Of a stretch of 64,000 bases of DNA, positions 1 to 64,000 are shown one piece after another (within the stretch, counting starts at the first letter, position 1; each line of letters starts with the position of its first letter). The notes below the pieces were generated by a model. It was not told where the DNA came from and did not search any database. It worked only from the letters and a program-made list of their open reading frames with translations. Source of the stretch: Liolophura sinensis (taxonomy: Eukaryota > Mollusca > Polyplacophora > Chitonida > Chitonidae); NCBI RefSeq assembly GCF_032854445.1, contig NC_088300.1:81693084-81757083 (forward strand), in the 5' to 3' direction. The position numbers and the translations under genes are program-made.

Positions 1-360
1 GTGAGCAGATGTCACAGCTTTGGGCTTTGACTACACCTTGGTGTCCGTCGTGAGCAGGTGTGACAGCTTTGGGCTTTGACGCCACCTTCGTGCCCTTTGT
101 GAGCAGGGGTGACAGATTTGGGTTTGGACAACACCTTGGTGCCCTTTGTGAGCAGATGTGACAGATTTGGGTTTGGACAACACATTGGTGCTCGTCGTGA
201 GCAGATGTGACAGCTTTGGGCTTTGACAACACCTTCGTGCCGTGAGCAGGGGTGACAGATTTGGGTTTGGACAACACCTTGGTGCCCACCGTGAGCAGGT
301 GTGACAGTTTTGTGTGTTGACAACACCTTGGCGCCCGTCGTGAGCACGGGTGACAGAGTT
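1..360. repeat. ~49-bp tandem array (3' flank of gene A)
   Basis: About seven degenerate units begin GTGAGCAG and carry CAACACCTTGGTGCC. The array is cut by the window start. An open frame on the minus strand here is only the repeat read through. Confidence 0.85.
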
Positions 361-1304
361 GGGTTTTGACGACCGGCTTCCAAACTGTGCTCTATCTCTC
401 CACGTCAGATCTGCTGATGAGTCTATGTGTCAGACCTCTTGCAGATTTTGTACAGAGGCTACCGAAGCATATCCCAGATGTGAAATCGGACGTCTGACTG
501 ACGGAAAAACACAAAGTGCACTCCTTATTTCACCGAATAATTCACATTTATTTCTGCCGGATCAGTGTGTCAGTAATCTCATATTACCAATCAGAAGGTT
601 ACACGGACATACACAATTTGGACTTCGGCTGAAGAAAATTAAGATTAAGAGCTTTTCATTCATATTGGTTTAGGCCATTGATGATGAAAGAAACCGGATG
701 CCTAAAGTAGCCTTCACCAGGTTACAAAACAAATCCTAACTTAAAGCCACATTCAAAACAGAGAGATCTGAATTCAAATGTGCGATTTCATTGGTTGACG
801 GCCCGTCAGTTCGTTTAGGTGGATAGGTCAAAACTGAGCACCAACTGGAATCGCCCTATAAAAAGCCCTTCTTGAGATGTGTTTTTTCTTTCACCTTTTT
901 TCTTACCAAGAAAGTTCACAAAAACACATTTTCTAAGTCCGGTTTTTGACCAAGAATTTGCAAATTTGGCCAGAATTTTTCACATTTGAAGGGGTTAAAA
1001 TCCATTCACACTCACTAGAACGATCGCAACGTAGTTCATTATCAATGATCTCATACAGATAAACAAGTTTTACAATGTAGGCAAGAATATTTTATGAAGA
1101 AAGTGGTGTGACGTCACATTACTTAGATGTGATCTGATAAGTTCATCGAATTCAATCCGACCTTCAGTACTTTTAATGGAACATCAATTAGTCTAAAAAT
1201 ATAATGAAAACAGTTGAGTAGCGCTGACTTTGTGACATCATTTACGTTGCCGTTGAGCGTGTACATGGAGCGGTTACTAGGCCTGACTACAGCCAGATCT
1301 GTCC
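361..1304. other. Non-repetitive 3' flank of gene A
   Basis: No gene, SINE or array is seen. It is AT-rich sequence that probably includes the 3' UTR of gene A; a minus-strand AATAAA is at 547-552. Confidence 0.5.
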
Positions 1305-1616
1305 TTACACCTGTTCAGTGGGTTTTGTGCCTCTCAGCGAATCGACATATATCCACTCCAGTGCCCTTGATGGCGCTAGTAGTTTGCAGTAGTGCATGCC
1401 GGCAAAGGCCCGGATGAAGAAGTTTGTTGGGGTAAGAAGAGAGTATGACGTCACGTTGAGGCCAGATGGTGTGTAGTTGAGAAGGAGTTGTTTGGTAAGC
1501 CACTGCACCCCCGTACGAGCCTCGATATCGGGCTCCGTTTGAAGTTTGCGGCCCCTGGCGATGAACCTCCTTTGTGCTATATCAGACGCCATGGACTTAG
1601 CTGTCTGGAAACACAT
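1305..1616 (-). CDS. Gene A exon 7: terminal exon
   Basis: The exon starts in phase 0 at TTTCCTTTACAG|ATGTGT and runs 103 codons to TAA (1305-1307). It encodes a basic helix (RRFIARGRK), GVQWLTKQLLLNYTPSGLNV, FFIRAFAGMHYCKLLAP and ends ALEWIYVDSLRGTKPTEQV. Two sequons are present. An alternative is a donor at CAG|GTGTAA (after 1311) leading to an exon outside the window, but the stop makes this the likely C-terminus. The first 12 exonic bases plus the acceptor are the seed of the 32-bp array upstream. Confidence 0.78.
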   Translation of the reverse strand: MCFQTAKSMASDIAQRRFIARGRKLQTEPDIEARTGVQWLTKQLLLNYTPSGLNVTSYSLLTPTNFFIRAFAGMHYCKLLAPSRALEWIYVDSLRGTKPTEQV

Positions 1617-2395
1617 CTGTAAAGGAAAGTCAAGTGGTAACAACACGTCTGTAAGGGAAAATCAAGTGACAGAAACACATCTGTAAAGGAAAGTCAAGAG
1701 ATATAAACGTCTGTGAAAGAAAGTCAAGTGATAGAAACACATCTGTAAGGGAAAGTCAAGTGATAGAAACACATCTGTAAAGGAAAGTCAAGAGATAGAA
1801 ACATATCTGTGAGGGGAAGTTAGATGATAAATACACGTCTTAAGGAAAAGTCAAGTGATAGAAACACATCTGTGAGGGAAAGTCAAGTGAGAAACACGTG
1901 TGTAAGGGAAAGTAAAGTGACAGAGAAAAGTCTGTACGGGAAAGTCAAGTGACAGAAATACATCTGTAAAGGAAAGTTAAGTGATAGAAACACATCTGTA
2001 AAGGAAAGTCAAGTGATAGAAACACATCTGTGAGGGAAAGTCAAGTGAGAAACACGTGTGTAAGGGAAAGTAAAGTGACAGAGAAAAGTCTGTACGGGAA
2101 AGTCTGTGAGGGGAAGTCAGATGATAAATACACGTCTTAAGGGAAAGTCAAGTGATAGAAACACATCTGTGAGGGAAAGTCAAGTGAGAAACACATGTGT
2201 AAGGGAAAGTAAAATGACAGAGAAAAGTCTGTACGGGAAAGTCAAGTGACAGAAATACATCTGTAAAGGAAAGTCAAGTGATAGAAACACATCTGTAAAG
2301 GAAAGTCAAGTGATAGAAACACATCTGTGAGGGAAAGTCAAGTGAGAAACACGTATGTAAGGGAAAGTCAAATGATATAAACGTCTGTGAGGGAA
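1617..2395 (-). repeat. 32-bp array in intron 6; each unit holds a 3' splice site copy
   Basis: On the minus strand each unit reads ACTTGACTTTCCTTTACAG followed by ATGTGTTTCTATC. The first part is the polypyrimidine tract and AG of exon 7; the second is nearly the first 12 bases of exon 7 (ATGTGTTTCCAG). There are roughly two dozen units with variants such as CCCTCACAG. The last unit is the functional acceptor at 1617. Confidence 0.9.
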
Positions 2396-2715
2396 ATAGT
2401 GTCTATAAGGAATGAAATGTTATCTGTAACCGATGAATCACCAAGGGGAAAGTCAAGAAATAAATTCACATCACTGTAAAATATTGTAAAGGTGTGGGGA
2501 CACTTGATAAAAATTTCAGAGGATAAACACAGACTAGAGACAAGAGTCCAAAAGGCATGATTTAAAGGGAAATGAACGAACAGGAGCTTTCCTAGGGATG
2601 AAAAGATTAATGTAAGAAAGGGTCGAGTACGGTCGAGTGATAGGTTAGGTATTTCTGTATAAGTCTGCTGTATTTTGTCACCCTGCACGATGAATAAGAA
2701 AACCCAAGCACTCAC
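2396..2715 (-). other. Unique 5' part of intron 6
   Basis: Non-repetitive intron sequence follows the exon 6 donor. The open frame that continues from exon 6 into it has no coding character. Confidence 0.5.
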
Positions 2716-2961
2716 CATATTGAGGTTTTCACATGTTAGGTTCTTAGTTTGGGCCGTAACGTTGGGTAGCATGGCCAGAACAGCGTCTTTACTCTTCATC
2801 TTAGCCTGCAGCTGAGTGGGCGTGAAGCTGGCGTTGACTTTATCCAAACCTCGGGGTGGGCTCACCTCAACGTACGTCTCTACCATGAGGACGCTACCGT
2901 TAAGGGCGGCCTTAGGCTTGACGGGGGGTAGTTCTACCTCGCTCACTACGTCACTGCTTAC
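2716..2961 (-). CDS. Gene A exon 6: Pro-rich linker and glycosylated segment
   Basis: These 82 codons are in phase 0 at both ends: acceptor CCTTTAATTAG|GTAAGC and donor AATATG|GTGAGT. It encodes VSEVELPPVKPKAALNGSVL, ETYVEVSPPRGLDKVNAS, a Lys-rich helix and LPNVTAQTKNLTCENLNM. Four N-glycosylation sequons lie within about 60 residues. A second AG, 24 bases inside and also in frame, is an alternative start. No known domain is recognised. Confidence 0.75.
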
Positions 2962-3159
2962 CTAATTAAAGGATACTGGTAGGTATTAACCACGTCCATG
3001 ATATCTGTTACTAACTTATCTCAGTCATTAGATGTTGTCTTTTTAGGTTGATCAACACTACCTGATAGAGGCTCAGTTATCTTTTAAACGATAAATTAGC
3101 ATATGGTTACAGTTTCGAGAAGACCAGAACATGGGCAGGGCATTTGCAAACATCACGCT

Positions 3160-3830
3160 AGGTCCAATCATAGACAAACGCGACACATGGACCGGTAATA
3201 GACAAAGAGCACACAGGGACCGATCATAGACAAACAGGACACAGGGACCTGTCATAGACAAACAGGACACAGGGACCTGTCATAGACAAACAGACTACAG
3301 AGACCGGTCACAGACAAACAGGACACAGCGACCGGCCACAAATAAACATGACACACAAACCGTCCACATACAAACAGACAACAGGAACCGGACATAGACA
3401 AACATGGCATAGAGACCGGTCATAGACAAACATGACACAGGGACCGGTCAAAGACAAACAAACTACAGAGGCCAGTCAAAGACAACCAGAACACAGGGAA
3501 CAATCACTGACAAACATGACACAGGGACAGGCCACAGACAAACATCACACAGGGACCGGTCATAGACAAACAGGATACAGGAACCGGTCATAGACAAACA
3601 TCACACAGGGACCGGCCACAGACAAACAGACTGCAGGGACGGGCAATAGATAAACAGGACACAGGCACCGGCCACAGATAAAGAGACTACAAAGACCTGT
3701 CATAGACAAACAGGACACAGGGTCCTGCCACAGATAAACAGGACACAGGGACCGGCCACAGACAAACAGACTATAGAGACCGGCCACAGATAAACAGAAC
3801 AAAGGGACAGGTCACAGACAAACTGTTCTA
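3160..3830. repeat. 28-bp array in intron 5
   Basis: Units of the type GACCGGTCATAGACAAACAG plus GACACAGG are repeated about 24 times with moderate divergence. No splice-like motif is seen in gene orientation. Confidence 0.85.
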
Positions 3831-4165
3831 TCAACAACATTAACTACACGGTGTATATGTTTAACCAACCACAGACAAACTGTTCTCTGAACACTATTCA
3901 CCACATGGTTTATACGTTTAACCAACCACAGACAAACAGCACACAGGAATCGACCACAGGCAAACTGTTCTCTGAACAACATTCACCACATGGTGTATAT
4001 GTTTAACCAACCACAGACAATCAGCATACAGGAATCGACCACAGACAAACTTTTCTCTGAACAACATTGACCACATGGTGTATATGTTTAACCAACCACA
4101 GACAAACAGCACACAGGAATCGACCACAGACAAACTGTTCTCTGAACAATAGTAACTGCATGGTA
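3830..4165. repeat. ~85-bp array in intron 5
   Basis: About four units contain ATGTTTAACCAACCACAGAC and CAAACTGTTCTCTGAACA. The array abuts the 28-bp array and shares the CACAGACAAAC motif with it. From 4166 to 4608 there is unique intron with a short GTCAGTCAGT run near 4470. Confidence 0.8.
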
Positions 4166-4608
4166 TACTTGTTTACCCCCAGTGAACAAATTACAAAACT
4201 AAGATTGACATTACCAGACACATGGAAAGAAACTGTAACATAAACATGATAATTATATGGGGAAGGAAGAAAATGATACAAATTTTTTTTACTTTTTGGC
4301 GGCATCTTTTATGTCTCAAAATTAGCCCTCGTTTATGATGGCATATTTTCCGTCAGAAGATTTTGGGCATGACGCCAAGTGTGAACTGCAGGCTACTTAA
4401 TTTCCTGTCTAACCACCAAAGCCTTAGTAATACTAGCTTAAGACCATTTTACCCCGGAGCCAGTGAGTCAGTCAGTCAGTAAATCACTGTCACTCTGTCA
4501 GTCAGCCAGTCACACATCAGATCTCACACAATTTATCGACTGTTTCTCACCTAGGTCCCTTACCCGTAATCTGCTTTGATCTTTGCCCTGAAGACCGACA
4601 AAGTTCAC

Positions 4609-4677
4609 CTGTGACTCCTCCACCCACGGGGAGTGACCGTCATCATTCTGATCCATCTCCTGGACTGCCCAGATTTT
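4609..4677 (-). CDS. Gene A exon 5: 69-bp micro-exon
   Basis: These 23 codons are in phase 0 at both ends. The acceptor is CTTCTTTTGACAG|AAAATC and the donor is GTCACAG|GTGAAC. It encodes KIWAVQEMDQNDDGHSPW followed by VEESQ. It was found because a 51-bp array with 3'-splice-like units ends exactly here and because flanking exons 4 and 6 are both phase 0. It is too short for ordinary ORF scans. The coding character is good but I have no homologue to confirm it. Confidence 0.68.
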
Positions 4678-6515
4678 CTGTCAAAAGAAGTGAAATAAGC
4701 AATGTCATATCACCAACCACCAAGATGTACAGTCTAAAACAACAAAATAAGTCGTGTCATATCTCCAACGTTCAAAATGTTCTGGGTAAAGCAACAAAAT
4801 AAGCAATGTCATATCCCCTACCATCATGATGTTCTGTGTAAAGCAGCAAAACAAGCAATGTCATATCCCCAACCATCATGATGTTCTGTGTAAAGCAACA
4901 AAATAAGCAATGTCATATCCCCAACCATCATGATGTTCTGTGTAAAGTAGTAAAACAAGCAATGTCATATTCCAAACCATCATGATGTTCTGTGTAAAGC
5001 AGTAAAATAAGCAATGTCATATCCCCAACCATCATGATGTTCTGTGTAAAGCAGTAAAATAAGCAATGTCATATCCCCAACCATCATGATGTTCTGTGTA
5101 TAGCAGCAAAAAAGCAATGTCATATCCCCAACCATCATGATGTTCTGTGTAAAGCAACAAAATAAGCAATGTCATATCCCCAACCATCATGATGTTCTGT
5201 CTAAAACAACAAAACAAGCAATGTCATATCCCCAACCATCATGATGTTCTGTGTAAAGCAACAAAATAAGCAATGTCATATCCCCAACCATCATGATGTT
5301 CTGTCTAAAACAACAAAACAAGCAATGTCATATCCCCAGCCATCATGATGTTCTGTGTAAAGTAGCAAAATAAGCAATGTCATATACCTTACCATCATGA
5401 TGTTCTGTGTAAAGCAGCAAAATAAGCAATGTCATATCCCCAACCATCATGATGTTCTGTCTAAAACAACAAAACAAGCAATGTCATAGCCCCAACCATC
5501 ATGATGTTCTGTGTAAAGTAGCAAAAAAGCAGTGTCATATTCCAAACCATCATGATGTTCTGTGTAAAGCAGCAAAACAAGCAATGTCATATTCCAAACC
5601 ATCATGATGTTCTGTGTAAAGCAGTAAATAAGCAGTGTCATATTCCAAACTATCAATATATTCTGTGCAAAGCAACAAAATAAGCAATGTCATATCCCCA
5701 ACCATCATGATGTTCTGTGTAAAGTAGCAAAAAAGCAATGTCATATCCCCAGCCATCATGATGTTTTGTGTAAAGTAGCAAAAAAGCAATGTCATATCCC
5801 CAACCATCATGATGTTCTGTGTAAAGTAGCAAAAAAGCAATGTCATATCCCCAGCCATCATGATGTTCTGTGTAAAGTAGCAAAAAAGCAATGTCATATC
5901 CCCAACCATCATGATGTTCTGTGTAAAGTAGCAAAACAGCAATGTCATATCCCCAACCATCATGATGTTCTGTGTAAAGCAGTAAATAAGCAGTGTCATA
6001 TTCCAAACTATCAATATATTCTGTGCAAAGCAACAAAATAAGCAATGTCATATCCCCAACCATCATGATGTTCTGTGTAAAGTAGCAAAAAAGCAATGTC
6101 ATATCCCCAGCCATCATGATGTTTTGTGTAAAGTAGCAAAAAAGCAATGTCATATCCCCAACCATCATGATGTTCTGTGTAAAGTAGCAAAAAAGCAATG
6201 TCATATCCCCAGCCATCATGATGTTCTGTGTAAAGTAGCAAAAAAGCAATGTCATATCCCCAACCATCATGATGTTCTGTGTAAAGTAGCAAAACAGCAA
6301 TGTCATATCCCCAACCATCATGATGTTCTGTGTAAAGCAGTAAATAAGCAGTGTCATATTCCAAACTATCAATATATTCTGTGCAAAACAACAAAATAAG
6401 CAATGTCATATCCCCAACCATCATGATGTTCTGTGTAAAGTAGCAAAAAAGCAATGTCATATCCCCAACCATCATGATGTTCTGTGTAAAGCAACAAAAC
6501 AAGCAATGCCATACC
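4678..6515 (-). repeat. ~51-bp array in intron 4; units resemble the exon 5 acceptor
   Basis: Read on the minus strand, units contain GATATGACATTGCTTATTT, then TGTTGCTTTACACAG, then AACATCATGATGG. The TTGCTTTACACAG piece is a plausible 3' splice site. The exon-proximal unit keeps GATATGACATTGCTTATTT and ends CTTCTTTTGACAG, the real acceptor of exon 5. There are about 36 units. A block of ~358 bp (seven units) is duplicated almost perfectly at about 5643-6000 and 6001-6358. Confidence 0.9.
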
Positions 6516-6559
6516 CCGAACCGTGATGGTGTTCATCACCCTAAGCTGTCCCTTGACCC

Positions 6560-8100
6560 TTGAGTTGCCATTTGACTCCTAAGCAACCCCTTCATTCCTA
6601 AGTTGTCCCTTCACAACTAAGTTGTTCCTTCACCCCTAAGTTGTTCCTTCACCCCTAAGTTGTTCCTTCTTCCCTAAGTTGTTCCTTCACCCCTAAGTTG
6701 TTCCTTCTTCCCTAAGTTGTTCCTTCACCCCTAAGTTGTTCCTTCACCCCTATGTTGTTCCTTCACCCCTATGTTGTTCCTTCACCCTAAGTTGTTCCTT
6801 CTTCCCTAAGTTGTTCCTTCACCCCTTAGTTGTTCCTTCACCCCTATGTTGTTTCTTCACCCCTGAGTTGTTCCTTCACCTTATGTTGTTCCTTCACCCC
6901 TATGTTGTATCTTGATCCCTATGCTGTTCATCCCTAAATTACCTTTTACCCTTATGTTGTGCCTTCACCCTTATGTTGTCCCTTTACCCTTATGTTGTCC
7001 CTTTACCCTTATGTTGTCCCTTCACCCCTGAGTTGTTCCTTCACTCCTATGTTGTCCCTTCACCCTTATGTTGTCCCTTCACCCCTGAGATGTTCCTTCA
7101 CTCGTATGTTGTCCCTTCACCCTTATGTTGTCCCTTCACCCCTATCTTGTCCCTTCACCCTTATGTTGTCCCTTCACCCCTAAGTTGTTCCTTCACCCCT
7201 ATGTTGTTCCTTCACCCCTATGTTGTTCCTTCACCCTTATGTTGTCCCTTCACCCCTAAGTTGTTCCTTCACCCCTAAGTTGTCCCTTCACCCCTATGTT
7301 GTCCCTTCACCCCTAAGTTGTTCCTTCACCCCTAAGTTGTTCCTTCACCCCTATGTTGTCCCTTCAACCCTAAGTTGTTCCTTCACCACTAAGTTGTTTC
7401 TTCACCCCTATGTTGTCCCTTCACCCCTAAGTTGTTTCTTCACCCCTATGTTGTATCTTGATCCCTATGCTGTTCATCAATAAATTACCTTTTACCCTTA
7501 TGTTGTCCCTTCACCCTTATGTTGTCCCTTTACCCTTATGTTGTCCCTTCACCCCTAAGTTGTTCCTTCACCCCTATGTTGTTCCTTCACCCCTAAGTTG
7601 TCCCTTCACCCCTATGTTGTCCCTTCACCCCTAAGTTGTTCCTTCACCCCTAAGTTGTTCCTTCACCCCTATGTTGTCCCTTCACCCCTAAGTTGTCCCT
7701 TCACCCCTATGTTGTCCCTTCACCCCTAAGTTGTTCCTTCACCCCTAAGTTGTCCCTTCACCCCTATGTTGTCCCTTCACCCATATGTTGTCCCTTCACC
7801 CCTATGTTGTCCCTTCACCCCTATGTTGTCTCTTCACCCCTATGTTGTCCCTTCACCCCTACGTTGCTCATCCCTAAGTTGCTTCTTCATAACTAAATTG
7901 TCCCTTCATCTCTAAGTTGTTCGTTCAGCCATACATGTATGTTGCCCCTCCATCTTTGAGTTGCCACTTTAACCGAAGTAGTCAATTTACCCCTTAGTTT
8001 GCCCTTTCACCCATAAGTCAGCCGTTTATCCCTAAGTTGGCCCTTGGCGTCCAAGTTACCAATTCCACCCTCAAGTTGTCCCCTAAGCCCAAAATCCCTC
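6560..8100 (-). repeat. 18-19-bp array in intron 4, reaching the exon 4 donor
   Basis: The minus-strand unit is about TAGGGGTGAAGGGACAACT, in over 70 copies, with monomer variants ending ACTTAG, ACATAG or ACTGAG. Degenerate units (GACAACTTGAGGGTGGAA) run to within ~20 bases of the exon 4 donor GGGG|GTAAGAGGGA, which the unit resembles loosely. Confidence 0.85.
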
Positions 8101-8104
8101 TTAC

Positions 8105-8387
8105 CCCCATACGGTCCTGATTATCGGAAAAGGCGGCCTGGAGTAAGGCCTTGGCGGCTGGGACTTCCGCTGCCGGCGCTTGCGCCTGGGTTATCATAAA
8201 GGCCACAACGTAACGACTGATGTTTCCCCAAGCTGCAGGATAGCTGATGTCCCCTTCTATGTCGGTGTACGTGAAGTTATCTGGGATCTTGCCAGAGAAG
8301 TAGTGTGTGTGGTTGACCCCCTCAAGCGTGACCACAGGCGTGTCATATAGCAGGTCAGGGGCAAACTCGGATTGTTGTACAACTCGT
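8105..8387 (-). CDS. Gene A exon 4: histidine loop and C-terminal helices
   Basis: The exon begins one base into a codon at TTTTTACAG|ACGAG and ends in phase 0 at ATGGGG|GTAAGA. It encodes RVVQQSEFAPDLL, then PVVTLEGVNHTHYFSGKIP. The His at residue 211 is the expected catalytic His. An Ala-rich helix follows, ending SDNQDRMG. It holds three N-glycosylation sequons (NHT, NFT, NIS). The downstream intron turns into a purine-rich tandem array within about 20 bases of the donor. Confidence 0.82.
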
Positions 8388-8399
8388 CTGTAAAAACAG

Positions 8400-8840
8400 T
8401 CTATGTACAATATAGAAGCATCCTCTCTTGTAAGATGAACCAGTTAGAAAAATAATAGTATTGTTGGTGAAGACGAACCACATTCATTGGCGCCATGCAG
8501 ATCACAGAAAAAAGTCTGGGAGCGCTGACTGGTTAAAATACACTGCTATTCTCGAATGGTTAGGTCACATATCCATCGGGACCCGTAAGTACGTTTTGTT
8601 TCTACGGTGGATTTCTAAAATAATTTCTGCCTGTGCTTACGGCCAGTCAAAGCTTTTTTGACACATCGGGAACTTGTAGCTCCGTGCTGAAAGCTTCATA
8701 TGTGCCCTAAAGACCGATAACTGTCTCGTAGTATAGCCATGCACGGCATCCTTCCAGATAGCGTGAGATTTTGCCAATTTTCCAAAAAAAAAAATTGGGT
8801 TTTAGGCGCGTCATATCCCGAATTTGTGACATAAGATGAT
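8400..8840 (-). other. Unique 3' part of intron 3
   Basis: About 440 bp between exon 4 and the 39-bp array show no repeat or coding signal. A poly-A run is present near 8785. Confidence 0.45.
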
Positions 8841-9765
8841 AGTGTACTAAGGTATCCGTAACACTGTACAAATGGTCATGATGTACTAAGGTATCCGTAA
8901 CACTGTACAAATGGTCATGATGTACTAAGGTATCCGTGACACTGTACAAATGGTCATGATGTACTAAGGTATCCGTGACACTGTACAAATGGTCATGATG
9001 TACTAAGGTATCCGCAACACTGTACAAATGGTCATGAAATACTAAGGTATCCGTGACACTGTACAAATGGTCATGATGTACTAAGGTATCCGTGACACTG
9101 TACAAATGGTCATGAAGTACTAAGGTATCCGTAACACTGTACAAATGGTCATGATGTACTAAGGTATCCGCAACACTGTACAAATGGTCATGATGTACTA
9201 AGGTATCCGTGACACTGTACAAATGGTCATGATGTACTAAGGTATCCGTAACACTGTACAAATGGTCATGATGTACTAAGGTATCCGTGACACTGTACAA
9301 ATGGTCATGATGTACTAAGGTATCCGTAACACTGTACAAATGGTCATGATGTACTAAGGTATCCGTGACACTGTACAAATGGTCATGATGTACTAAGGTA
9401 TCCGCAACACTGTACAAATGGTCATGAAGTACTAAGGTATCCGTGACACTGTACAAATGGTCATGATGTACTAAGGTATCCGTGACACTGTACAAATGGT
9501 CATGAAGTACTAAGGTATCCGTAACACTGTACAAATGGTCATGATGTACTAAGGTATCCGTGACACTGTACAAATGGTCATGATGTACTAAGGTATCCGT
9601 GACACTGTACAAATGGTCATGATGTACTAAGGTATCCGTGACACTGTACAAATGGTCATGATGTACTAAGGCATCCGTGACACTGTACAAATGGTCATGA
9701 TGTACTAAGGTATCCGTAACACTGTACAAATGGTCATGATGTACTAAGGTATCCGTGACACCGGT
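8841..9765 (-). repeat. 39-bp array in intron 3, highly homogeneous
   Basis: About 23 nearly identical units contain TACTAAGGTATCCGTGACAC and TGTACAAATGGTCATGATG (plus strand). Because 39 is divisible by three, a 353-codon open frame appears (period TDTLVHHDHLYSV); it is intronic and lacks coding support. The unit aligns with roughly 70% identity to the 38-bp unit next to it, so the two probably share an origin. Confidence 0.92.
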
Positions 9766-10549
9766 CATATGCTTCCTAAATAAAGGTCATATACATCCTG
9801 GAATAATTGTGCTGTCAAAATTCTCGTCAGATATTTATTGCCCCCGGAAATTTGGCCATTCTTACTGAAATAACTGTGCCTCCTTAAACATGGACAAACT
9901 TACTGAAATATCTGTGCTTCCGTAAATATGGACATACTTACTGAAATAACTGTGCCTCCGTAGATATGGTCATCCTTACTGAAATAACTTTGCCTCCGTA
10001 AATATGGACAGACTTACTGAAATAACTGTGCCTCCGTAGATATGGTCAAACTTACTGAAATAACTGTGCCTCCGTAAATATGGACAGACTTACCGAAATA
10101 ACTGTGCCTCCGTAGATATGGTCAAACTTACTGAAATAACTGTGCCTCCGTAAATATGGACATACTTACTGAAATTACTGCGCCGCCGTAACTATGGTCA
10201 TACTGAAACAGCTTTGCCATCGGAATATTGGTCACACTTACCGACCGAAATTTACCGCTGCAATTATGGTCATATACTTACTGAAATAACTGTGCTTTCG
10301 TAAATACGGTCATGCTTACTGAAATAACTGTGCCTTCGTAAATATGGACATACTTACTGAAATAACTGTGCCATCGTAAATATGGCCATGCTTACTGCAA
10401 GAATTCTGCAGACGTATTTATGGTCATACCCTTACTGAAATAAATGTGCCTATGTAATTTCTCTCATACTTACGGAAATAACTGTGTCTACGTAAATATG
10501 GTCATACTTGCTGCAATAGCTGTGTCGCCGTAATTATGGCCATTCTTAC
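9766..10549 (-). repeat. 38-bp array in intron 3; each unit copies the exon 3 end and 5' splice site
   Basis: On the minus strand the unit is ATTTACGGAGGCACAGTTAT, then TTCAGTAAGTATGACCAT. The exon 3 end reads ATTTACGGCGGCACAGTTAT then TTCA|GTAAGAATGG, so the first unit is the exon end itself. About 18 units follow; many hold GTAAGTAT, which matches the 5' splice consensus better than the true GTAAGAAT. Confidence 0.92.
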
Positions 10550-10724
10550 TGAAATAACTGTGCCGCCGTAAATATGGTCATCACTCCGTCGAGATCACCT
10601 GACATGAAGAGGGTAGGAACAGTGAAGTCCGTCATTTTCTGGTAACGAGGGGGTGCGTGTGAAAAGAGGATGAGGGCTTTAAACATGTCGGGATTCAAGT
10701 CTACGTAATCCGACAAAGTAGCAC
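10550..10724 (-). CDS. Gene A exon 3: core strands and catalytic-acid loop
   Basis: The acceptor is TTTTGTCTTCAG|GTGC and the donor is TTATTTCA|GTAAGA (phase 2). The encoded segment continues the elbow (GGATLSDYV), then ALILFSHAPPRY, then VPTLFMSGDLDGV, the usual strand and loop carrying the catalytic Asp. It ends in TAAQLFQ, where homologues I recall have a similar AE-YY helix, so the exon end looks ancestral. The last ~30 coding bases and the splice donor equal one unit of the 38-bp array that fills the next intron. Confidence 0.8.
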
Positions 10725-10904
10725 CTGAAGACAAAAAACGACGAGAAGAGAAATGAGGAAAATGAACATATTCAGAGCCAATGACATCTAATACGGCAGA
10801 ACAGAGGCCAAACGATAATGTTAGATAGTCAGGAAAGCACCTGAAAGCAAAACCAAACGCTCACCGACACCCAAAATGGCATAATGGCATTTAACATGTT
10901 TTGG

Positions 10905-11745
10905 TGTCATGGGTGCTCCTATAGTGAGATGGTCGAGGACATGGGTTTAGTGAAGCACACCAGTATAAGTTTGTATCGTGTGTTCCTTATTTAAGTTGGT
11001 TGAGAACACGGGTTTGGTGTCATATGTACTCCTTATGTAAGAAGAATACCGATTTTGTGGTCCATATGTGGTGCCATATGTGGTCCTTACGTAAGCTGGC
11101 CGAAGACACTGGGTTTATGTCATGTGTGTTTCTTATATAAGTTGGTGGACGGAACGGGTTTGGTGTCATGAGTTGTCCTTGATTGAGCAGGCCTTGTGGG
11201 ATTTGGTGTCATGAGTTGTCCTTGAGTATGCTGGCGTTTTGGGACTTTGTGTCATGAGTTGTCCTTGAGTAAGACGACGTTTTGGGGCTTGGTGTCATGA
11301 GTTGTCCATGAGTAAGGGGGGGCGAGGGGCTCCGTGGCTCAGTCGGTTAGCGCGCTGGCGCAGCGTAATGACCCAGGAGCCTCTCACCAATGCGGTCACT
11401 GTGAGTTCAAGTCCAGCTCATGCTGGCTTCCTCTCCGGCAGTACGTGGGTAGGTCTTTCACCAATCTGCGGATGCTCGTGGGTTTCCCCCAGGCTGCGCC
11501 CGGTTTCCTCCCACCATAATGCTGGCCGCTGTCGTATAAGTGAAATATTCTTGAGTACGGCGTAAAGCGCCAATTAAATAGATAAATAAATAAATAAATC
11601 CATGAGTAAGATGGCCTTTTTGGGGTTTGGTATCATGAGTAGTCCATAAGTAAGATGGCCTTTTTGGGGTTTGGTGTCATGAGTTGTCTTGGGTAAGCTG
11701 GCCTTTTGGGGTTTGGTGTCGTGAGTTGTCCGTTGATGAAGCATA
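10905..11745. repeat. ~43-bp degenerate array in intron 2, split by a SINE
   Basis: Units contain GGTGTCATGAGTTGTCCTTG and AGTAAGCTGGCCTTTTGGGG. The RUDI-like SINE at 11317-11599 lies inside it. Confidence 0.8.
11317..11599 (+). mobile_element. RUDI-like V-SINE, full length, tRNA-derived head
   Basis: The head GGCTCCGTGGCTCAGTCGG contains an A-box (TGGCTCAGTCGG), and GAGTTCAAGTCC is a B-box. The central and 3' parts (GGGTTTCCCCCAGGCTGCGC, CATAATGCTGGCCGC, GAAATATTCTTGAGTACGGC) match the common molluscan V-SINE. It ends in an AAATAAAT tail. The target duplication is TCCATGAGTAAG at 11305-11316 and 11599-11610. The name RUDI is from memory of the family. Confidence 0.85.
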
Positions 11746-11794
11746 AGTATGTCATATATGTGTGTCTACCTTCGTCTAAAGGATTTGTCATGTT

Positions 11795-12925
11795 TTGCTG
11801 AGAGATCATGAACAGATCGGATGGGATGGTCTTGTACTTAACATTTATCACGTCTTCCTCAGAGATCATGATCAAATCGCATGGGATGGTCTTGTACTTA
11901 ACATTTGTCATGTCTTGCTGAGGGATCATGGACAAATCGCATGGGAATGTCTTGTACTTAACATTTATCACGTCTTCCTCAGAGATCATGGTCAAATCGC
12001 ATGGGATGGTCTTGTACTTAACATTTGTCATGTCTTGCTGAGGGATCATGATCAAATCGCATGGGATGGTCTTGTACTTATCATTTGTCATTTCTTAATC
12101 AGGGATCATGGCCAAATCGCATAGGAATGTCTTGTACTTAACATTTATCACGTCTTCCTCAGAGATCATGATCAAATCACATGGAATGGTCTTGTACTTA
12201 ACATTTGTCATGTCTTGCTGAGGGATCATGATCAAATCGCATGGGATTGTCATGTACTTAACATTTGTGATGTTTTGATAAGGGATCATGATCAAATAGC
12301 AAGGGAATGTCTTGTACTTAACATTTATCATATCTTGCTGAGGGATTATGATCAGATCGCATTGGAATGTCTTGTACTTAACATTTGTCATATCTTGCTG
12401 AGGGATTATGATCAAATCGAATGGGAACGTCTTGTACTTAACATTTGTCATGTCTTGCTGAGGGATTATGGTCAAATCGCATTGGAATGTCTTGTACTTA
12501 ACATTTATCACGTCTTTCTCCGAGATCATGATCAAATCGCATGGGAATGTCTTGTACTTAACATTTATCACGTCTTACTTAGAGATCATGATCAAATCGC
12601 ATTGGAATGTCTTGTACTTAACATTTGTCATATCTTGCTGAGGGATTATGATCAAATCGAATGGGAACGTCTTGTACTTAACATTTGTCATGTCTTGCTG
12701 AGGGATTATGGTCAAATCGCATTGGAATGTCTTGTACTTAACATTTATCACGTCTTTCTCCGAGATCATGATCAAATCGCATGGGAAAGTCTTGTACTTA
12801 ACATTTATCATGCCTTGCTGAGGGGTCAAGGTCAAATCGCATGGGAATGTCATGTACTTAACATTTATCACGTCTTCCTCAGACATCATGGTTAAATCGC
12901 ATTGGAACGTCTTGTACTTAACACC
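11795..12925. repeat. 60-bp array in intron 2
   Basis: Nineteen or so exact-length units contain GGAATGTCTTGTACTTAACA and TTGTCATGTCTTGCTGAGGG. A four-unit (240-bp) block at about 12391 recurs at about 12631. Open frames on both strands are due to the 60-bp period. Confidence 0.9.
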
Positions 12926-13085
12926 CACACAACAAGCCAATTTAACATTCTATTTTTTCTAATGAAACCGTGTCATGATGAACTAACATTGTGAGAACAT
13001 TTTCATTACTTCATAATTTTCATTATCACCCAACTTGAGATAATCATACAGTCAAGGGTATAATAGCAGTTTGTTGCTCACTGAC

Positions 13086-13271
13086 CTCCGTATCCATGGC
13101 CGGCCACCATGACCGCTGCATGCTGAGCCAACCCTAACTCGTACATCCTCCGCAGCATCTTCTCAAACCCAGAGCCGATTTCAAGCAGGTTAGGCACTTG
13201 ATTCTCAAACCCTCCAATAAATCCCATCCATAACCGGAAGCGACTGGCAGCCTCATTCTGAAGGGTAACAC
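13086..13271 (-). CDS. Gene A exon 2: LW motif and nucleophile-elbow region
   Basis: The exon starts in phase 1 at acceptor GATTTAG|GTG and ends in phase 1 at GGAG|GTCAGT. It encodes GVTLQNEAASRFRLWMGF, an amphipathic helix, and then VMVAGHGYGG. The spacing from the first strand to LW and then to the elbow matches what I recall of bacterial and eukaryotic alpha/beta hydrolases of the GHSxGG type. Position 124 is Gly instead of Ser. An alternative acceptor 14 bases further in (CTTCAG|AAT) is in phase 0 and does not fit exon 1; the upstream AG gives a continuous frame. Confidence 0.8.
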
Positions 13272-13279
13272 CTAAATCA

Positions 13280-13614
13280 AGACCCAGAGTGCTAGAAACA
13301 CATGACTGGATTGGACATAGGCAAGGCCGATATCACTGGTGATTCATATGTAAGTCAAATTGTAGGATAACGGTTGGAATAAAAATAGTTTATTCTACAT
13401 GTATCGTCAACAAGCTCAACAAAAACAACCTAATCAAATGTTGCACGCGTCGTGTTTGTTTATAACAGGTGATTATGTCGTCTGCATTTGTTAGAAAAAC
13501 CATGGTACAACGTTTTAGAGTTAGGAATTGCGTGTGCCTGGACGACAGGTGGTAGGTAAAAAAACTACTAGGTGTTGGTGAACAGATTAATATAGGATAC
13601 TGATTACATACCGG
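13280..13614 (-). other. Unique 3' part of intron 1
   Basis: Non-repetitive intron sequence; no gene or element is seen. Confidence 0.45.
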
Positions 13615-14965
13615 TATTAGTTACGTGCGTGAAAGCTCGTACCAGTTACATGCTCGTACCAGTGAAAACTTGTGCAAATAACGTGTGTGAAAACTTGTAC
13701 AAATTACGTGTGTGAAAACTTGTACCACTTAGATGTCTAAAGTGAGACCAATTTCCTGTGTGAAATCTGGTACCAATTACGTGTGTGAAAACTTGTACCA
13801 GTTACCTGTGTGAAAACTAGCACCAATTACGTGTGTGAAAACGTGTACCACTTAGGTGTGTGAAAACTGATACCAGTTACCTGTGTGAAAACTTGTACCA
13901 CTTACGTGTGGGAAAACTGATACCAGTTACCTGTGTGAAAACTTGTACCAATTATATGTGTGAAAATTCGTACTAATTACGTTTGAGACAATTGGTATCA
14001 TTTACGAGTAAAAACTGGTGCCAATTAAGTGAGTGAAAACTGCTACCAATTACATGTGTGAAAACTCGTACCAGTTATGTGTGTTAAAACTGGTACCAAT
14101 TACGTGAGTGAAACTTCTACTATTACGTGAATGAAAACCCGTACCAGTTACATGTATGGAACTTGTACTAATTACGTGTGGGAAAAGTTGGACTAATTAC
14201 GTGTGTGAAAACCTGTACAATTATGTGTGTGTAAACTTGTACCAGTTACGTGTTGGAAAACTTGTACCGCTTAGGTGTGTGAAAACTAATAGCAGTAGTC
14301 TGCGTGAAAACGTGAAGCAATTACGTGCATAAAAACTGCTACCAATTACGTGAGGGAAAACTGGTACCAAATACGTGTTAAAAACTTGTACTATTGCGTG
14401 TGTGAAAACTCGTACCAGTTAAGCCTACGTTTTGAAAACGCATTTATTTATTTATTTGATTGGTGTTTTACGCCCTACTCAAAAATATATCGCTTATACG
14501 ACGGCGGCCAGCATTATGGTGTGAGGAAAGCGGGCAAAACTCGGTGGAAACCCACGACCATCCACAGGTTGATGCAGACCTTTCAACGTACGGCCGGACT
14601 TGAACTCACAGCGACCGCATTGGTTGAAACCTTGTACCAATTACATATATGAAAACTGTTACCAATTATATGTGTAAAAACTCGTACCAGTCAATTGTGT
14701 GGAAATTGAACTATTACGTGTGTGCAAACTAGTGCGAATTACATATGTCAAAACTTCTACAAATTATATGTGTGTAAACTCGTACTAATTACGTGTTAGA
14801 AAATTGGTATCAATTACGTGTAAAAACTGGTGCCAATTACGTAAATAAAAACTCGTATCAATTACATATGTGAAAACTGGTACCAATAACGTGTGTGAAA
14901 AGTTGTACCAATTACGTTTATAAAAACTCATCCCAATTACGTGTGTAAAGAGTTGTACAAGTTAC
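13615..14965. repeat. 25-27-bp array in intron 1, split by a SINE
   Basis: Degenerate units contain ACTTGTACCAATTACGTGTG and TGAAA. It is diverged, with many single-base changes. The SINE copy at 14440-14636 interrupts it. Confidence 0.85.
14440..14636 (-). mobile_element. RUDI-like SINE copy, minus strand, inside array
   Basis: It reads on the plus strand ATTTATTTATTTGATTGGTG, TTTTACGCCCTACTCAA, GACGGCGGCCAGCATTATGG and ACTTGAACTCACAGCGACCG, the reverse complement of the copy at 11317. Array units flank both sides. A possible short target duplication is TTGAAA(A)C. Confidence 0.8.
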
Positions 14966-15009
14966 GGTTGTTACCTAATTAAATGTAAGAAAATGTCAGT
15001 CGCAAGTCT

Positions 15010-15975
15010 AAAGTATATACAGACCTACATGTGTGTACAGGGATACACAGGCCTACAGTTGTGTAAAATAATGTACAGACTTACATGTGTGTACAATGTT
15101 GTACAGACCTAGCTGTGTGTACAGGGATACACAGGCCTAGCTGTGTGTACAATGATGGACAGACCTACCTGTATGTACAAGGATGCACAAACCTACATGT
15201 GTGTACAGGGATACACAGGTCTACATGTGTGTACAATGTTGTACAAACCTACAAAGGTGTACAGGGATACACAGGCCTAAATGTGTGTACAGGGGTACAC
15301 CGGCCTACATGTGTGTACAATGATGTACAGACCTACATATGTATACAATGTTGGACAGACCTACATCTGTGTACAGCGATACACAGGCCTATATGTGAGT
15401 ACAATAATGTATAGAGCTACATGTGTGTACAGTGATGTACAGACTTACACGTGTGTATAGAGATACACAGGCCTACTTGTGTGTAAAATGATGTACAGAC
15501 CTACATGTGTGTAGAATGATGTAAAGACCTGCATGTGTGTATGTGGATACACAGGCCTACTTGTGTATACAATGATGTACAGGCGTACATGTGTATACAA
15601 TGATGTACAGACTTACCTGTGTGTACAATGTTGTACAGACCTACCTGTGTGTACAATGATGTACAGACCTACTTATGTGTACAATGATGTACAGACCTAC
15701 ATGTGTGTACAATGATGGACAGACCTACATGGAGTACAATGATGTACAGACCTACATGTGTGTAAAATGATGTACAGACCTACATGTGTGTACAATGATG
15801 TGCAGACCTACATGTGTGTACAATGTTGTACAGACCTGCATGTGTGTACAGGGATACACAGGCCTACATGTGTGTACAATGATGAACAGACCTACATGTG
15901 TACCTGTGCGTACAATGTTTCACAGACCTACCTGTGTTTACAATGATGTACAGACCTACACGTGTGTACAATGAT
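15010..15975. repeat. 28-30-bp array in intron 1, distal part
   Basis: Units are of the type TGTGTACAATGATGTACAGA plus CCTACATG. They are related to the exon-proximal part at 17576-18336 by the CTGTACA..TGTACACA core, so this is the older end of one array that was split by a PLE. Confidence 0.88.
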
Positions 15976-17575
15976 GTAAATATAAGCGTCAAGTCCGACA
16001 TTCCTATACTATTCGTAGTCCGTAAAGGGCGTTCCAATTCGATAATCGCAAGATCCATTTCCACAACAACGTTTAACACTAACTCCCGAAGACAAAGGTA
16101 TGTAAGAAATTATACAAATAAAAAATAAAGCCGGTAACACACAAGAGAAGCGGTCATCAGTTTTCAATGTTGCCGCGCAGACAATGAATATTCCAGGCAT
16201 GAATTCCATATCAAAGTTCAAATTCGTAGTCCGTGAATGAGTTTCATGTCAAATAACAGCTAAACAAGTATCTCAGTCGCGCTTTAATTGCAACTGTTCA
16301 TAAAGGCATCATGCTGATGTAATTAGCATGGCTACCTTTACGGCCCCTAGCCCCAGGTTAAGCGGTATTACATACAGTTTGAAAATGACGAGCGCTACAG
16401 ACCCTAACCGATCAGATTATGATTCAAAAGTAACGGGCGATTACGTCTTTCCCGTTAATATGTAAAGATCTCATGCTACAAGAGGCGCCATCTATGATGT
16501 TACACATTACATACAAGATAGACGGTTACACTGGGCAACCAGCGCCATCTATGTTGTAAAATACCATGTACGTGATAGATATGTACATAGGGATAACAGC
16601 GCCGTCTATGTGGTTGATCACAATGCAGATCGCCAGAGATTCTGAACGCTCTGTCCATACCTGCCAACGAGAGTGTTCTACTCATTGTAAAATTTGAGAA
16701 ACTTAAAATGAAGGCGTTTGATGGAGTATCCTTGACAAACTAGTTTTTGAACTAGCAACTTGTGACGCAGATTAAAGTCATCACAGTTATCGCAAGATCT
16801 GACAAATGCTACAAGGCGAGATATGTATACGCCATATGCAGGACTCTTTGGTATATTGCTATCTAAATAAGGATAATTTACAATATCAAAATTGAAATTA
16901 TCGCTTTTGTCGTAAAGGCGGCGTGAAAGGAGACTTGTCCGTCTTTGTACAGATATAGATCCAAATAAGATGTACCATCAGGACTATCTGTTGTCTCCTT
17001 TAAATCCAATGAAGGCGGATAGATTTCCTTCACCACTTCAGCAATGTGGGGATTATTTAACGCCAGTAGATCATCAATATACCGTTTGGTAAATGAATAG
17101 GATCGAGCATTAAAGATATTACTTTTAAGTCATTTCTGCATATAGTCGTATTCATATGAAAACAGGTATAGGTCTGCCAAAAGAGGCGCACAATTGGTAC
17201 CCATTGGAATACCTATGCACCGTTGGTAAATGGTATCTCCGAATTTCACATAAATGTTATTAATGAGAAATTCAAGTAATTCAATAAATAATGTAACATC
17301 CCAAGAGTATTAACCTTTATAAAGAGTAGAACTAAAGAAAGCCTTATTGCTTCTGACGTTAATGTAACGGTGACCTGTTTTAGTAAATACCGAGACAATT
17401 AACGACGATATTCTTTCAATAAGATCTTTGTGAGGAATCGTAGTATAGAGAGTAGAGAAATCCCATGTGGATACGTCTTTGTACGGTATATGCATATGAG
17501 CATCGAGTTCTTCTGTAAGACGTTTGGAGTTGTTAAGAATCCACATGCAGTTGACACCTGAATTTTTTGTTATGG
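15976..17575 (-). mobile_element. Penelope-like retroelement (PLE) fragment, 5'-truncated
   Basis: The minus strand encodes reverse-transcriptase pieces in order: DVSTWDFSTLYTTIPHKDLI, then GIPMGTNCAPLLADLYLFSY, then SFTKRYIDDLLALNNPHI (the YxDD-type catalytic motif), then GVYISRLVAFVRSCDNCDDF. Frames are broken by stops. About 500 bp of non-coding 3' end follows, ending GACGCTTATATT. Both ends join 28-bp array units, so it inserted into the minisatellite. The family assignment is from motif knowledge; no GIY-YIG endonuclease was seen. Confidence 0.82.
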
Positions 17576-18336
17576 CACAAGACTTACCTGTGCGTACAAT
17601 GTTGTACAGACCTACATGTGTGTACAATGATGTACAGACCTACTTATGTGTACAATGATGTAAAGGCCTGCGTGTGTGTACAATGTTATACAGATCTACA
17701 TGTGTGTACAATGTTGTACAGACCTACATGCGTGTACAATGATGTATACACCTACATGGAGTACAATAATATACAGCCCTACATGTATGTATATCCCTGT
17801 ACACAGGGATATGCAGACGTAGCTGTGTGTACAGGGATATGCAGGCCTAGATTTGTATTCTGGGATATATTGGTCTGACTGTGTGTACAGGGATATACCG
17901 GCGTGCCTATGTCTAGGCTTACATGGATAGACAGGCGTGATAATGTGTACAGGTATATAAAAGTGTGACTGTGTGCACAGGGATATACAGACGTGGCTGT
18001 GTGTACAGGGATGTACAGACATAGGTGTGTACAGGGATATATAGATGTAGCTGTTTGTAGCTGTATGTACAAGGATGTACAGACCTAGCTGTATATACAG
18101 GGATATATGGACGAAGCTGCGTGCACAGGGTTATACAGACGAAGCTGCGTACACAGGGTTATACAGACCTAACTATGTGTACAGGGATTTACAGACCTAG
18201 CTGTTTGTACAGGGAAATACAGACGTAGCTGCGAGCAGAGGGATATACAGACGTGGCCTAGTGCACAGGGATATACAGACGTAGCTGTGTGTACAGGGAT
18301 ATACAGACGTAGCTGTGTGTACAGGGATATACATAC
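17576..18336 (-). repeat. 28-bp array in intron 1; each unit copies the exon 1 end and 5' splice site
   Basis: The exon 1 end reads AGTACACACAGCTAG|GTATGT. The intron continues ATATCCCT, then TGTACACACAGCTACGTCTG, TATATCCCT and so on. Each unit therefore repeats the last 14-15 exonic bases plus a degraded donor (GTCTGT). Only the first unit keeps GTATGT. It starts at the donor and runs to the PLE at 17575. Confidence 0.9.
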
Positions 18337-18529
18337 CTAGCTGTGTGTACTGTGTGGCGTTGACATAAGACTCCGGTATAAGTATCAATGCCATGTCCTG
18401 TCCTGTTTTTCCAGGTGGTTCAAACACGGTAATTTCCGTGTCCCCCGCCTGACCGAACACAGACCGAAAGCTGGAGAGAGCTAAGAGCTTCATAACGAAA
18501 AAAGCTGCAGTCATGAACATCAGCGTCAT
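18337..18529 (-). CDS. Gene A exon 1: start codon, signal peptide, first beta strand
   Basis: This exon holds 64 codons plus one base. The ATG opens a hydrophobic stretch (residues about 1-27, rich in F, M, L and A) typical of a signal peptide. An acidic linker follows, then ALILIPESYV, which fits the first core strand and oxyanion region of an alpha/beta hydrolase. The donor reads CTAG|GTATGT (phase 1). Gene B exon 1 at 32515 has the same architecture and phase (ALLVVPEENV). The last 15 exonic bases are repeated many times in the intron that follows (see the array at 17576-18336). No TATA box or other promoter element was convincing upstream. Confidence 0.82.
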
Positions 18530-18689
18530 CTTGATTTTGTGAGTACCGTGACGTCCACGGTAATGATGATCACTTGTGTTCTACGGCAGCCCAGAGCCGG
18601 GCGCATCTGGCAACCTTTGTCCCCACTCCATCAGCAGCGATGTGATAAACGACAAGCGTACTGCTGACACAGAGGGTCAGCCACACATG

Positions 18690-18835
18690 CAGGACAGGTG
18701 CACCATCACACAGGCAGGATAGCCGTACCATCGCACAAGCAGGATAGGCGTACTGTCTCAAAGGCAATACAGGCCTACCGTCACACAGGCAGGACAGGCC
18801 TACCGTCACACAGGTGGGACAGGCCTACCCTCACA
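18690..18835. repeat. Short ~33-bp array upstream of gene A
   Basis: Four to five units of ACCGTCACACAGGCAGGACA plus GGCCT lie about 160-300 bp upstream of the gene A start codon. A short (CA)n run follows at 18830-18885. Confidence 0.75.
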
Positions 18836-18889
18836 CACACACACACGCACACACATATACACGCGCGCGCACACGCAAACACACTCAGT

Positions 18890-19090
18890 GAAATATATCT
18901 GAGGTTAGCCGAACAAGTAAGGTATGTGTGGGGTTAACCGGACAAGTAAACTATATTTGAGGCCAACAGGAGAAGTAAAATATGTCGAGGTTAGCTGGAC
19001 GAGTAAGGTATATCTGAGGCCAGCAGGGCAAGTAATATATATCTGAGGTTAGCTGGACGAGTAATGTATAGCTGAGGTGTTGGACAAGAA
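18890..19090. repeat. ~33-bp degenerate array
   Basis: Units contain GAGGTTAGCTGGACGAGTAA and GGTATATCT, about six copies. Confidence 0.7.
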
Positions 19091-19764
19091 AGGTATATTC
19101 AACAACGACAATTAAGAAAAGTTAGAATAATCTATATTGTCGTCAACTACTGCTTTGTAAAGTAAAAAATCAACTGGAGAAGACCTGCTTATGTTTGCCC
19201 TGTGTGAATCCATCTTTTGATGAACTGGGACGGAGACCCTCCAGGGCCACGCTCATTTATTATCATCAACTCCACTTCTATAAATGAACACATTGCTTCT
19301 TTATTTTACTCTCTATATTGACTTAACCCTTTTCTTTCCTGGGGGACACAAATCTGTTTGTGACAATCCCCACGGGGGTGAGCCAAGAAAAGTCGTGGAG
19401 ATGCTGACCACAGCAGACCGTCCATACCTCTCTAAGACTGACTCTATGGACACCACATGTGCAGGTCCACCCACCAGCCACGCCCACTTTATACAATATT
19501 ATACACACTGATCCTGAGGAGAAATGGCTTGATTCAGGCCTGATGCCGTGCCGGAGTGTGATGATCGTAGCGGTTTTTGATTGTTAATTGTATGGGGAGG
19601 TATGATAATGCCCACCAGATGGCGAGCGGGTCGACAGTCGCAGTCATTACAGGCCGAGATGGATGCTACGATAACAGCGAGGGCAAATGAATGGAGCTCA
19701 TGTGCTGGTATGTTTACCCTACCGTGAGCACTATTATTTCCGAACATCACAGTTGGGAAAGTCT
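19091..19764. other. Intergenic, no gene seen
   Basis: Unique sequence with short chance frames only. The last ~150 bp before the SINE fragment may be a degraded SINE head. Confidence 0.4.
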
Positions 19765-19893
19765 GCCAGCAGCTTGTGGATGATTGCGGGCTTCCCCTGG
19801 TTATGTCCGGTTTCCCCCCACCATGATGCTGGCTGCCATCATTCTTGAATAATGAAACATTCTTGAATACGACGTAAAACACCAAACAAATAA
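19765..19893 (+). mobile_element. RUDI-like SINE 3' fragment
   Basis: CTTCCCCTGGTTATGTCCGG, CACCATGATGCTGGCTGCCA, CATTCTTGAATACGACGTAA and AACACCAAACAAATAAA correspond to the 3' half of the SINE at 11317, with more divergence. Confidence 0.75.
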
Positions 19894-20164
19894 ATATTTG
19901 TGGATTCGATTGTTTTCTATATCTGACATGAACCAGAAAATCGCCCTTTAAATTAACATCGTTTACAATTTAAAATTAGTGGAATTTATTTGAAATACAT
20001 TAAAAGTGAGGAAAAGTATAAAATCTCTGATTATACGTCGGGGACATCAACTAAAATTGACTGATAGTATGCGCAATGGTACAGTTTGTTGTGTATATAA
20101 CAGGTTCGTATGCAGTGTGCTCAGTGTTCGAACTGGTACTTACGTTGTATCTTTGATAATTCCG

Positions 20165-20705
20165 TACCTGTTTTGGGTGGTATGCCATATGTTACCTGGC
20201 CCTGTCATGGGTGGTATGCCATATGTTACCTGGCCCTGTCATGGGTGGTATGCCGTATGTTACCTGACCCTGTCATGGGTGGTATGCCAAATGTTACATG
20301 ACCCTGTCATGGGTGGTATACCACATGTTACATGGCCCTGTCATAGGTGTTATTCCACATGTTATCTGGCTCTGTCAAGGGTGGTATGATAAATGTTACA
20401 TGGCCCTGTCATAGGTGGTGTGCCATATGTTAGCTGATCCTGTCATGGATGGTATGCCACCTGTTACATGGCCCTGTCATAGGTGTTATTCCACATGTTA
20501 CCTGATCCTGTCATGGGTGGTATGCCACATGTTACCTGGATCTGACATAGGTGTTATTCCACATGTTACCTGGCTCTGTCATGGGTGGTATGCCGTATGT
20601 TACCTGGCCCTGACATAGGTGTTATTCCACATGTTACCTGGCCCTGTCATGGGTGGTATGCCGTATGTTACCTGGCCCTGTCATGGGTGGTATGCCGCAT
20701 CACTC
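20165..20705. repeat. 34-bp array
   Basis: About 16 units contain GGTGGTATGCCATATGTTAC and CTGGCCCTGTCAT, with an alternating GTGTTATTCCACATGTTAC variant. Open frames inside it are period artefacts. Confidence 0.9.
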
Positions 20706-20809
20706 TGGTCATGAAGGTAACGACACAATCAGTCGTAGAGGTTCCGCAGATAACTCCTGTCAAAACTGCATGTGAGCGTGATATGTGAAATATCACGGCA
20801 GCTGCAGAT

Positions 20810-22410
20810 TGATATTCACTGATATTGGCCACTCACGCAGCTTGGTAAAGATCCTGTTTGGATGGCATTTATATGTAGCAAGCGATATCAGACTTTCTCG
20901 TAACTTGATAAGGATCCTGTTTTGGATAGTATTTACACTTAGAAAGAGATATCAGACCTTCACATAGCTTGATAAAGATCCTGTTTTGGATGGCATTTAC
21001 ATTTAGCAAGAATTATCAGACTTTCACGTAACTTGATGAAAATCCTGTTTTGGATGTGTTTACATCCTGTGTTTACATTTAGCAAAGCGATATCAGACGT
21101 TCACATAGCTTGATAAAGATATTGTTTTGAATGGTATTTACATTTAGAGATATCAGACATTCACATAGCTTGATAAAGATCCTGTTTTGGGTGGCATTTA
21201 CATTTAGACAGAGATATCAGACCTTCACGCAGCTTGATAACTAACATACAAGGATTACCATTCATGGGATGTTTCGATGTTCTTTGAGTTGCTTGAATGT
21301 CTCATTACTAAAATCTGTGTGAAATTCGGGTAGACTATTTATCAACAATATATAAGTATACCGATCGGGCGGTACAAATTGTGTCCCCCTTTTGGCCGAC
21401 TTACACCTGTTATTATATAAATATGACTGTATGTAGGGGTTATTAAGGAGTTATCTTCAACGGGTCTGATCTTTCTCATTCACTAAACGGTATATTAATG
21501 ATCCGCTGGCTTTAAGCTATCCATATTTAGCGAAGGGTGTCGAAGATATTTAAGCTCCCTCCCTGGATTTAAAGGAAACCTCAGACTTTCGAGATTGTAC
21601 ATCTTATCTGGATCTCTATTTGCACAAAGATCCAAACGGTTTCCTCTGTCGCAGACTTTATCACAAGAGGGGTAGTTCCAATTTTGACATTATAAATTAT
21701 CCTTACTTGTACGGCAATATATAGAAGGGTCCTGAATATGACGTGTACATATCTCGCCTTGTAGCATTTGTTTGATCCTGCAAGTTATTACCGCAAAAAA
21801 TAACGTGTCAAGGATATTCCATCAAACGCCTTCACTCCAAATTTCGTACGTTTTACAATGAATACAGCTCTCTTGTAAGTAAATATGGACAGAGTGTTTA
21901 GAATCTCTGGCGCTCTTCTTCATGATTGTGTCTAGTTCCGTTTAATCCGGGGCTAGGAACTGTATCTTCATCGTGTTGAATTAGGTCTCCCCGTTGGATA
22001 TATGAACGATTGCAGTCAAAGCGTAACTGAGATACATATTTTGTTATCGACAACTGATATTTTAGCACGGTGCACGGTTTGAGTGCTGGTAAGTCGCCTA
22101 TACCAGTCATACATTATTGAAAACTGGTGACTGCTTGTCTTTGCATGACTCTATCCTGTTTTCGCACTTTATATACTTTCTCATTTCTTTGGTGGTTTGC
22201 TATACATCGTATTGGGAATTGGCCTTGCGATTACTGACCTGAAACGTCGTTGACGGTCGGTAATTGAATGTCTGTTTCGACGCATAGATTGATACAGATC
22301 ATGAGCTATTCACGTAACTTGATAAGGATACTTATATTTGGCAAGAGATATCATACTTTCACGCAGCTTGATAATGCTACTGCTTTTGGCAGTATTTATA
22401 AGCAAGGCAT
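20810..22410. repeat. ~64-bp array split by a PLE
   Basis: Units contain CTTGATAAAGATCCTGTTTT, GGATGGCATTTACATTTAG and GATATCAGACTTTCACGTAG. Seven or so copies lie at 20810-21243 and two more at 22290-22410, on either side of the PLE copy. Confidence 0.82.
21244..22286 (+). mobile_element. Decayed PLE copy, plus strand, inside array
   Basis: Reading through stops, it encodes HSWDVSMFFELLECLITKI, SLDLKET-D...TSYLDLYLHKD, DVYISRLVAFV and CQGYSIKRLHSKF-TFYNEYS, which are collinear with the PLE at 15976. Its 3' end (TTTCGACGCATA) corresponds to the GACGCTTATATT end of the other copies. Array units of the same kind flank it. Confidence 0.75.
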
Positions 22411-23214
22411 ATCAAGTATTAAGGGTGCGTGTACCCAGAATGTTATTTACATGTGTCAAAAGATGATCCCCTTTTCCTCAATTATGGAGAGTTCCTCATA
22501 TAGTCCTTCAGTACAGGAAATCCAGATGTACAATATCTGGGGGAATAACAAAAGCTACGCTTGTAGTCTAGTTGTACTATAAAGTAACATTAAATCTGAT
22601 CACACACAAGTACAGAAACAGCTTAGAACGCTGGCCTTGACATTAAACAACAGGGGCAGTACGAGCATACAGAGACTCATTCATGTGAGTTTTTGTGTAA
22701 ACGCCTTGATCAAACTAGTGTGTAACGAGAGGTAAGTAAAATGGGCTGGCGTCATTTGAAAATAACTGACGAACAGGTAAAGGTCATGTGGGCAGGTAAA
22801 TGATCCGGTAGTGCGAACAAAGACTTCAGTCAGAGGAACTGCAATAGGTGTAATCAGGTTACGCATTGCCTAGTAACCTCACAAGAGGTCAAAGCCTCGG
22901 AAGTCCTCTCAACCGTGACGGAGACTAGTAGACATTTCATCGTATTAAACCGGAAAGATAACTCGCCCCAAGCCATGTACATCTTTTCCTTAATAAAGAC
23001 TTCAGCTTAAAATTGATTTGGTTAGTTTAGTCGTGACATGAAGTCAGTAACATATCACGGTAAAAAGTGTAAGTGAAATAAGGCAGTCTGCCAGCCTAAG
23101 ATAGAAAATCTCACCTGTCAGTAATGTAGTGGCCAGTGTGCTAGGTCAGCGTTTGTCAAGACTTTACACTGTCAGCAAAGTAGTGGTCAGTCTCTGGTCA
23201 GTAGTGGCCAGACA
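22411..23214. other. Intergenic, no gene seen
   Basis: Unique sequence with only short chance frames. The final part (about 23100-23214) grades into the array that follows. Confidence 0.4.
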
Positions 23215-24350
23215 CGGATCTGACATATAATATGACAAGGATCTGAACAATAGTATGACAGGAATCTGACGTACAGTACGACAGTGATCTGACCTACAGT
23301 ATGACAGGGATCTGATCTACAGTAGGACAAGGATCGGATCTACAGTATGACAGGAATCTGATCTACAATAGGACAAGGATCTGACCTACAGCATGACACG
23401 GATCTGACCTTCAGTATTTCCGGGATGTGACCTACAGCGTGACACGGATCTGACCTACTGTATGACAGGGATCTAATCTACAGTAGGACAAGGATCTGAC
23501 CTACAGTAGGACAAGGATCTGACCTACAGTATGACAGGGATCTGATCTACAGTAGGGCAAGAAGGTGACCTATAGTATGACAGGGATCGGATCTACAGTA
23601 TGACAGTGATCTGATCTAAAGTATGACAGTGATCTGATCTACAGTAGGACAAGGATCGGATCTACAGTATGCCAGGGATCTGATCTATACTATGACAGTG
23701 ATCTGATCTACAGTATGACAGTGATCTGACTTACAGTTTGACAGGGATCTGATCTACAATAGGACAAGGATCTGACCTACAGTATGACAGTGATCTGACT
23801 TACAGTATGACCGGGATCTGACTTACAGTACAACACTGATCTGACCTACAGTATGACAGGGATCTGATCTACAGTATGACCGGGATCTGACCTAAAGTAC
23901 GACAGTGATCTGACTTACAGTATGACCGGGATCTGACTTACAGTATGACCGGGATCTGACCTACAGTACAACACTGATCTGACCTACAGTATGACCGGGA
24001 TCTGACCTAAAGTACGACAGTGATCTGACTTACAGTATGACAGGGATCTGATCTACCATAGGACAAGGATCTGACAGTAGTTCCGGGATGTGAACTACAG
24101 TTGGACAGGGATATGATCTGCAGTATGAGAGGGGTCTGACCTACAGTGTGACAGAGATATGACCTACAGTATGATCGAATCTACAGTAGGACAGGGATGT
24201 GACCTATAGTTGGACAGGGATCTAATCTACAGTGTGTCAGGGATCTGACCTACAGTTTGACCGGGATGTGACACCTACAGTGTGACAGAGATATGCCCTA
24301 CAGTAGGACAGGGATCTGCCCTACAGCATGACAGGGCTGCCGTAGGATAG
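23215..24350. repeat. ~23-bp degenerate array
   Basis: About 48 units of GACAGGGATCTGACCTACAG plus TAT, with many point variants and no long open frame. Confidence 0.9.
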
Positions 24351-24934
24351 GGCTCTCACAACGATATAACGTCGTAATTTTAAAAGAAATATGGAAGGCT
24401 AGGTTGAACATAAAGCAAACAACAGGTCTGAAACCCAGCTTGCCAATTTGCCAATCCAGCCCGTCGTCTTTGTTGTCCCATTGATTTCCGGTTTGTTCAG
24501 ATCAGACTGTGTCTCGAGGCGATTTTACAACATCTACATACCAAACAATGGTCCCACAATGAGAACATGTTCCCGGCTATGGCGGCCTATATAGATGCGA
24601 TCCTATGTGATTGTAGACGTCGTCAGATTGGAGTGACGACATGGTCTAGACATGATCACATGACGCTCTGGCACCAATCACGCAGGCGAAATTTCAAAAC
24701 AGACAGACACAAATTATCTGTCTTTAATTAACTCAGGAAAATATCATTAAAGGATCGTGAAGGTGAAATTGATAGCCAGATGTACTTAGACAAAGAGTAC
24801 TGTGTGAATCAACCAACCGCTCTGACGAGACTGTGATATTTGAGAAGATTCTTTTGTCTACACAGGCAAACACAGCGAAAAACCGGAGTAAATCTGTGGT
24901 TGCTGATCGCTAATCTATCCATTTGTAAGCCATG
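24351..24934. other. Intergenic, no gene seen
   Basis: Unique sequence; no coding or element signal. Confidence 0.4.
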
Positions 24935-25380
24935 CAATCTCTTAGTCAGTGAGTCACTCTATAACTCAGTGGGAACTTACTCTCAGTGAGTGCGTAATTC
25001 AGCCATTCAGTATGAATTATCCAAACTCTCAGTCAGCGCGTCACTCAATCAATCTGTGTTAATGAACCAAATTCTCACTTAGGGAGTCACTCTATGTGAA
25101 TCAACCAAACTCTCAGTCAGTGCGTCACTCAGTCAATTTGTATGAATGAACCAAATTCTCACCTAGTGAATCATTCTGTGAATCAACCAAATTCTCAATC
25201 AATTAGTCTTTCGATCACTCAGTATGCGTCAACCACACTCTGATGTAGTGAGTCACTCAGCGATTCAGTGTGAATCGACTGCTCGGTGTGAACCAAACTC
25301 TCAGCCCGTGAGCAGATCATTCGATCACTCTGTGTGAATTAATCAATCAATCTCTCAACCAGTCAGCCAACCCTTCATTC
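24935..25380. repeat. Degenerate array rich in AGTCACTCAGTC motifs
   Basis: Loose repeats contain CAACCAAACTCTCAGTCAGT and GAGTCACTC, with a period near 60 bp and heavy divergence. Confidence 0.6.
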
Positions 25381-25866
25381 AGTATCACGTAACCAAATGA
25401 TCACATGATCAAGTGAATGGCTTAAGAAATCAGCCTGCGTACATTCCGATGAACAGTCTGATTGAATAACGATGTTCGATCTGAGGTGAGGAATACTGAT
25501 GTTTGGTTTCACGGTGACAACAACAACAATAGCCTGTTTGTACTGACAGGAGGAAGTGCGTCTTATTTTTGACAGATCAGCTGGTAACGTGTGTAGCTCA
25601 TTCATCAGTTACCGATAAATTCTTCAGTGGAACTCTTCCGTGTGTTACAGATATGTCCCATTCCATACTAATGTGCGGGGCACAGTCGGAAAGGATGAAG
25701 GGTGTGTGTGTGTGGAGATGAGGGTGGGGATGGGCCCGTGTGGTTCAATGCAGGTGGGTACACCTGGCTTATTACTGCGTCTTTATATCTGGTGTGCCAC
25801 CACAGCTAACACAGCCAAGAATACCTGGGAAGAATCTCTTATACAGAGCTCAATAACCGCTCTTTA
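25381..25866. other. Intergenic, no gene seen
   Basis: Unique sequence with short chance frames on both strands, including a GTGTGTGTGTG run near 25703. Confidence 0.4.
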
Positions 25867-26232
25867 CCGGTCACTATAGTACAGTTGGTAGGGCGTCTGT
25901 TTCGGGGCCGGGTGGATCCAGGGTCCATCCTGGGTCGAGTCACACCTCAGACCTTAAAAGTGGAATTTGTAACTTCCTCGCGTGGCGTTCAGCATGAAGA
26001 GGATAGTGCAACGACTGGTTGACATGTGCCAGTATAACGGCTCGGGCGGGGTGGCTTACTTGTCTTCGGTAAGTCGTCTCAGTAAAGCAGCACTAAATAA
26101 AAGAGCAGTGGAAATTCGTCCTGCAACAAGGAGGCACATTACATGCACTCTAAGGATTCTTTAGTCATATGACTAAAAAAAATAAAGTACGACGTTAATC
26201 CCCAAGCACTCCACTCACTCACTCACTCACTC
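25867..26232 (+). mobile_element. SINE family 2 copy (tRNA-derived, CACT tail), near full length
   Basis: The head TAGTACAGTTGG fits a pol III A-box and GGGTCGAGTCAC a B-box. The body has GCGTTCAGCATGAAGAGG, GTCTTCGGTAAGTCGTCTC and GAAATTCGTCCTGCAACAAG. The end is ACGACGTTAATCCCCAAGC followed by (CACT)n. A mutated target duplication starting CTCAATAA flanks it. It is the same family as the copies at 30131, 48636 and 61139. Confidence 0.82.
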
Positions 26233-26817
26233 AATAATTACTCTACCTTTAACACTGCTGGCGAATGCAAACCATCGTATTGCTGACCAATGGAAACCGT
26301 GGTACGGTCGTAAGCTGTAACAGATCCGCATTGTTTTACAGTTACTATGGAAGCTCTGCTATGGTCTGCTAATTTGTTTTCCCATCATTCGATGAGCTTT
26401 AACGAAAATCAACATTGAAATTTATTTATCAGTTGTTAAATTTGCATAATGTGCTCATTCGTGGCTTATTTAATAGTAATGTATGTGTTCACTCCAAGGT
26501 TGAAGCTAACTGGCTTGAACCACTGCAGCTGCATGTGAGTACATATAGTAACTGCACAGCATGTACGTAAATTATACTCCAGTAATTCGATTGTATGTCT
26601 TCTTTTCTTTGTTATTATTATCACTATTATTATCATTATCAGTGTAATTTGTCTTTACTCGAATACCTTTATTCACAACTGAAGAAACATAGATCTATTT
26701 GGTACAAGATTTCTCGAAAACAATAAGTTCCCGAAGTCAGGTTCTTTGCAATTTTCTTTGATCTTATAGTTTGTGTATTGGCCTGGGACACGGCGCTTTT
26801 GGGTCAATTATGAATAG
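26233..26817. other. Intergenic, AT-rich
   Basis: No gene seen; simple ATTATTATC runs occur near 26615. Confidence 0.4.
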
Positions 26818-27265
26818 TAATGAATATAAGCGTCATGTCCAACATTTGTATACCATTCGTAGTCCGTAAAGGGCGTTCCAAGTCGACAATCGCAAGATCC
26901 ATTTCCAAAACAACGTTTAACACCAGCTACCAAAGACAAAGGTATGTAAGAAATTATACAAATAAGAAATAAAGCCGGTAACACACAAGAGAGAATCATC
27001 AGTTTTCAATGATGCCGCGCAGACAGTGGATATTCCACTGTTCAAATTCGAAGTCCATGAATGAGTTTCAGGTCAAACAACAATTAAACGAGGTGTCACA
27101 GTCGCGCTTTGATTGCAACTGTTCATAAAGGCATCATGCAGATGTAATGAGCATGGCCGCCTTTACGGCCCCTAGCCACAGGTTAAACGGTGTTAGATAC
27201 AGTTCGAAAATGACTAGCGTTACAGGCCTTAACCGAACAGATTGTGATTCAAAAGTAACGGACGA
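26818..27265 (-). mobile_element. PLE 3'-end fragment
   Basis: This is about 90% identical by eye to the last ~480 bp of the PLE at 15976 (shared ATTCGTAGTCCGTAAAGGGC, AAAGACAAAGGTATGTAAGA, AGTTCGAAAATGAC-type blocks). It contains no RT coding part, so it is heavily 5'-truncated, as expected for target-primed retrotransposition. Confidence 0.78.
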
Positions 27266-27374
27266 TTACACAGGTGTGAAGACACACCTCCTTCTCGACC
27301 AATGGAAATTTGTAATCATTCCATAATGTTCGCGTTAAAATGCATGTTCACTCGTATCAGCAAAAACCTATATG

Positions 27375-27690
27375 TTACAACTACACCCGAAAGGTAGACA
27401 CCATTTGGTGCAACTGTATCGTTTGATAAGTAGACACCATTGGTACATCTGTATCGGTTGATATGTAGACTCCATTTGGTACACCTGTATCGTTGATAGG
27501 TAGACAACATTGATACATCTGTATCGTTTGATAGGTAGAGACCATTGGTATATCTGTATCGGTTGATAGGTAGACATTATTTTGTACATCTGTATCCTTT
27601 GATGCGTATACATCATTTTGTACATCTATATAGGTTGATAGGTAGACATTATTTTGTAGATCTGTATCGGTTAATAGGCAGACATCATTC
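27375..27690. repeat. ~34-bp array
   Basis: About nine units contain GATAGGTAGACACCATTGGT and ACATCTGTATCG. Confidence 0.85.
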
Positions 27691-27839
27691 TGAATTATCC
27701 TTTGCTTTTAGTTGCAAGGTATAAATCGTACGAAATTTTAGTTTGTTCTCTATATTCATGTGACTAGTCTCAGTCGAGTCTGCAGTCGGTACGAGGAATC
27801 ACACCTTGTACCATTAGCCAGGTTTCTCACTATACACTC

Positions 27840-29475
27840 AATACAGATTCAGTCCGATTTCAGTATAGACTCAATACAGATAGAATCCGACTATATACTT
27901 GTACACATGTACCATTAGCCAGCTATCTCCGTATAGACTCAATACAGATAGAATCCGAAGATACACCTGTACACATGTAACATTAACCAGGTATCTCAGC
28001 ATACACTCAATACAGATAGAATCCGACTATACATCTGTACACATGTACCATTAACCAAGTATCTCAGTATACACTCAATACAGATACAGTTCGACTATAC
28101 ACCTGTACACATGTACCATTAGCTAGGTATCTCAGCATACACTCAATACAGATAGAATCCGACTATACATCTGTACACATGTACCATTAGCCCAGGTATA
28201 TCCGTATAGACTCAATACAGATACAGTTCGACTATACACCTATACACATGTACCATTAGCCAGGTATCTCAGTATACACTCAATACAGATAGAATCCGAC
28301 TATACACCTGTACACATGTACCATTAACCAGGTATCTCAGTATACACTCAATACAGATAGAATCCGACTATACATCTGTACACATGTACCATTAACCAGG
28401 TATCTCAGCATACACTCAATACAGATTCAGTCCGATTTCAGTATAGACTCAATACAGATAGAATCCGAAGATACACCTGTACACATGTAACATTAACCAG
28501 GTATCTCAGCATACACTCAATACAGATAGAATCCGACTATACACCTGTACACATGTACCATTAACCAGGTATCTCAGTATACACTCAATACAGATACAGT
28601 TCAACTATACACCTGTACACATGTACCATTAGCTAGGTATCTCAGCATACACTCAATACAGATAGAATCCGACTATACACCTGTACACATGTACCATTAG
28701 CCAGGTATATCCGTATAGACTCAATACAGATACAGTTCGACTATACACCTATACACATGTACCATTAGCCAGGTATCTCAGCATACACTCAATACAGATA
28801 GAATCCGAATATACACCTGTGCACATGTACCATTAGCCCAGGTATATCCGTATAGACTCAATACAGATACAGTTCGACTATACACCTGTACACATGTACC
28901 ATTAGCTAGGTATCTCAGCATACACTCAATACAGATAGAATCCGAATATACACTTGTACACATGTATCATTAGCTAGGTATCTCAGTATACACTCAATAA
29001 AGATACAGTTCGACTATACACTTGTACACAGGTAACATTAACCAGGTATCTCAGCATACACTCAATACAGATAGAATCCGAATATACACCTGTACACATG
29101 TACCATTAGCCAGGTATCTCAGTATACACTCAATATAGATACAGTTCGACTATACACTTGTACACAGGTAACATTAACCAGGTATCTCCGTATAGACTCA
29201 ATACAGATAGAATCCGACTATACACCTGTACACATGTACCATTAGCCAGGTATCTCAGTATACACTCAATACAGATACAGTTCGACTATACACCTGTACA
29301 CATGTACCATTAGCCAGGTATCTCCGTATAGACTCAATACAGATAGAATCCGACTATACACCTGTACACATGTACCATTAGCCAGTTATCTCCGTATAGA
29401 CTCAATACAGATAGAATCCGACTATACACCTGTACACATGTACCGTTAGCCAGGTATCTCCCTGTAGACTCAATA
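27840..29475. repeat. ~68-bp array
   Basis: About 24 units contain ACTCAATACAGATAGAATCC, GACTATACACCTGTACACAT and GTACCATTAGCCAGGTATCT. Two monomer types (GATAGAATCC and GATACAGTTC) are mixed in semi-regular order. Confidence 0.92.
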
Positions 29476-29954
29476 CATATAACTTAATTCCATTATGCAT
29501 TATACGTTATGCATTACAATGGTTATGTGTTACCACATATATGCTACTGTGTAACTATCTGAAGTAACTGTACACTGGATCTGCAGAACAGAATGTTTAT
29601 TTTACAGAAATCAGCTGGAGGCCTTGATCTTAACGGTAATGTGAAAACTTCGACCAGCGAATTATCTCCAAAACTAGGATGGATCACAGTACATAAACTT
29701 GTTGGCTATAGCAAAGCTCCTGTTGTGTGCAAGTCTCTGAATGGTCATTTTCAAATTACATAGCACAACTGTTTTCCTATGAATGAAATACATTTATAAA
29801 ACGATCATCAAATAATTTTAAACTTAAGATTCCCATCTCTCGAACTGAACAGTACAAGGAGTCTGCTCTATTTTGCTCTATGGATAATGATGTGAAATTA
29901 GCATACACCGTCCAGTGCTTTGTGAAAGGTTTAAGAAAGTCATCACAGTGCTCT

Positions 29955-29955
<1 letters not shown>
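29476..29955. other. Intergenic, no gene seen
   Basis: Unique AT-rich sequence between the 68-bp array and a dinucleotide run. Confidence 0.4.

Positions 29956-30034
<79 letters not shown>
29956..30034. repeat. (TA)n microsatellite, ~79 bp
   Basis: An uninterrupted alternating TA run. Confidence 0.97.
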
Positions 30035-30037
<3 letters not shown>

Positions 30038-30130
30038 CTGAACAACCCTTTTGAGAACCTCAGAGAAAAACCTCAGACCATTAGTTGACCGCGTTTGCAT
30101 AACCATGTACCATGTACACTATCCTCTTGA

Positions 30131-30454
30131 GTGAGTGAGTGAGTGCTTGGGGTTTAACGTCGTACTCAACAATTTGATGACGAAGGAATCCCTAAGGTGT
30201 ATGTAATGTGCTTCCTTGTTGCAGGACGGATTTCCACCGCTCTTTTATCTAGTTCTGCTTCACTGAGACGACTTACCGAAGACAAGTAAGTTGCCCCGCC
30301 CGAGCCGTTATACTGGCACAGGTCAACCAGTCGTTGCACTATCCCCTTCATACTGAACGCCAAGGGAGGAAGTTACTTCCACTTTTAAAGTGTTAAGTGT
30401 GACTCGACCCAGGATTGATCCTGGATCTATTGCTCTCGAAGCGGACGCTCTACC
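30131..30454 (-). mobile_element. SINE family 2 copy, minus strand, with perfect 13-bp target duplication
   Basis: It is the reverse complement of the copy at 25867: it starts GTGAGTGAGTGCTTGGGG and ends near GCGGACGCTCTACC. ACTATCCTCTTGA is present at 30118-30130 and 30455-30467, a clear target-site duplication. Confidence 0.9.
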
Positions 30455-30494
30455 ACTATCCTCTTGAAATAAAGTTATAATTATTATTATCATT

Positions 30495-31012
30495 ACACAC
30501 CCGTACACTTGTACAGTAGATTTAGTGCAGACAGATACACCCGTACACGTGTACAGTACACTCAGTACAGGTAAATACACTCGTACACTTGAACCTTATA
30601 CTTAGTATAGATAAATACACCCGTACAGTAGACTTAGTACAGGAAGATACACCCGTACACCCGTACAGTAAACTTAGTACAGGAAGATACACCCGTACAC
30701 ATGTACAGTAGACTTAGTACATGCAGATACACCCGTGCACTTGTACAGTAGACTTAGTACAGGTAGACACACCCGTACTCTTGTATAGTAGAATTAGTAC
30801 GCTCTACCACTATCCTCTTGAAATAAAGTTATAATTATTATTACCATTATACACCCGTACACTTGTACAGTAGACTTGGTACAGGCAGATACATCCGTAC
30901 ACTTGTGCAGTAGATTTAGTACAGGTAGATACACCCGTACACTTGCGCAGTAGACTTAGTTCAGGTAGATACACCCGTACACTTGTACAGTACACTTAGT
31001 ACAGGTAGAGTT
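30495..31012. repeat. 40-bp array
   Basis: About 12 units contain TACACCCGTACACTTGTACA and GTAGACTTAGTACAGGTAGA. A block at 30801-30845 inside the array duplicates the flank of the SINE, including eight bases of the SINE head. Confidence 0.9.
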
Positions 31013-32514
31013 TTAAACCCATATGTACATCTATACCTATTGTCATCTCAGCACATTTGGTACATGTACAATCATCTGTACCTGTACACATCAACCTGTA
31101 CACATTCTATTCCTGTACATCTTCAGCCAGGTGTCTGACTAGACAATGCAGCTCCAGTCAGTTTATACACCAGCTATGGCAACGGCATTGGTGAGAGACT
31201 GGAGGTAGGCAGAAGTTAGTGCGGCTCACGGCGCCGTGCTGGGCCGAGTGGCGCGCGCTACTCGGGGCTTTGTTCGCCTGGATTTCGGCAAATAGCTGTG
31301 TATGCTGTCTTTTATGCGAGTACCTATCGCACAGTATAAGGGCTGTCCCTCAATTCCCAGCTGGCTTTCTATGAGTCGTCCACGACAAACGTACCTACAT
31401 AGGCTGCGTGTGTTCGTGGGAGCGAGCAAAGCCGTTGACGGACACCTTACCGGGTTGACAAGCCATAGGAAAGGCCGCCTTCTCACGCTGGTGGGGCAGG
31501 TAAGACAGGGACAGAGGTTGGAGCGGTGCGGCAGCCAGCTCGATCACACAACACGGGGGCAGCACGTCGTCAGTTAAGTGAGTCGTGCGGGACCAGCGCT
31601 CCGGTGTGACCTACTACGCTCTGACAGGTAACGGGCCGCAATGGGCTGAGGGAAGTGAGTTGAAGCTGGTAACTGTGACCACAGAAGTCGCTGTCAACAG
31701 ACCGAGGCAGCTAGCACGTGAGGCGCCCTATCATCTCTACACAGATTTATTTCAATGTTTATTTTCGACTGATAATTCTGTGTTCGGTCGGACTAACGCG
31801 GTGAATGCCGGGATAAGCTGCTGGAACACAACGGGCTCGTGTGAGGGGACGGGGGAACTGTCAGGGCACTCTGGGAGTGATACCGCCAAGCAGGACTGCC
31901 TCTCTCCGCGAGGGAGGAGCGACCGGGGACCTGTGGAATGAAGGGAGAAATCCACCATTAGTGGTTAGCCACCGGCCGATTCTACCAGTACAGAGATTAG
32001 TACTCTAAGCATTCACTACTTTAAGACAACTGCTTACAAAGACGTCGACTATAACAGACCAGTTACAGAAGTGATGTGAATTTTGCCTCATTGTGAGAAT
32101 GTCTGTCGCCTAGCTCTTCCTCTCATGAGAGTCCATTTGTCATCTGATCTTGGATTATCCATCTTGGATTACTAACAATAGATTACGGATCTAATTATCT
32201 AACAGCTGTGTAGAGATCCACACGGTCTGTTCCGTGTTTTACAAGAATACCGTGATTTCTGTTTAATATTGGAGCAATCCCTCTTTTGTGTACATCTGAT
32301 GATATTTATAATACCCTGAGTATATTGATGGAGAAGTAATCGATGTGTGTCCAGGTATTCATATAAACTTTGTACGTAGGTAAAATGATATAAAAGCTAT
32401 ACGTCTGTACCGAATGGTGATACAAACCTTGCTTAGGTGATAGTAAAACGTTGATGAGTTCGTCCTGATGTGCACGGTTTATGAATACAGGAGGGGACAG
32501 TCTACAGGAGCGGT
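31013..32514 (+). promoter_or_regulatory. GC-richer 5' region of gene B, possible promoter and 5' UTR
   Basis: Sequence from about 31200 to 31950 is clearly richer in GC and CpG than its surroundings. It holds plausible plus-strand donors (GGGGCAG|GTAAGACAG near 31499, CTGACAG|GTAACGG near 31625), and an AG acceptor (TGAATACAG) lies just before the gene B start at 32515. Open frames here are not recognised. This is inferred from composition and position only. Confidence 0.35.
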
Positions 32515-32752
32515 ATGTCCCTAAGGGCACCTTCATTGACCATGTCCCCGGCCGGACTGTTACGGGGGGCCGGGGTGTCGGCGGAGTTACCCACCCTGCT
32601 ACTGATACTGTTACTGGGTGCGACAGTCCGCTGTATGGATGTTACCATCAAGGACCCGGAGATTCTGTACCCGACCAAATGGGGGAATCGAGAACTGGCC
32701 TTACTGGTGGTCCCTGAGGAGAACGTGAAGTCGGAGGCTTACCGGGACATAG
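32515..32752 (+). CDS. Gene B exon 1: paralogue of gene A first exon
   Basis: These 79 codons plus one base end at GACATAG|GTGAGT (phase 1), the same phase as gene A exon 1. Two in-frame Met codons (residues 1 and 10) precede a strong hydrophobic stretch (LPTLLLILLLGATVRC), a likely signal peptide. The following ELALLVVPEENVKSEAYRDIG aligns with DMALILIPESYVNATQYTQLG of gene A. The two genes face away from each other across 14 kb. I searched downstream on the plus strand for the LW and elbow exon and did not find it. The gene may continue beyond the window, be missed, or be broken. Confidence 0.65.
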
Positions 32753-33064
32753 GTGAGTGTGATAATCTGACTATTCGGTGGGGGTTGGGGTTGGGGGGTT
32801 GGGGGGAACGTGGGGGGTAACGGCGTAATCAGCCTGGGGACTGGGAGCTAGGGCATGGGAGTGAGCATCCATCACCAGGCCCGAGGCACCATGTCAGAAC
32901 AGGATGACGAACGCTTAACTTATTGTACAGTTAATTATTGAACATGTGCCTGAACTGATTGCCAGTACGTTTACGACAACCTGTAATTTGTGATGATAAA
33001 ACCCATACTATATGTTTAACCATTCATTTGAGTCAAACTTCAGTAGAATAGAATATAAGCCTAG

Positions 33065-33660
33065 TGTCAACCAAGGGTGAGCATATAGCTTATGAGTGAA
33101 GTCAAACGTCAACAGAGGTAATGTGGGCTATGTCTGATACAAGAAGTCAAACGTCAACATAGGTAATGCAGGCTATGTCTGAAATAAGAAATGGAACGTC
33201 AACAGAGGTAATGCGGGCTATGCCTGAAATAAGAAGTCTAACGTCAATATAGGTATGCAGGCTATGTCTGATGCAAGAAGTTAAACGTCAACAGAGGTAA
33301 TGCGGGCTATACCTGAAATAAGAAGTCAAACGTCAACAGAGGTAATGCTGGCTATGTGTGATGAAGAAGTCAAACGTCAACAGAGGTAATGCGGGTTATG
33401 TGTGATACAAGAAGTCAAACGTCAACAGAGGTAATGCGGACTATGTGTGATACAAGAAGTCAAACGTCAACAGAGTTAATGCGGGCTATGTGTGATACAA
33501 GAAGTCAAACGTCAACCGAGGTAATGCTGGCTATGTGTGATACAAGAAGTCTAACGTCAACAGAGATAATGCGGGCTATGTGTGATACAAGAAGGCTAAC
33601 GTCAACAGAGGTAATGCGGGCTATGCCTGAAATAAGAAGTCAAACGTCAGAAGGAATAAT
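33065..33660. repeat. 45-bp array downstream of gene B exon 1
   Basis: About 13 units contain GAAGTCAAACGTCAACAGAG and GTAATGCGGGCTATG. CAGAG|GTAATG is a weak 5'-splice-like motif in gene B orientation. Confidence 0.88.
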
Positions 33661-33865
33661 AGACCTATGCCAGAAGTCAATAATGACAATAAAACGTTTG
33701 CTAGATGCCAGATGGCTTAATACCACTTATGTGTCCAAAGGGATAATGCGAGTTGTATTGGGAGGTGGACACAATGTATGACACAATGTATTGACTGGGA
33801 GATGTCAAGGGTTTTGGCAGCTGTAGAGGTAAAACATCTTAATCATTGCACACGCCACTATCAGC

Positions 33866-33867
<2 letters not shown>

Positions 33868-33929
<62 letters not shown>
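33868..33929. repeat. (TA)n microsatellite, ~62 bp
   Basis: An alternating TA run. Confidence 0.97.
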
Positions 33930-33931
<2 letters not shown>

Positions 33932-34984
33932 TTCTCTATTTCTTCAAAGTGAGGAGGAAAGGCCCTCGTACACCATTACCTGAAGAGTTTTTTTACCGCA
34001 CTCGCCCAACCGCCGGACAACATGACAGGCAAAAGTTAAACAGTTCTGTAAGCTCGAAGAACTCCCGAAGAACTATTTAAGAATTCGTACATAACACAAT
34101 CTAAACTGGTTAGTGTAGCCTCGTACTAATTAGGCAATCGTTTCCGATGTCCCCTGAAGGCGCCAGAGTGATTAGCTGCCCTGTAGTGATCATACAGGTA
34201 AGACTGTGGCAGGTGATGAGCGTTCGGTCCGGTACAAATAACAGTGATCATTATCCCTTGTCGTGTCAGGCTATAGATGACCCTAACAGTGTCTGTTTGT
34301 TGTATTACGTAAGCTGTTTGTTACAAGCACAGAATTTAATTTCTTCCTCTTCCATAGAGGTAAAAATAAATTGGACAAATGTAGTAACAGTTGTAGAAGC
34401 CGTGACAAGCCAATAGCAGCACGTACTCGTGTATCTCGCCCCCTCTCCACTGTGTCCGTTATTACAGAGGCCAGATTCCACGGCCACTGTGTGCATTTGT
34501 ACACCGTACAGACTGGCTTCAACAGCTTTACCATAACATTCTATCCTATTTACACCATGCATTCACTCTTCGGTGTAAATATTTTGCCCAATTCACGAGC
34601 TGTATGTTGTCCTGTGATGGGAGAGCTATTTGTGCGCAGAGAGCTGTATTTATGGCCAAGAAAAGGTCGCGGGTTCGCTCTTTCGTCACCTCGGCCTGCT
34701 TACTCCCAGCTATTACCAGCTATTCTCTCATGATATATAGCTTTTTAAATACATACCAGCTTTGATACATTATTCATAAAGCGGCGGGTAGGTTTTGTTG
34801 TATTTAGTGTGTATATGTTGAACACTGCATACACGGACACCCAGTCAGCTGGGCCGATGGTGATTAAAACTGGCAAACCTCAGTTCAAAGACAGGCCTAA
34901 CTCGTCCTTCCTTTAGTCTGTTTTCGGTGAAAGGGTCACGGTTCAAACTTAATCCTTACTTATTTACCTTAATCCAGTTGGACA
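33930..34984. other. Unique stretch between arrays, possibly intron of gene B
   Basis: It contains a 120-codon open frame (34371-34733, with HGHCVHLYTVQTGF) that matches no family I know. No hydrolase-like exon is seen. Confidence 0.35.
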
Positions 34985-36352
34985 TATGACGGTCCAGGCT
35001 TCCACGAACTGTACATTTGTCCAATCCTGGGCATATGACAGGTGAGATTTGTATGACTTCATTCAGCTGTACATTTGTCCACACCTGGCAAGTGACAGGT
35101 GAAATTTGTATGACTTCACTCAGCTGTACATTTGTCCACACCTGGCAAGTGGCAGGTGAGATTTGTATGACTTCATTCAGCTGTACATTTGTCCACACCT
35201 GGCAGGCGACAGGTGAGATTTGTATGACTTCACTCAGCTGTACATTTGTCCACACCTGGCAGGTGACAGGTCAGACTTCTACATGACCCTTTTGGATTGT
35301 ACATTTCTCCACACCTGGGCAAAAGACAGGTGGGATTGGTATGACTTTTGTGGATAGTACATTTGTCCACACCTGGCAGGTGACAGGTGAGATTTGTATG
35401 ACTTCACTCAGCTGTACATTTGTCCACACCTGGCAGGTGGCAGGTGAGATTTGTATGACTTCACTCAGCTGTACATTTGTCCACACCTGGCAGGTGACAG
35501 GTCAGACTTCTACATGACCCTTTTGGATTGTACATTTGTCCACACCTGGGCAAAAGACAGGTGGGACTGGTATGACTGTTGTATATAATATATTTCTCCA
35601 CACCTGGGTATATGACAGTTGAGATTGGTATGACTTCTGTGGATTGCACATTTCCCCACACCTGGACTATGACATGTGGGACTGGTATGACTGTTGTATA
35701 TAATATATTTCTCCACACCTGGGTATATGACAGTTGAGATTGGTATGACTTCTGTGGATTGCACATTTCCCCACACCTGGACTATGACATGTGGGACTGG
35801 TATGACTTTTGTATATAATACATTTCTCCACACCTGGGTATATGACAGTTGAGATTGGTATGACTTCTGTGGATTGCACATTTCTCCACACCTGGACTAT
35901 GACATGTGGGACTGGTATGACTTTTGTATATAACACATTTCTCCACACCTGGGTATATGACAGTTGAGATTGGTATGACTTCTGTGGATTGCACATTTCC
36001 CCACACCTGGACTATGACATGTGGGACTGGTATGACTTTTGTATATAACACATTTCTCCACACCTGGGTATATGACAGTTGAGATTGGTATGACTTCTGT
36101 GGATTGTACATTTCTCTACACCTGGACTATGACATGTGTGACTGGTATGACTTTTGTATATAATACATTTCTCCACACCTGGGTATATGACAGTTGAGAT
36201 TGGTATGACTTCTGTGGATTGTACATTTCTCTACACCTGGACTATGACATGTGGGACTGGTATGACTTTTGTATATAATACATTTCTCCACACCTGGGTA
36301 TATGACAGTTGAGATTGGTATGACTTCTGTGGATTGTACATTTCTCCATACC
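34985..36352. repeat. 57-bp array passing into a 115-bp dimeric higher-order array
   Basis: The proximal part has ~57-bp units (TGTCCACACCTGGCAGGTGA, CAGGTGAGATTTGTATGACT). From about 35530 two monomer types alternate strictly (TGTGGATTGCACATTTC and TTGTATATAATACATTTC), giving a 115-bp dimer repeated about seven times. The proximal unit holds ACAG|GTGAGA, a strong 5'-splice-like motif on the plus strand. Confidence 0.9.
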
Positions 36353-36509
36353 ACAACGAATCACTCTACTTTTCTTGAGTATATGTCTTTAAAAGACAGC
36401 TCATTTCTTCACATTTGCTCAAAAACAACTTAATATTCGGGTGTTAGCCGCCTCAAAATCCGCACCTAAGACAATATATGAGTTTTAAAATAACTAATTA
36501 CATTATGTC

Positions 36510-37890
36510 TGTCTTGATATAGTCAGTTGTCTCTGCTAGGTTCACATTGTCTGCCTTGATACTGTCAGTTGTCTATGCTAGGTTCACATTGTCTGTCTTG
36601 ATACTGTCAGTTGTCTATACTAGGGTCACAATGTCTACCTACATATTGTGAGGTGTCTATGCTAGGTTCACAATTTCTGTCTTGATATTGTCAATTGTTT
36701 CTTCTAGGTCCACAATATCTGCATTGATATTGTCAGTTATTTATGATAGGTTCACAATGTCTGTCCTGGTACTGTCAGTTGTCTTTGCTAGGTTCACCTT
36801 GTCTGCCTTGATATTGTCAATTGTTTCTGCTAGGTTCACAAAGTCTGCCTTGATAATGTCAGTTGTCTCTGCTATGTTCACAAAGTTTGTCTTGATATTG
36901 TCAGTTGTCTTTGCTAGGTTCACAATATCTGCCTTGATACTGTCAGTTGTCTTTCCTAAGTTCACAATGTCTGCCTTGATATTGTCATTTGTCTGTGCTA
37001 TGTTCACAAAGTCTACCTTGATATTGTCAGTAATCTCTGCTAAAGTCACAATGTCTTCCTTGTTTTCTCTGCCGGGTTTACAGTGTCTGACTTGATACTC
37101 TCAGTTGTCTCTGCTGGGTTCACATTGTCTGCCTTGATACTGTCAGTTGTTTCTGAAAGGTTCACAAAGTTTGCATTGATACTGTCAGTTGTCTCTGCTA
37201 GGTTCACAAAGTTTGCCTTGATACTGTCAGTTGTCTCTGCTAGGCTCACGAAGTTTGTCTTGATACTGTCTGTTGTGTCTGCTAGGCTCACGAAGTTTGT
37301 CTTGATATTGTCTGTTGTGTCTGCTAGGCTCACGAAGTTTGCCTTGATATTGTCAGCTGTCTCTGCTAGGTCCACAAAGTTTGCCTTGATACTGTCAGTT
37401 GTCTCTGCTAGGCTCACGAAGTTTGTCTTGATACTGTCTGTTGTGTCTGCTAGGCTCACGAAGTTTGCCTTGATATTGTCAGCTGTCTCTGCTAGGTCCA
37501 CAAAGTTTGCCTTGATACTGTCAGTTGTCTCTGCTAAGCTCACGAAGTTTGCCTTGATACCGTCAATTGTCTCTGTTAGGTTTACAAAGTTTGCCTTGAT
37601 ACTGCCATTTGTCTCTGCTAGGCTCATGAAGTTTGCCTTGATACTGTCAGTTGTCTCTGCTAGGCTCATCAAGTTTGCCTTGATACTTTCAGTTGTCTCT
37701 GTTAGGTTTACAAAGTTTGCCTTGATATTGTCACTTGTCTCTGCAAGGTTCACAAAGTTTGCTTTGATACTGTCAGTTGTCTCTACTAGGTTTACAAAGT
37801 TTGCCTTGATACTGTCAATTGTCTCTGCAAGGTTCACAAAGTTTGCTTTGATACTGTCAGTTGTCTCTGTTAGGTTGACAGTGTCTGCTG
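36510..37890. repeat. 42-bp array
   Basis: About 33 units contain TGATACTGTCAGTTGTCTCT and GCTAGGTTCACAAAGTTTGC. The period is a multiple of three and lacks stops, so long frames occur on both strands at once (minus NLAETTDSIKANFV, plus LILSVVSARFTKFA). TTGTCTCTGCTAG resembles a 3' splice site in gene B orientation. Confidence 0.92.
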
Positions 37891-39040
37891 TGATATTTTC
37901 GCGTCACCTTTACAACGCCCTTGTGTATCCACCCTAGTCACAAGTGATGGGCAAATATATGTATCTTACTTAATTCAGTATACGTCACAGAGTAGCACCG
38001 GATTCTTTTTATGCTCTCTAGTTGATGTATTTAAAAATGAAAGTAATCACGTCTGTACTTCATAACGCATCAATGTCTATGAAAGTTAATCTGGTAATGT
38101 GCTGCTGGTTTTGTGTGTTCTCCATTTCTCCTTCTGATAAGCCCGTAGGCTTCGCTCGACTCAGGCAGACAACTCACTACCCCCGCGCCAGGTGGTTACC
38201 GTAGGAGCTGGCACAGCGGGACTTGTCTGTGTTTACATATCTTTGTTATGTAGCCACTTACTGGATGTCTTCTGTGCTCACTCCCCTAAACATTTATCCA
38301 AAAGCACTCTCTCTCGTTGGCTTGGTAGAAGTACTATAGGGAAATATTTTACCGGGATATTCTCTGAATAGTGCTTCCTTATGTCCCACCCTATTGATCA
38401 GTAGGATATATCGGTCAGATGATTAGTCAATCAATTAACCAATCACTCAATGAAGCAATCAATCAATACATCCATCTGTCAGTCTTTCAGTCAGTAAATT
38501 TGTTAATTATTTCACTCAGCGATCAACCCTCTGATTTCTGCACTGAGTTCAAACATTTCATTAAATAGGTGGATATTGAAAGAATGTATGTTTGATAGTG
38601 CATGTGCACTTTGATTTGGCGAGGCTTTATTAGTCTGTAGATGCCATGTACATTTTGTACGATGTAGATCTACGATATAGTAGTACGATGTAGTGATGCG
38701 ATGTAGTGGTGCGATATAGTGGTAGGAGGTTTGTACTGCCGCAGTTCTCGGTCTGTTAGAAGTACAGCGGTATACCCAAGGGCAGGATCTGACACGCACA
38801 TAACGCTTTGATCCCCGGAGATTTCAGTCGGAAGGTAGGGGAGAGGGGTGTACATGTTTTCACCACATGTTCCGTGTTCAGTAGCTTGTTAGAGATCAGA
38901 GTTTGACCGAGGTCTGGGCGAACAGGAAATTGATGCAAATGTCACGGAAATGTTAAGCAACGAACGAGCTCCAAGCAGAACAATGGTGTCCAGTCCAATA
39001 ACTTCTTCTCCTGTAGCAATGTATCTCACACTGCTTAGCA
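37891..39040. other. Unique stretch, no gene confirmed
   Basis: It contains short CAATCAATCA and CGATGTAGTG runs. A minus-strand frame at about 38890-39030 (RYIATGEEVIGLDTIVLLG) looks protein-like but has no clear splice sites. Confidence 0.35.
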
Positions 39041-39470
39041 GGGTAACGGAGAGTAAATGTGCAGTGACGGACATCGGGTGTGCTGTGGCGGAGACCGAGT
39101 GAGCAGTGACGGACACCAAGTGGGCAGTGACGGACACCGGGAGTGTGCAGTGACGGACACCGGGTGCTGTGAAGGACATCGGGTGTGTTGTGACGGACAT
39201 CTGGTATGTTGTGATGGATATCGGTTGTATTGTGACAGACATCGGGTTTGTTGTGGCGGACACCAAGTTTGTTCTGACGGACATTGGGTGTGTTGTGACG
39301 GACATCGGGTGTGTTGTGACGGACACCGGGTTTGTTCTGACGGACATTGGGTGTGTTGTGACAAACACCCGGTGAGTTGACACGGACATCGGGTATGTTG
39401 CCACGGACACCGGGTGTGTTGTGTCGGACATTGGGTGTGCTGTGAGAGTCATTGGGGGTACTGTTACGGA
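39041..39470. repeat. 21-bp array
   Basis: About 20 units of GACGGACATCGGGTGTGTTG plus T. Frames are open in several phases because of the 21-bp period. A 44-bp segment with ACATGGAAGGGGTAACCAGG is tandemly repeated just after, at 39478-39565. Confidence 0.9.
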
Positions 39471-39889
39471 CAGTACTGACATGGAAGGGGTAACCAGGTC
39501 CCACTACTGGCATGGAAGGGGTAACCAGGTCCCACTACTGACATGGAAAGGGTAACCAGGTCCCAGTATGCCTTCACGACATAATGGTCCTTTTCGCGAC
39601 CAAGGATCACAGCGCGTTCATTCATCACGTGTGTTTACATTTAGTAAGTGGACTGACGACCACAGCTAGGTGCCTTTGTCAGCTAAATGCTACTGTAAGG
39701 TCATGGGACAAGTTGTGGATATACGGTCATGTTGTGAGCGGGCTAGTGCAGGGCGGGGCAGGGGCTGAAAGCGAACCGCTGTCGGCGGCGCACAAACCAG
39801 CACTATCGGCCCGTATATCGCCCTACTTTAGGAGATGTTATTTTACATGTAGCTTAACCATTGGCCTAACCTCTTGTTTCTACCGGAAA

Positions 39890-40490
39890 GGTTCACGTAT
39901 AGCTCAGCCACCAGCCTAACTCATTGTTTCTGACAGACAAGTTCACATATAGCTTAACCACTGGCCTAACCCATTGTTTCTACCGGAAGGGTTTACGTAT
40001 AGCTTAATCACTGGCCTAACCCCTAACTTGACAGACAAGTTCACGTATAGCTTAACCACCAGTCTAACTCATTGTTTCTGCCGGACAAGTTCACGTATAG
40101 CTTAACCACTGGCCTAACCCATTGTTTCTACCGGAAAGGTTTACGTATAGCTTAACCATTGGCCTAACCTCTTGTTTCTGCCAGAAAGGTTTACGTATAA
40201 CTTAATCACTGGCCTAACCCCTAACTTGACAGATAAGTTCACGTATAGCTTAACCACCAGTCTAACTCATTGTTTCTGCCGGACAAGTTCACGTATAGCT
40301 TAACCACTGGCCTAACCCATTGTTTCTACCGGAAAGGTTTACGTATAGCTTAACCATTGGCCTAACCTCTTGTTTCTGCCAGAAAGGTTTACGTATAACT
40401 AAAACACTTAACCCCTAACTTGACAGATAAGTTCACGTATAGCTTAACCACCAGTCTAACTCATTGTTTCTGTCGGGCAAGTTCAAACAT
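39890..40490. repeat. ~49-bp array with ~196-bp four-unit higher-order repeat
   Basis: Monomers contain CACGTATAGCTTAACCACTG, GCCTAACCCATTGTTTCTAC and CGGAAAGGTT. The CTAACTTGACAGA variant recurs at 40023, 40221 and 40415, defining the higher-order period. Confidence 0.88.
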
Positions 40491-41210
40491 CTCATAGCCT
40501 CGAAAAATCGGATGGCGATGAAAACTCTTCTTAATTGCTGTGATCTCTTAACGGCAATTCTGTTTGAATGTTAATTTAGTTCGTATGTGTTTTTACACTA
40601 ACCCTGGACTGACAGTCCTCTCTGAGCTTCTGCTTCTACTCGCAGCCGAGCCGGTTATTGAAAGCCACCGTCAGCGACTAGCCGGGCGCTCTGACAGGAT
40701 GGTTTACAAAAGCCTGCAGATTAGCCGCCGCTTCGTAAATGAGGTGTCAACTGTCACATCAAAGGGTTCAATAGCTGTCTATTAAATGCGGTATGGTCAC
40801 ATCCTACACTCTCAGACTATTTGCTCGTCGCTTATCTTTATTTCATTTGAAAGGTGACAGATGTGTATGGTATATTTATCTGGGATGATAGAGCAGGGTA
40901 CGCTGATAACCAGTATGCACTCACTGTTTGAATATATTAAAGGCTTCCCTCTCCCCCCGTCCTAGTCATAAACTCACTGTTATGAAAATTGACAGTCTGG
41001 TTGTTGGCTTATTAAGACTATTGTGACATTAAGCATAGATTAACATCTGCTGATGATTGTACAGCGCGTGTCTTCTAAGTCAACTGCTGATGGTTCTGTA
41101 GTGTCCGGAGGACGGGAGAACCAGAGGCTTCGTATATGACAGTGTGACCCACCACTGTCCACCTTAGCTTTGCTCTTACACCGTGATAAGGTAGCTCTTT
41201 CAGTGGCCCA
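40491..41210. other. 3' flank of the bestrophin gene
   Basis: Unique sequence; it probably includes the bestrophin 3' UTR on the minus strand. A plus-strand frame at 40564-40785 is not recognised. Confidence 0.4.
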
Positions 41211-43154
41211 TCAAGTATCAGAATCAGAGGCCTTCGCGTCAAGCTCGTCAATAGAAGATAGCTGTGGTGCGCGAGAAACAGTTAACGAGCCCTTTCTCCT
41301 CTTTTCTCCATCCCATATAGGAGCAATCTGACTGGGTGTGAGATTGGCGGGACAACTGTACTTCCGGGCGCCGGCCTGCCTGGGATGGCTGCCATCGGAA
41401 AGAGCCCTGTCAAAGTCCATGGCGGTGTCCGGGTGTAAAGCTCTTTCCGGGTGTAGAGCGCTGTCCGGGTGTAGAGCACTCTCCGGGAGTAAAGCACTGT
41501 CCGGGTGTAAAGCAGTATCCGGGTGTAGAACGCTGTTCAGTTGAATAGAGCTATCAGATTGCAGCGAGTTGTCCGAATGTACAATGTCGAGTGGGTGTTC
41601 GTCCAAGTTGTTTAACTGTTCTGTGTGAGTCAGATCTGGATGAGAGTACCAGCTAAAGGCCTCACTAGCCTTCAACGACTCGTCACCATCCGCCAAGACT
41701 TCAGATACAAACCCAATCTCTTCACCTGATTGGCTTCGAGAAAGATGGCCTACATTGTCAGAAGCACTGGTCGTTATGATCGTCGGAGGCACGAGCAGCC
41801 TGGCACGATCCTGAATATTTACGGGCCAAGTTTTCCTTGGCGTTAGCACGTTACCATACGGCTCAGTCGGCTGTTTGGCGTCGGTTAACAGGCAGTCCTG
41901 TGAAGTGCGGATTGGGTGTTTGAATATAGAGGATCTGGAGAGGCGGGTGAGCAGCGACCCCTGGTGGGACAGACGTCTTCGGGGTGACACCGGAAGGGCA
42001 CTGGTTTCCTTTTCTGGCATCACGAGTCTCTGCTCCTCGGCGGTCAGATGCGGCAGACTGTACGTAGACCCCAGGAAAGCTGGTCGCTTGGAGGCCCGAG
42101 ACGCCTCCGTGTACGGAAGATTGGAGATCTTTGTCTCGTCCCAGTGTAAGTCCCGTGTCAGAGGCGGGATTTGACCGTAACACTGGTCAACTATGGTCAT
42201 GGAAACCGATATGTGCCGGTCAATCAACCAGTTGACTTCAAAGTCGTCGTCGTCTTCCCCAAACGGGTTGATTAACTGCTCGGCCACTTTGAGCCAGCCC
42301 ATGTAGAAGAAGAACTGTAGAAGGGTAAATACAGGAACATAAAAATCATAGTCGTAGTTTTCGTATCCCTGTGTCGGGTCCAGAAACTGCCGACCGATTA
42401 CACAGGCGCCGAAAAACATATAGACAGCCAGAGTGACAACCTGGGTGTAGACGAGAGGCACTGTGACCCAATCGTACATGAAACACTGGCTACACTTGTC
42501 TCGGAAGTCCGCCAACTGCTCAGTGATCATGCGCAGTCCCAGGTCTGTCTCAATCCGGCCCTCTTTGCGGGCTGTCGCCATTAAGCTGTTAGCCCATATG
42601 ACCGGAAGCCAGAACTTGTTGTAGTCGCAGCTAACAGACTCGAACATATCCACATCTTCCCGGGTGGCGATGCCGGCCTGAATTACGTGATCTAGGGTCG
42701 GGAAGCGCTTCATCGCTGCCACACTGATTGATCGCAGGATGAGGACTGTGGAAAAGACGAGATAGCGCGCCACGGTCCGTCTGAGCATGCGCCCTCGCTC
42801 GTCCTGACCTGTGACGTAACAGTGGACCATCAGTGCTGTCCGATCTGGCCAGGGCAGATTCTGGAACTGTCTCCACCAGCGCGAGACGACTAAGGTGACG
42901 TAAAATCCCAAGACAAAGGAGATGGGGATGAGACTAGTGTAAGTGTTACAGTGAAGGGCCATTCTTTCAAACACACGCCGCTGGGGTTCGGACAATAGGA
43001 GTCGGTAACAGAGGCTAAGCGCTGTGTAAATACCAGAGAATATGATTATCTCCTTGTACATGAGTTTGTAGACACTTCCTCTCCACTTGAGTAGTAATTT
43101 ACCGAATCCAGCGAGCGAGGCCGTGGCCACGCGGCACTGGTAGATGATGGTCAT
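41211..43154 (-). CDS. Bestrophin-family calcium-activated chloride channel (intronless)
   Basis: This 647-residue protein is collinear with human BEST1 over about 365 residues. Bestrophins are pentameric anion channels of the plasma or intracellular membranes. Visible hallmarks are the start MTIIYQ..VA, the neck LIPISFVLGFYVTLVVSRWW with I76, F80 and F84, NLPWPDR (99-105), LRRT, VLILRS (137-142), the FFFYMGWLKVAEQLINPFG stretch and the acidic Ca clasp EDDDD at 300-304. The conserved KRPAFLGSTY follows at about 356-365. The tail (366-647) is Ser/Pro-rich, low in conservation and contains six LHPDSA-type hexapeptides (543-578). The whole CDS is one exon, whereas vertebrate BEST genes have many, so a retrocopy or loss of introns is possible. 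The reading frame is intact and all key residues are kept, so it is probably functional. Confidence 0.96.
   Translation of the reverse strand: MTIIYQCRVATASLAGFGKLLLKWRGSVYKLMYKEIIIFSGIYTALSLCYRLLLSEPQRRVFERMALHCNTYTSLIPISFVLGFYVTLVVSRWWRQFQNLPWPDRTALMVHCYVTGQDERGRMLRRTVARYLVFSTVLILRSISVAAMKRFPTLDHVIQAGIATREDVDMFESVSCDYNKFWLPVIWANSLMATARKEGRIETDLGLRMITEQLADFRDKCSQCFMYDWVTVPLVYTQVVTLAVYMFFGACVIGRQFLDPTQGYENYDYDFYVPVFTLLQFFFYMGWLKVAEQLINPFGEDDDDFEVNWLIDRHISVSMTIVDQCYGQIPPLTRDLHWDETKISNLPYTEASRASKRPAFLGSTYSLPHLTAEEQRLVMPEKETSALPVSPRRRLSHQGSLLTRLSRSSIFKHPIRTSQDCLLTDAKQPTEPYGNVLTPRKTWPVNIQDRARLLVPPTIITTSASDNVGHLSRSQSGEEIGFVSEVLADGDESLKASEAFSWYSHPDLTHTEQLNNLDEHPLDIVHSDNSLQSDSSIQLNSVLHPDTALHPDSALLPESALHPDSALHPERALHPDTAMDFDRALSDGSHPRQAGARKYSCPANLTPSQIAPIWDGEKRRKGSLTVSRAPQLSSIDELDAKASDSDT
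41424..41531 (-). repeat. In-frame 18-bp minisatellite in bestrophin C-tail
   Basis: Six 18-bp units encode LHPDTA, LHPDSA, LLPESA, LHPDSA, LHPERA and LHPDTA (residues 543-578). The unit length is a multiple of three, so copy-number change would not shift the frame. Confidence 0.85.
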
Positions 43155-43249
43155 TCTCTACCACACTTGTCACAGTTGTCACAGTTGTCACTTCTGTCAC
43201 ACGTGTTGTTCTGTTAGCGATGCTGACACCCTGGGTCGAGGTGTTACTG

Positions 43250-44935
43250 TTTTGTGTGTGATGTGTAAAGTCACGTACAACTGTCTAAGGATGGGGATGG
43301 GATACTGAACTCACGCACAACTGCCTATTGATGAGGCTGAGATGCTGAAATCACGCACAACTGTCTACTGATGAGGCTGTGTTGCTGAGATCACGTACTA
43401 TTGTGTAATGATGAGGCTGGGGTGCTGAAATCACGTACGACTGTGTATTGATGAGGCTGAGATGCTGAAATGACGCACAACTGTCTACTGATGAGGCTGG
43501 GATGCTGATGTCACGCACAACTATCTATTAATGAAGCTGGGATGCTGAAATCACGTACGACTGTCTGTTGATGAGGCTGGGATGCTGAACGCGCACGACT
43601 GTTTATTGAGGAGGCTTAGATGCTGAGGTCACGCACGACTATCTATTAATGAGGTTGGGATGCTGAGGTCACGCACAACTATCTATTAATGAGGTTGGGG
43701 TGCTGAAATCACGTACGACTGTCTGTTGATGAGGTTGGGATGCTGAACGCGCACGACTGTATATTGAGGAGGGTGGGATGTTGAGGTCACGTACGACTGT
43801 GTATTGAGGAGGCTGGGATGCTGAGGTCACGTGTGATTGTGTATTGATGAGGATGGGATACTGAAATCAGGCACAACTGTCTGTTGATGAGGTTGTGATG
43901 CTGAGGTCACGTGCGATTGTGTATTGATGAGGATGGGATACTGAAATTAGGCACAACTGTCTGTTGATGAGGTTGTGATGCTGAGGTCACGTGCAATTGT
44001 GTACTGATGAGTATGGGATACTGAACTCATGCACAAATGTCTGTTGATGAGGTTGGGATGATGAACTCACGCACAACTGTCTATTGATGAGGCTGGAATT
44101 CTGAACTCAGGCACGACTGTGTATTCAGGAGGCTGGGATGCTGAGGTCACGTACGACTGTGTATTGAGGAGGCTGGGAAAGTGACTAACGCACAGCTGGT
44201 TGTCGAGGAGGCTCGGGTGCTGAACTCACGCACAACTATCTATTAATGAGGCTGGGATGATGAACTCACGCACAACTATCTATTAGTGAGGCTGGGATGA
44301 TGAACTCACGCACAACTGTCTACTGATGAGCCTATGATGCTGAGGCCACGCACGACTGTCTATTGGTGAGGCTGGAATGCTGAGGTCACGCACGACTGTG
44401 TATTGAGGAGGCTGGGATGCTGAACTCATGTACAACTGTGTTGATGAGGTTGGGATGCTGAACTCATGCACAACTGTCTATTGATGAGGCTGGAATGCTG
44501 ATGTCACGTACGACTGTGTATTGAGGAGACTGGAACACTGAACTCACGCACAGCTGTTTTTCGATGGGGGCCGGGTGCTGAACTCACGCACAACTAGCTA
44601 TTAATGAGATTGGGATGATAAACTCTGCACAACTGTCAGTTGATGAGGCTGGGAAGCTGAACTCACGCACAACTATCCGTTGATGAGGCTGGGACACTGA
44701 ACTCACGCACAACTATCCGTTGATGAGGCTGGGATGCTGAACTCACGCACAAATGTCTGTTGATGAGGCTGGGAAGCTGAACTCATGCACAAATGTCTGT
44801 GGATGAGGCTGGGAAGCTAAATTCACGCACAGCTTTTCATTATTGAGGCTGTGATGCTGAACTCAGGCACAACTGCCTGTTGATGATGCTGGTATGCTGG
44901 ACTAGTCGGAATAGGCCGGAATAGTTGATTTCTCG
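43250..44935 (-). repeat. ~39-bp array immediately upstream of bestrophin
   Basis: About 42 units contain GAGGCTGGGATGCTGAACTC and ACGCACAACTGTCTATTGAT. In gene orientation most units contain TGCGTGAGTTCAG, which includes a good 5'-splice-like GTGAGT. The array starts about 100 bp before the bestrophin ATG, so it occupies the promoter or 5' UTR region. Confidence 0.9.
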
Positions 44936-46205
44936 AAATCTGTTGAGTTTGGTGCGACGGAGAACTATCGCACAACTACCTATTGTGGGCGATCTTTTTC
45001 ATCGTCAAGTCGTGTCTGTTATAAAGTTTTCACCTCGCTTTAAGTAATGTAGCATTTTTTAGACTCGTACATTGTATTATAGTTATACCTGCTTGTTTAT
45101 CGTGCTTAATCTTGCGTTGAATCAGAAAACATTATGATACGATTGGCTAGCTTCGGTGGGTCCATCCCTAGGGCATTACTTTGAGAATATCTTCTCTCCG
45201 CTTGAATTGTTACAAAGCAGCCGTTGAAATGCAATTGAAGTAATAAACTACCTGACGGTATAGAAAACGTTAGCAGTTCACCCATGTAATGTGACCTTGG
45301 AGTCTTATTACTGAAAAATATGAAATGGATCAAAACAAATTTTATTTCATATTTTCATTGTTTTTCCGGTTGAAATGTTGCAGGGGTCATTTACAGTGGT
45401 GTTTTCATCGGCACATTGTGCTTGTGCTGACACTTGTTTTGACAACACTTGAACAATACGTGTAAATAGTCCACTCCCATATCTTTGTGACGCACAGTCT
45501 GATCATACTCACTTCACACAAATCAGTGTGGGACAAAATTCATCTTCATTGGTTGATTAAGACCAAAAGGTGCTGGTGTCCGCGGTTAGGCGTAGAGAGC
45601 ATGGGCGGCGTACGTGGAATTCTTCGCAGAAAAGCTGAAATAACAGTGATATATAGAAGAAAGCGATGGCCAGATGTGAGCCCGAATTTGGAGGCTTTTC
45701 CTGGTCGTGTAAAAGTTGAATGAAACATTTGTTGCCGATTTATTGGCTGTCATTTTTTTCCCTGCAAGCTGTGAGAAAGGTGTCCCCATGACATTGATGG
45801 CTAGCGTTGTACACCCTTTCTATAGCACAGCCCCCCCCTCCCCCTCCAACTCCATCACCCCTCACTCTTTCTGGCATTATCACCGTTGGGGATATAGAAC
45901 TTTCCTTCTTTGACCTTTGAATCAGCACCCCACCCCCTCTAGCCAATCCCAACTACACAAAAACCACTTTTTGAAGAATTTTGTGATTGTGGAAATCTTA
46001 TTGCTTACATAGCTAACCTGTGAAAGTCGCGCTCATTCCAGTCTCTTAGTGGGCTTCCACCGCGTGTTCATGTTGGGGGCACAGCATTTCGTTAGAAACG
46101 GTAAGGACTTCATTTAATTACCCTGGTAAAAGAATGTGTGTTTTTGTAATGAGGCATTCCTTTATTCAAGTCTTTGTAATGATTAGCTTTTATGTCAACA
46201 AAGTG
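44936..46205. other. Intergenic, no gene confirmed
   Basis: Unique sequence. Overlapping frames on both strands at 45487-45950 are not recognised. A C-rich run is near 45830. Confidence 0.35.
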
Positions 46206-46765
46206 TGTTGCGACACTGTTTGTGACAGTAGTGGCGTTAGTGGGCATCTGTTTGTGACAGTAGTGGCGTTAGTGGGCATCTGTTTGTGACAGTAGTGGCG
46301 TTAGTGGGCATCTGTTTGTGACAGTAGTGGCGTTAGTGGGCATCTGTTTGTGACAGTAGTGGCGTTAGTGGCCATCTGTTTGTGACAGTAGTGGCGTTAG
46401 TGGGCATCTGTTTGTGACAGTAGTGGTGTTAGTGGCCATCTGTTTGTGACAGTAGTGGCGTTAGTGGGCATCTGTTTGTGACAGTAGTGGCGTTAGTGGG
46501 CATCCATTTGTGACAGTATTGGCTTCAGCGGGCATCTGTTTGTGACAATAGTGACGTTAGTGGGCATCTGTTTGTGACAATAGTGACGTTAGTGGGCATT
46601 TGTTTGTGACAGTAGTGGCGTTAGTGGGCATCTGTTTGTGACAGTACTGGCGTTAGTTGGCATCCATTTGTGACAGTATTGGCTTCAGCGGGCATCTGTT
46701 TGTGACAATAGTGACGTTAGTGGGCATCTGTTTGTGACAGTAGTGGCCTTAGTGGACATCTCCAT
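46206..46765. repeat. 32-bp array
   Basis: About 17 units of TGTTTGTGACAGTAGTGGCG plus TTAGTGGGCATC. The first nine are almost identical, indicating recent expansion. Confidence 0.93.
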
Positions 46766-47164
46766 GGGTAATAGTGGCAGTTGGATTTATTTTCCATACT
46801 CGCCCATATTAACCACATTTTCGTAATCGGACATTAAAACCATACTGACATATCCGTGGACACCATTGGTCACAATTATGTGATCACAGTGCCCATTTGA
46901 AACACACAGACTAACATTCATATATCCAAGGCGTGAGTGTACCTCGTACATCTCTACACCGGCCGGAGGCCGTGACAGCTATGCGTACACAGAGCGCTGT
47001 TAGTGTGTACTCACTGCTCTGCCCAACACAAACTGGCTAAGGTTCATTAACCGGTTATATCAGGGGAATGGCCCGAATTAAGCTGAGCCACAGTCAGTCA
47101 TTGCTGTGTATAGGAATGTGGGTTAGCGCAAACAAAAAGAGGGAAATGATCTTTTAGGAGAAAT
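46766..47164. other. Intergenic, no gene seen
   Basis: Unique sequence between two arrays. Confidence 0.4.
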
Positions 47165-48110
47165 GACGGGTAGACTCTGTTTAATATATCGTTTTGTTAT
47201 CTCCGGTATGTCACGATGTACATCCCATTGTGGCATTGTGTACAGGTAGTTAGACTCCTGTGTTGCATGACGTCACACCAGTATATTTGGTATATCGTTT
47301 TTTTATCTCCGGTATGTCACGATGTACATCCCGTTGTGGCATTGTGAACAGGTAGTTAGACTCCTGTGTTACGTTACGCCACACCGGTATATTTGGTATA
47401 CCGTTTTGTTATCTCTGGCATGTCACGATGTACATCCCATTGTAGCATTGTGTACAGGTAGTTAGACTCCTGTGTTGCATGACGTCACACCAGTATATTT
47501 GGTGTACCGTTTTGTTATCTCCGGTATGTCACGATGTACATCCCGTTGTGGCATTGTGTACAGGTAGTTAAACTCCTGTGTTGCATGACGTCACACCAGT
47601 ATATTTGGTATACCGTTTTGTTATCTCCGGTATGTCACGATGTACATCCCGTTGTGGCATTGTGTGCAGGTAGTTAGACTCCTGTGTTACGTTACGCCAC
47701 ACCGGTATATTTGGTATACCGTTTTGTTATCTCTGGCATGTCACGATGTACATCCCATTGTAGCATTGTGAACAGGTAGTTAGACTCCTGTGTTGCATGA
47801 CGTCACACCAGTATATTTGGTATACCGTTTTGTTATCTCCGGTATGTCACGATGTACATCCCGTTGTGGCATTGTGAACAGGTAGTTAGACTTCTGTGTT
47901 GCTTGACGTCACACCGGTATATTTGATATATCGTTTTGTCATCTCCGGCATGTCACGATGTACATCCCATTGTAGCATTGTGTACAGGTAGTTAGGTTCC
48001 TGTGTTGCGTGACGTCACACCAGTATATTTGATATATCGTTTTGTCATCTCCCTCATGTCACGTGTACTTCCCATTGTGGCATTGTGTGCAGCACCCTGT
48101 GTTACGTGAG
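47165..48110. repeat. ~106-bp array with a CRE palindrome in most units
   Basis: About nine units contain GTTTTGTTATCTCCGGTATG, TCACGATGTACATCCCGTTG, TGTACAGGTAGTTAGACTCC and GCATGACGTCACACC. TGACGTCA, the full cAMP-response element, is intact in six units; others have TTACGCCA. A two-type alternation is visible. Confidence 0.9.
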
Positions 48111-48635
48111 GTCAGAACGGATATACCAACAGAATAATCACGCTTTTGAGACGTTACCTTGTGGAGGGTGAAGCATAACCTCGAAGGGGCGAGGCTTAAC
48201 CTCGCGGTGGATCACAGGGTCTGGGTGTCATCCATGCATCACCCGTGCGACGTTCAGATTACCCGACCGTGAACAAGGGTTCAGGATGTGAGGATAGCTT
48301 ACATAAATCATAGTTTACTAGATACGTGTAATTACGGCCGCCAAGTATTTGTACTAACGAGACAGACTTGACATTTGGCCACGCAGAGCTCAGTTTTATC
48401 GCATAATCACCATCATGGGTGGTTTTCTGGAGGTCACCATCAAACTTTTTCTCTGTAAACCGGTATTACTCTGCAGGTGGTTCACGCCAGATCACTAAAT
48501 GTACACAGTCGTGGATTTCAAATGAGGAAACAAAATAAAAAAGTGCTTTCCTTAGTTATAAACCATTGTGTCACACGCTGAAGGACATTATGGGTTCCAG
48601 GAATCCTATCCCACCTCTCAGTCGAGATGCAGACG
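48111..48635. other. Intergenic, no gene seen
   Basis: Unique sequence up to the SINE copy. Confidence 0.4.
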
Positions 48636-48895
48636 CTTGGCGTTCAGCATAAAGGGTATAGTGCAACGGCTGGTTGACCTGTATCACTATAATGGCTTGG
48701 GCGGGGCGACTTACTTGCCTTCGGTAAGTCGTCTCAGTGAAGCAGCACTAGATAAAAGAGCGGTGGAAATCCGTCCTGCAACAAAGGAGGCACATTACAT
48801 ACACCTTAAGGATTCCTTCGTCGTCATATGACTGAAAAATTGTTAGATACGACGTCAAACCCCAAGCACTCACTCACTCACTCACTCACTCACCC
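48636..48895 (+). mobile_element. SINE family 2 copy, 5'-truncated
   Basis: It begins at CTTGGCGTTCAGCATAAAGG, lacks the tRNA-like head, and ends GACGTCAAACCCCAAGC plus (CACT)n. It matches the body of the copy at 25867. Confidence 0.82.
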
Positions 48896-49004
48896 ACTAC
48901 TATAGACGATACAGACGATGGAGACGACACTACTACCTACTCTATTGTTGATAACTTTGAGGAGGAATAATTGTAATCGTGTCCTATCCATTCAAGTGTA
49001 AAGA

Positions 49005-50785
49005 GGGCATGCTGTATTGTTAGTCTACAGGTTTGTCAGAGATGAAGATATATATTATACTACATCTGAGATAACACCTCTGTCGTATCGGACATGCTGT
49101 ATTGTTAGTCTACGTGTTTGTCAGAGATGAAGATATATATTATACTACATCTGAGATAACACCTCTGTTGTTGGATCGGACATGCTGTATTGTTAGTCTA
49201 CATGTTTGTCAGAGATGAAGATATATATTATACTACATCTGAGATAACACCTCTGTCGGATCGGACATGCTGTATTGTTAGCCTACATGTTTGTCAGAGA
49301 TGAAGATATATATTATACTACATCTGAGATAACACCTCTGTCGTATCGGACATGCTGTATTGTTAGTCTACATGTTTGTCAGAGATGAAGATATATATTA
49401 TACTAAATCTGAGATAACACCTCTGTTGTCGGATCGGCATGCCGTATTGTTAGTCTACATGTTGGTCAGAGATGAAGATATATATTATACTAAATCTGAG
49501 ATAACACCTCTGTTGTCGGATCGGACATGCTGTATTGTTAGTCTACATGTTTGTCAGAGATGAAGATATATATTATACTACATCAGAGATAACACCTCTG
49601 TCGTATCGGACATGCTGTATTGTTAGTCTACATGTTTGTCAGAGATGAAGATATATATTATACTAAATCTGAGATAACACCTCTGTTGTCGTATCGGACA
49701 TGCTGTATTGTTAGTCTACATGTTTGTCAGAGATGAAGATATATATTATACTAAATCTGAGATAACACCTCTGTTGTCGGATCGGACATGCTGTATTGTT
49801 AGTCTACATGTTGGTCAGAGATGAAGATATATATTATACTAAATCTGAGATAACACCTCTGTTGTCGGATCGGACATGCTGTATTGTTAGTCTACATGTT
49901 GGTCAGAGATGAAGATATATATTATACTACATCAGAGATAACACCTCTGTCGTATCGGACATGCTGTATTGTTAGTCTACATGTTTGTCAGAGATGAAGA
50001 TATATATTATACTAAATCTGAGATAACACCTCTGTTGTTGGATCGGACATGCTGTATTGTTAGTCTACATGTTTGTCAGAGATGAAGATATATATTATAC
50101 TAAATCTGAGATAACACCTCTGTTGTTGGATCGGACATGCTGTATTGTTAGTCTACATGTTTGTCAGAGATGAAGATATATATTATACTAAATCTGAGAT
50201 AACACCTCTGTTGTTGGATCGGACATGCTGTATTGTTAGTCTACATGTTTGTCAGAGATGAAGATATATATTATACTAAATCTGAGATAACACCTGTGTT
50301 GTCGGATCGGACATGCTGTATTGTTAGTCTACATGTTGGTCAGAGATGAAGATATATATTATACTACATCTGAGATAACACCTCTGTCGTATCGGACATG
50401 CTGTATTGTTAGTCTACATGTTTGTCAGAGATGAAGATATATATTATACTAAATCTGAGATAACACCTGTGTTGTCGGATCGGACATGCTGTATTGTTAG
50501 TCTACATGTTGGTCAGAGATGAAGATATATATTATACTACATCTGAGATAACACCTCTGTCGTATCGGACATGCTGTATTGTTAGTCTACATGTTTGTCA
50601 GAGATGAAGATATATATTATACTAAATCTGAGATAACACCTCTGTTGTTGGATCGGACATGCTGTATTGTTAGTCTACATGTTTGTCAGAGATGAAGATA
50701 TATATTATACTAAATCTGAGATAACACCTCTGTTGTCGGATCGGACATGCTGTATTGTTAGTCTACATGTTGGCCGGAGATGAGG
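49005..50785. repeat. 85-88-bp homogeneous array (satellite-like)
   Basis: About 20 units contain GGACATGCTGTATTGTTAGT, CTACATGTTTGTCAGAGATG, AAGATATATATTATACTA and GAGATAACACCTCTGTTG. Two length variants (GTCGTATCGGA and GTTGTCGGATCGGA) are mixed in runs. It has the highest unit identity among the long arrays. Confidence 0.95.
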
Positions 50786-51775
50786 GTATGTGTAAGAGGT
50801 AGTTCCAGTCGATTGACTAAGATCAGGATGTTCACATTTTTTCGGCTGTGACCTGTTCCAGTTTACGAATAAGCTCACCAGTCATTTACTCCTGTGTAAT
50901 GGTATGTATATGTAGTAGATGAACAATACTCCCACGTGCGGATAACGCCAGAAGTGTTCCCGCCAATCTGTTTATTTGTTTAATACAATCGACGTATACT
51001 TGAGCCGCGATAGATGACTGCCAGATGATCGTAGTCGATTGTGACTTATGACCAGCCGTTTGTGTCTGGGTCGGACAGCGCACTTTACACCACGCCATTG
51101 CTCACCCAGAATCTGCAAACTCACTTACATGACCTGACGATGTCCGATATGAGCGACGCTGTCGGCAAGTGCCAAGTGTCAGGAGATTGTTACTTGGCTT
51201 ATTGGGCACCGACCGTGTCTTATCGCCGCTAACCCCCTGTCTGTGTGACAGCTCCCAAGATGAGGAAAACAGTAGGGGGATGGTAGTTAGCTCCATAGGG
51301 TTTACCACCATCAGTGGAAGCATGTGACTATCATATAAATCTCGACCATATACAAGTCAGTGAGGTGAAAACACTAACCGTGTAAGATTTCGTGAACTCT
51401 GTGTCGGGCCACCAAGTTGCTGCTGATTTGGATAGTTCCGCCTCAGGGGTAGTGGTGTGACTATATTTACACTGGGATTATTCTGGTATAATCTACTGAT
51501 TTAACCTCTACACGTCGTATTTAATCATTAATTAAGTTTCGTTTATGCTTGGTATGCCCGGAGGAGGGAGGGATCAAAGTAACTACCTGTACATATTCAT
51601 TTAAACACAGCCCATTCATTGTCCCCAGCTGTTATTACTTTTCGTGGGTTCACAAAATGATAATGACGTTGAAGTATGATGGAACACAACAATATTTATA
51701 TATATGACAATATATATTTGACAATAAGGCTCTTGTTGAAGTTGAAAGATATGGTTTGATGTGTGAAGCCAGGTA
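50786..51775. other. Intergenic, no gene confirmed
   Basis: Unique sequence with short frames on both strands and no recognisable domain. Confidence 0.4.
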
Positions 51776-52445
51776 TATACCGTATGAAACCATAATGACC
51801 TAGTGTGTGAAGCCATGTATAATATACTGTGTGAAGCCTGGTATGACATACTGTGTGAAGCCTGTTATGACATACTGTGTGAACCCATGTATGACCTACT
51901 GTGTGAAGCCTGGTATGACACACTGTGTGAACCGATGTATGACATACTGTGTGATTTATTTATTTGATTGGTGTTTTACGCCGAACTCAAGAATATTTCA
52001 CTTATACGACGGCGGCCAGCATTATGGTGGGTGGAAACCGGGCACAGCCCGGGGGAAACCCACGACCATCCACATACTGTGTGAAGCCTTGTATGATATA
52101 CTGTGTGAAGCCAGGTATCATATAGATTACTGTTTGAAGCCAAGTATGACATACTACGTGAAGCCAGGTACTACATCCAGTGTGAAGCCAGGTATCATCT
52201 ACTGTGTGAAGCCAGGTATCATCTACTATGTGAAGCCATATATCACATACTGTGTGAACCAATGTATGACTTAGTGTGTGAAGCCAGATATCATATACTG
52301 CGTGGAGCCAGGTACTACATACAGTGTGAAGCCAGGTATCATCTACTGTGTGAAGCCATATATCACATACTGTGTGAAGCCCGGAATCATATACTGTATG
52401 AAGCCAGGTATCATATACTCTGTGAAACAAGGAATCCGGAACTGT
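51776..52445. repeat. ~24-bp array split by a SINE
   Basis: Units of ATACTGTGTGAAGCCAGGTA plus TCAT, about 22 in total, are interrupted by the RUDI-like copy at 51956-52072. Confidence 0.9.
51956..52072 (-). mobile_element. RUDI-like SINE 3' part, minus strand, inside array
   Basis: On the plus strand it reads TTTATTTATTTGATTGGTG, TTTTACGCCGAACTCAAG, GACGGCGGCCAGCATTATGG and GAAACCCACGACCATCCAC. ATACTGTGTGA stands on both sides, as target duplication or simply array sequence. Confidence 0.88.
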
Positions 52446-52499
52446 ATTATCCTGGTGTATGACCACTATACTGGACAACAATAAGATGAACATATAATA

Positions 52500-52925
52500 T
52501 CTAACCCATTACACTGTGGGCCGTGGTATTGGATCTATTACACTGTAGGCCGTGGTACTTGATCTATTACACTGTAGGTCGTGGTACTTGATGTATTACA
52601 CTGTGCGCCGTGGTATTTGATCTGTTAGACTGTATGCCCTGGTATTTGATATATTACAATGTGGGCCGTGGTATTTGAGCCATCACACTGTGGGCCGTGG
52701 TATTTGATCTGTTACACTGTGGGCCGTGGTATTTGATCTATTACATTGTAGGCCGTGGTATTTGATCCATTTCATTGTGTGGGCCGTGGTATTTGATCCA
52801 TTTCATTGTGTGGGCCGTGGTATTTGATCCATTACACTGTAGGCGGTGGTATTTGATCCATCACACTGTAGGCCGTGGTATTTGAGCCATAGCACCGTGG
52901 GCTGTGGTAATTGATCCATAGCACG
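52500..52925. repeat. ~29-bp array
   Basis: About 14 units contain CACTGTGGGCCGTGGTATTT and GATCCATTA. Confidence 0.88.
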
Positions 52926-53115
52926 TACAAACCTATGTACAGACGTCTAAAAAGAGTGTAAAATCCGCCTGTGCAGGGGATGGTACTTTAACGTACAAAT
53001 CCATGTATAGACATCTAAAGTAAGAGTAAAACCCGTTTGTGCAGCTGATGGGATCTTAACGTGCAAATCTATGTACAGACATATAAAGGGAGGGTAAAAT
53101 CTGCCTGTGCAGGGA
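52926..53115. repeat. ~68-bp repeat, about 2.5 copies
   Basis: Units contain ACGTACAAATCCATGTATAG, AGAGTAAAACCCG and TGTGCAG. This is a small, diverged array. Confidence 0.7.
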
Positions 53116-53199
53116 TTGTGCGAACCTCAAGGACGGGTCCTGTCACTGTACATGTAGGTTTAAAATTTTGAATTTTATTAAATGTGTTTTGCATTCCAG

Positions 53200-53302
53200 A
53201 AAATATGAAATGCAACTGTGTCAAAAGAAGAATGGAGGCAGAGAACGTTTTTATGTACCTCGAGAAACGGTCGAATTTATACAGACGAGAAAAAACATGT
53301 AA
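53200..53302 (+). CDS. Candidate terminal exon of an unidentified gene
   Basis: A T-rich tract ending TTTTGCATTCCAG is followed by a 33-codon open frame beginning KYEMQLCQKKNGGRERFYVP and ending at TAA. A frame this short can be open by chance, and no upstream exon is identified. It is reported only because of the strong acceptor. Confidence 0.18.
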
Positions 53303-53637
53303 CTTTTGTGTAAAACGTTAGTGGACCACCTGGAGCGCGTCACGTAACAGGATAATATGTCGGCTGGAAGCCGTGTTCATCAGGTAGTTTTCGGAACCAT
53401 GATGTAGTTTTCATGTAACCTCTTGTGGCATGGCATTTGATTGTGGGGGCGTGGAATCGGCGTGTATATCAGTGAGACATACCGTGGGTCGGGTTACCGT
53501 GGACCTGCTTGAAAAGCTTTCGTATTGTTCTGTACTTAGAAAGATTACCATTCACTAATGAAACCACGTGTTCCGACGAATGGAGCGGCGGCCGTCAAAT
53601 CTTGTATTTCACGTTAACAACGTATTAATGACCGAAA
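53303..53637. other. Intergenic, no gene seen
   Basis: Unique sequence between the weak exon candidate at 53200 and the 54-bp array. Confidence 0.4.
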
Positions 53638-54058
53638 ACTTGCAGCGTAGGCCTACTATAGTCTTCCAGAATGATGTTTTTTCTCACACATGTACACAGC
53701 GTAGGCCTACTATAGTTTTCCAGACTGATGCTTTTTCTCACACATGTACACAGCGAAAGCCTACTATAGTTTTCCAGAATGATGTTTTTTCTCACACATG
53801 TACACAGCGTAGGCCTACTATAGTTTTCCAGACTGATGCTTTTTCTCACACATGTACACAGCGAAAGCCTACTATAGTTTTCCAGAATGATGCTTTTCTC
53901 ACACATGTACACAGCGTAGGCCTACTATAGTTTTCCAGAATGATGCTTTTCTCACACATGTACACAGCGTAGGCCTACTATAGTTTTCCAGAATGATGCT
54001 TTTCTCACACATGTACACAGCGTAGACCTACTATAGTTTCCAGAATTTTTTTCTCACA
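53638..54058. repeat. 54-bp array
   Basis: About eight units contain GTAGGCCTACTATAGTTTTC, CAGAATGATGCTTTTTCTCA and CACATGTACACAGC. The 54-bp period gives frames on both strands. Confidence 0.92.
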
Positions 54059-54354
54059 CGTGTACACTAGACATCTTCGTATTTGCATCTAGCTGATCTA
54101 TGAAGGTTTTCGTAAAATGTATTTCTGTATTTCATGTAAACATATGACCTTTCTCACTATTCCGTCCTGTCAGCAATTATGCTGAGGGATACTGAGGGAT
54201 GCTGAGGGAAAGTTTGATGCAGAAATACGTTTGGCGTGGTATGTCCCCAGAGACCCATCATCGCTCTGTGGTCATCGCTTTCTTTGCCCGTTTCTTTCCA
54301 GGCATATGTTCTGCTTCCCACATTACCATAGTCTGGTCGGGTTACGCTTTGACG

Positions 54355-54810
54355 ATCACTAGCTCTGTGGGGCTAGAATTTCGTTAGCTCTATGGGGCTG
54401 TGATTTCGTTAGCTCTGTGCGGCTATGATTACGTTTGCTCTGTAGGGTTTTGCTTGCGTCAGCTCTAATCAGAGCTAATGTCATCAGAGCCCCACAGAGC
54501 AAACGTAATCACAGCTCCACAGAGCAAACGTAATCACAGCTCCACAGAACAAACGTAATCATAGCTCCACAGAGCAAACGTAATCACAGCTCCACAGAGC
54601 AAACGTAACCACAGCTCCACAGAGCAAACGTAATCATAGCTCCACAGAGCAGACGTAATCACAGCCCCCATAGAGTTAACGTAATCACAACTCCACCAAG
54701 CTTAGGTAATCACAGCCCCACAGAGCTCACGTAATCACAGCCCTACAGCGCTAACGCTATCTCAGCCGTACAGAGCTAACGTAATCACAGTCCTACAGAG
54801 CGAGATGATC
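54355..54810. repeat. Inverted (head-to-head) 24-bp array with hairpin centre
   Basis: Left of about 54470 units read AGCTCTGTGGGGCTGTGATT plus ACGTT. To the right the same unit is reversed: AACGTAATCACAGCCCCACA plus GAGCT. The turn contains CAGCTCTAATCAGAGCTAATG-type sequence with a perfect AGCTCT/AGAGCT stem. Confidence 0.88.
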
Positions 54811-56444
54811 ATAGACGAGAGTTAACTTGACACTTACCTGTTTACCTTCAGGACTTCACCTGGCGGCACTTTGATGTAGCACTGACACGGTTTTCATAAC
54901 ACCAAAACAACATTGCCTGATGAAAATTCTTACATTGCTTTTTCCCCCTTCTAATGGGTTATTTGTTGATTGGTTTATGTCTCTCAGGAATTGATGCTTT
55001 TGCCACTCCCTTGGTGAACGACTGCCATCGTGTGAGGTAAGACGTCTGTACAAGTTGTGCGGCTACGAACATAACACAGTTGCATAACTTATATTTATGG
55101 ATTGGGACTTGATTATTAGGTAAGAGTGTTAACCTGTCATAATATTTAGTTAAAACGCAAGTGTAATCTTTATTATGTGTGTGTGGCTGGTCAAAGGTGG
55201 TCCGACCAAATTTCTCGAGCTGGATAGTGTTCAATTGCAGAACAGAGATACCTCATGTAAAGTCTTGATACAGGTGAGATTTTTAGTTAATCTCATCTGG
55301 GGAGGTAAGGTGGGTAGGTAGTATCTGCCCTTCATGAAGAGCCCGACCTCTCAGTCCGCAACTGACCTATCCTTCACCCGTGCCTCCGAAGTTCCTCGAA
55401 AATATTCATCTGACAATGAATGGCGAGGCACAAAAAGCAACAAAAGACAGGGCCAAAGGTTGCTTCAGATTGCAATTGTTTATGATCACCTGGAGCTTGA
55501 AGCCTAATTGTGGTGTTAGTCTTGAATGATATCACCTTCTGCATCCCTGGATGAATGGGCCTCTGTGTTTGGTGGTATTTCACCGTGAGCCCGCTGCCGT
55601 GTACGCCGCTGGTGAGTTTGTCATGACGGAAGAGCATGTGTCACACATCTCTGACGCCACACAGGCTGATGTTAGCAATAGGCGGTAACCCAGCACTGAT
55701 TCTCTGAGAACGGCTATCCCTCTGTACTTGACCTCTCACCTTTGCGCTCGATAAGGCTGTATTAAGATGACGTAAATGATGCATTCCTCAGTGATGGCCT
55801 GAGTCTCCGATGTACGATCCTGTCTTTTGGAATTAGCCAGTCTCATTCACCGAAATTAAAAAAAGAAATCACGGCGACATTTCCTTAGCTGTCTGCGGAC
55901 GTAATAAGGTCACATTTCCTGTAGAGATTGGAATGTACGAATGTGACTGAATCATTTAAATATTTAACCCCACATAAAGTCGGTCTGTGCATATGATTAC
56001 CGACCGCGGGCGGGGATTGCTACCAGGGGTTGGATAGGCTGAGTCACCCGAGTTCCTGCATGCAGCAGCAGAAGTTAACCGTAAATACACCTCTGGTCTG
56101 TAACAGCACTTCTTTAGATTTTTGTTAACATTTTTGGAATTTCTAAACTTTTTAGATAAAGTAATTAAAGTAAGTATGTCAGCGTTTGTGTGTTATGTGA
56201 GGGGAGTTGGCGTAACATCTGGCCTGATCCTAGCGCACTGATGATGGTGAAGCAACAAATATGGTCCCTTATGCTCATCGTCAATTGATCACGTGATAAA
56301 CTTCTTGACTTTCCTGATTACTTGATAAATAGGCCCATAGGAATTTTTATATTTAAACAACATGAACAATTCCTGTCCCACTTGGTTAGAGAGAGCACAT
56401 GCTTTGTTTACAACTGCCTTTGAGAATACGCACGAATATGACGT
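54811..56444. other. Intergenic, no gene confirmed
   Basis: About 1.6 kb of unique sequence with several minus-strand frames (up to 91 codons) that match nothing I recognise; no convincing exon. Confidence 0.4.
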
Positions 56445-57960
56445 TTTCATGATCAGGGATTGATGAACACCACGGTCGTATATGTCCTCATTATCAGGGA
56501 TTGATGAACACCACGGTCGTATATGTCCTCATTGTCAGGGATTGATGAACACCACGGTCGTATATGTCCTCATTATCAGGGATCGATGAACACCACGGTC
56601 GTATATGTTCTGATTATCAGGGATTGATGAAGACCGAGGTCGTATATGTTCTGATTATCAGGGATTGATGAAGACCAAGGTCGTATATGTCTCATGATCA
56701 GGGATTGATGACCACCACGGCCGTAAATGTCCTCATGATCAAGGATTGATGAACACCACGGTGGTATATGTTCTCATTATCAGGGATTGATGAAGACCGA
56801 GGTCGTATATGTTCTCATTATCAGGGATTGATGAAGACCAAGGTCGTATATGTCTCATGATCAGGGATTGATGAACACCACGGTCGTATATGTTCTCATT
56901 ATCAGGGATTGATGAAGACCAAAGTCCTACATGACCTCATTATCAGGGATTGATGTAGACAAAGGTCGTATATGTCCTCATGATCAAAGATTGATGAACA
57001 CCACGGTCGTATATGTCCTCATGATCAAGGATTGATGTAGACCAAGGTCGTATATGTCCTCATGATCAGGGATTGATGTAGACCAAGCTCATATATGACC
57101 TCGTGATCAGGGATTGATGTACACAAAGGTGGTATATGTCCTCATGATCAGGGATTGATGAACACCAAGGTCGTATATGTCCTCATTATCAGGGATTGAT
57201 GAACACCACGGTCGTATATGTCCTCATTATCAGGGATTTATGTAGACCAAAGTCGTATATGCCCCTCATGATCAGGGATTGATGAACACCACAGTCGTAT
57301 ATGTCATCATGATCAGGGATTGATGTAGACCAAGGTGGTATATGTCCCTCATGATCTGGGATTGATGAACACCACGGTCGTAAATGTCCTGATGATCAGG
57401 GATTGATGAACACCACGGTCGTATATGTCCTCATTATCAGGGATTGATGAACACCACGGTCGTATATGTCCTCATTATCAGGGATTGATGAACACCACGG
57501 TCGTATATGTCCTCATTATCAGGGATTGATAAAGACCGAGGTCGTATATGTCCTCATGATCAAAGATTGATGAACACCACGGTCGTATATGTCCTCATTA
57601 TCCGGGATTGATGACCACCACGGTCGTATATGTCCTCATGATCAGGGATTGACGAACACCACGGTCGTATATGTCCTCATTATCAGGGATTGATAAAGAC
57701 CAAGGTCGTATATGTCCTCATGATCAAGGATTGATGTAGACCAAATCGCATATGTCCTCATTATCAAAGATTGATGAACACCACGGTCGTATATGTCCTC
57801 GTGATCAGGGATTGATTCAGGGATTGATGAAGACCAATGTCATATAAGTCATCTTTATTAGGGATTGATTCAGGGATTGATGAAGACCAAGGTCATATAA
57901 GTCCTCATTATTAGGGATGGATGAAAATAAGGGTTTAATTTCTCGTGATCAAGATTTGAT
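56445..57960. repeat. 41-bp array
   Basis: About 36 units contain CAGGGATTGATGAACACCAC and GGTCGTATATGTCCTCATTA. Subtypes GAACACCACGG, GAAGACCGAGG and GTAGACCAAGG are interspersed, and the right edge decays into shorter repeats of TGATCAGGGATTGATTC. Confidence 0.93.
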
Positions 57961-58982
57961 TCCTCGTGATGAGGGATTGATTCTGCTTGATCAGAGCCGA
58001 TTCCTCGTGATCAGGGATTGATTCCTTTTGATCGGGATTTGATTCAGGGTTCAACAAAGACCGAGGTTGTGCGTGCCCTGGTGATCAGGGATTCTTGTGC
58101 TCAGGGATCAGGTTTCAGCGTCCGCGAGTTGATTCACTATACTGTCGTCATGACCGAGGAAGAAGTGGTTCGCAGTGTTTCACGGTGGTTCGCACTGCTT
58201 CAAATATACTGTCAGCAGCTCAAATCCAGCACATAATGAAGTAATAGCCATTTAGGCGGGTTGCCGACCCTCTGATAGCTAGCAGACCAATTAACATATT
58301 TGCCGTCACCGAGGTTCGCAGAAATCTGCATAAATGACTTCAACATTCCCCCCAAGAGCTCTAGACTAATACAGAGGTAATATAGTAATTACTATCTGAT
58401 GTATTAGGCCGCACTTTTGCTCTCCGGAAATTTTTAATTGGGAGATATACACATTGTAATAGCAGTATTTTGGGGTAACATTTGCATATAATACGTGCAC
58501 TGTGCCTGGTTGACTCTTATCCGGGGGTAATGTTTCTGTTAACACCCGATGAAGGGTGATGAAGAGGAAGGTATGACGGAAGTTCTTAACAGCTAAGTTC
58601 CGAGGTTGTTCCGGAATACTTTTCAGATCATTTCCCCTCCCCCGCGCCAGTAGGAGAAGCCAGTTTTCTTGTGATATATGAGCAAACTTATTTTAGATTA
58701 ATCTTCAGAAATTGGAAAGAAGATAGTCATTCATAAATAGTTGGACAAACCGCTTGGAGCATAATGTAACATTAACATTATCCAAGAGGTTTGGCCTACG
58801 ATGGATTTTGTATTTTGGCAATAAACACAACTGAATTTTAAGTTATGAGGGATATTTTTAATATGATTAAATGCAATCAAGGTGAACTTAGTTTCTGTTA
58901 TTAAATTTGCCTATGATTTCTTAAACCATGAATTTTAAAGTTGTCGACAGGAAATACATATTCAACAACTATTCACTTTGCT
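57961..58982. other. Intergenic, no gene seen
   Basis: Unique AT-rich sequence after the degenerate end of the 41-bp array. Confidence 0.4.
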
Positions 58983-58995
58983 TTCAATACGTTGG

Positions 58996-59127
58996 AACCT
59001 GCGGATGGGGTGTGGGTTTCCCCTGGGCTCTGTCCGGTTGCCACCCACCATAATGCTGGCCGCCATCGTACAAGTGAAATATTCTTGAGTACGGCGTAAA
59101 ACACCAATCAAATCAAATCAAATCAAA
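58996..59127 (+). mobile_element. RUDI-like SINE 3' part with target duplication
   Basis: GGGTTTCCCCTGGGCTCTGT, CACCATAATGCTGGCCGCCA and GAAATATTCTTGAGTACGGC are followed by an (AATCA)n tail. TCAATACGTTGG occurs at 58984-58995 and 59128-59139. Confidence 0.9.
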
Positions 59128-59189
59128 TCAATACGTTGGTCCTCTACCAACAAGCATGCTATCTCATACTTCCCCACCAACACTAACAC

Positions 59190-59208
59190 GCCCCCCCCCC
59201 CCACCCCC
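59190..59208. repeat. Poly-C tract
   Basis: A run of C broken by a single A. Confidence 0.9.
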
Positions 59209-59600
59209 AGCTTCCCGGCCTGGCAGCAAGGCTTCCCACGCGCACAATGAATTCCACACCAGTTGTGACATATTGCTGGCACATGTTGTCGCAGCAGGGA
59301 TCTGAATTCGCTGGCGTAACGTCGTTTATTTTACTATTCATGTAATACGGAATTCCCGCTTCTCAACCTAAATTTTATTTAAAATGATTATACTGACATT
59401 TGACGGAGGATTGACGTGATAATAAGCAAATTTGCTAGAATAATGCATGGTCTGGCCTCGCATGACTATTATACTCTGATGCTGTTGAGATTTAGCACTG
59501 GTATTATTGATACAATGCGAGTTCATAAAGCTATACTTCTACAGACTGACGCTTCACATCATTGTTCCGACGCATCTCTCCATATCGAGCAAGTGTTGTG
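59209..59600. other. Intergenic, no gene seen
   Basis: Unique sequence between the poly-C tract and the 56-bp array. Confidence 0.4.
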
Positions 59601-60760
59601 ATGCATCCCTCATTTGCAATACACGTACAGTCATGGTAACTACCGTTAAGCGTTATGCTGCATCCCTATTGTAATACAGATACAATGACAGTAACCACCG
59701 CCAAGCGTTATGTTACATACCGCATTGTAATACAGGTACAGTGACAGTAACTACCGCCAAGCGTTATGCTGCATCCCTATTGTAATACAGATACAATGAC
59801 AGTAACTACCGCCAAGCGTTATGCTGCATCCCTATTGTAATACAGATACAATGACAGTAACCACCGCCAAGCGTTATGTTACATACCGCATTGTAATGCA
59901 GGTACAGTGACAGTAACTACCGCCAAGCGTTATGTTGCATCGCCCATTGTAATAAAGATACAGTGACAGTAACTACCGTCAAGCGTTATGCCGCATCTCG
60001 CATTGTAATACAGGTACAGTGATAGTAACTACCGCCAAGCGTTATGCTGCATCCCGCATTGTAATACAGGTACAGTGACAGTAACTACCGCCAAGCGTTA
60101 TGCTGCATCCCGCATTGTAATGCAGATACAGTGACAGTAACTACCGCCAAGCGTTATGATGCATACCGCACTGTAATACAGATACAGTGACAGTAACTAC
60201 CGTCAAGCGTTATGCTGCACCCCCCAGTGTAATACAGGTACAGTGACAGTAACTACCGCCAAGCGTTATGCTGCATCCGGCATTGTAATGCAGATACAGT
60301 GACAGTAACTACCGTCAAGCGTTATGCTGCATCCCGCATTGTAATGCAGATACAGTGACAGTAACTACCGCCAAGCGTTATGCTGCATCTCCCATTGTAA
60401 TACAGCTATAGTGACAGTAACTACCGCCAAGCGTTATGCTGCATCTCCCATTGTAATACAGCTATAGTGACAGTAACTATCGGCAAGCGTTATGTTGCAT
60501 CGCCCATTGTAATACAGATACAGTGACAGTAACTACCGCCAAGCGTTATGTTACATACCGCATTGTAATACAGGTACAGTGACAGTAACTACCGCCAAGC
60601 GTTATGTTGCATCCCGCATTGTAATACAGGTACAGTGACAGTAACTACCGCCAAGCGTTATGCTGCATTGCCTATTGTAATACTATTACAGTCACGGTAA
60701 CTAACGGCATGCGTTAGGCTGCATCCCCCCATCGTGTACAGTCACAGTAACTCCCAGCTC
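59601..60760. repeat. ~56-bp array
   Basis: About 20 units contain GTAATACAGGTACAGTGACA, GTAACTACCGCCAAGCGTTA and TGCTGCATCCCGCATT. Variants GATACAATGAC and CTATAGTGAC form local pairs, suggesting block duplication. Confidence 0.92.
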
Positions 60761-61123
60761 TAAATATGTCACATTGCCCCCAGATGCTTCAGGTTGTCGG
60801 CAGTTTTTTCCTCGTGTGAGATGCTGACATCGCCAGTGTCGAATGTCGGAGAATTGTGACGATTTGTCGGGAGTGGGCTGATCGCGAGGGCTACGGAAGT
60901 GGTCGAGAAACGATACGGGCGGGGTTCCGCGGGCTTAAAGCCCCTCAGATATTATCCCTTATGTGCGCCGATTAAAAACGATGTATTTTACCGCTGAACA
61001 GACTCGTCTACATGACCAGTGCCAACTTCTGTGATTTACCATTGTTTTTTTTTATTTATAACCCACGACGAAAACTCGTACACTTAGTGCTTGAAATAAA
61101 GTGAAGACGGATACATGTATAGC
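60761..61123. other. Intergenic, no gene seen
   Basis: Unique, locally GC-richer sequence (60830-60960); nothing recognised. Confidence 0.4.
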
Positions 61124-61138
61124 CTCTTTTTTAATGGA

Positions 61139-61475
61139 CCGGTGCCGATAGCACAGTTGGTAAAGCCTCCGCTTCGGGAGCGTTAGATCCAGGGTCAATC
61201 CTGGATCGAGTCACACCTAAGACTTTAAAGAAGAAGGCGGCATGGAGGCGGGTAGTGCAACGACTGGTTGACCCGTAACAGTATAATGGTTCAGGCGGAG
61301 CGGCTTACTTGCCTTCTGTAAGGCGTCTCAGTAAAGCAGCACTAGATAAAAGAGCGGTGGAAATCCGTCGTGCAACAAGGAGACACATTACATGCACTCT
61401 AAGGATTCCTTCGTCGTCATATTACTGAAAATTTTTTAAGTACGACGTTAAAACACTCACTCACTCACTCTCTCA
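61139..61475 (+). mobile_element. SINE family 2 copy, full length, with 15-bp target duplication
   Basis: It starts CCGGTGCCGATAGCACAGTT; TAGCACAGTTGG is a perfect A-box fit and GGATCGAGTC a near-perfect B-box. The body matches the other copies and the end is ACGACGTTAAAACACTCAC plus (CACT)n. Target duplication CTCTT(T/C)TTTAATGGA lies at 61124-61138 and 61476-61490. This is the best reference copy in the window. Confidence 0.9.
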
Positions 61476-61490
61476 CTCTTCTTTAATGGA

Positions 61491-62169
61491 GGTAAAAAAA
61501 CATCTTTCTTGCTTGATGAGTTCCGAATTATAATAAGCACATCTGGAAGGAAACCAAACACCTAGTGTAAGACTGTCAATAGCTGGCTATGGTTTTTGTT
61601 TAAGGTTGTTACCTTTATCGTTACTGCACTAAGCAAGGTAAATGAGTTATACTTCAGTAGTAGTGAGCAAATATATATCGCCGTCGTGTCTTCCCTAAGC
61701 GTCCAGTCACCTCTCTTCTCACTTGCCCAGCGACGATTGTGCTCTCCTGTTTTGGGCAAAATTAATTTTTTTTCACATTTCTGTTCGTCACTCTTTGTGC
61801 ATTTCTCGAGGAGCTGAGGAAAATATTTTAATGGCGTCTACAGTGATGGTAGGATGGGCCGTGGGGAAGGAACAAGGACGTTACACTGATTAAACTTGCT
61901 TGACCTTTAGAAAACATGATAAAACTTGAGAAGTTGTCAGTTTTCGTAGACTGCTGACACTGCTCACGAATCAAGGTCACAAAATAGAAAGTGGACATTT
62001 AAGACCCGAGCGACTGGCCTGAGTGCCGCTGTAGACAATTAGGGCTAGTACTACTATAAGATTTATGACAAGCCGGATATAACAGTTGCGATCAATGCGG
62101 ACTTGATCGCGACAGGAAACTCTCCTATTGATAGGATGCAACATATTTGCTCACGGGTCCAGCATAGTT
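61491..62169. other. Intergenic, no gene seen
   Basis: Unique AT-rich sequence with short chance frames on both strands. Confidence 0.4.
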
Positions 62170-62975
62170 CGCTGTCATGTACAGTGACATGTTTGGCACA
62201 GTCACAGGATCAGTTTAGGGTAGTGTTATGTACAATGACATGTTTGGTACAGTGAAGGGTCCAGTATAGTTTGGTTTCATGTACAATGACATGTTTGGTA
62301 CAGTGAAGGGTCCAGTATAGTTTGGTTTCATGTACAATGAAATGTTTGGTACAGTGAAGGGTTCAGTATAGTTTGGTTTCATGTACTGTGACACGTTTGG
62401 TACAGTCACAGGACCAGTATAAGTTAGTGTCATGTAGTGTGACATGTATGGTACAGTCACGGGATCAGTATAGGTTAGTGTTATGTACTGTGATATGTTT
62501 CGTACAGTCACGGGACCAGTATAGGTTAGTGTCATGTACAGTGAAATGTTTGGTACAGTCACTGGACCAGTATAGGTTAGAATCAGGTAAAGTGACATGT
62601 TTGGTACAGTCACGGGACCAGTATAGGTTAGAGTCATGTAAAGTGACATGTTTGGTACAGTCACGGGATCAGTATAGGTTTGTGTTATGTACAATGATAT
62701 GTTTGGTACAGTGAAGGGTCCAGTATAGTTTGGTTTCATGTACAATGACATGTTTGGTACAGTGAAGTGTCCAGTATAGTTTGATTTCATGTACAATGAC
62801 ATGTTTGGTACAGTCACGGGACCAGTATAGGTTAATGTCATGTACAGTGACATGTTTGGTACAGTCACGGGACCAGTTTAGGGTAGTGTTATGTACAGTG
62901 ACATGTTTGGTACAGTGAAGGGTCCAGTATAGTTTGGTTTTATGTACTGTGACGTGTTTCGTACAGTACTGTTTG
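62170..62975. repeat. 51-bp array
   Basis: About 16 units contain GACATGTTTGGTACAGTCAC and GGGACCAGTATAGGTTAGTG. Two subtypes (GTCACGGGACC and GTGAAGGGTCC) occur in blocks. The 51-bp period gives a 217-codon minus frame (TYTGPVTVPNMSLYM) without coding support. Confidence 0.92.
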
Positions 62976-63067
62976 TGTACACATACACATCTCGCTGTAA
63001 CCTGTCTAGTATAAAATCGTATCACACAGAGAAACCTGAAGGGGTGTGCCCACATCGTGTCTCTTAC

Positions 63068-63132
63068 CATTTCTAAGACGACGCTAAGACAAGACAAGGT
63101 GCTGTCAGCACGGAGAGCAAACACATTAGTCG
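63068..63132 (-). CDS. Candidate internal exon of an unidentified gene
   Basis: A 65-bp minus-strand segment lies between a good acceptor (CATTTTATCCTGTAG) and a good donor (AAATG|GTAAGAG), phase 1 to phase 0. It would encode ATNVFALRADSTLSCLSVVL followed by EM. It lies in non-repetitive DNA next to the 51-bp array at 62170. There is no recognised family and no neighbouring exons were found; a chance occurrence is quite possible. Confidence 0.27.
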
Positions 63133-64000
63133 CTACAGGATAAAATGTCAATGGTGGAGCAGATCTCCAGAATTACTTCCTGTCCAGTTCCTCTATGTTA
63201 AACAAACAACACCACTCTCTATAGTTATGGACAGTTTGTTGTGAAATTGGAGAGTCTCTGGGTGAATAGTGTTTTTGTAATTTTCAACAAAACTGCCATT
63301 TGAAATGTTAATTAAACGGCAGGTTAGTGATAAGATCGGGTCTGGGAGCGACTAACTGCGCGTACCTGGAGACTCCGGGGAGGGGGGTGGGTAGCAATCC
63401 CTCGATTAACCCACGCTGTTGTGGAGACTCCATGCCTGTAGTACAACACTCAAAGGAGGTTAGGCCCGGGTTAACCTCTACACACGGCGTCAGCCGCTGA
63501 GGTCAGGAGAGTCACGTGACTTCAGCTGAAACCCCACGACGTCGTCTTTTAGTCCCTTTCATTGGCCGTTCACAGATTTGTCTGATAACGTCCATGTTTG
63601 ATATGGAAGCCAGTCATGCGAGGTCAAGCCTCAGGTGCTTACATTAACAGTCTAGTTGGTCTTCTCGCTGCCTTAAGTGACGATTGAGGCCTTCTCCAAA
63701 CACTGACTTATGCGATGAAATGGCGTTCTATCTGTTGATCTGTTAGGTATGTAGGTATATCTTCTGAATGTCAGGACAGTTTAACCAGCCTCCGTAACCT
63801 ATCCTCACGCCAACCATTATTCACCAAATTCATAATTTATTAAATCATTCGTTTGTTAATATTTTCATTTCCATTGATAAGCTTGACAAAATAGACTATT
63901 GTGGTAACTCCAACAAATGGCACATTGCGATGAATGATTCAGTATTTCTGTTTTATTTAATCGGTTATATGTTATATTTAAGTTAATATTCCATCATGAG
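63133..64000. other. Right-end flank, no gene confirmed
   Basis: Unique sequence, GC-richer at 63350-63700 and AT-rich at the end. If the exon candidate at 63068 is real, upstream exons of a minus-strand gene should lie here or beyond the window. Confidence 0.35.

Follow-up and report, generated by a model that had tools for sequence, protein, structure and literature searches.

Splice-junction minisatellite arrays in the chiton Liolophura sinensis and their likeness to amphioxus mirages

Minisatellite-like tandem duplications of the intron/exon boundary, termed mirages, are known from the amphioxus globins BflGb6/9, Adh3 and troponin C, and PGBD5 carries a similar structure (PMC3087553, PMC3902484). 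Mirages are reported at both 5' and 3' boundaries, many of their units keep AG/GT, the units measure 10-72 bp in Adh3 and 150-160 bp in the globins, and splicing is normal as judged from transcripts, including RT-PCR for the globins (PMC3087553, PMC3902484). Length instability between alleles has been reported for amphioxus Adh3. Mirages have also been proposed as raw material for new introns (PMC3087553), and the gain of introns through tandem duplication of AG/GT proto-splice sites is named in two papers (PMC3087553, PMC4974935). In the human IFI6 (6-16) minisatellite, two downstream units are reported to serve as donors in transcripts (PMC4526556). Minisatellites near alternative exons are reported in C. 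elegans (PMC4039745). Intronic minisatellites have been described in abalone and earthworm, the accessible portions of these papers describing no junction-unit repeats (PMC6905558, PMC12783039). In a non-exhaustive literature search, with preprints and subscription papers outside its scope, we found no report of mirage-type junction arrays in molluscs. An earlier note on the DNA studied here knew of no described class of junction-seeded minisatellite; the arrays reported below match the amphioxus mirages (PMC3087553, PMC3902484).

Tandem arrays at the splice junctions of gene A

The window is a 64,000-nt stretch of the Liolophura sinensis genome (NC_088300.1, 81,693,084-81,757,083; GCF_032854445.1), a genome published under the name L. 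japonica. It contains gene A, a minus-strand gene of 502 aa and seven exons with weak alpha/beta-hydrolase likeness. Joined, the predicted exons listed below keep a 502-codon frame open across all seven, with GT/AG introns and consistent phases (window positions; a slash marks the splice site).

Exon 1, 18337..18529, minus strand: ATG at 18529, donor CTAG/GTATGT
Exon 2, 13086..13271, minus strand
Exon 3, 10550..10724, minus strand: donor TTTCA/GTAAGA, end and phase as in the paralog
Exon 4, 8105..8387, minus strand
Exon 5, 4564..4677, minus strand: acceptor TTTTGACAG/AAAATC
Exon 6, 2716..2961, minus strand
Exon 7, 1305..1616, minus strand: acceptor TTTACAG/ATGTGTTTC, 1305 being the end of the stop codon

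As judged by TRF, 4 of the 12 junctions of gene A lie in tandem arrays whose unit is the junction itself.

E1 donor array, 17798..18350, minus strand: 28-bp unit, spans the donor at 18337, 14 exon nt inside (TRF)
E3 donor array, 9839..10577 or 10581 depending on the TRF row, minus strand: 38-bp unit, spans the donor at 10550, 28-32 exon nt inside
E5 acceptor array, 4672..6534, minus strand: 52-bp unit, reaches the acceptor at 4677, 6 exon nt inside, a weak case (TRF)
E7 acceptor array, 1608..2396, minus strand: 32-bp unit, spans the acceptor at 1616, 9 exon nt inside (TRF)

With this many exon nucleotides inside the array, the E3 unit is mostly coding sequence. At each of the 12 junctions, a ±20-nt segment was compared with the remainder of its neighbouring intron, and the score was set beside those of 100 shuffles. 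The E1 donor (score 53, best shuffle 24), the E3 donor (60, 22), the E5 acceptor (27, 24) and the E7 acceptor (58, 22) all exceeded the best of their shuffles. The remaining eight junctions scored 14-24 and none beat its own best of 100 shuffles; among them, the E3 acceptor reached 24, above the 95th percentile of its shuffles (21) and below the best (27). The exon half of the E5 acceptor segment alone scored only 10, the shuffles having covered whole segments and not halves. The unit at the E1 donor is partly self-complementary, as the segment there also scored 40 in antisense. Degenerate repeats spotted by eye near the exon 4 donor were discarded, their score of 18 lying within the shuffles. 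TRF and shuffle scores thus confirm four of the at least four arrays that the earlier note had described as repeating the neighbouring junction, E5 being weak. Its further remark that all copies are in sense and the functional site is exon-proximal carries no independent weight, since any junction-spanning tandem array inevitably runs in sense and the copy adjoining the exon is by definition the exon-proximal one.

Arrays occupy 69% of the intron bases of gene A, and 4 of 12 junctions inside arrays therefore falls below plain coverage. Under random founder placement, for which 15 arrays were hand-merged from TRF output, 0.34 junctions are expected against the 4 observed (P 0.0004), in a case that was chosen as striking. 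The claim that there is more here than simple proximity of arrays and exons consequently survives the founder null and fails against coverage.

Junction arrays in other genes and their excess over chance

We extended the count to 366 junctions from homology-located exons of seven protein families, 293 in a first sample (126 of 144 family rows kept, 293 of 336 junctions used) and 73 in a second (44 of 50 rows, 73 of 88 junctions), the remaining junctions falling under the calling cut-offs. For the six non-CCT families, rows and rule were fixed ahead of fetching any sequence. The CCT family, with 47 of 50 rows typed and 42 used, was not blind because its sequences had been repeat-scanned before junctions were counted; for CCT genes besides CCT5 and CCT3, the subunit names are those we presume. 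Thirteen of the 366 junctions lay inside arrays of their own junction (13/293 in the first sample, 0/73 in the second), with 9-115 exon nt within the array, so that junction-unit arrays recur beyond gene A. They occur in CCT3, CCT5, myosin and adaptin genes, and junction arrays in this chiton have units of 28-140 bp. PDB chains of CCT5 (4b2t_E) and CCT3 (6nr8_C) align across the array-bearing CCT exon ends. A further CCT3 array (7-549) stops at an acceptor, local position 549. The exon match of this acceptor exceeded the length that the sampling rule allows, and it is therefore not one of the 13; the decoy counts below do include it.

The earlier note had proposed a genome-wide scan for an excess of such arrays over chance, and on the scale of our sample the answer depends on the null, as coverage and founder placement point in opposite directions. 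Junctions are covered by arrays less often (13/366) than intron positions 250 nt away from them (39/366). Random founder placement predicts fewer than the 13 spanning arrays observed, namely 4.7 for the first sample (P 0.0012; donors 10 vs 2.7, acceptors 3 vs 2.0) and 5.05 for both together (P 0.002), and 10/288 remain vs 3.94 once CCT genes are removed (P 0.007). Without myosin, 5 are observed vs 2.25 expected (P 0.08), without myosin and CCT 2/162 vs 1.15 (P 0.32), and the second sample alone gives 0/73 vs 0.32. A two- to three-fold excess of junctions over founder placement is thus possible, but the myosin and CCT families account for it.

This excess, seen in gene A, in the first sample, in both samples and without CCT genes, is what one would expect if splice junctions, donors above all, were true hotspots of array birth, with junction seeding as cause and not accident. 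Suggested routes are co-transcriptional structures or short repeats at AG/GT motifs. Also in line with hotspots, 16 of 72 near edges fall between 20 nt inside the exon and 40 nt into the intron, vs ~8 if they were even over 520 nt, and donors are spanned more often than acceptors (10/167 vs 3/199, P 0.025). However, the donor bias would arise just as readily if additional acceptors, lying upstream of the true site, were selected against more strongly; 8 of the 13 are myosin exons, a family for which scoring covered only 65 of 213 candidates; and the hotspot reading has to contend with the lower coverage at junctions, the loss of significance without myosin and the empty second sample. On balance, we consider hotspots unlikely.

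Decoy copies and the direction of array birth

Among the matched decoys, GT or AG was kept in 171 of 188, and 80 of 188 fell at most 0.5 bit short of the functional site; both are rough counts, and the scores are approximate since the donor and acceptor tables hold approximate frequencies. The E1 decoy donors are mostly weakened (median -3.8 vs 4.6 for the functional donor). At E3, 15 of 17 decoys score no more than 0.5 bit below the functional donor (functional 0.3; decoys median 1.8, up to 4.8). Taken by themselves, the overall counts would suit a reservoir in which the extra copies titrate splicing factors or regulate the splicing of the gene, the splicing-factor sponge of the earlier note. 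When decoys were compared with their own array consensus, with the paralog array excluded, GT/AG nevertheless showed 19 changes in 343 cells, where 27.5 would be expected at the rate of any dinucleotide (P 0.16) and 21.9 at that of the same dinucleotide (P 0.34); GT/AG is thus not kept significantly more often than other dinucleotides of the same units. Codon-position bias was absent from the decoy exon copies (92/1219, 96/1230 and 86/1244; P 0.68). The E1 decoys are degraded, moreover, and a paralog of gene A does without the array at its exon 3 donor. The extra copies appear neutral, and a decoy reservoir is very improbable. An initial comparison with the functional copy had suggested strong GT/AG conservation in the decoys; it was rejected because the splice site of the functional copy is not free to change and windows without gaps bias the match towards their centre, and the consensus-based comparison gave no significant effect.

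In 9 of the 12 donor cases, a frame continued through the functional donor runs into a stop before a full unit length has been read. At E3 of gene A, splicing at a decoy would encounter a TAA one nt past the donor, and the 28-bp unit of E1 shifts the reading frame. The 66-bp unit of CCT3 is in frame and stop-free across the 120 nt read, so decoy use would not be self-defeating there.

The direction of array birth can be judged from the paralog, whose exon 3 ends at the same codon and phase in homologous coding sequence (GDLDGVARITRSASSFR vs GDLDGVMTIFTAAQLFQ) and whose exon 3 donor bears no array. The exon 3 end is thus ancestral coding sequence and the exon was the source of the array, which bears out at E3 the idea of an array built from the adjacent junction. 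The route to shifting exon ends that had also been suggested finds no counterpart in this single comparison. The paralog has an array of its own at the exon 3 acceptor, so the births were independent. Sequence shared between exon and array, being directionless by itself, would equally fit an exon end captured from a pre-existing intronic array by exon extension. Yet the common codon and phase in gene A and paralog, and the alignment of the CCT3 and CCT5 exon tails within arrays to chains of the same subunit, make this order highly unlikely and already contradict it at E3, CCT3 and CCT5.

A merely coincidental likeness, misplaced junctions or an error of assembly, for which the small E5 overlap and the published HiFi coverage of only 14X might speak, are extremely unlikely given the shuffle scores, the consistent exon phases, the recurrence in further genes with coding homology and a mean HiFi read of 8,347 bp in the published assembly, longer than all four gene A arrays (max 1.9 kb).

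Probable neutral origin and comparison with known systems

Taken together, the gene A arrays are probably mirages, that is, minisatellites whose founding duplication by chance included an exon/intron boundary. This chiton genome generates many minisatellites in its introns, and a founding tandem duplication, presumably by slippage or recombination, would happen to cover a donor or acceptor. The exon would stay intact if the spliceosome keeps to the copy adjoining it, while later copies would expand and decay within the intron as an ordinary minisatellite. Protein homology and reading frame point to use of the exon-proximal site, probably through exon definition, and mirages would be tolerated because of it. 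Directly shown are the spanning of junctions by the arrays, the exon as their source at E3 and extra copies free of significant coding or splice-site constraint. With 13 spanning arrays vs ~5 expected under founder placement, neutrality alone may not explain their number. The decoys of the other genes also show somewhat few GT/AG changes (3 vs 9.2 for any dinucleotide, P 0.09, and vs 7.2 for the same one, P 0.23), which, like the in-frame CCT3 unit, runs against the neutral reading.

Tentatively, mirages could extend beyond cephalochordates to a mollusc in which a few percent of coding junctions, housekeeping genes included, bear tandem copies of their own splice sites, with donors favoured; junctions may also be a favoured place for minisatellites to arise. 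If so, the genome would offer natural experiments by the thousand, each a contest of many near-identical splice sites won by the exon-nearest copy, sometimes over stronger ones as at gene A E3, and in-frame cases such as CCT3 would offer a route to new protein insertions. Should such junctions be as common as sampled, ordinary RNA data of the chiton could show how the spliceosome chooses one of several near-identical neighbours and whether exon proximity overrides site strength. Gene prediction would be troubled by mirages because exon tails are repeated in introns. A second phylum with measurable frequency makes the new-intron idea testable via related chitons.

Intron gain by tandem duplication likewise copies splice motifs in tandem, but yields a new intron, whereas the chiton array sits within an intron; for E3 of gene A, the single junction compared, the paralog's identical exon end and phase speak against a new intron. 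Unlike the distal donors of human IFI6, those of the chiton would mostly, among the 12 cases, hit a stop or shift the frame. The amphioxus mirages are closest. Both are tandem minisatellite-like repeats (by TRF in the chiton) at both boundary types, with two donors and two acceptors in gene A and 10 donors and 3 acceptors in the samples. Many chiton units keep AG/GT by the rough count above, and their lengths overlap those of the Adh3 and globin units. Normal splicing is reported from transcripts in amphioxus, whereas in the chiton the reading frame suggests it. The chiton differs further in belonging to the molluscs and in having the frequency of mirages measured among sampled junctions.

Splice-junction arrays in gene A

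Gene A, a seven-exon gene on the minus strand, joins into 502 codons with 0 internal stops, and its introns have GT/AG ends and phases 1, 1, 2, 0, 0, 0. Its top Pfam match, Abhydrolase_5 (E 5e-06, 26.8 bits), narrowly misses the family cut-off of 27. The end of exon 2 (about 13086-13104, minus strand) encodes the motif GHGYG, and a paralog at C6:81776500-81785000 carries GHGHG at the matching position. As GxSxG is the usual motif of alpha/beta hydrolases, both proteins may be non-catalytic.

Arrays make up 69% of the 15,716 intron bases of gene A. Four of its 12 splice junctions lie inside junction arrays, i.e. tandem repeats called by TRF that span an exon/intron junction: the donors of exons 1 and 3 (E1, E3) and the acceptors of exons 5 and 7 (E5, E7). 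In a TRF-free test, all 12 junctions, each as a window of ±20 nt, were scored against the remainder of their own introns, with 100 shuffles. The same four junctions scored above the best of the 100 shuffles, and none of the remaining eight did. The earlier note had described arrays with the neighbouring junction as their unit at these four sites, which TRF and the separate shuffle-tested scores bear out. The E5 acceptor is a weak case, with 6 exon nt in the array and a score of 10 for the exon half alone. The E3 donor is the strongest, as 28-32 exon nt lie inside the array and its 38-bp unit is therefore mostly coding sequence.

Comparison with the paralog indicates the direction of copying. 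Counted from the GDLDGV motif that both genes have, its exon 3 ends at the same codon number as in gene A, with an identical phase (junction read by eye); the exon 3 end repeated in gene A is thus coding sequence of ancestral origin. At its own exon 3 donor the paralog lacks an array; an array with a 52-bp unit is found at its exon 3 acceptor, extending about 10 nt beyond it. The arrays therefore arose separately in the two genes.

Frequency of junction arrays in the genome

For a first sample, exons were located by homology in 126 of 144 rows from the myosin head, adaptin, DNA polymerase B and Sec1 families, for which the rows and the rule had been settled before the sequences were looked at, and in 42 of 50 chaperonin rows (CCT and Hsp60), which were not blind, as repeats had been seen before junctions were counted. 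All candidates were scored except in myosin (65 of 213), so that ascertainment bias is possible there. Arrays included 10/135 donors and 3/158 acceptors, with 9-115 exon nt inside them. The 13 junctions belong to myosin (8), CCT (3) and adaptin (2); DNA polymerase B and Sec1 contributed 0. In CCT3 the exon tail VPGGGATEMALAQ and in CCT5 the exon tail IRNIVRDNRVVYGGGAA is repeated together with the donor, and both tails are covered by alignments to PDB chains of these subunits. A second sample, drawn from the tRNA synthetase and MCM families (44 of 50 rows), had arrays at 0/73 junctions, with two arrays whose ends lie 6-7 nt from an acceptor; the difference between the samples is not significant (P 0.08). 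Pooled, 13/366 junctions lie in arrays (3.6%, 95% interval 1.9-6.0%), or 10/288 without chaperonins. Junction arrays are thus real and recurrent.

Two nulls point in opposite ways on whether this exceeds chance. Against intron coverage, junctions fall in arrays less often (13/366) than positions lying 250 nt inside the intron (39/366, P 0.00025), as expected if selection acts against arrays over exons. The founder-placement null instead lets founding duplications, with unit lengths as observed, fall at random. It gave 4.7 expected against 13 seen in the first sample (P 0.0012; donors 10 vs 2.7, acceptors 3 vs 2.0) and 5.05 against 13 in both samples (P 0.002). Without chaperonins 10 were seen vs 3.94 expected (P 0.007), without myosin 5 vs 2.25 (P 0.08), and without either 2 vs 1.15 (P 0.32). 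Gene A, chosen because it is striking, has 4 vs 0.34. The earlier claim of more than chance proximity holds against founder placement, fails against intron coverage and depends on the myosin and CCT genes; the data hint at a two- to three-fold excess but do not establish it.

Origin of the arrays and fate of the decoys

We infer both how the arrays are born and that the proximal site is used. In the simplest account, minisatellites would arise often in this genome, some founding duplications would span a junction, and these would be kept because exon definition joins whichever sites lie closest to the exon. Since an additional acceptor precedes the real one and could be encountered before it, this account predicts fewer acceptor than donor arrays. 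Across both samples, arrays were found at 10/167 donors vs 3/199 acceptors (P 0.025), in line with this account; hotspot models fit too.

We followed the decoys, the extra splice-site copies, in the four gene A arrays, the 13 sampled ones and the array at CCT3 acceptor 549, 18 in all; GT or AG was retained in the consensus of 18/18. Across 343 cells the decoy dinucleotide changed 19 times. With any dinucleotide as reference 27.5 changes would be expected (P 0.16), and with the same dinucleotide 21.9 (P 0.34); it is hence not significantly less variable than other positions in these arrays. Outside gene A, 3 changes compare with 9.2 (P 0.09) or 7.2 (P 0.23) expected, and weak constraint may act there. 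Codon positions 1, 2 and 3 of decoy exon copies vary alike (7.5%, 7.8% and 6.9%, P 0.68), giving no sign of translated copies.

By a rough count of short-window matches, 171/188 decoys keep the dinucleotide and 80/188 reach a score at most 0.5 bit below that of the functional, exon-proximal site; the match rule includes the dinucleotide, and some matches are off-register (one locus, L054, gave 17 for about 6 copies). Scores come from approximate frequency tables, and what follows on stops and working sites concerns the reading frame. The functional E3 donor has a score of 0.3 against a decoy median of 1.8, with 15/17 decoys within 0.5 bit or better, yet TAA is met immediately past the functional donor; the working site is therefore not set apart by strength alone. 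Nine of 12 donor arrays have a stop less than one unit length beyond the functional donor. For the L020 donor, with a unit of 31, the stop comes at 32 nt; the E1 donor shows none in the 120 nt read, its 28-bp unit causing a frame shift. In the CCT3 array (G000:C8:53403600-53413000, 6984-7838 of the reverse complement; donor at 7028), the 66-bp unit is open and in frame over the 120 nt read. The protein would gain 22 residues for each additional unit retained, which makes this array a clear-cut test case at the protein level.

Tandem-repeat load and known systems

The assembly holding the window has 609,464,459 bases in 632 contigs. PMC11068029 gives 609,495,693 bases, 632 scaffolds and a longest of 96,433,062 bases for Liolophura japonica, a name later corrected to L. 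sinensis (PMC12441733). The chiton genome paper lists repeats at 27.89%, with simple repeats, microsatellites and RNA at 0.08%, and its main text contains no word beginning "satellite" and no "intron". Arrays cover 49% of the window and 39/366 sampled intron points, a minisatellite load not shown as a class in the published repeat table.

The window also contains:
41211-43157, minus strand: one open frame of 648 codons that encodes a complete Bestrophin domain (E 2.5e-138)

An 18-bp tandem repeat lies inside this frame at 41422-41536. By eye, we noted a SINE-like element at 11325-11600 and, at 14441-14620, part of its tail copied in inverted orientation; the window as a whole yielded no tRNA gene with ARAGORN. 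At 15018-17791, two arrays with a shared 28-bp unit lie on either side of some 1.6 kb of DNA outside arrays, as if one array had been split by an element. This DNA has short open frames on the minus strand, which we take to resemble Penelope-type reverse transcriptase; three frames gave no Pfam match below E 0.05.

The earlier note knew of no described class of such arrays, which does not hold. In amphioxus, tandem duplications of intron/exon boundaries are called mirages, and those of Adh and troponin C are reported in the PGBD5 paper to duplicate splice sites with no aberrant mRNAs (PMC3902484). To this known kind the present analysis adds a mollusc case, a measured frequency and decay tests. 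The human IFI6 minisatellite is reported to supply several donors and is comparable to the chiton donor arrays.
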